DNA of 39,057 nucleotides from Desulfobacterales bacterium (GTDB lineage Bacteria; Desulfobacterota; Desulfobacteria; Desulfobacterales; Desulfobacteraceae). Position 1 is the first letter of the stretch; the number at the start of each line of letters is the position of its first letter. Where the stretch lies: contig JAKSAX010000457.1 in the NCBI GenBank assembly GCA_022361395.1, positions 1 through 39,057 on the forward strand. The letters run 5' to 3'. Under the pieces are notes generated by a model. The model did not search any database and was not told where the DNA came from. It worked only from the letters and a program-made list of their open reading frames with translations. Positions 1 to 39,057 of the stretch are shown here, one piece after another. A program made the translations under genes and the position numbers.

Positions 1-939
1 GGCGTGGGCAGCAGCGCCGTTAACTGCCATCTGGGTGCCGATTCCGACACCTGCCACCATGTAGCCGACCTGGGAGACAATATGGTAAGAGAGCAGCCGC
101 CGCCCGTCATTTTCCAATACAGCCATGAAGACGGCAAACACGGCGGAGATAACCCCCATCCATATCAGGAGCTCAACACCCGCAAATGCCGTTATCATGC
201 AAAATACCGCTGTCTTGGTCGTAAAGGCGGTCATATAGACAGACCCGCCGGGAGAGGCCTCTGAGTAAGTATCTGACAGCCATGAATGGAAAGGCACGGT
301 TGCGGAATTGATCACAAAGCCCGAAAGCATGAGAACGGATCCGGGATAGTCTGTGTCCCCTCCCCAGGGCAGGCGGGTAAATTCAATAGAGCCTGTCTGG
401 TGAACATGGATAAGAATGCCGGAAAGAATGAGCAAGCCGCTGACGTGGTGCCAAAGGATGTACCGGATGGCAGCGCCCATGGCGGTTTTTGTTTTCCCGA
501 ATAAAAGAAGGAAACAGGGAGCCCAGGACATTATTTCAAGGCTGAAAAAAAGCGTAAACAGATCTCCGGCAAAGACAGCGCCAAGGGCACTGCCCACATA
601 AATCATGGATATGACATGTTCCCAGTGGTTTTTTGCTTTAAGCGCATAGAGGTTCATGCAGAACGCGGCAATCACATATACATAACCGAACAGAACGCTT
701 AATCTGCTGATCCGGCCTGTATCCAGCGTAAACTGCAGAAAGGGCAGCTGCCACTTATGCAGTGCGGAAAGCCCGGCAGGCACCTCCCCGAACATGCCTG
801 CGGATGTCATCACCATGATAACCAGCCCGCCTAGGGGAAGCCCGAGAAAGTATGCCTGTTTAAGTCTTTTGCACGGGATAACGGGTATTAAAAGCCCGCC
901 GAGGCCGATCAGAAGCCCGGGATGAATCCAGCTAATCAA
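1..939 (-). CDS. Third MrpD/NuoL-like antiporter subunit (partial)
   Basis: Partial membrane subunit of a Mrp/Mbh-type cation:proton antiporter; 313 residues are visible before the left edge cuts it. The start is TTG at 939, chosen because GGAGG lies about seven bases upstream; it overlaps the end of the preceding gene by 8 bp. The protein is strongly hydrophobic with multiple membrane helices. Family landmarks are Glu134 in the TM5-like segment (LFFSLEIMSWAP) and Lys242 in the TM8-like segment. The TM7-like segment (GFVINSATVPFHSWL) carries Asn211 where the two neighbouring paralogues have Lys. It is the last visible gene of the minus-strand antiporter operon. The family call is secure; its exact role (MrpA N-half-like or extra MrpD) is inferred. 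Confidence 0.85.
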   Translation of the reverse strand, partial: MISWIHPGLLIGLGGLLIPVIPCKRLKQAYFLGLPLGGLVIMVMTSAGMFGEVPAGLSALHKWQLPFLQFTLDTGRISRLSVLFGYVYVIAAFCMNLYALKAKNHWEHVISMIYVGSALGAVFAGDLFTLFFSLEIMSWAPCFLLLFGKTKTAMGAAIRYILWHHVSGLLILSGILIHVHQTGSIEFTRLPWGGDTDYPGSVLMLSGFVINSATVPFHSWLSDTYSEASPGGSVYMTAFTTKTAVFCMITAFAGVELLIWMGVISAVFAVFMAVLENDGRRLLSYHIVSQVGYMVAGVGIGTQMAVNGAAAHA

Positions 940-1207
940 TTTTATCCTCCCGGTTTTTAACATGTTTCTTGTCAAAATAATCTTCGTCTACAACAACAAA
1001 ATATCCGATGATCTTTGCGATGAGAATAAGGAGGATGCAGCCGCCGAATCCCAGCAGGGCAAAAAACTGCGGTATGTATTGAAACGGAAAATGGTACTGC
1101 AGAACCCGGGTATGCAGCAGGTAAAAATCCAGTACAAGACTTATAACCAGGCTGAGATAATAGATCCGCCATAACAGTTTTCCGGGGAATTTCCGCAGCC
1201 GGTTCAT
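932..1207 (-). CDS. Small membrane protein in antiporter operon
   Basis: A 91-residue protein of unknown function. Two hydrophobic stretches (about residues 12-32 and 46-73) are followed by a charged tail rich in Lys, Asp and Glu, so it is probably a two-helix membrane protein. It starts 3 bp after the upstream D-like subunit and overlaps the next one by 8 bp, so it is co-translated with the antiporter. It may be an accessory or assembly subunit; that is inference from position only. I do not recognise a named family. Confidence 0.75.
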   Translation of the reverse strand: MNRLRKFPGKLLWRIYYLSLVISLVLDFYLLHTRVLQYHFPFQYIPQFFALLGFGGCILLILIAKIIGYFVVVDEDYFDKKHVKNREDKID

Positions 1208-1210
1208 TGT

Positions 1211-2749
1211 TTACATGCCTTTGAATATTGTTGTTACGGCCATTAATGTTAAATCATAGATTCCGAACATATTGGGAAATAAACAGAACAGAACGGAAAA
1301 TGCAGCAGTGACTGCCAATGGTGCAACCATAAAAAGGGTCAGCGGCTTCAGGGTTTCGACCGTTCCTGTTTTTTTCGTATAAGGCACTGTCCACGGTTCT
1401 TGGGCGCTCTCCGGTATTTTCGCAAAAAAGGCATCCCGGATCACCGGAAAAAAATAAACAACATCCAGAAGCGATCCCGTACAGATGATCAAAAGAAAAA
1501 AGAGCCGGCCTGATTCAATAGCCCCTGATGCAATATGCCATTTGCTGATAAAACCAGCCAGGGGCGGCAGGCCGCACATGCCAAAAGCCCCGATGGTAAA
1601 TGCCGTGAAGGTGACGGGCATTTTCCTGCCCAAGCCGGCTGCCTCCTTTATGGTTTTTACGCCTGCAATGGCTGCAGCAGCGCCGGCGCATAAAAACAGG
1701 GTGATCTTCATAAAGCCGTGGAACGGGATGTGCAATATGGCGCCGGTCACGGAAGCGGGACTTAAAAGCCCGACACCGAGGAGAATAAAGGAAAGCTGGC
1801 TTATGGTGGAATAGGCCAGCATCTTTTTCAGGTTTTTTTGACCGATGGCGTACACATTGGCAATGATGACGGTCACAGCGGCAATTGACGCCAAGGCAAC
1901 GCCCAGTCCCAGGACCTGCATCAGCTCAACACCGTAAATGTGGCATACAACTCTGGTTATACCGAAAACCCCGGCTTTAACAACGGCGACCGCATGGAGC
2001 AGTGCGCTTACCGGTGCCGGCGCCACCATTGCACTGGGCAGCCATGAGTGCAGCGGCATCCAGGCGGCCTTGGCAAATCCGATGAGGAAAAAGAAGAAAA
2101 GAACCCGGAGATAAGTTCCTGATGCAGGCTCAAAAACAGGGGCCAGGATTCCCAGATCTCCGAAATCCGTTGTTCCCGTGAGGTTATAGGTCATCAATAT
2201 GGCCGCCAGAAAGAAAACGCCGCCCCCGAGCAGGTAGGCCAGGTACTTGTGGCCGGCGGATATGGCTTTGGGGGATTCGTCGTGGGCAACCAGCGGATAG
2301 GTTGAGATGGTCAGCAGTTCATAAAAAATAAAAAAGGTCACCAGGTTGGCGGCAAAGGCAACGCCCACCGCTCCTGCAAGCGCCAGGGCAAATGAGAAGT
2401 AGAACCGTGTCCGGGCGTGTTCTTTGTGCATATACCCTATGGCGTATATTGATACCAAAACCCAAAGGCATGATGAGGTTGTGGCAAAAACAAGCCCAAG
2501 CGCATCTGCTTTAAAGGCAAAATCCACACCGGGTAAAAGTCCGGGCACTGCAAACAGGATGGGACCGTTTTTTAACACAGGAGGTGTCATGGATAGAACG
2601 ACAAGGCAGAGTGCCAGGCTTCCGGACAGTGTAACGGATTCCCTTAAATTCGGTTTTTTTCCTGCAAGGAGAACGAACAGGGCCACAAGCAGGGGCAGTA
2701 TCACTGCCCATACAGGCCTAAAGCTTATGCCGAATAACTGAGTCATCAT
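1211..2749 (-). CDS. Second MrpD/NuoM-like antiporter subunit
   Basis: A 512-residue polytopic membrane protein of the proton-conducting transporter family (MrpD, NuoL/M/N). It keeps the ion-channel residues of the family: Glu144 in IFYELLTIST (TM5), Lys227 in GFAKAAWMPLHSWLP (TM7) and Lys258 in LLHAVAVVKAG (TM8). The length is normal for MrpD. The start overlaps the upstream mrpD by 4 bp (ATGA), indicating translational coupling. It probably forms one of the ion-translocating modules of a Mrp-type Na+/H+ antiporter in the cytoplasmic membrane. Which D-like paralogue does what cannot be settled from sequence alone. Confidence 0.92.
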   Translation of the reverse strand: MMTQLFGISFRPVWAVILPLLVALFVLLAGKKPNLRESVTLSGSLALCLVVLSMTPPVLKNGPILFAVPGLLPGVDFAFKADALGLVFATTSSCLWVLVSIYAIGYMHKEHARTRFYFSFALALAGAVGVAFAANLVTFFIFYELLTISTYPLVAHDESPKAISAGHKYLAYLLGGGVFFLAAILMTYNLTGTTDFGDLGILAPVFEPASGTYLRVLFFFFLIGFAKAAWMPLHSWLPSAMVAPAPVSALLHAVAVVKAGVFGITRVVCHIYGVELMQVLGLGVALASIAAVTVIIANVYAIGQKNLKKMLAYSTISQLSFILLGVGLLSPASVTGAILHIPFHGFMKITLFLCAGAAAAIAGVKTIKEAAGLGRKMPVTFTAFTIGAFGMCGLPPLAGFISKWHIASGAIESGRLFFLLIICTGSLLDVVYFFPVIRDAFFAKIPESAQEPWTVPYTKKTGTVETLKPLTLFMVAPLAVTAAFSVLFCLFPNMFGIYDLTLMAVTTIFKGM

Positions 2750-4233
2750 TGAAGAACCGAAAACCTGAGCACCTCATTTACTATGAATTGATTAAAGACC
2801 CCAGATAAAACGATCACTGCCGCCAATATGACTGCCGGAAACAGCATGATAAACGGGGCTTCACCTGCACGGAAATCCCGGGGCGGGACTGTCTGCCGGC
2901 AGGTATCCCCGGCCCGGACAAAGAGCCCTTTATCAATAACCCTGAAAAAGAGTGCAATATTGATAAGGGTGCAGATTAAAAGTGCAGCCACAAATCCCCA
3001 TTGGTTTGCCTGAATACCGCCTGACAGCAGGTACCATTTGCTGAAAAAACCGTTTGTCGGCGGTACACCGATCACTGCCAGAGCCCCCACTGTAAAAGCT
3101 GCTGAGGTAAAGGGCATGGTTTTGAAAATCCCTTTAAAATCATTGATATGGTGTCCGCCTTTCCGGTACATGACCTGTCCTGCCGTTAAAAACAGGCAGG
3201 CCATCATCACGGCGTCATTGATGATATGGAATACGGCGCCTTTCAGGGCAAGGGGATTGGCCACGCCTATGCCTCCGATAATATATCCGGTTTCTGCAAT
3301 GATGACATAGGAGAGCATCCGTTTAAAATCCGTCTGGGACAGGGCCATGCCGGCACCGAACAATATGGCGGCGGTCCCCGTCACCACCATGATATCTGCA
3401 GCCGGTACCAGGGTGACGGAAAAGCGGGGATGAAAAACGGTGAACATGATCCTGATGATGACATATGCCGTAACCTTGGTCATTAAGGGCGCTACCACTG
3501 CGCTGGCTGCTGAAGGCGCATGGGTATAGGCATCCGGCAGCCAGATGTGCATGGGGAACAGTGCGGATTTAATGCCCAAGCCGGTTAAAATGAATACAAA
3601 CCCCGTCAGAACGGTTTTTGAATGGTAAAGTTCCGGGAGAAGCCGGGCCAGGTCATCCATATTCAACGTTCCCGTGGCAAGGTAGAGGTAACCCACCCCC
3701 AGCAGGTAAAAGCTTGCACCCACGGTTCCAAGGATTAAATACCGGATTCCGGCAACAGTGGCGCTTTTATTGCCCACCGCAATAATGGCATATCCGGTTA
3801 GTGAGGCCACTTCCAGGAATACGAACAGGTTAAAGAGGTCGCCGGTGATTGAAATACCCAGAAGCCCGGTGATCAGAAGGAGGAAAAGGCACCAGAACAG
3901 GGAAATTTTATCAGGCAGTTCTTTTTCCACGCTTTTTTTGCCGTGGAGACAGGTGACAAGGCCTATAAACGGGATTAAGATCAGCATGAACGCATTAAGG
4001 TGGTCCACACGGAATTCAATGCCCATGGGGGACGGCCATCCCCCGAATTGATACCGTATAACACCATGGGCGCCAATTGAATTAAAAATAACAGCGGAAC
4101 AGGCAAGGCAGACGGCCATGGCGGCCAGGGCAAGGAAAAAGGCCGCATTCGCGTGCCGCCGCCCTGCAAAGGAATTAATAAGTGAGAGCATCAGGGGAAC
4201 GATGATAATGATCGCAGGTAACTGTTGTCTCAT
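2746..4233 (-). CDS. mrpD: Na+/H+ antiporter subunit MrpD (MnhD/MbhH-like)
   Basis: A 495-residue proton-conducting membrane subunit. Glu141 (VFLEVASLTGY), Lys222 (GLGIKSALFPMHIWLPDAYTHAP) and Lys253 (VAPLMTKVTAY) match the conserved charged residues that line the ion path in MrpD and complex I antiporter-like subunits. The DAYTHAPSAASA stretch is typical of the family. It lies 33 bp after a cyclic-nucleotide-binding-fold gene and overlaps the next D-like gene by 4 bp. It would couple proton entry to Na+ export. Of the three D-like genes here it looks most like canonical MrpD. Confidence 0.93.
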   Translation of the reverse strand: MRQQLPAIIIIVPLMLSLINSFAGRRHANAAFFLALAAMAVCLACSAVIFNSIGAHGVIRYQFGGWPSPMGIEFRVDHLNAFMLILIPFIGLVTCLHGKKSVEKELPDKISLFWCLFLLLITGLLGISITGDLFNLFVFLEVASLTGYAIIAVGNKSATVAGIRYLILGTVGASFYLLGVGYLYLATGTLNMDDLARLLPELYHSKTVLTGFVFILTGLGIKSALFPMHIWLPDAYTHAPSAASAVVAPLMTKVTAYVIIRIMFTVFHPRFSVTLVPAADIMVVTGTAAILFGAGMALSQTDFKRMLSYVIIAETGYIIGGIGVANPLALKGAVFHIINDAVMMACLFLTAGQVMYRKGGHHINDFKGIFKTMPFTSAAFTVGALAVIGVPPTNGFFSKWYLLSGGIQANQWGFVAALLICTLINIALFFRVIDKGLFVRAGDTCRQTVPPRDFRAGEAPFIMLFPAVILAAVIVLSGVFNQFIVNEVLRFSVLQ

Positions 4234-4266
4234 TTGGTGGTCATCCGCTGTTGGGTATTATTTTAT

Positions 4267-4743
4267 CTATAAAAGCCTGCTGATCTCCGGGTGAAGTTTA
4301 ATGGTTTTGACAAATTGTTCGGTCCTTGCATCATGCCGCTTCTTGAGAACATAGAGGAGCCGCCGGCTGATGATGAATCCCATGGAATGATTCTCCTCCA
4401 TTTTCAGTTTGAGGTCAGCCCCGCTGAATGAAAACAGGTGACAGGGTTCTGCGCAGACAGCATCGGTGGAGTAGGAGCCATTTTCAAGCATGGCTGACCA
4501 GCCGAATGAAAACCCGGGTTTAACTGAACTCAGCGCAACGGTCAGTGTCTCTGTTATCCGCTGCTCCAGAAGGATTTTCCCCTTTTCAAGAAAAAAAAAA
4601 CGGTCAGCAGTATCCCCCTGCTTAAACACGGTTTCACCGGCATCAAAAAACTGTTTCACAGTAATGGGCACCAGGCTTTTGAGCATCTCTTCGGACAGGT
4701 ACCCGAGCATGACAAATTGTTTCAGGTCTTCTGTCTCAATCAT
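4267..4743 (-). CDS. Stand-alone cNMP-binding-fold (Crp-like) protein
   Basis: A 158-residue protein consisting almost only of a Crp/Fnr-type effector-binding beta-roll (about residues 8-115: FFDAGETVFKQGD, FFFLEKGKILL), then a helical tail. There is no DNA-binding helix-turn-helix. The start at 4743 follows AAGGA and overlaps the mrpC stop (ATGATTGA); a longer reading from 4773 is less likely. The phosphate-binding cassette is degenerate: FGW (80-82) replaces the usual FGE, and the usual Arg about ten residues on is missing, so classical cAMP binding is doubtful. Its place between mrpC and mrpD suggests it senses a ligand or gates the antiporter; this is inference. Confidence 0.85.
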   Translation of the reverse strand: MIETEDLKQFVMLGYLSEEMLKSLVPITVKQFFDAGETVFKQGDTADRFFFLEKGKILLEQRITETLTVALSSVKPGFSFGWSAMLENGSYSTDAVCAEPCHLFSFSGADLKLKMEENHSMGFIISRRLLYVLKKRHDARTEQFVKTIKLHPEISRLL

Positions 4744-5152
4744 GGCGGTCCTTCTCTTTTTCCTGCCGGGCAAGCACCTTCAGCACCCGGTTTTCTTCAA
4801 TGGTATCAAAGTCCTGATATATTTTTATAACCACGGCCAGTGCCACCCCCAGGGTGGCCACGGCAACGACAATGGCGGTAAGCATGAGAACGTGGGGCAG
4901 GGGATTCATATAGTCTGATGCCCGGACAGCCAGGCCATGCCCTTGAACAAGTATGGGGAGGGTGGCCCCGGTTTTTGCGCCCGTGGATATGAAAAACAGG
5001 ATGATTGCTGTCTGAAGAATGTTCAACCCGATGATTTTTTTCATATAATTGCTTTTCATAAAGATACCGTACACCCCCATCATCATCAGGACGATGTAGA
5101 TGAAATAATTCATCCGTGAAATGATAAAGTCAGGTATCTCCGGCATGGTCAT
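4736..5152 (-). CDS. mrpC: Na+/H+ antiporter subunit MrpC (MnhC/MbhG, NuoK-like)
   Basis: A 138-residue NuoK-type subunit with three predicted helices (about 16-34, 39-57 and 84-109). The segment MKKIIGLNILQTAIILFFIS and the PLPHVLMLTAIVVAVATLGVALAV stretch are typical of MrpC/MnhC. The N-terminus overlaps the end of the MrpB-containing gene by 4 bp and the C-terminus overlaps the downstream cNMP-fold gene by 8 bp. It forms part of the membrane core next to the D-like subunits. Confidence 0.93.
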   Translation of the reverse strand: MTMPEIPDFIISRMNYFIYIVLMMMGVYGIFMKSNYMKKIIGLNILQTAIILFFISTGAKTGATLPILVQGHGLAVRASDYMNPLPHVLMLTAIVVAVATLGVALAVVIKIYQDFDTIEENRVLKVLARQEKEKDRHD

Positions 5153-5985
5153 AACCCCTCATCATGCTTCCCGGCCGATGCCAGATTATAGTAAAGGACG
5201 ATCATCGTGGCCATGACGGCCAGGCCGACCCCGATTTCCACCACAAGAATACCCTGTGACCTGGCTGTAACAGGGGTGGTGCCCAAAAGCCCTGACAGGG
5301 CAGAGTAATCAAGGTAGCCGGCGTTCAATGCCATGCACAATGCGCCTGTGCCTGCATAAATAAACACGCCCGTGGCACAGAGAACTGCCACTGTCTTTTC
5401 GCTTATCTGCCGGATGGCCAGCCTGAGGTTAAACCCGATGGCAAAAAGGATCACCGAGGCGCCTAAAATCACACCACCCTGAAATCCGCCGCCCGGACTA
5501 TAGTGCCCGTGTGCGATTACATAGAGGGCAAAGACCTGGATAAAGGGGATGATCATCCTGCAGGTGGTCCTGATCACCAGATCATGGGGGATCCATACGG
5601 AGTCTATCTCTTCAAAAGAGCCGGATTCTTCCGGAACCTTACCGCCCTTTTCAATCCTGAGGATTATTCCGGTGGGGATATGACGGTACATCCGCCGGCG
5701 CCCCCGGGATTCAGGGGGCTCAGCTGTAAATTTTCTTAACAGAAAGATGCAGACAATACCGGCGGTGAAGATAACGATGGTTTCAAACATGGTATCATAT
5801 CCCCGGTAGTCGGCCAGGACCGAAGTGACGATATTGGGAACGCCGGTGTCTGCCAGGGTATGCTCAATATAGTATGGAGACAGGTGGGTGGCGGCCGGGG
5901 AACCGGGGTCTCCCCAAACGGGAAAATCAAGGGACCCGTAAATTAAAAGACTGCCCATCAAAAGAAATATGATAATTCCGGTCAC
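5149..5985 (-). CDS. mrpB: MbhE-like + MrpB fusion antiporter subunit
   Basis: A 278-residue membrane protein that appears to join two subunits usually separate in Mbh/Mrp complexes. Residues 1-90 resemble MbhE or the MrpA C-terminal tail (a first helix, then YRGYDTMFETIVIFTAGIVCIFLLRKF). Residues about 135-278 are an MnhB/MrpB domain with HGHYSPGGGFQGG at 159-171. The start is GTG at 5985, three bases after the stop of the MbhD-like gene; the Shine-Dalgarno sequence is not well spaced, and the Met at residue 10 is a possible alternative. The same frame stays open further upstream, but that part overlaps the MbhD-like gene and is not protein-like. Confidence 0.87.
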   Translation of the reverse strand: MTGIIIFLLMGSLLIYGSLDFPVWGDPGSPAATHLSPYYIEHTLADTGVPNIVTSVLADYRGYDTMFETIVIFTAGIVCIFLLRKFTAEPPESRGRRRMYRHIPTGIILRIEKGGKVPEESGSFEEIDSVWIPHDLVIRTTCRMIIPFIQVFALYVIAHGHYSPGGGFQGGVILGASVILFAIGFNLRLAIRQISEKTVAVLCATGVFIYAGTGALCMALNAGYLDYSALSGLLGTTPVTARSQGILVVEIGVGLAVMATMIVLYYNLASAGKHDEGL

Positions 5986-5987
5986 CC

Positions 5988-6233
5988 TCAATTCTCTGTT
6001 CTCCTGCTGGTTCTGAGTACGGCAGCCACAAAGAGTACCGTACTTATTCCGGCTCCCACAGAGGCTTCGGTAAAGGCAACATCCACCGCCCCCATGATGG
6101 CCCATAAAAGACAGAGCAGGAAACTGTAGGCTCCGAACAGGATACCGGCGCTCAACAGGTCCTTGACAGCCAATGCCCCGGATCCGAACAAAACCACCAG
6201 GACCAGGATAATCATCTCTATCTGCCAGATCAT
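5988..6233 (-). CDS. MbhD-like / MrpA C-terminal-like subunit (DUF4040 type)
   Basis: An 81-residue membrane protein with two or three helices, ending in a FTEASVGAGISTVLFVAAVLRT segment. That matches the MbhD/DUF4040 unit that forms part of the MrpA C-terminus in other bacteria. It is the first gene of the minus-strand antiporter operon and has a very strong ribosome-binding site (AAGGAGG, eight bases before ATG). It is followed at 2 bp by the MbhE-MrpB fusion, so the MrpA C-terminal region is split here in Mbh style. Confidence 0.9.
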   Translation of the reverse strand: MIWQIEMIILVLVVLFGSGALAVKDLLSAGILFGAYSFLLCLLWAIMGAVDVAFTEASVGAGISTVLFVAAVLRTSRRTEN

Positions 6234-6369
6234 TGGTTTTCCTCCTTTTTGCGGGAGATCTTTCCCCGGGATTCACAACGGCAGGAGGGCAGGTGATCAA
6301 AATATATACAGCGGTACTCTTATGGATGTTGTAAATGCCTGCAGGGTAAGGGCTGAACAGTATGTCATC

Positions 6370-6399
6370 AGGATAAGATAGAGGCTTCCTCTTTGTCAA
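6370..6399 (-). promoter_or_regulatory. Candidate sigma-70-type promoter of antiporter operon
   Basis: On the minus strand TTGACA (6399-6394) is followed after 18 bp by TATCCT (6375-6370). It lies about 130 bp upstream of the first antiporter gene and points into it. The -35 box is perfect and the -10 box is weak (4 of 6). Confidence 0.4.
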
Positions 6400-6460
6400 G
6401 CAAAGTATTTATTGCCGCTGCCATAATCCTGAATTGAAAAAAGAACCGGTTAAAGGGTGA

Positions 6461-6500
6461 GGTGTTTTTCCTCTGGCGGGGAAAAACACCCCGTTTTTTT
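6461..6500 (+). terminator. Rho-independent-type hairpin with T-run
   Basis: A perfect 10-bp inverted repeat, GGTGTTTTTC (6461-6470) and GAAAAACACC (6481-6490), is followed by CCG and seven T. It has intrinsic terminator form on the plus strand, but no plus-strand gene lies just upstream. It may end an antisense or short unannotated transcript, or shield the upstream region of the divergent antiporter operon. Confidence 0.55.
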
Positions 6501-6596
6501 GTGTTGCGGCAAACCGCAAAAAAAACGCAACCGGCCTGAATCAGGGGAACGCCGTCCCCGGACCGTATTAACGGCAATTGGCATGGAGTTTGCTGA

Positions 6597-6642
6597 ATTG
6601 ATATGGCCTGGATTGATATGGGCCGGATTAATATAGGCCCGG
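6597..6642. repeat. Three tandem 15-bp repeats
   Basis: Three consecutive imperfect units: ATTGATATGGCCTGG (6597-6611), ATTGATATGGGCCGG (6612-6626) and ATTAATATAGGCCCGG (6627-6642). They lie in the 556-bp gap 6234-6789, which also holds a candidate promoter, a terminator-like hairpin and one copy of a dispersed element. I see no convincing gene in that gap. Confidence 0.8.
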
Positions 6643-6673
6643 GTTGGTCCGGGCGGCTTTTGCAAAAAATAAC

Positions 6674-6780
6674 CTAAAGGGTCGCGCAAAAATCAATTCA
6701 CGTTCTGTTCTGCAGAATACCCGATGTTTTAAGGTGCTTTGTAAACAGATCGTGCGAAGTTGTTTTTGCGCAATCCTTAA
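6674..6780 (+). repeat. Structured dispersed element, copy A
   Basis: A non-coding element of about 105 bp with imperfect terminal inverted repeats (GGGTCGCGCAAAAA at 6679-6692 against TTTTTGCGCAATCC at 6763-6776). It has an internal hairpin (CTGTTC...GTAAACAG) with loop core CCCGATGTTTTAAGG. By eye it aligns without gaps to copy B (10791-10896) at roughly three quarters identity, and more weakly to copy C (25321-25422). It ends about ten bases before the start of the Tim44-like gene. Confidence 0.8.
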
Positions 6781-6789
6781 ACTGTATGG

Positions 6790-7689
6790 ATGAAAAAAAT
6801 GTTGACCTTATCTCGAAAAATCACACCTGTTTTTGCAGTATTGTTCACTCTTTTACTCATGGATGGCGGATGGCTTGCCGAAACGGCGGATGCCCGTTCA
6901 AAAAGGGGCGGAAAGTCCTTTAAATCAGCACCGAAGAAGCCGCCTGCCGCAGCTGCCCAGAATGCCGCGGGCGTTCAAAAGAAGAAAAGCAGCGGGTTTG
7001 CAGGCGGACTTGCCGGGGGCCTCCTGGGGGGAGCCATCGGCGGCATGCTTTTCGGGTCACTCTTTGGCGGTGACGGAAGCGGTATGGGGATTTTACCTGT
7101 TCTGCTGTTTGCAGGCCTGGGATTTTATCTGTTTCGCAGATTTGCCAAATCCAGGCAGAGGGCCGTGCCCGGGGGCTTTAACCAGGGAATGGATGGAAAT
7201 ATCACCAGGGTTTCACAGGTTCCGGGTTCCTCCCGGACCCTGGCAGAAGGCCTTAATGAAATACGCCGGGCAGATCCTGTCTTTGATCCTGCTCAATTCC
7301 TGGATATTGCTTCGGATGCATTCTTCCAGGTACAGGCCGGCTGGATGCGCCGGGATCTGGAATCCTGCGGCAATCTGCTGGGTGAACAGCTGGCCTCGGA
7401 GTACGCGGTACAATTTGCACAGATGCGTGAGAAGGGCATCATTAACAAGCTGGAAAGCATTGCCGTCAGAAAGGCGGATATCGTTGCCGCAGGCAATACC
7501 GGCACTGAAGATTTTGTCACTGTGAGGTTCACCGCAAACCTGCTTGATTATACAGTGGATGAGAACACGGGAGACCTGGTGGACGGAAGCATGACCCGTC
7601 CTGTAAAATTCGATGAAGAGTGGACCTGGGCAAGGCCGGTGATGACCAATGACTGGAAGCTTGAGGGCATCTCGGTTGCCGGGGAATAG
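6790..7689 (+). CDS. Tim44-like domain membrane protein
   Basis: A 299-residue protein. Residues 1-35 look like a signal or anchor segment. A basic, Ala/Pro/Gly-rich linker follows, then a glycine-rich hydrophobic region with one or two helices (about 68-116: GGLAGGLLGGAIGGMLFGSLFGG, ILPVLLFAGLGFYLF). A Tim44/MRPL45-type soluble domain occupies about 155-297 and ends in WTWARPVMTNDWKLEGI. Bacterial Tim44-like proteins are membrane-bound and of uncertain function. The start ATG at 6790 has no good ribosome-binding site; Met4 is an alternative. Dispersed element A directly precedes it and a strong terminator follows. Confidence 0.88.
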   Translation: MKKMLTLSRKITPVFAVLFTLLLMDGGWLAETADARSKRGGKSFKSAPKKPPAAAAQNAAGVQKKKSSGFAGGLAGGLLGGAIGGMLFGSLFGGDGSGMGILPVLLFAGLGFYLFRRFAKSRQRAVPGGFNQGMDGNITRVSQVPGSSRTLAEGLNEIRRADPVFDPAQFLDIASDAFFQVQAGWMRRDLESCGNLLGEQLASEYAVQFAQMREKGIINKLESIAVRKADIVAAGNTGTEDFVTVRFTANLLDYTVDENTGDLVDGSMTRPVKFDEEWTWARPVMTNDWKLEGISVAGE

Positions 7690-7693
7690 ATAA

Positions 7694-7736
7694 TGATGCT
7701 GTCCCGGTTATCTGGCCCGGGACAGCATCATTTTTT
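7694..7736. terminator. Strong terminator between Tim44-like gene and trkH
   Basis: A perfect 14-bp stem (TGATGCTGTCCCGG at 7694-7707 with its complement at 7717-7730) is followed by six T on the plus strand. It ends the Tim44-like gene. The stem contains the stop codon of the convergent trkH gene (7730-7728). Confidence 0.9.
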
Positions 7737-9179
7737 CCAGAATTCCGGGACCAGAAGGATAATCACGGTATAGATTTCCAGTCTTCCGGCCAGCATACAC
7801 CAGGAGAGCAGCCACTTTCCGGCAGCCGGCAGGTGGGCGAAGTTTTCCGCAGGGCCTACACTGCCGAAGCCGGGGCCGATGTTGCCGATACATGAGGCTG
7901 TGGCGCCCACTGCTGTCAGCAGGTCCACCCCCATGGCCGCCAGCAGAATGGTGGCAATAACGAATACCAGGAGATAGAGGGCTAAAAATCCCATGATGGT
8001 CCGGAGCAGTTCTTCGGATACTATGGTGTTGTTTATTTTTACATGGCTGACGCTTCTGGGATGGATCAGTTTAAACAGTTCCCTGTAACAATACTTGCAG
8101 CAGACCAGAATCCTGGCACACTTCATGCCGCCGCCGGTGGAACCGGCCGAAGCCCCGATAAACATGCAGAAAAAGATAAGGGTCTGGGAGAGGCCCGGAT
8201 AGATTTCATAGTCTGCCGTGGCAAATCCGGTGGTGGTAATGATGGAGGCCACCTGGAAGCCGGCAAATCTGAAGGCCTGGGAAAAGGTGTCGTAGACCGG
8301 TCCCCAGGTATTAAGGCCGATGACCAGGGTGAGTACCAGTACCAGGCCCAGGAAAAAGCGGCATTCCGAATCTTTCCAGAATGCCATGGGTTTTCCCCTG
8401 AGCAGCTGATAGTGGAGGGAGAAATTGATGCCGGCCAGAATCATGAACAGGGTGAGGGTGTAGTCAAAATAGACGGAATCGTAATGGGCAATGGAGGCGT
8501 TCTTCGGGGAGAATCCGCCTGTGGGCAGGGTGGTCAGGGCATGGCAGACGGACTCAAACAGGGGCATGCCCCCAAAGTAAAGAAAAAAGACCAGGATAAG
8601 GGTCATGCCTGCATAAACCATCCATAGAATTTTAGCTGAATCGGAGAGCCTCGGGGTCAGCTTGTCAGGAACCGGGCTGGGCACTTCCGCCTTGTAGAGC
8701 TGAATACCGCCGACTCCCAGGAAGGGCAGGATCGCCAGGGAGAGAACAATGATCCCCATGCCCCCCAGCCACTGGATGAGGCTTCTCCAGAGCAGCACAC
8801 TTGGGGCGGCCCCCTCGATATTGGTCATGATGGATGAACCGGTGGTGGTAAAGCCTGAAACCGATTCAAAAAATGCATCGGTATAGGTGATGAAATCCGG
8901 TGCCAGATAAAAGGGCAGGGCGCCGAACAATCCGATGCCGAACCACCCTAAGGCCACCACAGCCATTCCTTCTTTCTGGTTGATATAAGTCTGGCCGTTT
9001 GCCTTTACAGAGGTCAGCACAAGGCCTGTGCCAGCAGCCATTGTAACGGCCATGGCAATGCCGTGGCCGGTTGCGGCACCATCGTTAAAATAGAGGCTGC
9101 AGATCAGGGGAACCGACATGGCAAGCCCCAGGACAAACAGCAGGATGCCAATGATTCTCAGGATAAAAGGCCGGCGCAT
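7728..9179 (-). CDS. trkH: Trk potassium uptake channel subunit TrkH
   Basis: A 483-residue membrane protein of the TrkH/KtrB superfamily, which conducts K+ across the cytoplasmic membrane under control of TrkA. All four pore-loop signatures are visible in order: SGFTTTGSS, TTLPTGGFSP, SIITTTGFATADY and ASCIGNIGPGFGSVGP. The length matches TrkH. The start overlaps the trkA stop by one base (TGATG), so the two form a translationally coupled pair. The 3' end lies inside a terminator stem shared with the convergent gene. Confidence 0.96.
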   Translation of the reverse strand: MRRPFILRIIGILLFVLGLAMSVPLICSLYFNDGAATGHGIAMAVTMAAGTGLVLTSVKANGQTYINQKEGMAVVALGWFGIGLFGALPFYLAPDFITYTDAFFESVSGFTTTGSSIMTNIEGAAPSVLLWRSLIQWLGGMGIIVLSLAILPFLGVGGIQLYKAEVPSPVPDKLTPRLSDSAKILWMVYAGMTLILVFFLYFGGMPLFESVCHALTTLPTGGFSPKNASIAHYDSVYFDYTLTLFMILAGINFSLHYQLLRGKPMAFWKDSECRFFLGLVLVLTLVIGLNTWGPVYDTFSQAFRFAGFQVASIITTTGFATADYEIYPGLSQTLIFFCMFIGASAGSTGGGMKCARILVCCKYCYRELFKLIHPRSVSHVKINNTIVSEELLRTIMGFLALYLLVFVIATILLAAMGVDLLTAVGATASCIGNIGPGFGSVGPAENFAHLPAAGKWLLSWCMLAGRLEIYTVIILLVPEFWKK

Positions 9180-10543
9180 CAGAAAAATCCCAGTTTCACG
9201 GTGAGCAGTTTTTCAAGTTTTTTCACTGCCCCCTGAACGGCAAAGAGAATGATCCGGTCACCCGGGGCCACCCGGCTGTCGCCGGCAGGGATGACAACCT
9301 GATCCTCGCTGATAATGCAGACCAGGATGGATCCTTTGGGAAAGGATAATTTTTTCAACGGTTTTTGGGTGATATCGGAGGTTTCAAGGGCAATGGCCTC
9401 CAAGAACTCCCCCCGTTCTCCAAAGATGGAAATATCGGATACCACATTGCCCTGCCGGATATCCTGAAGAATGGAAGAGACGGCAGATACCCTCGGGCTG
9501 ACGATTTTTTCAATGCCGATAGTGGATAGCAGGGGATAGTAGCTGGATTTTCCGATCCGGGTGATTGTATTGGCTACTCCCATACTTCTGGCCAGAAGTG
9601 AGACCAGGATATTGGTTTCATCGTCATCGGTCACGGAGACCACCGCATCCATCTGGCCTATATTTTCTTCCATGAACAGCTTTTGATCGGACCCGTCACC
9701 GTGCAGGACCACTGTTTTGTTCATCTTCCCGGACAGTTCATGGCACCGGTCAAGATCAGCCTCAACAATTTTTGCCTCGATTTTCAGTTTTTCCAGCGCC
9801 CTGGCCAGCTGGGCACCGATACGTCCGCCGCCTATGATCAATACTTTTCTGACAGGGCTGACCCTTACGCCGAGCAGGTTGAGCTTTTCCTCAAGGTTCC
9901 GGGTTTCACAAATAAAATAAACCAGGTCTCCGGCAAGGGTTTGGTCCTTGCCCCTGGGGACGATCACCTCGTTGTCCCTGATAATGGCGGCGATCAGCGG
10001 CCGTTTCAGGCCGAAGAATGTGTGAAATTCAGACAGTTCCATCCCGGCAATGGGGGAGTCCTCCTCAAGACGGATGCCCACATATTTGACCTTGCCATTT
10101 ACAAAATCTCCCGTGTCTCTGGCCTGGGGCACATCCATCAGCCTCTGGATGGTTTTCACCACCTCGGCTTCAGGATTAATAATAGTGTCAATACCGGGGT
10201 TCTCCTTTTTAAAATGGGAATGAAAGGGTAAGAATTCTTCATTCCGCAGGCGAACCAGTTTCCGGGTCAAAGGAGACAGCTGGTTGGCGATCAGGCAGGC
10301 CACGATATTGATCTCATCAGAATCTGTCACAGCCAGGAGAATATCCGTATCCCTGATACCTGCCTCAGTGAGAATGTCCGGGCTGCTGCCCGAGCCTGTA
10401 ATCACCTGAACATCCAGGTCTTCGGCAATTGCGCGGCAGGCACCTGCATCCTGGTCAATCACCACAACCGCCTTGCTTTCCAGGGTGAGCCGGCTGGCAA
10501 TATTATATCCGACTTCTCCTGCACCAATGATGATTATTTTCAA
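9179..10543 (-). CDS. trkA: Trk potassium uptake regulatory NAD-binding protein TrkA
   Basis: A 454-residue cytoplasmic regulator with two tandem RCK units. Each has a Rossmann NAD(H)-binding fold (GAGEVG at 7-12; IGGGRIGAQLA near 237) followed by an RCK_C domain. The DTDILLAVTDSDEINI and MDAVVSVTDDDETNI segments are typical. It binds TrkH and gates K+ flux in response to nucleotides. It is the first gene of trkA-trkH. Confidence 0.96.
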   Translation of the reverse strand: MKIIIIGAGEVGYNIASRLTLESKAVVVIDQDAGACRAIAEDLDVQVITGSGSSPDILTEAGIRDTDILLAVTDSDEINIVACLIANQLSPLTRKLVRLRNEEFLPFHSHFKKENPGIDTIINPEAEVVKTIQRLMDVPQARDTGDFVNGKVKYVGIRLEEDSPIAGMELSEFHTFFGLKRPLIAAIIRDNEVIVPRGKDQTLAGDLVYFICETRNLEEKLNLLGVRVSPVRKVLIIGGGRIGAQLARALEKLKIEAKIVEADLDRCHELSGKMNKTVVLHGDGSDQKLFMEENIGQMDAVVSVTDDDETNILVSLLARSMGVANTITRIGKSSYYPLLSTIGIEKIVSPRVSAVSSILQDIRQGNVVSDISIFGERGEFLEAIALETSDITQKPLKKLSFPKGSILVCIISEDQVVIPAGDSRVAPGDRIILFAVQGAVKKLEKLLTVKLGFF

Positions 10544-10663
10544 GAGTATCTCCTGTTTTGATTAGAAGAGGTGGGTTAAAACCATGAGTTTACTGGGCGC
10601 AGTTTTTACTAAATTCCGTTCAGGCTGTCAATATATCCGGATCAGCAACGGAAAACCTGCGAC

Positions 10664-10692
10664 TTGACAGGATTCTGCCGAAAAGATATTCT
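10664..10692 (+). promoter_or_regulatory. Candidate sigma-70-type promoter
   Basis: TTGACA (10664-10669) and TATTCT (10687-10692) are separated by 17 bp on the plus strand, pointing toward the gene at 11002 and mrpEFG. The leader would be about 300 nt and would contain dispersed element B. The rest of the 10544-11001 gap shows no gene. Confidence 0.4.
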
Positions 10693-10790
10693 GGCTTAAA
10701 GATCGTCTCTGCTGACCTGAGTTCATACCGTACCCCTTCCTCCGAATGATGTGCCTTTAGTTTTCCCCGTGGTACCGAAAAAATTTTCCA

Positions 10791-10896
10791 CTAAGGGGTT
10801 GCGTAAGAATTAGTTCACATTCTGTTTACAAAATACCCAGTGTTTTAATGGTTTTTATAAACAGACCAGGTGAAGTTCTTTTTGCGAGATCCCTAA
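10791..10896 (+). repeat. Structured dispersed element, copy B
   Basis: Same element as 6674-6780 in the same orientation. Ends CTAAGGGGTTGCGTAAGAA and TTTTTGCGAGATCCCTAA form imperfect terminal inverted repeats. The inner hairpin is the best preserved of the three (CTGTTTAC...TATAAACAG) around loop core CCCAGTGTTTTAATGG. It sits about 105 bp upstream of the coding start at 11002. Confidence 0.8.
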
Positions 10897-11001
10897 ATTG
10901 CGATGAAAAGAGTTATCCGGCTAAAGTCGATCTGTCCTTACGATGTTCTGATAATGGTAAAGCGACATTGTCTAACCCCTACGATGAGAGGAGAAACTAT
11001 C

Positions 11002-11661
11002 ATGGCGGTAAAACTGAATCACTATTGGTCAATCATTCCGGGGATGAATAAAGAGTATGAAAAATTTATGCTCAGAAAGTTCATTCCGGGTGTGAACGGA
11101 TTGGGTATGCATACCGTGGCTGTCTGGTCTGTACTGATCGGAGCCTACAGTGAAATCATATTTGAGAATGTCAGTTCCGATCTTGAGGTGATCGAAAAGG
11201 CATTGACCAATAAAAAGTACAGGGATTTAAAAATCGAACTTTCACATTATGTGAAAAATTATAAGACCAAGGTATTGGTGAATACCGGCAGGATCGGTTC
11301 CTACAGTATGGATATCCGTGAGGATACCATTAAATTCAACCAGATGTGGAATATTGGCGACGGCAAGAAAGAGGTATACGATGATTTTGTCAGAAACGAA
11401 TACTACCCTATCCTCAACGAACTGGGCATTTTAGTGGCCAGGGAGTGGGAAATTCTTATCGGTGACGGCCCCAACATCATCTGTGAAGGCCGGGTATCGG
11501 ATCTTGACCGTCTGATTAAGAACCTGCAGAGCCGCAAATTCCAGGATGCCAAACGAAAGTTAAAGGCAGTCACCGAGAAGTACAGGAGCCGGCTGCTGAC
11601 CTTTCATATCCACAAGATCAAAGGGTATAAGTCGGAAAGCTACCATATGGTGAATGACTAA
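11002..11661 (+). CDS. Protein with internal duplication, unknown function
   Basis: A 219-residue soluble protein made of two homologous halves. About residues 6-98 (NHYWSIIPGMNKEYEKFMLRKFIP...) and 112-210 (IKFNQMWNIGDGKKEVYDDFVRNEYYP...) share a helix with an aromatic FxxxxYYP/FIP element, a G-rich turn, an I(I)FE/ICEG strand and a basic helix. This pattern recalls dimeric alpha-beta barrel (ferredoxin-like) proteins, but I do not recognise a named family. The start at 11002 follows AGAGGAGA; the frame is open upstream to 10903, but that part is unlike protein and runs up to a repeat element. It lies 102 bp before mrpE on the same strand and may be co-transcribed with it. Confidence 0.75.
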   Translation: MAVKLNHYWSIIPGMNKEYEKFMLRKFIPGVNGLGMHTVAVWSVLIGAYSEIIFENVSSDLEVIEKALTNKKYRDLKIELSHYVKNYKTKVLVNTGRIGSYSMDIREDTIKFNQMWNIGDGKKEVYDDFVRNEYYPILNELGILVAREWEILIGDGPNIICEGRVSDLDRLIKNLQSRKFQDAKRKLKAVTEKYRSRLLTFHIHKIKGYKSESYHMVND

Positions 11662-11763
11662 ACGCCACCTTTCCGGGTTGCATTAAAATCCTATTGTCAG
11701 AAGTAAGCTGAAAGGGTGGGCCCGAAACAGGTACTATACCGGAGAAAACAGGGCAGGTCTTCA

Positions 11764-12276
11764 ATGAAATCCGACAGGACCGGAAAAAAACAGGGTGTAA
11801 TCCATTTTTGTGTGACCTTTTTGCTGACATTTTTCTTCTGGGTGCTTTTTTCCGGCAGGTTTGACGGTTTTCACCTGGGCCTGGGCGTTGTCTCCTGCCT
11901 TATGGTTTCAGGCCTGACACGCCGGCTTGTGTTTTACGGCGACGCGTCCGGAGGCCTGTTCATAGCTGCCAGGTTTTTAAGATACCTTCCCTGGCTGGTT
12001 TACCAGATACTCCTGGCTAACCTTCATCTTCTTTACCTGACCTTTCATCCGAGGATGATGGATAAGATCAATCCCCGGATTATCCGGTTTGACACCTCTC
12101 TTAAAAGCGACCTGTCCAGGACCACCTTTGCCAATTCCATTACCCTGACACCGGGAACCATTACGGTATATGCAGGGGTTATGGGCGGCTTTGCCGTCCA
12201 CTGCATTGACGAGCATTCAGGCCGGGCATTACCCGGAGCCATGGAAAAGCGGATCTCAGAGGTGTTTCGTGAATGA
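11764..12276 (+). CDS. mrpE: Na+/H+ antiporter subunit MrpE
   Basis: A 170-residue MnhE/MrpE subunit with two N-terminal helices (about 12-50) and a helix near 66-92. The family signature NSITLTPGTITV is followed by a short cytoplasmic domain ending in an HCIDE segment. ATG at 11764 is preferred; a GTG at 11716 would add 16 atypical residues. It overlaps mrpF by 8 bp. mrpEFG supplies exactly the subunits missing from the minus-strand antiporter operon 5.5 kb away. Confidence 0.92.
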   Translation: MKSDRTGKKQGVIHFCVTFLLTFFFWVLFSGRFDGFHLGLGVVSCLMVSGLTRRLVFYGDASGGLFIAARFLRYLPWLVYQILLANLHLLYLTFHPRMMDKINPRIIRFDTSLKSDLSRTTFANSITLTPGTITVYAGVMGGFAVHCIDEHSGRALPGAMEKRISEVFRE

Positions 12277-12553
12277 CCTTTTTTTATACTCCGGTATTTA
12301 TCTTGCCGCATTGATGCTGCTGCCGGCCTGGCGGGCCCTTGCAGGGCCCACGGTCCTGGACCGCCTGGTAGGGGTTAACGCCATCGGCAGCAAAACCATT
12401 GTCATGCTTGTCCTCATCGGCCTGCTTTACGGGCGGGTGGATATGTTTGTGGATATTGCCCTGGCCTATGCCATGCTCAACTTCATAGCCGTGCTGGCCG
12501 CATCCAGGTATTTCCAGAAACAGAAGGGGCTGTATGATGATGTTGAGAAATAA
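12269..12553 (+). CDS. mrpF: Na+/H+ antiporter subunit MrpF
   Basis: A 94-residue MnhF/MrpF subunit with three predicted helices. AGPTVLDRLVGVNAIGSKT is the family hallmark, followed by DMFVDIALAYAMLNFIAVLAASRYF. The start is GTG at 12269 with AGAGGTG just upstream, and it overlaps the mrpE stop. It is small, as expected for this subunit. Confidence 0.93.
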   Translation: MNDLFLYSGIYLAALMLLPAWRALAGPTVLDRLVGVNAIGSKTIVMLVLIGLLYGRVDMFVDIALAYAMLNFIAVLAASRYFQKQKGLYDDVEK

Positions 12554-12589
12554 GAGGTTTTCCAATAAGGGCGTAACTGCGGGGGGAGA

Positions 12590-12928
12590 ATGTCTCTTCT
12601 GATTTCATTTTTAATGATAGCCGGGCTGGTCTTCTTTACCGGAGGGGCTATCGGAATTGTCAGGTATCCGGATTTTTACTCAAGGCTTCATCCGGCCGGT
12701 AAACTGGACACAGGCGGCCTGGTTATTATCTTATCTGCCGCCGCCCTTTATACTGTCCAGCCGCTTACGCTTGCGGCAATCATGACATCGATAAAGATTC
12801 TGCTCATCCTTATCTTTGTTTTTGCCACCAGTCCGACAGCCATCCATGCCATAGTGGATGCCGGTGTAAGAGCCGGACTCAAGCCCTGGAAGAAAGAAAG
12901 GGCAGCCAGGGGAAAACAGGGGAGCTGA
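12590..12928 (+). CDS. mrpG: Na+/H+ antiporter subunit MrpG
   Basis: A 112-residue MnhG/MrpG subunit with three helices (about 3-24, 43-58 and 61-80). GIVRYPDFYSRLHPAGKLDTGG and the TSPTAIHAIVDAG segment are diagnostic. A GGGGGGAGA ribosome-binding site precedes ATG. It is the last gene of mrpEFG and is followed by a bidirectional terminator. Confidence 0.94.
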   Translation: MSLLISFLMIAGLVFFTGGAIGIVRYPDFYSRLHPAGKLDTGGLVIILSAAALYTVQPLTLAAIMTSIKILLILIFVFATSPTAIHAIVDAGVRAGLKPWKKERAARGKQGS

Positions 12929-12951
12929 CCGGAACCTGCCAGATAAAGGGT

Positions 12952-12990
12952 AAAAAAAAAGGCCTGCACCACAATCGGTGCAGGCCTTTT
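12952..12990. terminator. Bidirectional terminator between mrpG and CBS gene
   Basis: A 12-bp stem (AAGGCCTGCACC at 12959-12970 with its complement at 12977-12988) has a 6-base loop. It is flanked by nine A on the left (a T-run on the minus strand) and TTTT on the right. It serves the convergent mrpG and CBS-domain genes. Confidence 0.93.
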
Positions 12991-13011
12991 ATATGGTTAG
13001 ACTGTTATGCT

Positions 13012-13566
13012 TTAGTTAACCAGTTCACTGACCTGGTCAAATAAATCGGCAAGTCTCAGGATGCCCACAACCACATCCCCGTCAAGAACGAGAAGGGATT
13101 GGTGGCAGCCCAGAATAACCTGGTGCACAGCTTCTGCAACCGGTGCGTCCTGGGGCACGTACTCCCCTTCCGAGGGGGTGTACATTACATCCTTAACAGT
13201 CAGTCTGGATGCGTTTTTAACCAGTTCTTCCATGGATTCGTCCCAGAGTTCCAGCTTGTCCACGAGGGAGGTGAGAAACTCCATGTTGAATCCGAACCTG
13301 GACAAACCGATGCTGTTGGTGTCCCTGGCATGCTCAAACTGGCGGTACTTAGGTTCAAGCGCTTTAAGGATATCACGGAATCCCAGCTTGCCTACGATGT
13401 TCTGATTCTTGTCAAATGCAAGAACAGCACGGTGCTTGTGGTGGTACTTTGTGTCGGACTGGGCCGCCTTCAAAGCTTTGATCGCATCGACCAGAGACGC
13501 ATCCTCTGATACGGTGGCATAGTCAGACAGCGGAATCATCAATTCATTGACTTTTTTAGCTTTCAT
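13012..13566 (-). CDS. CBS-domain pair protein
   Basis: A 184-residue cytoplasmic protein with two CBS motifs (about 6-68 and 124-180), separated by a 50-residue linker longer than usual. CBS pairs bind adenine nucleotides and often regulate transporters. It starts 22 bp after the DASS transporter stop, has an AAGGAG ribosome-binding site, and is the last gene of its operon, so regulation of that transporter is likely but inferred. The second motif ends in VVVGILRLADLFDQV, typical of CBS. Confidence 0.9.
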   Translation of the reverse strand: MKAKKVNELMIPLSDYATVSEDASLVDAIKALKAAQSDTKYHHKHRAVLAFDKNQNIVGKLGFRDILKALEPKYRQFEHARDTNSIGLSRFGFNMEFLTSLVDKLELWDESMEELVKNASRLTVKDVMYTPSEGEYVPQDAPVAEAVHQVILGCHQSLLVLDGDVVVGILRLADLFDQVSELVN

Positions 13567-13588
13567 CGTATTCCACTCCTTAGTTTTC

Positions 13589-15058
13589 CTATTGAGTCAA
13601 AATAGGCATTCCCATGACGGGCCAGATGATAAGAACGGCAATACCTGTTACTATCATAAGAATAACAGAGGCCGGGATTCCATACAAGAAAAACTCTCCG
13701 GTGGTGAATTGCTTGGAATCATATGCAATGGCATTGGGGGCCGCACCCACCAGCAGGAGGAAGGGCATACCGGCGACCACCAGGGCGGCATACAGAATAA
13801 CATCCGGTGCCACGCCAAGGTAAGGTGCGATAACCAGGGCCACGGGCAGGGAAATCGCTATGGCTGCCACGTTCATGATAAAGTTGGTCATCATCATGAT
13901 AAAAAAGGAAATACTCATTACAAAGATGAACCAGTGTGAATCCTGGAACATGGTCAGCCAGTTGATGGCCAGCCACTCTGCAGCACCTGTTTCCCATAGG
14001 CAGAACCCGATACTCATGGCACCGCCGAACAGCAGCATGATATTCCAGGGTACCGCTTCCAGGTCCTTGATATCAAGGAGGCGGAAGATGAAAAATGAAA
14101 TAGTGGATACCAGGATGATGGCGTTTTTGTCCAGGACATCCAGGGCCGGAATAAACTGCTTGACGGACATGATAAAGATGCAGGAGAAAATGATCACGGC
14201 GGCAAGGATTTCATCTTTGGTGATTTTCCCCATGGCACCGCTGAGTTTTTTTGCCTTTTCCCTCAGGCCCGGTATGGTTTTCTGTTCCGGTTTGAAGAAC
14301 ACCATGAAAAAGCCCCAGAGGATAAAGGTCATGGCCCATCCGATGGGGAACATATACCAGGTCAGTTCGAAGAAGGTAACGTTTCTGCCGACGATGTCGG
14401 TGAAAAAACCAAGGGCAACCGCACCGCGGGCCGCACCCAGCAGGGTGACGATAGAACCGGCACCGGCCACAAAGGCCATACCCATGAACAGGCCCTTGCC
14501 GAATTTGGTGGGCTTGTCATCTTCCGTATACATGGCGTAAATGGTCATGAGCAGGGGAAACATGGTTGCGGCAACCGCTGTATGGGCCATGATATGGGTC
14601 AGGGCCGAGGTAACCACAAAGCATCCCAGATATATCATACTGGTTTTTTCTCCGACAATGGCCAGCATTTTATAGGCCAGGCGCTTGGTCAGGCCTGTCT
14701 TGGTAAACACCATGCCGATGACAAGGGAGGCAAAGATAAAAAGAACCGAGGGGGTCATGAAATCGGTAAAGGCTTTTTTCGCGGGCCGGATCATGAATAA
14801 AACCTGTAATACACCGATTGTCAGACTGGTTACACCGATGGGAACGACCTCAAACACCCACCAGGTACCGGCCAGCAAAAATACGGCCAGGGCGCCTTGT
14901 GCTTCAGAGCTTAAAACAAAGCGTTTACCTGTGGGATCCACTGCATCCGGGAAGGGCGGGGCATAGTTTACAATTGCAAACAGAGCTATGCCTGTTAAAA
15001 TAAACAGGATCCGTTTCCAGTCCACTTGTGTTGCTGAGGTTGTACTTTCAGTTGTCAT
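13589..15058 (-). CDS. DASS-family (SLC13-type) anion:Na+ symporter
   Basis: A 489-residue polytopic membrane protein of the divalent anion:Na+ symporter family. Members carry dicarboxylates, citrate, phosphate or sulfate; in a sulfate reducer sulfate is a reasonable guess but not shown. WWVFEVVPIGVTSL near 66-79, VPWNIMLLFGGAMSIG near 336-351 and VGAAPNAIAY near 437-446 match the family. The two SNT ion-site signatures are altered, to AHT (158-160) and MNV (395-397). Start ATG has GGAG upstream. It is followed closely by a CBS-domain gene and preceded by a pseudo-cytidylate-kinase gene. Confidence 0.92.
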   Translation of the reverse strand: MTTESTTSATQVDWKRILFILTGIALFAIVNYAPPFPDAVDPTGKRFVLSSEAQGALAVFLLAGTWWVFEVVPIGVTSLTIGVLQVLFMIRPAKKAFTDFMTPSVLFIFASLVIGMVFTKTGLTKRLAYKMLAIVGEKTSMIYLGCFVVTSALTHIMAHTAVAATMFPLLMTIYAMYTEDDKPTKFGKGLFMGMAFVAGAGSIVTLLGAARGAVALGFFTDIVGRNVTFFELTWYMFPIGWAMTFILWGFFMVFFKPEQKTIPGLREKAKKLSGAMGKITKDEILAAVIIFSCIFIMSVKQFIPALDVLDKNAIILVSTISFFIFRLLDIKDLEAVPWNIMLLFGGAMSIGFCLWETGAAEWLAINWLTMFQDSHWFIFVMSISFFIMMMTNFIMNVAAIAISLPVALVIAPYLGVAPDVILYAALVVAGMPFLLLVGAAPNAIAYDSKQFTTGEFFLYGIPASVILMIVTGIAVLIIWPVMGMPILTQ

Positions 15059-15150
15059 TGTAGTTTACACTCCTTTTCAGTACAATTTCTATTCAGTTAA
15101 ATCATGTTGTTATTTGTTGAAGCCCTTTTCCATTTCCGGCAAAAAGACCT

Positions 15151-16065
15151 CTATTGTTCTTTTTTCCTATTGTCTCCCCGGTTCCTGGAGAACCGCCCGA
15201 AATCAAGGCTCCGGACAAGGTTTCCCTGGTAATAATTGGGTCCTATTTTGGTTTTGACGGACCTGACGCCGGATATTGCTGATACTGTTTCAATTATTTC
15301 CTGCTGGATCTGTACCAGATTCATTACCTTCCTGTCCAGGGTCACCGTAACATTCCCCATGGTTGAATGGACCAGAAAACCGCTTCCGATGGACGCCAGT
15401 GCAAGTGCTGCATCCGCATCTATCCTGAAGTCAAAGAGTTCCTGCGCTCTGGGGGGGGGCGGGGCAAAGGGTGCATCCTCCAGTAAGCGGCGGACCTGCC
15501 CGGCCCATTCGTCTGCCTGTAACACATCCATCCGGGAATCGGGCTGATCGTCGGAGGGAATAACCAGATCGCAGGGTGGAGGGTCACAGGATGACAGGTG
15601 GGGCAGTGATTTTATCCACCGGGCAGCGTCCCGGTCTGCTTTTTCAATGGCTGACAAAGCAGTGTTTTCGGAATACCTGCCTGTTTCCACAGCCCGCCGG
15701 ATGCGGACGGCCCTGGAGGCAGAGACCTGTATCCGGAATACATGGGTTACTGAGGCTGGTATCAGGTGGGAGATGATCCCGACCAGTATGCAATTATCTG
15801 CGATGAGCAGGTTGGAGAGGGTTTTCTTCAGCCCGGACAGACATTTTTCCCTGTCATGGGTAAAGTTGTTAAAGGGGATGGATTTTCCCCGGGTGACCTT
15901 GGAGAGGAGATCTTTTTTTAACCCATGCTCCCTGTGCGTCATCCCGAGAATATCATGGTCGGAGTATACAGAACATCCCAGCGTCTTTTTCAGCGCTTCA
16001 ATCATCAGCCCGGAGGCTGCATACTCATCGGTTATGATGGCAATTGCCGGCACGTCACCCGCCAT
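15151..16065 (-). CDS. Cytidylate-kinase-like / BON-like protein
   Basis: A 304-residue soluble protein. Residues 7-170 have the layout of cytidylate-kinase-like proteins (AIAIITDEY at the N-terminal strand, SDHDIL near 35-40, FRIQVSASRAVRIRRAV near 110-125, DRDAARWIK, CDLVIPSD near 165-172). The glycine-rich P-loop is missing, so kinase activity is doubtful. Residues 212-275 resemble a BON domain (GNVTVTLDRKV...ISGVRSVKTKI). It is paralogous to the first two domains of the protein at 20814-22040. The start is uncertain because no ribosome-binding site is visible. It sits directly upstream of the DASS transporter and may regulate it. Confidence 0.75.
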   Translation of the reverse strand: MAGDVPAIAIITDEYAASGLMIEALKKTLGCSVYSDHDILGMTHREHGLKKDLLSKVTRGKSIPFNNFTHDREKCLSGLKKTLSNLLIADNCILVGIISHLIPASVTHVFRIQVSASRAVRIRRAVETGRYSENTALSAIEKADRDAARWIKSLPHLSSCDPPPCDLVIPSDDQPDSRMDVLQADEWAGQVRRLLEDAPFAPPPPRAQELFDFRIDADAALALASIGSGFLVHSTMGNVTVTLDRKVMNLVQIQQEIIETVSAISGVRSVKTKIGPNYYQGNLVRSLDFGRFSRNRGDNRKKEQ

Positions 16066-16174
16066 GTTTCATGTTAAATCAATTAAATAGTCTGGGGGAT
16101 TACAGGCAAAGAGCATGCCAGATAAGAAATTGCTTTAATTTCAGCGGGAAGGTAAAGACCGGGATTGGGGTTGG

Positions 16175-16222
16175 AACGATTTGAAACGTTTTGAATCAAA
16201 CGATTTGAAACATTTTGATACG
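16175..16222. repeat. Two tandem 24-bp direct repeats
   Basis: Two adjacent units (16175-16198 and 16199-16222) each begin AACGATTTGAAAC and match at about 20 of 24 positions. They lie between the NifX-like gene and the cytidylate-kinase-like gene, about 110 bp upstream of the latter, a suitable place for an operator. Confidence 0.8.
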
Positions 16223-16234
16223 AAGCGGGTGTGG

Positions 16235-16597
16235 TTATATAAGCTGGCCTTCCACCATTCTCATGGAAAGGATGTCTCCGGACTTTAAGGTCCGGGTCTG
16301 CCATCGCTCAAAGGCATGGGTCCAGGCACCGGACACTGCATCAAAAACCTCAATCTCTTTCCATTTGATGAATTCATAGTATTCATCTTCAATGGCGCCG
16401 CAGATCAGGGTGTTGACATTTTCAGACAGGAGAATATGGCAGAGCTCATCTGCCGAAGACCTCGGCAATACAATGGTTTTCTTATCCTGGAGCATGGTTT
16501 TTTCCGAAGTCAGAAGAATAATCACCTCCGTTGCCAGGTCAAACCTGGGAACGATTTCTTCACCAAGCACGGGTATGGCTGTTTTGTGGATCAGCAT
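16235..16597 (-). CDS. NifX/NifB-type cofactor-binding-fold protein
   Basis: A 120-residue protein resembling the dinitrogenase iron-molybdenum cofactor-binding family (NifX, NifY, NifB C-terminus). AIPVLGEEIVPRFDLA fits the opening strand-loop, and NTLICGAIEDEYYEFIKWKEIEVF fits the later strand-helix. No nif genes lie in the window, so nitrogen fixation is not implied; relatives occur in many anaerobes in other roles. It starts 4 bp after the sigma-54 activator stop, so the two are co-translated. Family call moderate, function unknown. Confidence 0.7.
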   Translation of the reverse strand: MLIHKTAIPVLGEEIVPRFDLATEVIILLTSEKTMLQDKKTIVLPRSSADELCHILLSENVNTLICGAIEDEYYEFIKWKEIEVFDAVSGAWTHAFERWQTRTLKSGDILSMRMVEGQLI

Positions 16598-16601
16598 TGT
16601 T

Positions 16602-18032
16602 CTATTCGATTCCGTATTGTTTTATTTTACGCCATAGAGTGCTCCGGCTCATTCCTAAGGTTTCTGCAGCTTTGGCTTTTTTTCCATTGGCTTGTCTCAG
16701 GGCATCCATTATCATCTCCCGCTGAACTGACGCCCAGGTGGTATCCGGGTGGCGGGCCGGGCTGATACCGGGTTCCTCTGCTTTAACACCCGGGGCTGCT
16801 TCCGGAGGATGCGGTGGATCTGTCAGGTGGGCTGCAGGGAGCTGGGCCGTGGTATCCATGATGTAGGACGGCAGGTTCTCCGGCTCGACCATTGGGCCTG
16901 CCGCCACATTCACCGCATACTCAACGATGTTTTTCAGTTCCCGTATATTGCCCTCGTATTTATATCTCATCAGACAGCCCAGGGTCTCGTTGGAAAATCC
17001 CTTTATCCGCCGGTCCAGGTGCCTGCTGTAGTGGGTGAAAAAATGATCCAGAAGCAGGCGGATATCCCCCTCCCTCTCCCTGAGCGGGGGCATATGAATC
17101 CGGGCCACATTCAGACGGAACAGCAGGTCTTTTCTGAATTTTCCGATAGAGACCATTTGCTCAAGGTCCCTGTGGGTGGCTGCAATGATGCGGACATTGG
17201 CGTTAAATCCCTTGGTGGCCCCCAGAGGATAGATGATTTTATCATCCAAAAAGGTCAGAAGTTTGACCTGGAGGGGCAGCGGCAGATCCCCGATTTCCGT
17301 TAGAAAAATGGTACCGTTGTGGGCCAGTTTGAAACGGCCGGGTTTGTTTTCCACTGCGCCGGTAAATGCCCCTTTCCGGTGGCCGAAAATTTCGGATTCC
17401 AGCAGGGTTTCGGGCAGGGCGCCGCAGTTGATTTTTATAAAGGGGCCTCCGGCCCGCTGGGAGGTCTGGTGGATGGCCTCGGCCACCAGATCCTTTCCTG
17501 TTCCTGTCTCCCCTGTTATAAGAATTGAGGTCTCGCTCTGGGCAAGCATGGGCAAGGTCTGGAAGATTTCCTCCATTTTGGGGCTTCTGCCGATGATATT
17601 GGCAAAACTGTATGCCACATGTTTTTCCGGATCATTGGTCTCTATACTGCGCAGATCTTCAATGGTTTCTATATAACCCGTGATTTCACCAGACATGTCG
17701 ATGACCGGAGCTGTGGTGATGCGTATGGGCAGCTTCTGGCGATCCAGGTTGATCATGTCGCTTTTGCAGGATAAAGAGCGGTTGTCCCTGTGAAGGGCCA
17801 GTACCGGGCAATTGGTGATACAGGCCGAACTTCTCAATATGTTTCGGCACTGGATGCCACGTGCCATGTCCAGGGAAAAACCGGACAGGGCCTGGAAAAA
17901 CCGGTTCAGGTGTACCACCCGGCGGTTGCGGTCCAGCACCAGGATCCCCATGGGAATCTCATCCAGGATATGGGTGAAGTCCAGCGGTGAGCGCATGAGC
18001 GCGCTGATATGGGGGGGCAGGGTGTTTGGCAT
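16602..18032 (-). CDS. PAS-domain sigma-54-dependent transcriptional activator
   Basis: A 476-residue enhancer-binding protein. A PAS domain (about 18-130) has a cysteine cluster (C62, C71, C75), which suggests redox or metal sensing. A AAA+ domain spans about 145-385, with Walker A GETGTGKD (174-181) and the sigma-54 contact loop GAFTGA (221-226). A Fis-type helix-turn-helix covers about 435-476 (AKAAETLGMSRSTLWRKIKQYGI). In Walker B the usual Asp is Thr245 (FLTEIGD), with Glu246 kept. It activates RpoN promoters; targets are probably in this cluster, but I could not find a convincing -24/-12 site. There is no receiver domain. Confidence 0.93.
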   Translation of the reverse strand: MPNTLPPHISALMRSPLDFTHILDEIPMGILVLDRNRRVVHLNRFFQALSGFSLDMARGIQCRNILRSSACITNCPVLALHRDNRSLSCKSDMINLDRQKLPIRITTAPVIDMSGEITGYIETIEDLRSIETNDPEKHVAYSFANIIGRSPKMEEIFQTLPMLAQSETSILITGETGTGKDLVAEAIHQTSQRAGGPFIKINCGALPETLLESEIFGHRKGAFTGAVENKPGRFKLAHNGTIFLTEIGDLPLPLQVKLLTFLDDKIIYPLGATKGFNANVRIIAATHRDLEQMVSIGKFRKDLLFRLNVARIHMPPLREREGDIRLLLDHFFTHYSRHLDRRIKGFSNETLGCLMRYKYEGNIRELKNIVEYAVNVAAGPMVEPENLPSYIMDTTAQLPAAHLTDPPHPPEAAPGVKAEEPGISPARHPDTTWASVQREMIMDALRQANGKKAKAAETLGMSRSTLWRKIKQYGIE

Positions 18033-18244
18033 AGGCCGTCGTTTGACCTCAATGGCTGTCTGATTTTCCTTGTTGCATTCCGGATGGAAGTATTATCACC
18101 TTGGTTGGGAATTATCAAATAAATTCATATGATAACGCGGACAGGGGAAGGCCGGCCCGAATATCAGGCCCTCCCTGGTGCCTGTCACTGATTTCGGACC
18201 ATCCTGCCAATCCGGCTCAATTCTTCCGGTTCAAGCCAAACGGG

Positions 18245-18673
18245 TTAGGACCCGTATCGCTGCAATATATCTTTTATCTTATCTTCCATCCGGTGTTCAA
18301 CGATGAGCATTTTATCCGCTTTGGCCTGCTTTATCTTTTTTTCCAGGGACTCAATATCAGCCGGTTTTTCCAGGAAATCAGTCGCACCTATTTTCATGGC
18401 TTCAACTGTTTTTTCCACCGTGGCATAACCGGTGAGCAGAATGATCTGTTGTTCGGGCTTTTTGTCTTTAATGGCTTTTAAAGCATCCATTCCGTCTATT
18501 TCAGGCATCTGAAAATCCATAACAATGGCATCAAACGATTCGGTTTCAATGAGGGAGAGGGCTTTGCCGGCGGATTCAGCTGTGGTTACTTCCATTCCCC
18601 GGGCTGTCAACCGTTCCGACATGATTTCCAGGAATTCTTTTTCATCGTCTACCAATAATACCTTTTCTGTCAT
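18245..18673 (-). CDS. Single-domain response regulator (receiver)
   Basis: A 142-residue CheY-like receiver with no output domain. The acidic pair is in VLLVDDEKEF, the phospho-acceptor Asp53 in VMDFQMPEIDGMDAL, then LLTGYAT and the EKPADI lysine motif. A basic helical tail (about 120-142) extends past the receiver. The start follows AGAGGAG. It lies 53 bp after the ATP-site-less kinase-like gene and upstream of the sigma-54 activator, so it may relay phosphate within the cluster. The 212-bp gap 18033-18244 holds only a GC-rich imperfect inverted repeat near 18138-18186. Confidence 0.92.
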   Translation of the reverse strand: MTEKVLLVDDEKEFLEIMSERLTARGMEVTTAESAGKALSLIETESFDAIVMDFQMPEIDGMDALKAIKDKKPEQQIILLTGYATVEKTVEAMKIGATDFLEKPADIESLEKKIKQAKADKMLIVEHRMEDKIKDILQRYGS

Positions 18674-18726
18674 AATACACTCCTCTTTAAAGTTATGTTA
18701 TTGCCGCATATATCCGGCAATTAAGG

Positions 18727-19401
18727 TTAATTTGGGTTCGGCAGGATTAAGCCGAACCGTTTTTCATCAATATTAATTTCAATGGAAATGTCCAGATGGC
18801 GCAGAAGCGTCTGCGTCTTTTCCGAGTCAACCAGGGTTTCCATTGAGGTTTGTAAAATCATATCCGGCGTAAACCAGATGCCGGGTGCGCCGGACCGGGT
18901 GTCAAAAGAAATAGTCAATTGTTCTGTTTCATCCGATTTAAGACAGGCTGCTTCAACGCATCTCCAGACAAGGGCCTGGAAAAATGAAAGACAGGTATTG
19001 ATCTGAATGGGGGCATCGGGCGGAATCAGAGTCACGGCCGCACCCTTCATCTCTATGAGCCGGGAGCCCATATCCAGTATGAACGCCAGTGTTCTTTCAA
19101 GATCTATGGCCTGCCTGGGATGATCGGTGCTGTGTGAAAACCGGTTGAGTCTTTTTACGATATTGTCTGCTTTTTTCACATGTCTTTCAATACGTCCGGA
19201 AACATCTGCAACCCGTCCGGAAGACAGGGTGTCTCCGTTTTGGGCCATTGCTGCCAGATCCTGCAACAGGCCGGCATTTTCATTAATGATGGCCAGGCTG
19301 TTTTTTATCTCATGGGTGGCAGAGGCCGTCAGCTTCCCGAAAAATTCAAGCGTGGTGCCGTTTAACAGGTCTGTTGATCGTCTGTCAGCTGTTGATGCCA
19401 T
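18727..19401 (-). CDS. Histidine-kinase-like protein lacking ATP-site motifs
   Basis: A 224-residue protein with a recognisable dimerisation/phospho-acceptor helix (ASATHEIKNSLAIINENAGLL, His30) and a second long helix. The C-terminal half has the size of a HATPase domain but lacks the N-box Asn and the DxGxG loop, so it cannot be a normal kinase. It resembles histidine phosphotransferases derived from kinases. The start at 19401 (ATG) is preferred over a TTG at 19446. It lies between a full histidine kinase and a lone receiver, which suggests a phosphotransfer or scaffold role (inferred). Confidence 0.75.
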   Translation of the reverse strand: MASTADRRSTDLLNGTTLEFFGKLTASATHEIKNSLAIINENAGLLQDLAAMAQNGDTLSSGRVADVSGRIERHVKKADNIVKRLNRFSHSTDHPRQAIDLERTLAFILDMGSRLIEMKGAAVTLIPPDAPIQINTCLSFFQALVWRCVEAACLKSDETEQLTISFDTRSGAPGIWFTPDMILQTSMETLVDSEKTQTLLRHLDISIEINIDEKRFGLILPNPN

Positions 19402-19449
19402 ATTTATGTCTGCCCTTATTATTGTGCTTTGATAATCCAGTATCAATAT

Positions 19450-20817
19450 TTATTCAGCTGTGAGCGGCAGTGTCAGGGTGAAACAGGTTCCCTTGCCCAC
19501 CTTGCTTTTTACCTTGATATCACCGCCGATTTCCTGTACCAGCCCGTATGTAATGGACAATCCCATTCCAGTGGAGAAATGATCCTCTTTTTTGGTAAAA
19601 AAAGGCTCAAATATTTTTATTATATCATGATTGCTGATCCCGCAGCCAGTGTCTGATACTTTTATGATAACTGCAGCACTGTTTTTAAGCCGGACTTGAA
19701 TATTGAGGTTTCCTCCGTCATCCATGGCTGCGATGGCATTGTTGAACAGGTTCAGGAATATCTGCTGGAGACAGCCCCTGTCGCATTGGAATTTGGAAAC
19801 CTCATCATGGATATCTATGGATACGCGGATTGATTTCCGCTCTGTTTCCCGGTTAAGAAAAACAAGAACCTGGTTAATGACCTCCCTGATATCCAGATCT
19901 TGGATGTTCAGTTCCATATCCCGGGCAAAGTCAAGTAACTGCCTTGTGATGGTGCCGCACCGGTTCACTGCGTCAAGGATATCCTCAGTCAATTCATTGA
20001 GGCGCGGGTCATTATCTCCGGCCAATAACAACAGGTCACTCATCAGCCCGGCTTTCTGGCTGATTATGGCCAGCGGGTTGTTGATTTCGTGGGCCACACC
20101 GGATGCCAGCCGGCCGATGGATGCCAGCTTGTTGGCATATTCAGCCTGGTGCAGTGCCTCACTCCGCTTCCGGTCCGCCCGGTGTATCCGGTCCACAAGA
20201 TAGGTGGCACTTCCCATGATGGACACAAGGACGACTATGATGCTGATGACCAGGTAGCCCATCAGTTTGAGCCGGGGTTTAAACCATGATCCGGTCAGTT
20301 CGCTTTTGTTGCGCGCCTGGGCTATAAACAGTTCAGTACCCTGCATCCGGGCATAACCAAGGATAATCTCCTCTCTTTGTTGCACGATTGTTTTCAGAGT
20401 GGCCTTTTCATCGCCTGGAAGATACCGTTCTATGGCTGCTGATGTTCCGGGTTTTCCCAAAAAGCGGGAAGGGGTCATCAGAACCCCGTTCCGGTCTATG
20501 ATAAAAATATCATTGTGCTCTTTCAGTCGTCCGGTATATTCCAAGGCTGCGGCTGCCGGGTTCTCAGCCCCTGAGACAGCGGCTGCGGCAAAGCCTGCCA
20601 GCTGCGATACATCCTTTTGAAATTCAATTTCCCTGGCCTGCCGGGTAATATTAAATTCAATCAGCATGAAGATAAATAGGGGGAGGAGTGCGGCAAAAGA
20701 GGTAAGGCCGACAATCATCTTCCACTTACGTGCAAAGTTGAGTTCCGAATGACCGTGGCCACCGGCTCTGTCATGGTGATCCCAGAAGGCGGGTTTAAGT
20801 TTTCCCAGTTTTTTCAT
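19450..20817 (-). CDS. Membrane-bound sensor histidine kinase
   Basis: A 455-residue two-component sensor. TM1 is about 34-54, a 130-residue periplasmic sensor region (Cache-like by size) about 55-183, and TM2 about 184-207. HisKA has His243 in ASGVAHEINNPLAII, and HATPase_c has an N-box near 353-363, DTGCGI (389-394), FEPFFTKK and GMGLSI. All catalytic motifs are intact. It overlaps the upstream receiver fusion by 4 bp, making that protein its likely partner; it may also feed the lone receiver at 18245. The ligand is unknown. Confidence 0.94.
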   Translation of the reverse strand: MKKLGKLKPAFWDHHDRAGGHGHSELNFARKWKMIVGLTSFAALLPLFIFMLIEFNITRQAREIEFQKDVSQLAGFAAAAVSGAENPAAAALEYTGRLKEHNDIFIIDRNGVLMTPSRFLGKPGTSAAIERYLPGDEKATLKTIVQQREEIILGYARMQGTELFIAQARNKSELTGSWFKPRLKLMGYLVISIIVVLVSIMGSATYLVDRIHRADRKRSEALHQAEYANKLASIGRLASGVAHEINNPLAIISQKAGLMSDLLLLAGDNDPRLNELTEDILDAVNRCGTITRQLLDFARDMELNIQDLDIREVINQVLVFLNRETERKSIRVSIDIHDEVSKFQCDRGCLQQIFLNLFNNAIAAMDDGGNLNIQVRLKNSAAVIIKVSDTGCGISNHDIIKIFEPFFTKKEDHFSTGMGLSITYGLVQEIGGDIKVKSKVGKGTCFTLTLPLTAE

Positions 20818-22040
20818 ACCGGTATTCTTTTTCCTGAATTGAATTTGTCATGGGCATCCTTTATCAGTCCGCCCAACACGTTGATATCAACCGGTTTTTG
20901 CAGGTAGGAAAAGGCCCCGAGCTCCATACACATCTGCCTGTCATTTTCCGATCCGTGGCCGGTCAGGATAATCACCTCGATCTCAGGCCGGATTTTCTTG
21001 ACCCGGTTTAAAACTTCCATCCCGTCTATACCGGGCATTTTGAGATCAATAATCATCACTTCAGGGTCGTCATTGTGAACCAGTTCAAGGGCTGATTCTC
21101 CATCATAGGCCACCACACAGCCCATATCCCTCATTTTCAGCCTTTCAGAAAGTGTCTGGACAAACTCCTGTTCATCATCCACCAGTAAAATTCTGGACGG
21201 CAGGCCGGTATCGTGCTTGCGGTAAATGTTGGCGGCCTGTTCCGGCTGCTCTACAAGGATTTCAACCGAATTTACACCCGGTATCCCTGCTGCAATGGTG
21301 TTGAGTTCGGTTTCCAGCCGGTTCAGCATAAGTACTTTTTTATTAATAAAGAGCGTAAGCGCTCCGTTCCTGGACCGGATAGTCACATTATGGCCGGCGC
21401 TCACAAGGGCGGTGCCAACTTCGGATTCCAGAATAAAATCATCCAAAGCGGCTTTGGAGGCCGGTGTGGGCCTGAGTGCATCCTTGAGCAGATTCTCTTC
21501 AATCAGGACCGATGCCTTTCCCGTTGCGGTTTTTCCCATGGGCAGGACCATATCATAGCGATCCGGATTCCAGGGATCCGGATCGGTAAAAAGGGCCTGG
21601 GTCCAGGCAGACCGGCAAAGATCATCACCGGTGATGATTTGACCGGCTTCATCCCGGGACACCCCCTGTTCAGCCATTGCTGTTTCCAGGCGGAATTCAT
21701 TGTTGGCAATCATGCAGACCCTGAGGGCATGGCTGATGCGCCCCGGTATCAGGGATGCGCAGAATCCGGTGATTATCAGGCCGTCTTTTTTTAATAATCT
21801 TGCAACGGCGAGTCTGAGATATGCAATAAACCTCTCTTTTTCAAAGGTGAACTGGTTAAACACTGAAAATTTGGACGAAAATGCGGAATTGATCCGTTCG
21901 GCAGGTATGCCGGACAGTTTTGATGCCTGTTCGAGGATGGTTTCATCTGATATCAATTGATAGCCGGTGCTGGCGGCAATATCTGCGGCTACCGTTTTTT
22001 CCTTGCAGAATATACCGCTGAATATGGTTATGACAGACAT
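20814..22040 (-). CDS. Pseudo-cytidylate-kinase / BON-like / receiver fusion
   Basis: A 408-residue three-part protein. About 1-170 is cytidylate-kinase-like (SVITIFSGIF, ISDETILEQASKLSG, LRVCMIANNEFRLETAMAEQG, YDMVLPM) without the glycine-rich P-loop. About 195-265 is BON-like (NGALTLFINKKV...IPGVNSVEILV). About 282-400 is a response-regulator receiver with DDE near 288-290 and phospho-Asp332 (IIDLKMPGIDGMEV), plus the Lys of LQKPVDI. The start at 22040 follows GGAG; a TTG at 22058 is less likely. It is coupled to the sensor kinase by a 4-bp overlap. The first two parts are paralogous to the protein at 15151-16065. I know of no assigned function for this combination. Confidence 0.82.
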   Translation of the reverse strand: MSVITIFSGIFCKEKTVAADIAASTGYQLISDETILEQASKLSGIPAERINSAFSSKFSVFNQFTFEKERFIAYLRLAVARLLKKDGLIITGFCASLIPGRISHALRVCMIANNEFRLETAMAEQGVSRDEAGQIITGDDLCRSAWTQALFTDPDPWNPDRYDMVLPMGKTATGKASVLIEENLLKDALRPTPASKAALDDFILESEVGTALVSAGHNVTIRSRNGALTLFINKKVLMLNRLETELNTIAAGIPGVNSVEILVEQPEQAANIYRKHDTGLPSRILLVDDEQEFVQTLSERLKMRDMGCVVAYDGESALELVHNDDPEVMIIDLKMPGIDGMEVLNRVKKIRPEIEVIILTGHGSENDRQMCMELGAFSYLQKPVDINVLGGLIKDAHDKFNSGKRIPV

Positions 22041-22088
22041 GATTTTCTCCGTTGACAAAAGAGCTGCATATCTTCTGTGTGGTTATTA

Positions 22089-22676
22089 TTATCCGCTTTC
22101 ATCGATTAAAATGGCTTTGCAGGATGCCATCAGGTCATTGTATAAAGAGCCGGCATGATACAGGTTGTAAGTGTTCAGCCGCGCCACACCGTCCACCATG
22201 GCAAAAAGGATCATGGCGGTATGACGTGGTGAGGCAGTTTTTACGGAGCCGTCCGATATCCCCAGAACGATTCCCTCTTCAAATATATCCAGCAGGCAAT
22301 TGTAGATCTTTTCAAGATATTCAAGACAGTCCGGGTTGGTTTCTGCCATCTGATACGGGAAATGCCTGTGTATCAGCAGAAAATGATCTTCCATTTTACC
22401 GGCAAGATTAAGGTAAAACGTGATAACACCCTGAACCATTTCCAGTCCGTTCCGGAAGCGGGTTTCATTTTTAAAGGCCTCAAAAGAGGTGCGCATGTTT
22501 TCCTGGACATTGTCCAGGATATGTAAAAAAATATCTTCTTTATTTTTAAAATGATGAAAAATGGTTCCCCTTGCCGCTCCGGTGGCCTCAGACAGGTCGG
22601 CCATGGATGTGGCGGAAAAACCGTTTCGTGAAAAAAGCCGTGTGGCGGCTTCAAGTATTGCATTTCGTTTGGACAT
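22089..22676 (-). CDS. TetR-family transcriptional regulator
   Basis: A 195-residue repressor-type protein. The N-terminal helix-turn-helix (about 8-50: ILEAATRLFSRNGFSATSMADLSEATGAARGTIFHHFKNKEDIF) is classical TetR; the rest is an all-helical ligand-binding/dimer domain. A clear palindromic operator lies 24 bp upstream, in the gap shared with the divergent PEP-synthase-like gene, so it probably controls itself and that gene. Downstream, the receiver fusion begins after only 48 bp with no terminator seen, so the TetR promoter may drive the whole minus-strand signalling cluster. Confidence 0.94.
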   Translation of the reverse strand: MSKRNAILEAATRLFSRNGFSATSMADLSEATGAARGTIFHHFKNKEDIFLHILDNVQENMRTSFEAFKNETRFRNGLEMVQGVITFYLNLAGKMEDHFLLIHRHFPYQMAETNPDCLEYLEKIYNCLLDIFEEGIVLGISDGSVKTASPRHTAMILFAMVDGVARLNTYNLYHAGSLYNDLMASCKAILIDESG

Positions 22677-22699
22677 ATGTTACCTAATATCAAATTCTC

Positions 22700-22719
22700 A
22701 ACCGAACGATCGGTCGGTT
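22700..22719. promoter_or_regulatory. TetR-type palindromic operator
   Basis: Palindrome ACCGAACGATCGGTCGGT (core 22701-22718) with arms AACCGA and TCGGTT around CGATCG. It is flanked by a second pair, ATATCAAA and TTTGATAT. It lies between divergent genes, one of which encodes a TetR regulator. Confidence 0.85.
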
Positions 22720-22764
22720 TTGATATAGATATTGAAATCAAAAACAAAAGTCAAGGCAAAAAAG

Positions 22765-24000
22765 ATGGATATCCAGATTCCTGAGAAGGCGAAACTTCTT
22801 GAAAAACTGAAGCAAAACGGATTTAACGTGCCGGATTTTATCTATGTGCCGTCCAGTGTTTTTAAAAATGAAAATTTTGACCGCCTCGAAGCATTTCTGG
22901 ACAGCCATAGGGAGAGTTATAAAGTCATCGCCAGGAGTGCCCATCCCATGGAGTCCGAGTATAAGGGCGGAACATTCGACTCCCTGGACACCTATGCTGA
23001 TATAGGGGGGATTAAATATGCCCGGAATAAAATCATCAAGCTTGCGACCACAGCCAAGCGATTGTCCATCAGCCGGCAGCAGGTCTTTAATAACGCCCCG
23101 GAAATCGATATTGAGGAGATGGGTGTCGTTGTCATGCCTTTTGTAAACGGGACCAATGTCATGGCTAAAATGATCGGACAGAACTGGGAGTTCGGATATT
23201 GCCGGGACCGTTCCCATAAATTTCAAAACGAGCCCCATGTGACTGAGGTTCCCCATGATCGAAAATTGCTGGCTATGTCCAGGGAGATTCAGAAAGTCCT
23301 GGGATTTAAATGCGAAATTGAGTTTATTATCGGGTCTGACGGCGATATCCATGTGGTACAGGCAAAAGATATTTCCGATATTGAAACCCTGGGAGAAAAG
23401 GACAGTGCCCTGTCCGTTAAACTTGACGGTATCCGCCGGATAAGGAAGCGGCGCAACTACAGGGAAAGACCGGTTTATGTCATGGACAACAAGGCATTTT
23501 ACATCAATGTCATCAGCCAGTGTGAGACCCTTGTCCAGTCAGGGGGCGATGCGGAAGAGGGTATTGAGCGGATCCTGTCTTTCATAGCGGCATATGAAAA
23601 AGACTTTGAGTCCTTTGCATTGCGTCACCAGCGGTTTGCCGTTCTCGGATATTGCATCCAGGATGCAGGGGAGACCTACCAGATTGCCAATCATTATCTT
23701 GATGACACGCCTGAACTCCAGGAAGTATTGTCAAAGGCCCTGCACAGCAACTTGTACAAGATCGATATCTTTCTGGCAGAGGCCGATACCCTGATTGCAA
23801 AGGATAAGTTCAGGATTAACCTGTGCAGCCATGATGCTTACGGCATTGATACCGTCAGGAATCCGATATGGTCGGCCTATTGGCATATTGACCGGCACGA
23901 TGAGATTGTAAAAGAATTTATGCGCCTTGGTTTCAAAACCGGGGACACCATCGGCATTGATATCAATCCGGAGGGACTCCCCATTGTTTCAAGGCACTAA
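22765..24000 (+). CDS. PEP/pyruvate-binding (PEP synthase N-domain-like) protein
   Basis: A 411-residue protein whose first half resembles the ATP-grasp nucleotide-binding domain of PEP synthase/PPDK. YKVIARSAHPMES near 52-64 corresponds to the AVRSSA motif, GGTFDSLDTY to the loop that follows, GVVVMPFV to a core strand, and EIEFIIGSDGDIHVVQAKDI to the metal-binding strand and VQAR motif. The phosphohistidine and PEP domains are absent, and the second half (about 230-411) is unrecognised. The start at 22765 has AAGG upstream; a TTG at 22732 is the alternative. Control by the TetR operator just upstream is likely. It may phosphorylate or ligate an unknown substrate; unproven. Confidence 0.75.
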   Translation: MDIQIPEKAKLLEKLKQNGFNVPDFIYVPSSVFKNENFDRLEAFLDSHRESYKVIARSAHPMESEYKGGTFDSLDTYADIGGIKYARNKIIKLATTAKRLSISRQQVFNNAPEIDIEEMGVVVMPFVNGTNVMAKMIGQNWEFGYCRDRSHKFQNEPHVTEVPHDRKLLAMSREIQKVLGFKCEIEFIIGSDGDIHVVQAKDISDIETLGEKDSALSVKLDGIRRIRKRRNYRERPVYVMDNKAFYINVISQCETLVQSGGDAEEGIERILSFIAAYEKDFESFALRHQRFAVLGYCIQDAGETYQIANHYLDDTPELQEVLSKALHSNLYKIDIFLAEADTLIAKDKFRINLCSHDAYGIDTVRNPIWSAYWHIDRHDEIVKEFMRLGFKTGDTIGIDINPEGLPIVSRH

Positions 24001-24058
24001 CAGGGTGGAGGACCGGCGTTAAAATATACGATATCTTTTGCAGCGCTTCCTAAACTGC

Positions 24059-24090
24059 AAAGGCCGCTGTAATAAATCCAGCGGCCTTTC
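24059..24090. terminator. Bidirectional terminator
   Basis: An 11-bp stem (AAAGGCCGCTG at 24059-24069 with its complement at 24079-24089) has a 9-base loop. The T-run is short on both strands. It lies between two convergent genes. Confidence 0.75.
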
Positions 24091-24127
24091 AGGTTATTCG
24101 GTTATTCTTAAGCAGGGAATGGTTACA

Positions 24128-25258
24128 CTATATATTGTCCCTGCATTCGAATTCAATGCGGTCATTGTATTTCTGGGCCAGCCCCGGCTCACTGCCCGGT
24201 ACGTAATCTGCGCCATTGCCTTTTAAAATACTATTGTTCATTCTGTTTACAAGGCCGTCAAAGAACGCCTGTCCACCCGGCATAGCTTTTATCTGATCGA
24301 ATGTAACACTGTTTTGGAGAGCCTCTTCTTTGCTTGCTGCATATCCGAAATAAAGTCTTCCGCCTTCAAGTTCAACCCGCTCATCTGAGGTGGAAAAGTC
24401 ATGAATCGAGTTTGCGCAAAGAACAGTCGAATCTCCGTATGAGGCATTATCGGAATAGGCATTGAACATCATCAGGCTGTTGCTTCCGACTTTACCGTTA
24501 AGAATGGTTGCGCCATGGGCCCCGATTACACGGTCACCAAAGGTTGTACTGATAAGAATCGTATTTTCCTGGGCATTTGAACCAAATCCCAGCCTGGAAT
24601 TGATAACCACGGCATTTGGGGTAATGTTTGCGTTTTGGCCGACGCCGATTTCACCCTCAAGGCATGCATAATCATTGGTATGGGAATCATCACCGGTGTC
24701 AAGGGAGGTGGGGGTGTTTTCCCTGAGTATGGCAGAGTAGTATTTTTCCCTGAGGTCCAATTGTTTTTGGTTATATTTATCAAGAATGTCTTTATTTCCG
24801 CCGGCAATGGTGTGTTTAAATTCAAAATCTTCAAATCTGATTACCACATCACCATCATTTAAGGTGATGTCACTTATATCCTTTTGCCAGATATAACCGC
24901 GGCAACCCACCGTAACATTTGTTGCATTTGCAAGGTCAATCACGCCAAAGGCGCCCAGGTTGACATTGTCTCCGACAATACCATGGTAAAGAGATCCCTT
25001 CCCGGCTTTTGAATTTTTAATCCTTACAGCCAGATCGGTTTTGCTGGGTGCATGACAATGAACCATTGAATGATCTTCCATTGTCGTATTGGTAAGATGG
25101 ATTCCGGAATAATCGGTCTCGTCATCCCGGACAGTGACTTTTGATAATTTCGTCCCGCTGTTTACATTAACATTTCCTACCAAAGTCGAATCTGCAACAC
25201 TGATGTCTTCTTCAAATTTGGGACTATGCCCTTCCAGGGTTCCTATTATATTTACCAC
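24128..25258 (-). CDS. Left-handed beta-helix (hexapeptide-repeat) protein
   Basis: A 376-residue protein with repeated short strand-turn patterns typical of left-handed parallel beta-helices (DSTLVGNVNVNSGTKLSKVTV, GEIGVGQNANITPNAVVINSRLGFGSNAQENTIL, GDRVIGAHGATILNGKVGSN). The start is GTG at 25258, because GGAGG lies six bases upstream; the frame extends to 25276 but would run through that site. It shares the GxGSNAQENT and HG-INxxVG segments with the divergent protein at 25679 and is a clear paralogue. Such folds occur in acyltransferases, but I see no defined catalytic signature. Function unknown. Confidence 0.8.
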   Translation of the reverse strand: MVNIIGTLEGHSPKFEEDISVADSTLVGNVNVNSGTKLSKVTVRDDETDYSGIHLTNTTMEDHSMVHCHAPSKTDLAVRIKNSKAGKGSLYHGIVGDNVNLGAFGVIDLANATNVTVGCRGYIWQKDISDITLNDGDVVIRFEDFEFKHTIAGGNKDILDKYNQKQLDLREKYYSAILRENTPTSLDTGDDSHTNDYACLEGEIGVGQNANITPNAVVINSRLGFGSNAQENTILISTTFGDRVIGAHGATILNGKVGSNSLMMFNAYSDNASYGDSTVLCANSIHDFSTSDERVELEGGRLYFGYAASKEEALQNSVTFDQIKAMPGGQAFFDGLVNRMNNSILKGNGADYVPGSEPGLAQKYNDRIEFECRDNI

Positions 25259-25290
25259 GTTTTCCTCCTGCAACACGATTTACAGCCGTA

Positions 25291-25322
25291 TTGACAAAAA
25301 TAATGAACATTATTTTGTGTAA
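25291..25322. promoter_or_regulatory. AT-rich palindrome between divergent beta-helix genes
   Basis: AAAATAATG and CATTATTTT form a near-perfect 20-bp palindrome with an AA centre, next to a TTGACA. It lies about 35-60 bp upstream of the minus-strand beta-helix gene and is a plausible repressor site. The 25259-25678 gap also holds dispersed element C; I see no gene in it. Confidence 0.5.
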
Positions 25323-25422
25323 GGATCGGCTTCAAAATTACTTGGTCTTTTGTTTTCAAAATCCCCAGTCTTTTAAGGGGTTTTGAAAATGATATAGAGC
25401 ATGTTATTTTGTAACGATTCCT
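25321..25422 (+). repeat. Structured dispersed element, diverged copy C
   Basis: Diverged relative of the elements at 6674 and 10791. Ends AGGATCGGCTTCAAAAT and ATTTTGTAACGATTCCT form imperfect terminal repeats. The inner hairpin (TTTTCAAAATCCCC with GGGGTTTTGAAAA) is near perfect around CAGTCTTTTAA. Spacing, hairpin position and loop match the other copies; overall sequence identity is lower. Confidence 0.6.
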
Positions 25423-25678
25423 GATCTATACTATAATAGAATAGATTGTTTTCCTTTGCCATACATTGAATTGTTATTAGAGGTAACGGAAAACGGTGTC
25501 AAGGTATAAAACAAAAAAACGTTGATTTTTATTGAAACAAGATGAATCAATTTAAAACTGAAGAGATGTCAAATGAGTCCCACGTAAGCGGTCCCTGAAT
25601 ATCTTTGTTTTGTATGTCTAACCTGTGATATGAGAAGGGCCGGCAGGGTAAATAATTATAAAAATATAGGAAGTATCA

Positions 25679-27097
25679 GTGGAAAACGTAAAACTATTAT
25701 TGGAAAGAATAACCAGCCGGGTCAATGCAAATTTAAAGGAGTTTGACTTTGACACCAGGCAGTTCGTGGACAATACCATTGAGTTTGCCAAGCTGGCCAG
25801 ATTCTACTGCTTTTACGGGATTACCTCTCATCATCCCATTTTCTTTCATTTTAAAAATTCCAGTATGGCAGGCTCATATTTTCTGGGTAAGGCAAACGTC
25901 AAGCAATCCTGTATTTATAAAAGTGACGTGCGCGGGGATGAACTGAAACGCAAAGGGGATATCATGGTGGCGGCCAATCCGCTGCCCCTGGTTGATGACG
26001 AGATCATCATGGTCACCGGCAGTCTTCTGTACAAGACATTGGTTCACAGTAATTCGCACAACCCTGAAACTCCGGAGGAATTTACCATCCGCAATACCAT
26101 AGCCTCACACTATGCCAATATTCACGGAGCCACCATGGAAGGGTGTTTTTTAGGACCTTTTGCCACTGCGGACCTGATGAATCTTCACTCCTGCATTTTA
26201 GGGGCGTTTTCCTATATACAGGCCGGAGAGTTCTATCACAGAAAGATTGATCCCGGCGTCATCTGGGTGGAAAATGATGATTTCAAGTTCAAGTATCAGC
26301 ATGAGAAAGAGGTCCTTGACAAGTATATCGGCGTGAATGAAAACCACCAGCCCCGCGGGTTGATCTATGAGTTTGTCAACGAAAAGGAAGAAGATTATGA
26401 ACGGCTCTTTGAGGTGGTGGAGATAGAGCCTGTAAAAGCCCCCCAAAGTTCTGCCGTAAACCGCTATGCCGTCGTCAAGCCTAAAACCGAAATCGGTGAG
26501 AACGTGTTGATTTCCCAGCGGGCATACCTAAAAAATGCAAGGATGGGTAATGGATCCAATGCACAGGAAAACACGTTTATCATCAATTCCCAGCTTGAAG
26601 GGATGAACGTGACCGCCCACGGCGGGAAAATCATCAATGCATTTGTGGGGCAGAAAACTTTTGTGGGATTCAACTCCTTTCTCTACGGAAAAGAAAAGGC
26701 CAGACTGACAATCGGCAAGGGCTGCATAGTGGCTCCGCATACCATTATTGATATTGATGCGCCTTTAACCATTCAGGACAATCACCTGGTATGGGGATAT
26801 ATTTCCTCGGAGGCGGATCTGGCCACCCACACCATTGCCATAGAGGAGCTTGAAGGTATTCACGGGTCACAAAAAATAGGGAACATGTCTTTTAGCGGCT
26901 CGGGCAAGGCCTTTGTTGAAGCCTTTGCCAACAGGATTGAACATATCCTTGAGGCAAACGGCGCTTACTTTGACTATGACAGCCAGGAACTGAGCGGCCA
27001 TGCCCAGGAGGACCAGCAGATTGCATTCAACACCCTGCAGCCCTACCGCTCGGGTGAAAATGCAGGGATTTATCCCTCGATCCGGATCAAACCCTGA
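25679..27097 (+). CDS. Left-handed beta-helix (hexapeptide-repeat) protein
   Basis: A 472-residue protein with a helical N-terminal part (about 1-55) and then beta-helix-type repeats (SSMAGSYFLGKANVKQSCIYKSDV, IHGATMEGCFLGPFATADLMNLHSCILG, GENVLISQRAYLKNARMGNGSNAQENTFI, VGQKTFVGFNSF). The start is GTG at 25679 with AGGAAG upstream. It is paralogous to the divergent neighbour at 24128-25258 and longer at the N-terminus. Adjacent cofactor or substrate genes that would reveal a reaction are absent. Possibly a sugar- or acyl-transferase-like or structural protein; unproven. Confidence 0.8.
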   Translation: MENVKLLLERITSRVNANLKEFDFDTRQFVDNTIEFAKLARFYCFYGITSHHPIFFHFKNSSMAGSYFLGKANVKQSCIYKSDVRGDELKRKGDIMVAANPLPLVDDEIIMVTGSLLYKTLVHSNSHNPETPEEFTIRNTIASHYANIHGATMEGCFLGPFATADLMNLHSCILGAFSYIQAGEFYHRKIDPGVIWVENDDFKFKYQHEKEVLDKYIGVNENHQPRGLIYEFVNEKEEDYERLFEVVEIEPVKAPQSSAVNRYAVVKPKTEIGENVLISQRAYLKNARMGNGSNAQENTFIINSQLEGMNVTAHGGKIINAFVGQKTFVGFNSFLYGKEKARLTIGKGCIVAPHTIIDIDAPLTIQDNHLVWGYISSEADLATHTIAIEELEGIHGSQKIGNMSFSGSGKAFVEAFANRIEHILEANGAYFDYDSQELSGHAQEDQQIAFNTLQPYRSGENAGIYPSIRIKP

Positions 27098-27114
27098 CCA
27101 AAACTGAAATGAAA

Positions 27115-27144
27115 AAAGGGGCAGTCGGTCCAGGCTGCCCCTTT
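27115..27144. terminator. Terminator between beta-helix gene and U32 gene
   Basis: A 10-bp stem (AAAGGGGCAG at 27115-27124 with CTGCCCCTTT at 27135-27144) is flanked by an A-run on the left. On the minus strand it gives a good T-run and could end the U32 gene; on the plus strand the tail is weak. Confidence 0.75.
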
Positions 27145-27165
27145 GTGCTTGAATTCTTCCGTCCG

Positions 27166-29142
27166 TTACAACAGCTTAAGGTTCCAGTTCCATAACCCGG
27201 GCCTGGATTTCATTTTCACCCCTTTGGGAATCCTTTCGTTTAAAGTGACAAACATGGTGTATCCGGCCTGCTGAAGTTCTTCCTTCTGTTTGGATAGATC
27301 CAGCATCCAATTGGGGAATGTATAATAAGTATTATTTGATTTGCTGGTCCAGGCCCCTTCGCCTTTGGGGCTGAAAAAGGGCTGGCCGATGTACAGATCC
27401 GGAGATATTATTCTTGAAACAGCAAGGGGCCAGTTGGCACGGGTTACCACACCCAGGGGCAGGGATGAGGCTTCCGGCAGGGATAAAAAGTTCTCTTTAT
27501 CCAGCTCGGGACTGACAATGGCCCCTGAGAACCCCTGGGATTTCAACGCATTTGCCGTCCGGCTGTTGGTGACATTGCAAAACGGGCCGGCCCACAGGTT
27601 AAGGTTTTTCGGCTGTCCGAACATTTCGATCTGCCAGGGAGCGTTAAGCACAAAGTTCTTTGCCCCTTTTTTAACGGCAGAGGCCACGTATCTTTGGCAG
27701 AGGATTTCTTCTTCCGGGAACAGCAGGGGATCCAGCCATAGCCAGGTTCGGCCCTGGGGTTTGATTCCGTAACCGCCTGAGGATATCCACATACCTGTGT
27801 CCCGGTAGCCTTTACCCGGTTTTGCCCGGCCCCGAAATACATTCATCTCGTACGGAGCGGCCGGTTTTTGGGGCCTTGACCTGCGGGGCCGGCCTTTTTT
27901 ACCTCCCGGGCCGGTTTCTTTTACCGGGCGAACAGATATGGGGGGGATGGCGTCCAGTTTTTTTTCAAGTTCGCTGATCTGGATTTCCAGCTCTTTTCCC
28001 TTCCGGTCAATGATATAGACAGGGGTTCCTTTTCTGACTCTGCCCCTGGCCTTTTTGGAAAGAAAGAATTTCCCTTTCTTAGGGATGGCCCGGGTTACTT
28101 TCTGGATATCGTGGAACTTATCATCTTCATATCCGATGCGAAGCAGATCGCCTGTAAACAATTCTTCCCTGGTTATGAAGTAGGGTTCCTGCGGATTTTT
28201 TACCCGCCCTAAAAACAGGCCGGATCCGGTTTCGGATCCGTGCTCCAGTGGGTTGATCACCCGCTGGGTCAACAGGTTGTAGTGGGTGAACTCCCTGCCC
28301 ATGGCATAGTCCAGATAGGAGAGGGCCTCTTTTTTTCGTTTGGGATCATCTCTGAGCAGGCGATAGGCTTTGACCGTGTAATAGACATAGTGGGGGCTTT
28401 TCTTGCGCCCCTCTATTTTCCAGGTGGTAACCTCAGGTATCCCTTTAAGTACCTTGGCAAGAACGTCCGCGGAAAAATCCATACAGGAAAAATGACGCTG
28501 TTTCCGGTCCTTTTGCTGGTACATCCGCCGGCAGGGCTGGACACACCGGCCGCGCAGCGCACTTTTTCCGCCGAACCAGGAACTCCAATAGCATCTGCCT
28601 GAAACGGAGTAGCAAAGGGCGCCATGGATAAAAACCTCAAGGCTGAGTGCCTCGGGCGCTGCCTCAGCCATGGCCTTTATCTCGTCTATGTTGAACTCCC
28701 GGGGCAGAACCACCTTGGAAAACCCTGCCTTTGCAGCGGCTTCAAGGCCAAGGGGATGGGTGCAGTTGCCCAGGGTTGACAGGTGAAGTTCTTTTTCGAA
28801 TCCCGCCTGCCTTGCCAGGTTCACCATGGCAAGCTCCTGAACGATCAGGGCATCCACATCCGTATACCTGGCAATCTTTGACAGGATGCGGGCTACCTTT
28901 TCAAGCTCGGATTCCTTGAGAATGGAATTAAAGGCGATATATACCTTAACGTTTTTTGAGTGGGCAAGCTCGGTCAGTCTTGCCAGGTCTTCTATGGAGA
29001 AATTCTCCGCTTCCATACGGGCGGAAAAAATTTTCAGGCCGCAGTAAACAGCATCAGCGCCGGCAGCCACGGCAGCCAGAAATGCATTTTTGTCGCCGGC
29101 AGGTGCCAGGATCATCGGGGTGGATTTTATATCGGGAGTCAT
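27166..29142 (-). CDS. Peptidase U32-family protein (YdcP/RlhA-like)
   Basis: A 658-residue protein of the collagenase-like U32 family, whose characterised members mostly act in tRNA or rRNA modification (TrhP, RlhA, UbiU/V) rather than proteolysis. The N-terminal TIM-barrel starts MILAPAGDKNAFLAAVAAGADAVYCG. Cysteines 177, 184, 200, 204 and 220 (ALCYSVSGRCYW, RCVQPC, SC) fit the family's conserved Cys set, an iron-sulfur ligand set in several members. The C-terminal half (about 330-658) is a further domain split by a basic Pro-rich linker near 420-435. The length suits long YdcP-like members. The start has GAAGG upstream. It is a single-gene unit. Confidence 0.88.
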   Translation of the reverse strand: MTPDIKSTPMILAPAGDKNAFLAAVAAGADAVYCGLKIFSARMEAENFSIEDLARLTELAHSKNVKVYIAFNSILKESELEKVARILSKIARYTDVDALIVQELAMVNLARQAGFEKELHLSTLGNCTHPLGLEAAAKAGFSKVVLPREFNIDEIKAMAEAAPEALSLEVFIHGALCYSVSGRCYWSSWFGGKSALRGRCVQPCRRMYQQKDRKQRHFSCMDFSADVLAKVLKGIPEVTTWKIEGRKKSPHYVYYTVKAYRLLRDDPKRKKEALSYLDYAMGREFTHYNLLTQRVINPLEHGSETGSGLFLGRVKNPQEPYFITREELFTGDLLRIGYEDDKFHDIQKVTRAIPKKGKFFLSKKARGRVRKGTPVYIIDRKGKELEIQISELEKKLDAIPPISVRPVKETGPGGKKGRPRRSRPQKPAAPYEMNVFRGRAKPGKGYRDTGMWISSGGYGIKPQGRTWLWLDPLLFPEEEILCQRYVASAVKKGAKNFVLNAPWQIEMFGQPKNLNLWAGPFCNVTNSRTANALKSQGFSGAIVSPELDKENFLSLPEASSLPLGVVTRANWPLAVSRIISPDLYIGQPFFSPKGEGAWTSKSNNTYYTFPNWMLDLSKQKEELQQAGYTMFVTLNERIPKGVKMKSRPGLWNWNLKLL

Positions 29143-29362
29143 ACGGCCTTCACGTTGGATTGTTTGGGATTAAAACAAACTCAGTATTGCAATTTTAAGG
29201 GATAATGTCAAAATACGCCTACCGGTAATCACTGGTAAAATCGTGCCACGGTCTATGCGTCTGATATTGCAAAGGCATAGCAGGTTCAACCGTGATTGCC
29301 CTGTTACATAATAGGTATGGAATTGAAATGATCAATAGGTGCTTACAATTTAAGGACGGACT

Positions 29363-29686
29363 ATGTTTGCAACCCACAATGAGAACGGATATGTACAGCC
29401 GGTAGAGGGGATTGAGATGAAAACCCTGGTTCATGGTGAAAAAAGCCTGCTCACAAGGTTTAAACTGACCAAGGGAGCCCTGCTGCCCTCACATTCCCAT
29501 CCCCATGAACAGACCGGATATCTGGTTTCCGGCAGGATGGTGCTGCACATCGGCGATGAAAGTTTTGAGGCCGGCCCGGGTGACAGCTGGTGTATTGGCG
29601 AAGATGTGGTCCACCGGGCCGAAATCCTTGAAAACAGTGTGGCAGTAGAGGTGTTTTCCCCTGTCCGGGAGGATTACCTGCCTTAA
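29363..29686 (+). CDS. Cupin-domain protein
   Basis: A 107-residue single-cupin protein. The metal site is visible as H44-x-H46, H48, E49 (SHSHPHEQTGYLVSG) and the later H84 (DVVHRAEI). Small cupins bind Fe, Mn or Zn and act as dioxygenases, isomerases or sensors; the substrate is not evident here. AAGGAC precedes the start. It converges with the Ada-like gene and the two overlap by 4 bp at their 3' ends. The 220-bp upstream gap shows no gene. Confidence 0.9.
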   Translation: MFATHNENGYVQPVEGIEMKTLVHGEKSLLTRFKLTKGALLPSHSHPHEQTGYLVSGRMVLHIGDESFEAGPGDSWCIGEDVVHRAEILENSVAVEVFSPVREDYLP

Positions 29687-30177
29687 GCCTTACAGACTTT
29701 GCAGGGTTTATACCCCTGGGCAACCGCTTCTTCTCTGGTGGGAAATTCCACAGTGCACTTTTTTCCCTGTGAGAATTTACAGCTGAGACTATGGAACACC
29801 TGGGTCTCTGCATTGCCTTTAAAGGCCGGGACCACGGGGGGACGATCTGCCTGTTCATAATCCGTGGTCTTTTTCGGTTCGGATGCTGTCTCTATTGCTT
29901 TTTCTGCAATGGGTTCATCGGGGACATTCTGAGTGGATTTTTCTGATTGATCGGCAGGTACATCAGATACCGGGGCCTGTACAGGTGCTGCCCAGTCTTC
30001 CGGTTCATCCTTTTCAGCCTGGATATCAGTGTATCCCAGATAAAAGGCCAGCGCCCCTCCTGAAATGAGGATGACAGGCAAAATGCCTGCAATAATTCCT
30101 AAAAAAGTGAAAAAGAAATTGGAAAATCCGGCCACACCGATAATGACGGCCACGCCGCCGATAATAATTTTTTTCAT
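29683..30177 (-). CDS. Membrane-anchored protein with Ada-type zinc domain
   Basis: A 164-residue protein. Two N-terminal helices (about 3-17 and 22-48) are followed by an acidic, Pro-rich linker (50-115). A C-terminal domain (122-164) resembles the Ada metal-binding fold: VFHSLSCKF, KKCTVEF, REEAVAQGYKPCKVC, with C133, C141, C159 and C162. In Ada this module binds zinc and takes methyl groups from phosphotriesters; membrane-anchored versions are mostly uncharacterised. No DNA-binding helix-turn-helix is present. Confidence 0.8.
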   Translation of the reverse strand: MKKIIIGGVAVIIGVAGFSNFFFTFLGIIAGILPVILISGGALAFYLGYTDIQAEKDEPEDWAAPVQAPVSDVPADQSEKSTQNVPDEPIAEKAIETASEPKKTTDYEQADRPPVVPAFKGNAETQVFHSLSCKFSQGKKCTVEFPTREEAVAQGYKPCKVCKA

Positions 30178-30319
30178 AGATAAACCCCGTTGCCTAGAAT
30201 GATGAACAAAGCTGATTGTCTGTAAAGCTCTGGTTCTTGTAAGGTAAATCAGGGAATGTTGTCAAGATTTCCATTTTATTATCCTTTACGGCAGTTGTTT
30301 TTATGCCGGGAAAAGCTGT

Positions 30320-31252
30320 ATGATACTTCGGATTGAATGCGGACAGACAAGAAACCCGAAAACTGATGATGAGATTATGGAAGACTATCTGAAACCAGGG
30401 GATTTGATAGGGGTCGCAGCCCCGTCGGCCCGTTTTGATGAAAAACTATTTGCAAAAGGGGTGGAATGTATCAAGAAAATGGGCTTTCGTGTCCGGGTCC
30501 CCAAAGGAATCTTCGGAGAGCTGCGGTATCTTGCCGGTGCGGACCAGGACAGGGCTGGGGTAATAAACGAGTTGTTCTCGGATCCTGAGGTAAAAGGTAT
30601 TATCTCCGTAAGGGGCGGGTTTGGGGCCATGCGTATCCTGGATTTGCTGGATTGGGAAGCAATTCAGGAAAATCCAACCCTGTTTATGGGGTTTTCCGAC
30701 GCCAGTGCGCTGATTTCAGGTTTAATCTCAAAGGCCGGGCTAAAAGCGGTCCACGGTCCGAATCTGGTCTCCCTGGCAAAGGCGGGGAAGGGCACTTTGG
30801 ACGGATTCCACAGAGCCGTGACCGGACAGGTGAGACAGATTGCCGTTGATCAGGGGCAATGTCTGCGAAGTGGCGAAGCAACCGGGCAGCTTGTGGGGGG
30901 AAACCTGGCCACCCTGGTTCATATGGTCGGTACCCGGTTTCAGCCTGAATTTGATAATGGTATTCTTTTTATAGAGGATGTGGGGGAGCCTGCCTATAAA
31001 ATTGACCGTATGCTTTCCCAAATGAAGATGGCCGGGATGTTTGACCGGATAAAGGGGGTGGTTACAGGGTCTTTTGAAGACTGTGCCAACCCGGAGTATA
31101 TCCCTCAGATTGTCGGCGAGGTGTTCGGTGCTTTGGATATCCCTGTTTTAATGGGGCTACCCGCAGGGCACGGCGAGGTAAATCTCTCTTTGCCCATGGG
31201 GGAGGCAGTGAGCCTTGATGCGGGAAATTTCCTGCTCAGATGGGAGTGGTGA
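30320..31252 (+). CDS. LD-carboxypeptidase, peptidase S66 family
   Basis: A 310-residue murein tetrapeptide LD-carboxypeptidase (LdcA-like), which removes the terminal D-Ala during peptidoglycan recycling in the cytoplasm. The catalytic triad is visible: Ser126 in MGFSDAS, Glu219 in FIEDVGEP and His284 in PAGHGEVN. The start is uncertain: Met20 (30377) fits the family's usual LKPGDxIGVxAPS opening better than 30320, and neither has a strong ribosome-binding site. The next gene overlaps by 13 bp, so the two are co-translated. Confidence 0.9.
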   Translation: MILRIECGQTRNPKTDDEIMEDYLKPGDLIGVAAPSARFDEKLFAKGVECIKKMGFRVRVPKGIFGELRYLAGADQDRAGVINELFSDPEVKGIISVRGGFGAMRILDLLDWEAIQENPTLFMGFSDASALISGLISKAGLKAVHGPNLVSLAKAGKGTLDGFHRAVTGQVRQIAVDQGQCLRSGEATGQLVGGNLATLVHMVGTRFQPEFDNGILFIEDVGEPAYKIDRMLSQMKMAGMFDRIKGVVTGSFEDCANPEYIPQIVGEVFGALDIPVLMGLPAGHGEVNLSLPMGEAVSLDAGNFLLRWEW

Positions 31253-32379
31253 TGGCCCCGGCGGATGATTTTTCCGATATCGGACAGGCCATGGAAAACG
31301 CTGTGGCGGAAGGGGTTTTTCCGGGCGCAGTCCTTTTATGGGGTATCCAGGGCCGTATTATGTTTCACAGGGCCTTCGGAACTGTTGATTTGGACTCTGG
31401 GGTTCCGGTGGAAAAGGACTCCTTCTTCGACCTGGCGTCTCTGACCAAACCCCTGGCAACGGCCTTGGCCATGGCGGAATTGATAGGAAAGCACCGTCTG
31501 CATCCGCATACCCCGTTGTCTGAGGTTCTGCCTGAGACGATAGGAACAGCCAAAGCCTCCATTACAATGGATATGCTGTTGCGGCATACATCAGGCCTGC
31601 CTGCACACAGGGAGTATTTCAAACGTATTGCGCGCGGCCCTGCACCCCGCAGCGTGCTGCGCCAATTGCTCCTGGACGAGCCTCTGGAGGCAGAGCCCGG
31701 TAAGGTTGAAGTATACAGTGATCTGGGGTACATGCTGTTGGCCTGGGTTGTGGAAAGATGTTCAGGCCTGCGTCTGGATCAGTTTGTCTATGGGCAGATC
31801 TATGCCCCTCTGGGTATTGACAGGCTTTTCTTCATCGACCTTGAGTCCGGCCGGCCCCTTGCCGGTGCTTCCCCGGGTCCGTTTATTGACCGGTCTGTCT
31901 CGATCCTGCCAACCTCCCGGTGCCCGTGGCGGAAAAAGTTGATCCAGGGGGAGGTGGAAGATGAGAATGCCTGGGCTGCAGGTGGAATAGAGGGCCATGC
32001 CGGGCTTTTTGGTGATGCCCTGTCCGTGTATCGGCTCTGCTGTGAAATCATGAGGGCTGTAAAGGATGAGACCCCAAGGGTACTGGATCCGGGGGTGGTA
32101 CAGGCTTTTCTGGAGAGAGGGGCCGGAAGGGGGAGGGTCGCGGGATTTGACACGCCTTCAGGTGATGATTCTTCGGCCGGAAAGCTCTTTTCAAGGGCAG
32201 GTGTGGGGCATCTGGGGTTTACAGGAACCTCCCTGTGGATGGATCCTGAAACCGGTCTGATTGTCATTCTGCTGACCAACCGGGTGCACCCGTCCCGGGA
32301 GAACCGGAAAATAAGAGCATTCAGGCCCTTGATCCACGATTTGATTTCCCTGAAAAACAACACAAATATACAGGTGTGA
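31240..32379 (+). CDS. Serine hydrolase, beta-lactamase (class C/PBP) fold
   Basis: A 379-residue penicillin-binding-type serine hydrolase. The nucleophile is in SLTK (Ser67, Lys70), the second motif is Y159-S160-D161, and a HLGFTGTS segment near 326-333 fills the third-motif position. No signal peptide is seen, so it is probably cytoplasmic. Its overlap with the LD-carboxypeptidase gene suggests a role in murein peptide recycling rather than antibiotic resistance; substrate not known. Met5 (31252) is an alternative start. Confidence 0.88.
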   Translation: MGVVMAPADDFSDIGQAMENAVAEGVFPGAVLLWGIQGRIMFHRAFGTVDLDSGVPVEKDSFFDLASLTKPLATALAMAELIGKHRLHPHTPLSEVLPETIGTAKASITMDMLLRHTSGLPAHREYFKRIARGPAPRSVLRQLLLDEPLEAEPGKVEVYSDLGYMLLAWVVERCSGLRLDQFVYGQIYAPLGIDRLFFIDLESGRPLAGASPGPFIDRSVSILPTSRCPWRKKLIQGEVEDENAWAAGGIEGHAGLFGDALSVYRLCCEIMRAVKDETPRVLDPGVVQAFLERGAGRGRVAGFDTPSGDDSSAGKLFSRAGVGHLGFTGTSLWMDPETGLIVILLTNRVHPSRENRKIRAFRPLIHDLISLKNNTNIQV

Positions 32380-32480
32380 AACACTTTTATTCTTGTAAAA
32401 GTTCTGTAAGTTTGTTAGCAAATATCTTTTAATAATGTTTTTTAAAATGATGTGGATATTCAACACCAATTATTGCGTGA

Positions 32481-33548
<1,068 letters not shown>

Positions 33549-33551
33549 TAG

Positions 33552-34364
33552 ATGTTTTCCAGGCGGATAATGATTATTATCGGCGTGGGCGTGTTCATTG
33601 CGGTAACCTTTACCGTTATTACCATGACCAGTCGGCAATCCCTCCCGGTCAGCGGATTAGAGCGTCTTGCCATCTCCATTACCTCTCCTTTTCAATTCAT
33701 GGTGACCCGGACCATCGGGTACACGGAGTCTGTATGGCGAACCTATTTTGCAGCGGTTCTTGCAGTGGAGGAAAACCGGGAACTGAGGCATGAGCTGGCC
33801 CGGGCCGTTGAGATTCAGAACCGGTATGAAGAGCTTGAACTTGAAAATGCTCGGCTGAAGAAATTTGTCAATTTTACCGGTTCCGTACCCGCAACCTATG
33901 TGGCGGCCCAGGTAATCGCCCGTGATCCCTCCCCCTGGTTCAAGACAATTATGATTGACAAAGGAGAGTCGGACGGTTTGGAAAAGGGATCGCCGGTTCT
34001 GGTGTCAGAAGGTATTGTCGGCCAGATTATCAAGGTCTCCAGAACCTACTCCAGGGTGTTGTTGATTACTGACCGCAACTCTGCCGTTGATGCACTGGTC
34101 CAGAATTCAAGGGTCCGGGGGATGGTTAAAGGCAACAATGAAGACACCTGTTCCTTTGTCTATGCACTGCGCAAGGATGAGGTCAAGCCAGGAGAGATGA
34201 TCGTCTCTTCAGGGCTGGATCAGGTCTTTCCAAAGGGACTGAAAATAGGCAAGATCCTGGATGTAAAAAAGGTTCACTCCCAGCTTTTCCAGGATATTGT
34301 CATCGAAACCAGCGTGGATTTCGATAAGCTTGAGGAAGTGCTTGTATATAAAGATGGCAGCTAA
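33552..34364 (+). CDS. mreC: Rod-shape-determining protein MreC
   Basis: A 270-residue elongasome scaffold protein with an N-terminal membrane anchor (about 5-25), a coiled-coil (about 70-107, ELRHELARAVEIQNRYEELELENARLKKFV) and a periplasmic beta-barrel domain (VLVSEGIVGQIIKVS, SRVRGMVKGN, GLDQVFPKGLKIGKI). It links MreB to PBP2. It starts 3 bp after mreB. Confidence 0.95.
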   Translation: MFSRRIMIIIGVGVFIAVTFTVITMTSRQSLPVSGLERLAISITSPFQFMVTRTIGYTESVWRTYFAAVLAVEENRELRHELARAVEIQNRYEELELENARLKKFVNFTGSVPATYVAAQVIARDPSPWFKTIMIDKGESDGLEKGSPVLVSEGIVGQIIKVSRTYSRVLLITDRNSAVDALVQNSRVRGMVKGNNEDTCSFVYALRKDEVKPGEMIVSSGLDQVFPKGLKIGKILDVKKVHSQLFQDIVIETSVDFDKLEEVLVYKDGS

Positions 34365-34376
34365 AAGGATTCCGCA

Positions 34377-34910
34377 ATGATGAATTTTAGTTTTTTCTTC
34401 ATGGTCACCCTTGGTTCGGTTATCTGCCAAACTGTTATTTTGCCGTCGTTTTCATGGTTTTCCCAATGTTTTGACATCCTTATTATACTTGTGCTTTACC
34501 TGAGTCTTACATATTCCCGTTACGGGGCAGTCATTGCCATCGTAGTCATCGGCGGCATAATGGACAGTATTTCAGGGGTGCCGTTTTTTCTCCACATTTT
34601 TTCGTATCTCTGGATTTTTCTGATTGTTCAACTATTCAAGCAGTTGGTTTTTCAACGCAGTGTTGTTTTTATGATGGTTGTCAGTCTTATTGCGGTAACC
34701 ATCCAACAGTGCCTGATACTGTTTTCAGTCTTTATTGAGCAGGGTCAGCAGGGGGTGTTTAATCTTGATTTTACCTTGATTCTCAGGCAGGTTTTCTGGG
34801 CTGTTTTGTTTGTTCCGCCAGGTGTCTGGGCCCTTAATGTGCTGCGTCAGAATTATTTTTATGCCATAAGGCAGTTCAGGCGTGAACTGGCCCGGAAATA
34901 CAGGGGGTAA
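34377..34910 (+). CDS. mreD: Rod-shape-determining protein MreD
   Basis: A 177-residue integral membrane protein with five or six helices, including the family's GGIMDSISGVPFFLHIFSYL segment. The start follows AAGGA; a second ATG comes directly after. It is a partner of MreC in the elongasome, and there is one base between its stop and the start of the PBP2 gene. Confidence 0.92.
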   Translation: MMNFSFFFMVTLGSVICQTVILPSFSWFSQCFDILIILVLYLSLTYSRYGAVIAIVVIGGIMDSISGVPFFLHIFSYLWIFLIVQLFKQLVFQRSVVFMMVVSLIAVTIQQCLILFSVFIEQGQQGVFNLDFTLILRQVFWAVLFVPPGVWALNVLRQNYFYAIRQFRRELARKYRG

Positions 34911-34911
34911 G

Positions 34912-36777
34912 GTGAGCGGGATCAATAAAAACCCGGACCGGGATTGGATAAAGCAACGGCTCATCGGTGCCAGTCTCTGTGTGATCTTTGTCTTTTCCCT
35001 GCTGTTTCTGCGGCTGATGTACCTGCAGGTGATCAAGGGGGAGGAGTTCAGGCGGCTGTCCAAAACCAATTGTGTCCGTCTTAAAAGCATTAAATCCTCC
35101 CGCGGGTTGATTTACGACAGAAACAATGCACTGCTGGTGGATAACCGGCCTGCCTTTGACCTGACCATTGTTCTTGAAGATGCAAAACCCTTAAAAGAGA
35201 CCGTGAGCCGGTTGGCCATGCTCATTGATGAACCCTATGAAGAACTCATGGACAGTATTGAAAAGGCCGGTCGCTCAGCTTTTTACAAGCCCCTGACACT
35301 GAAGCGGGATATTTCCAGGGACCAGCTGGCCATAGTGGAGGCCCATCAATTTGACCTGCCCGGTATCTATATAGATATTGAGCCCACCCGTCATTATATA
35401 TACGAAAAGACAGCCGCCCACCTGCTTGGATACCTCGGGCAGATCAACCGGAAGGAACTTGAAAGCGGACAATATCCCAATGTCCGGACCGGTGACTCCA
35501 TCGGCCGCTACGGGGTGGAAAAGAGCTTTGAGCCTTTTCTTCAGGGAAAGCGGGGCGGCAGGCAGGTGGAAGTGGATGTGAACGGCCGGGTGATAAAGGT
35601 GTTAAAGACGGTGGACCCCTTATCCGGGAAAGATCTTCACCTGACCCTGGATCTCAAGCTCCAGCGGCGGGCCGAAGCGTTGCTGGCCGGCAAGGACGGG
35701 TCTGTTGTTGCCATTGATCCGTCAAACGGGGACGTGCTGGTTATGGCCTCAACCCCCAGTTTTGACCAGAACGATTTTATCGGCGGTATCTCTTCGAAAA
35801 AATGGCGGGCACTTATGGATGATCCGGGCAGGCCCATGAACAACAAGGCCATACAGGCCGAGTATCCGCCGGCCTCTACCTATAAGATCATCACGGCAAT
35901 GGCCGGGCTTGAGGAGAAGGTGATTGACCGGAATTCCACCTCTTATTGTCCAGGATTCTACAAGTTCGGCAACCGGCGGTACCAATGCTGGAACCGTCAC
36001 GGCCACGGTGAAATTGATGTGGTGGATGCCATGGCCCAGTCCTGTGATGTCTTTTTTTACCAGACCGGTGAAAAACTGGGCGTAGATGTTCTGGCTCAAT
36101 ATGCCAACGGGGCAGGGCTGGGGCGCCCCACTGAGATCCGGCTGGCCCATGAACGTGACGGGCTTATCCCTACGGCAGCCTGGAAAAAGAAACGGTATAA
36201 AGAGGCCTGGCAGGCCGGGGAAACCCTTTCCATCAGTATCGGTCAGGGATTTAACCTGGTCACCCCGCTGCAGATGGCGGTGTTTGTGGCAGCTGTCGGT
36301 AACGGCGGGACCCTGTTTAAACCCAGAATCGTCAAGTCCATCCGTGACAGCAAGGGGAATGTGGTCAAAGATATCGAACCTGAGATCACTGGTGGGTTAC
36401 CCGCATCAAAGGAGACATTAGCGCTTGTAAAACAGGGGTTGCTAAAGGTGGTGCAGGGGGAACGGGGAACGGCCCGGCGTATCCGCATCCAGGGCATAGA
36501 TATTGCCGGTAAAACCGGAACGGCTCAGGTCTTCAGCCGTAAGGCCGGTGAAAAATTTGAAAATGAAAAGCTGAGCCGTAAACTCCAGGATCACGCCTGG
36601 TTTGTCTGCTATGCCCCTGCTGAAAATCCGAAGATTGCAATTTCGGTAATTATTGAGCATGGGGAGCATGGTTCCAGCGCGGCTGCGCCTGTGGCCAGCG
36701 ATCTTATTTATACCTACCTGGGTGAGAGCAACGGCGAGGATACCGTGCCTGTCAAAAACCAAAGCGTACAGGAGTAG
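34912..36777 (+). CDS. mrdA: Penicillin-binding protein 2, elongation transpeptidase
   Basis: A 621-residue class B penicillin-binding protein that cross-links peptidoglycan during elongation. It has one N-terminal helix (about 20-40), a dimerisation/pedestal domain, and a transpeptidase with S322-T-Y-K325, the SCD motif in DAMAQSCDVFFYQTG, and K534-T-G536 in GKTGTAQV. The start is GTG at 34912 with AGGGGG upstream; a GTG at 34882 would overlap mreD by 29 bp and is less likely. It works with RodA, encoded next. Confidence 0.95.
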   Translation: MSGINKNPDRDWIKQRLIGASLCVIFVFSLLFLRLMYLQVIKGEEFRRLSKTNCVRLKSIKSSRGLIYDRNNALLVDNRPAFDLTIVLEDAKPLKETVSRLAMLIDEPYEELMDSIEKAGRSAFYKPLTLKRDISRDQLAIVEAHQFDLPGIYIDIEPTRHYIYEKTAAHLLGYLGQINRKELESGQYPNVRTGDSIGRYGVEKSFEPFLQGKRGGRQVEVDVNGRVIKVLKTVDPLSGKDLHLTLDLKLQRRAEALLAGKDGSVVAIDPSNGDVLVMASTPSFDQNDFIGGISSKKWRALMDDPGRPMNNKAIQAEYPPASTYKIITAMAGLEEKVIDRNSTSYCPGFYKFGNRRYQCWNRHGHGEIDVVDAMAQSCDVFFYQTGEKLGVDVLAQYANGAGLGRPTEIRLAHERDGLIPTAAWKKKRYKEAWQAGETLSISIGQGFNLVTPLQMAVFVAAVGNGGTLFKPRIVKSIRDSKGNVVKDIEPEITGGLPASKETLALVKQGLLKVVQGERGTARRIRIQGIDIAGKTGTAQVFSRKAGEKFENEKLSRKLQDHAWFVCYAPAENPKIAISVIIEHGEHGSSAAAPVASDLIYTYLGESNGEDTVPVKNQSVQE

Positions 36778-36779
36778 CC

Positions 36780-37889
36780 ATGTTTGATCGGCGGTTGATT
36801 GAAAATTTTGACTGGGGTTTCCTGGGAATGATCTTTCTTATCTGCGCAACGGGGCTGGTGATTCTGTACTCTGCGGTGACAGCCGGTTATGACGGTACCG
36901 GGCTTCATGTGCTCTTTAAGAAACAGGCCATCTGGATGGGGGCCGGATTTGTGATCATGATGGGGAGCCTGGTGATTGACTTCAGAGAGCTGGATAAGCT
37001 GAATCTCTTTATTTTTATCCTGTGTGTCGGGCTTTTGGTCTCTACCTATTTTTTCGGCCAGATGGGCGGCGGTTCGCGGCGGTGGCTCGTGCTGGGGTTT
37101 GTCCGGGTGCAGCCATCTGAACTGATGAAGATTTCCCTGATCATCAGCCTGGCTTCGGTGTATTCCGACAATCTGTCCCAGGAGGGGCTGGGATTCCGGA
37201 ACCTGATTAAACCGGCAGTGCTGTGCCTGATTCCCTTTGGCCTGATTGTGAATCAGCCGGACCTGGGTACCGGTCTGCTGCTGCTGCTTATTGCAGGATC
37301 CATCACTCTTTTTGTCAAAGTAGAGAAAAAAGTCTTTTTTACCCTGGCCGGTATTGGATTATCCATTGTTCCCCTGGTCTGGTTTTTCGGGTTAAAAGAG
37401 TATCAAAAGGGCAGGATACTTACCTTTCTTGATCCTGACCGAGATCCTTTGGGAGCAGGATACCATATTATTCAGTCAAAAATAGCCATAGGATCCGGAA
37501 TGATTACCGGTAAAGGGTTTCTGGAGGGTACACAGAATGCGCTGAATTTCCTGCCTGAACAGCATACGGATTTTATACTCTCCGTACTGGCTGAAGAATG
37601 GGGCCTTGTTGGCTGCGGGGTGCTGCTCGCCCTGTATTTTATACTGCTGTTCTGGGGGCTTAACATTGCATATGCCTGCAGGAATATGTTCGGATCCATT
37701 CTGGCTTTTGGTATTACAACCATGATTTTCTGGCAGATTTTTATCAATATCGGCATGGTCATGGGGCTGATGCCGGTGGTGGGGGTTCCACTGCCCCTGA
37801 TATCCTACGGCGGGTCCTCTGTGGTGACCAATATGGTCGGGTTTGGCATTTTATTGAATATCAGTATGAGAAAATTTACTAGTTCCTGA
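36780..37889 (+). CDS. rodA: RodA peptidoglycan glycosyltransferase
   Basis: A 369-residue SEDS-family membrane glycosyltransferase that polymerises glycan strands for cell elongation with PBP2. Family landmarks: GGGSRRWLVLGFVRVQPSELMK near 98-119, the catalytic-Asp region NQPDLGTGLLLLLIAG near 158-173, and PLPLISYGGSSVVTNM near the end. CAGGAG precedes the start, 2 bp after mrdA. It is the last gene of the rod-shape operon; no intrinsic terminator follows. Confidence 0.96.
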   Translation: MFDRRLIENFDWGFLGMIFLICATGLVILYSAVTAGYDGTGLHVLFKKQAIWMGAGFVIMMGSLVIDFRELDKLNLFIFILCVGLLVSTYFFGQMGGGSRRWLVLGFVRVQPSELMKISLIISLASVYSDNLSQEGLGFRNLIKPAVLCLIPFGLIVNQPDLGTGLLLLLIAGSITLFVKVEKKVFFTLAGIGLSIVPLVWFFGLKEYQKGRILTFLDPDRDPLGAGYHIIQSKIAIGSGMITGKGFLEGTQNALNFLPEQHTDFILSVLAEEWGLVGCGVLLALYFILLFWGLNIAYACRNMFGSILAFGITTMIFWQIFINIGMVMGLMPVVGVPLPLISYGGSSVVTNMVGFGILLNISMRKFTSS

Positions 37890-37989
37890 AAATTTCTCCC
37901 CAATGTTTTTTCCTTTAATTTTCATTTTTTAGCCTAACTTCTTAAATTTTTTTTAATGAAATGATCAAAGTTGTTTAAATAATTTATGG

Positions 37990-38045
37990 GTGTTTTGGGG
38001 GCGTCCATGGGGCTGAAGCCCCGTAGGGAGCAGCGTTCAAGCGGT
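37990..38045. other. Possible structured segment before ATP synthase genes
   Basis: Within the AT-rich 310-bp gap 37890-38199 a short GC-rich patch contains GGGGC-TGAA-GCCCC (5-bp stem with tetraloop) and then a GTAGGGAGCAGCGTTCAAG tail. No T-run follows, so it is not a simple terminator. It could be a leader structure or a remnant of a mobile-element end. I see no gene in the gap. Confidence 0.3.
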
Positions 38046-38066
38046 GAAATTATTTACGATTCAATG

Positions 38067-38095
38067 TTGACAAATGGGTGACCGGATGGTACTCA
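38067..38095 (+). promoter_or_regulatory. Candidate promoter of ATP synthase operon
   Basis: TTGACA (38067-38072) and TACTCA (38090-38095) are 17 bp apart, about 105 bp upstream of the first ATP synthase gene. The -35 box is perfect; the -10 box is poor. Confidence 0.35.
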
Positions 38096-38199
38096 AGTCT
38101 CGATTAATTTTTGAATTTGGGTTGGTTTCGGAAGAATCCAGCCAATGGGATATAAGTGGTTGATTTTTTTTGTAATCATTAACTGGCGGAGGGAATTTT

Positions 38200-38631
38200 A
38201 TGATAACTGTGATTCCTGATATATCACTGGTATATCAGATGATCAATTTCCTTGTCCTGCTCTTTGTCCTCAACATGGTATTGTACAGACCGATTCGTAA
38301 TGTTCTTCTGGAAAGAAAAGCCAAGGTCGACGGCCTTGAAGGCGGCGTTGAAAAAGCGTCGGCTGACCTCGAAGCCCAGAAAGACTCCTACAAAAACGGT
38401 TTGAGACAGGCCAGGGGTGAAGGTCTCAAGAAAAAAGAGGCATTCATTGAGGAAGCATCGCAGGAGGAAAAGGAAATAATCGACCAAATTAACAAGAAAG
38501 CTCAGGCGAATTTTGCCCAGATCAAACAGCAGGTGGCAGAAGAGACTGAGCAGGCCCGCAAAGCGCTTGACGCCGAGGTGGACGCTTATGCTAAAGCCAT
38601 TGGTGAAAAGATTTTAGGGAGGGCTTGTTAA
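38200..38631 (+). CDS. ATP synthase F0 subunit b' (AtpF-like)
   Basis: A 143-residue stator subunit with one N-terminal helix (about 8-27, YQMINFLVLLFVLNMVLYRPI) and a long charged coiled-coil to the end (EEKEIIDQINKKAQANFAQIKQQ). The helix opening and YRPIRNVLLERKAKV are typical of b/b'. GGAGGG precedes the start. Paired b'/b genes at the head of the F1 operon are common in Deltaproteobacteria. It overlaps the next b-type gene by one base. Confidence 0.92.
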   Translation: MITVIPDISLVYQMINFLVLLFVLNMVLYRPIRNVLLERKAKVDGLEGGVEKASADLEAQKDSYKNGLRQARGEGLKKKEAFIEEASQEEKEIIDQINKKAQANFAQIKQQVAEETEQARKALDAEVDAYAKAIGEKILGRAC

Positions 38632-39057
38632 TGGATAAATCGAAAATAATAAAACATCTTAAGGTGTCTGGTACAGTCATGGCTCTGGTTGCCGGCTCAA
38701 GTGCCGCTTGGGCGGCCGGAGGCGGCGGTGAGGTCCACAACTACTGGCTCACCATTGATACCTGGAAAGTGTTGAACTTTGGCATCCTTGCCGTGGCAGG
38801 TTTTTTTATTGCCAGAAAACCGGTTGCCCAGTTTTTCTCATCCCGTGCAAAGGATATAGAAGAGGAATTGAGCGATCTGGAACAGAAAAAGGCAGACGCA
38901 GAGAAAAAACTGGCCGAGTATGAAACCCGTTTCAGGAATCTTGAACAGGAATCCAAACAGATTGTTGAAGATTACATCAAACAGGGTGAAGAAGCCAAAA
39001 AAAGAATCATTGCTGAAGCTGAAGCCCAGGCAGATAAATTGGAAGATCTGGCAAAGA
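38631..39057 (+). CDS. atpF: ATP synthase F0 subunit b (partial)
   Basis: 142 codons visible, cut by the right edge. The N-terminus (about 1-29, HLKVSGTVMALVAGSSAAWA) looks like a signal-type segment. A membrane helix follows (about 46-64, KVLNFGILAVAGFFIARKPV), then a coiled-coil rich in Glu, Lys and Ala. An N-terminal extension ahead of the b helix is known in Deltaproteobacteria and alpha-type ATP synthases. The TAATG overlap with the b' gene implies coupled translation to keep stator subunits balanced. Confidence 0.92.
   Translation, partial: MDKSKIIKHLKVSGTVMALVAGSSAAWAAGGGGEVHNYWLTIDTWKVLNFGILAVAGFFIARKPVAQFFSSRAKDIEEELSDLEQKKADAEKKLAEYETRFRNLEQESKQIVEDYIKQGEEAKKRIIAEAEAQADKLEDLAK

Follow-up and report, generated by a model that had tools for sequence, protein, structure and literature searches.

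A predicted phosphorelay and sigma-54 unit beside a DASS transporter in a Desulfobacterales genome: probable control of sulfate uptake

Gene order and modules

The window analysed here is a stretch of 39,057 nucleotides from a Desulfobacterales bacterium. Ten genes on its minus strand (13012..22719) had been described in an earlier note made from the sequence alone, and all ten are present as described. The genes and associated signals are as follows.

22701..22718, minus strand: predicted TetR operator, ACCGACCGATCGTTCGGT, between tetR and a divergent 422-aa gene (motif comparison)
22089..22676, minus strand: TetR-family regulator (TetR_N, 63.2 bits)
20814..22040, minus strand: CK1, a cytidylate-kinase-like domain with a degenerate P-loop, a BON-like domain and a receiver (domain search and alignments)
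19450..20817, minus strand: membrane sensor histidine kinase, HisKA and HATPase (domain search)
18727..19446, minus strand: DHp-type protein with the phospho-accepting His kept, candidate phosphotransferase (homologue comparison)
18245..18673, minus strand: stand-alone receiver, 142 aa (domain search)
16602..18032, minus strand: PAS/AAA+/HTH_8 sigma-54 activator, GAFTGA present, Cys-rich PAS (domain search, motif reading)
16235..16597, minus strand: NifX-like (Nitro_FeMo-Co) small protein (domain match below cut-off)
16172..16221, minus strand: predicted upstream activator sites, tandem GTTTCA-N4-GTTTCA-type pairs (motif scan)
16105..16120, minus strand: predicted sigma-54 promoter, TGGCATGCTCTTTGCC (-24/-12 scan)
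15151..16065, minus strand: CK2, a second cytidylate-kinase-like protein with a BON-like domain and no receiver (domain and structure search)
13589..15058, minus strand: DASS-family transporter (domain search, alignment)
13012..13566, minus strand: CBS-pair protein (domain search)
12957..12990, minus strand: terminator-like hairpin of 15 pairs with a T tail, 3' of the CBS gene (consensus scan only, which gave 17 such sites in the region against 11.9 expected)

Within the window, no structural RNAs were found at Rfam gathering scores and no tRNAs by ARAGORN. The earlier note implied a single ten-gene unit; because of the operator, promoter and activator sites, this unit is instead split in three, the likely transcription units being one under the TetR operator, a second with the activator and NifX-like genes and a third behind the sigma-54 promoter. 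The cluster is two conserved modules rather than one novel operon. Module 1 comprises TetR, CK1, the histidine kinase, the DHp-type protein and the lone receiver; it is widespread across the phylum, where its usual neighbour is the SulP sulfate permease. Module 2 consists of the PAS/sigma-54 activator, the NifX-like gene, the -24/-12 promoter with its GTTTCA repeats, CK2, DASS and CBS. Both kinase-like proteins thought to converge on one transporter are present, but they belong to separate modules, CK1 to the relay and CK2 to the sigma-54/DASS unit. Chance juxtaposition was ruled out, as the gene order is kept in regions from 40 families. The idea of a dedicated system controlling an anion transporter had been staked beforehand on conservation of gene order, and the order found in relatives supports it.

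The further claim that the combination was without prior description is not supported in that form: DASS- and SulP-type sulfate clusters of Desulfobacteraceae were described in 2025 by Woehlbrand et al. (PMC11887813). According to the accessible part of that paper, these clusters hold DASS or SulP together with two-component genes, CBS (with DASS) and TetR with an operator (with SulP); their sensor kinases are alike, and sulfate is proposed as the signal. The published model gives independent support to the sulfate link for such clusters. The window's cluster resembles them in combining DASS with two-component and CBS genes, a match to the published Dvar clusters at the level of gene kinds. 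Several features reported here do not appear in the accessible part: the cytidylate-kinase-like and DHp-only proteins, the phosphorelay, the fusion of SulP to a receiver, the sigma-54 promoter serving DASS and the NifX-like protein. In the same part, the regulators are modelled as acting at promoters (PMC11887813). A text search of the Marietou 2018 sulfate-transporter survey returned nothing matching.

The relay proteins and the TetR operator

The kinase-like proteins share a family score above the Pfam cut-off and a CMP-kinase-like fold with Cytidylate_kin2 (PF13189; PDB 3hdt and 3fdi). CK1, whose start is taken as the ATG in an ORF that opens at 22058, differs from that family in its Cys18 (57/59), in its fusion to a BON-like domain and a receiver, and in the loss of the P-loop Gly. 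The Gly of the P-loop G-K pair is kept in 0/59 CK1 and 0/12 CK2 proteins, and the nucleotide-kinase domain of CK1 is apparently dead. Matches of the BON profile to the kinase-like proteins are all weak (E 0.15 in 2/17 and 0.19 in 1/10; OsmY, E 0.076), and the structure comparison barely tests the BON-like part after residue 205. We found no literature on this kinase-like family. The histidine kinase, whose ORF overlaps CK1 by 4 bases, has about 130 residues between two predicted membrane spans. The lone receiver has an invariant D53 (54/54), and no output domain was found in the window's copy.

The DHp-type protein is a candidate for moving phosphate between two receivers. It shows the sequence features of the ChpT/Spo0B type, a conserved His and no recognisable ATP-binding domain: H-[ED]-x-x-N is present in 61/61 homologues (57 by pattern and four read individually), with HisKA recognised in 15/17 and HATPase in 0/17. 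A somewhat unlikely alternative is that this protein dephosphorylates receivers or serves as a scaffold by dimerising with the kinase. HisKA kinases use the E/D-x-x-N after the His for receiver dephosphorylation, and this motif is retained here; however, the His itself is retained in 61/61, and the presence of two to three receivers per cluster suits a His-Asp-His-Asp relay. Among known systems, the CckA-ChpT-CtrA/CpdR and Spo0B relays come close, as they likewise comprise a kinase, a receiver, a DHp-type His protein without ATP binding and a second receiver. The window's relay differs from these in that there is no hybrid kinase and one receiver sits on a kinase-like protein, and in that the final receiver lacks an output domain and the relay is linked to a transporter.

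In most mapped loci, tetR lies upstream of CK1 or of SulP-CK1. The predicted operator ACCGACCGATCGTTCGGT is one base away from the sites that precede tetR in the SulP-linked loci L103, L105, L106 and L109, and 42 of 47 tetR upstream regions reach a motif score of at least 13/16, compared to about 3% of shuffles, the motif being drawn from the same set. Transcription of module 1 would be set by TetR.

The sigma-54 unit

The GAFTGA loop and the adjoining -24/-12 promoter mark the PAS protein as a sigma-54 activator. The loop is kept in 14/14 module activators. In the Walker B motif, the Asp is replaced by Thr, and Thr-Glu stands in place of Asp-Glu in all 14 (12 by pattern, two read). At the same position, the other sigma-54 proteins of the loci (n=21) have Asp in 16, Glu in one and Thr in one, three being unreadable by pattern; the lone Thr is in a module-type fragment in L159. 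This change could make for an activator with little ATPase activity. In the NifX-like protein, C53 and C66 are invariant (12/12).

Upstream of CK2, the predicted signals recur in every locus. The activator sites, scored on the same sequences that defined their motif, reach 10-12/12 in 12/12 loci (shuffles: at least 11 in 0.4%, at least 10 in 5.5%), and the sigma-54 promoter scores at least 10/12 in 12/12 CK2 upstream regions, with 10 in the window and 11-12 in the other eleven (chance, 1.9%). At threshold 10, the background was 3/66 for DHp, 1/12 for the sigma-54 activator, 1/26 for CBS, 0/48 for TetR, 0/68 for the histidine kinase, 0/12 for NifX and 0/30 for the divergent gene. In L084, the promoter falls within the mechanically called CK2 ORF, so the real CK2 start must be further in. 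A promoter of this type immediately before DASS, SulP or CK1 was ruled out (0/24, 0/48 and 0/59, respectively). A text search of the D. vulgaris sigma-54 regulome paper did not find sulfate transport.

Transporter exchange and the control of uptake

SulP lies directly before 48/59 CK1 genes, a count that includes 36/40 in the order-wide sample, and, as read from the map, the relay adjoins SulP in 15/20 regions outside the order. In the window's lineage, the relay stands beside DASS in place of SulP. The window's genome carries dsrA and gave no PF00916 match, an absence that is provisional in a draft assembly of 95.7% completeness and 8.9% contamination. In the CK1 tree, the six DASS-linked sequences group in a single set (99/96) with one more, whose contig is too short to show its neighbour, and the branches next to this set are SulP-linked. 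Furthermore, with the 'long' SulP class and the genome lists assigned by eye, a long SulP occurs in 1/16 genomes with a DASS-linked relay compared to 47/70 others (Fisher p = 8e-6). For G050, where a DASS fragment lies at the contig end on the opposite strand, counting the cut-off SulP as long gives p = 1e-4, and leaving the genome out gives 2e-5; the exclusion is weaker when any PF00916 protein is counted (7/16 against 50/70, p = 0.04). A single scan of genome contigs returned one relative, Desulfobacter latus. Because the same relay accompanies DASS here and SulP in most relatives examined, these observations suggest that the relay controls sulfate uptake as a module that can be swapped between transporters. 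The exchange leaves unexplained those sampled CK1 loci with neither SulP directly before them, nor a contig end, nor DASS as an obvious substitute (4/40: L108, L113, L119 and L139; 2/20: L167 and L168).

The sequences themselves show the parts and their conservation, the two types of site, the nested position in the tree and the fusions of SulP to a receiver; from these we infer the direction of phosphotransfer, the ligands, the substrate, the transcription units and the action on the transporter. On balance, we consider it probable that the cluster controls sulfate uptake through two modules, a relay and a sigma-54 supply unit, with SulP replaced by DASS. The membrane histidine kinase would sense an outside signal, probably sulfate, and phosphate would pass to the CK1 receiver, from there to the DHp-only protein, whose His would act as in ChpT or Spo0B, and finally to the lone receiver. 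The apparently dead nucleotide-kinase domain of CK1 perhaps contributes an adenylate or APS signal. Module 2 would control the supply of transporter, the PAS activator, possibly with the NifX-like protein as co-sensor, acting from the tandem GTTTCA sites on the sigma-54 promoter of CK2-DASS-CBS. The relay may formerly have served a SulP that the locus lost in this lineage, with DASS taking its place.

Because no relay receiver in the window has a DNA-binding domain, the relay likely acts by protein contact, either with the transporter or with the CBS protein that partners it. SulP-STAS-receiver fusions occur in five genomes, 4/8 of one family plus one from outside the order; the receiver Asp is kept in 5/5, and the fusions suggest that receivers act directly on transporters. 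A bolder reading, somewhat less likely than not, is a non-transcriptional relay, in which receivers on a dead kinase that reads adenylate or APS throttle SulP or DASS by docking, the module being movable between unrelated transporter families. Ordinary transcriptional control appears unlikely; in that case the relay would end on the sigma-54 activator or on a DNA-binding regulator encoded within the cluster or close to it, and would set the amount of transporter. Activated response regulators are drawn at promoters in the accessible part of the published model (PMC11887813), and receiver-sigma-54 regulators beside some DASS and SulP loci (L072, L074, L075; L173, L174, L176) make such an output possible. 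However, the window's receivers have no output domain and its sigma-54 activator has no receiver, L068 and L081 combine the relay and DASS-CBS with TetR as the sole DNA-binding protein recognised by the query set inside the cluster (although, by eye, a LysR-like frame lies beyond the divergent gene of L081), and SulP-receiver fusions exist. Among the literature matches listed, none concerned SulP with a phosphorelay or receiver. A partial parallel is E. coli DcuS with DctA and DauA, where, in the accessible parts of the sources, an anion transporter is likewise coupled to a two-component sensor and a SulP-family protein takes part. In the DcuS system, the transporter reportedly informs the sensor, whereas control from receiver to transporter is proposed for the window's cluster.

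The transporter has a Na_sulph_symp domain (139 bits, residues 49-484), which places it in the family, and scores 193 bits against TIGR00785, slightly below the cut-off of 198.6. The two SNT triplets of VcINDY, part of its carboxylate/Na+ site, are replaced by AHT and MNV in 23/23 homologues; on sequence grounds, the protein is not of the VcINDY (carboxylate) type and forms a distinct subfamily, still within DASS. Its exchange with SulP points to a sulfate importer, probably a Na+-coupled one. Import of a relay-sensed organic anion (dicarboxylate type), which the earlier note had left open beside sulfate and which would fit VcINDY-type transporters as the nearest solved relatives, is very unlikely given SulP as the usual client of the same relay, the relay beside DASS in a genome that has dsrA but no detectable SulP, the replacement of both triplets, and the human SLC13A1 entries, which are sulfate transporters, among the matches. 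Furthermore, in the accessible part of the published account, DASS proteins from clusters of this kind are taken to transport sulfate (PMC11887813).

Dissimilatory sulfate reduction, a process behind much of the carbon turnover in marine sediments, begins with sulfate uptake. A conserved relay that follows transporter function across two unrelated families makes direct control of uptake by phosphorylation testable, and the locus supplies concrete promoters, operators and proteins for such work. A shortening of the sensor alongside the transporter exchange was considered and dropped, given a 482-aa kinase in SulP-linked L103 and a 585-aa kinase in DASS-linked L081.

Composition of the cluster and its layouts

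The cluster comprises ten genes on the minus strand, running from 22676 down to 13012, in a 6.57-Mb draft genome (completeness 95.7%, contamination 8.9%) that contains dsrA above the cut-off.

Genes in cluster order, from domain searches (the ten cluster genes are on the minus strand)
First: TetR regulator
Second: CK1, Cytidylate_kin2 with a receiver
Third: membrane histidine kinase (HK)
Fourth: DHp, a protein with HisKA only
Fifth: lone receiver (REC)
Sixth: PAS/sigma-54 activator (S54)
Seventh: NifX-like protein
Eighth: CK2, a second Cytidylate_kin2 protein
Ninth: DASS transporter
Tenth: CBS pair
22732-24000, plus strand: 422-aa gene divergent from tetR, without a Pfam match

Clusters of this kind are already known. 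Passages of a study of sulfate reducers describe clusters in which DASS or SulP is accompanied by two-component, CBS and TetR genes; the sensor kinases of these clusters are alike, sulfate is proposed as their signal, and for SulP a TetR operator is also proposed (PMC11887813). The terms 'cytidylate', 'phosphorelay' and 'NifX' have no occurrences in the main text of that paper, which mentions sigma-54 once, for catabolic-module regulators in general. We found the inner architecture given here neither in the literature searched nor in the passages of PMC11887813 considered.

Among 86 genomes of the family, the CK2 query had matches in 59 and the DHp query in 81 (E 0.001), many of the weaker ones being presumably other Cytidylate_kin2 proteins and other kinases. 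Layouts were drawn from 40 mapped regions plus L062; the mapped regions absent from the list below are short contigs or mixed layouts.

Layouts of compared loci
TetR-CK1-HK-DHp-REC with S54-NifX-CK2-DASS-CBS: window, L063, L064
Relay (TetR to lone receiver), then directly DASS-CBS: L068, L081
REC-HK-DHp-REC-DASS-CBS, without a kinase-like domain: L071 to L077 (L076 cut inside DASS)
S54-NifX-HK-(REC)-DHp-CK2/receiver fusion-REC-DASS-CBS: L084, L085, L086, L100
S54-NifX-CK2-DASS alone: L062 (D. latus), L088
TetR-SulP-CK1-HK-REC-DHp-REC: L089 to L092, L096 to L099

In these layouts, the two halves of the window cluster also occur separately.

Regulatory sites and transcription units

Upstream of CK2, all 12 loci have a -24/-12 match with a score of at least 10 out of 12, given a chance expectation, from first-order Markov shuffles, of 1.9% per upstream region. 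Tandem GTTTCA pairs lie roughly 50 to 100 bases upstream of this match in each of the 12, scoring 10 in one locus and 11 or 12 in the others; elsewhere in the 11.5 kb scanned, no GTTTCA site scores 11 or more.

Predicted sites in the window
16105-16120: sigma-54 promoter, score 10, the best such site in 12900-23000
22701-22718: TetR site, one base off the sites in SulP-linked loci

Together with a terminator-like hairpin 3' of the CBS gene, the promoter, activator and TetR sites point to three probable transcription units: one running from TetR to the lone receiver, one made up of the activator and NifX-like genes, and one of CK2, DASS and CBS.

One relay beside two transporter families

SulP is the most frequent neighbor of CK1. 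CK1 matches occur in 205 of the 291 genomes of the order (E 1e-30), and SulP is the recognised gene directly before CK1 in 36 of 40 order-wide regions (each from a different family, picked among the strongest CK1 matches), the exceptions being L108, L113, L119 and L139; for all CK1 genes examined, the count is 48 of 59. Across the phylum, 36 of the 297 sampled genomes have CK1 matches (E 1e-70). Of these genomes, 28 lie outside the order, where SulP adjoins CK1 in 15 of 20 fetched regions on a map read by eye. The other five are L161 and L170, cut at a contig end, L167 and L168, without SulP, and L175, with REC-CBS-DASS. Both transporters lie within one cluster at L107, L171 and L172.

In the midpoint-rooted CK1 tree, which has 59 CK1 rows plus 5 from the outgroup and is weak at 18 of its 61 inner branches, the six DASS-linked rows and L066, from a short contig, form one set with support 99/96, and the branches next to it, L069 and L103, are both SulP-linked. 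PF00916 had no match in the draft window genome, and a control matched in 9 of 14 genomes. Among the 86 family genomes, long SulP, the form seen as two-piece matches, was found in 1 of the 16 that have a DASS-linked relay and in 47 of the remaining 70 (Fisher p = 8e-6). Genome G050 is doubtful twice, with a DASS fragment at a contig end on the opposite strand and a SulP that is cut off; counting it as long SulP gives 2/16 (p = 1e-4) and omitting it 1/15 (p = 2e-5). For any PF00916 protein, the frequencies are 7/16 and 50/70 (p = 0.04). Twenty genomes carry the DHp type nearest to that of the window (at least 149 bits); of these, G043, G044 and G049, with the relay at a contig end, and the SulP-linked G074 were counted among the 70 others.

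The main argument that both transporters would carry sulfate is that one relay accompanies two unrelated transporter families. All 23 DASS proteins have AHT and MNV at the positions of VcINDY SNT, which we take to be the carboxylate/sodium site.

At L173, L174 and L176, the place of TetR ahead of the SulP-relay cluster is taken by a histidine kinase together with a receiver-sigma-54 regulator. The window kinase (19450-20817, minus strand) has, between its predicted membrane spans, a part about half that of the SulP-linked L090 kinase, which has a dCache match under the cut-off; this shortening showed no tie to transporter type.

Receivers, proposed mechanism and flanking genes

Domain searches detected no output domain on any receiver of the window. 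At L140, Sulfate_transp, STAS and Response_reg are joined in a single 846-aa chain; such fusions are present in 4 of the 8 genomes of its family, L140 counted (three have unfused SulP and one has no match). A second lineage is represented by an 864-aa protein at L169, in a genome outside the order. The fusions at L152, L153, L154, L155 and L169 are about 845-865 aa long and fall into two lineages. The receiver Asp is kept in 5/5 fusions, and the fused receiver resembles that of CK1 (146 and 147 bits). Thus, the CK1-type receiver occurs in three settings, joined to the kinase-like protein, as a stand-alone protein (L071 to L077) and joined to the permease, and, judging from these sequences, the receivers may act on the transporter.

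The mechanism we propose builds on observed parts, residues, sites and linkage. Sulfate would be both ligand and cargo, phosphate would pass along the relay in a set order, docking would take place on the transporter, and the kinase-like domains could serve as nucleotide sensors. In Desulfosarcina variabilis, both transporters are described as abundant and constitutive in passages of PMC11887813; in our reading, which is not that of the paper, such transporters are no less compatible with regulation of their activity than with regulation of their synthesis.

Homologues of the 422-aa divergent protein are present in 30 of 82 sequences examined (window counted), including SulP-linked loci. Beyond the cluster, 24128-25276 (minus strand) has no Pfam match and 25679-27097 (plus strand) encodes hexapeptide repeats; judged from size and first residues, a 470-aa gene resembling the latter lies near the DASS loci L081 and L088. 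At the DASS end are genes for potassium uptake (TrkA/TrkH) and for antiporter subunits of the Mrp/Mnh-like kind (7728-10543, 1211-6399, 11716-12276). A TrkA/TrkH pair is near DASS in 10 of 23 DASS loci, window counted, which suggests a common ion-balance neighbourhood.
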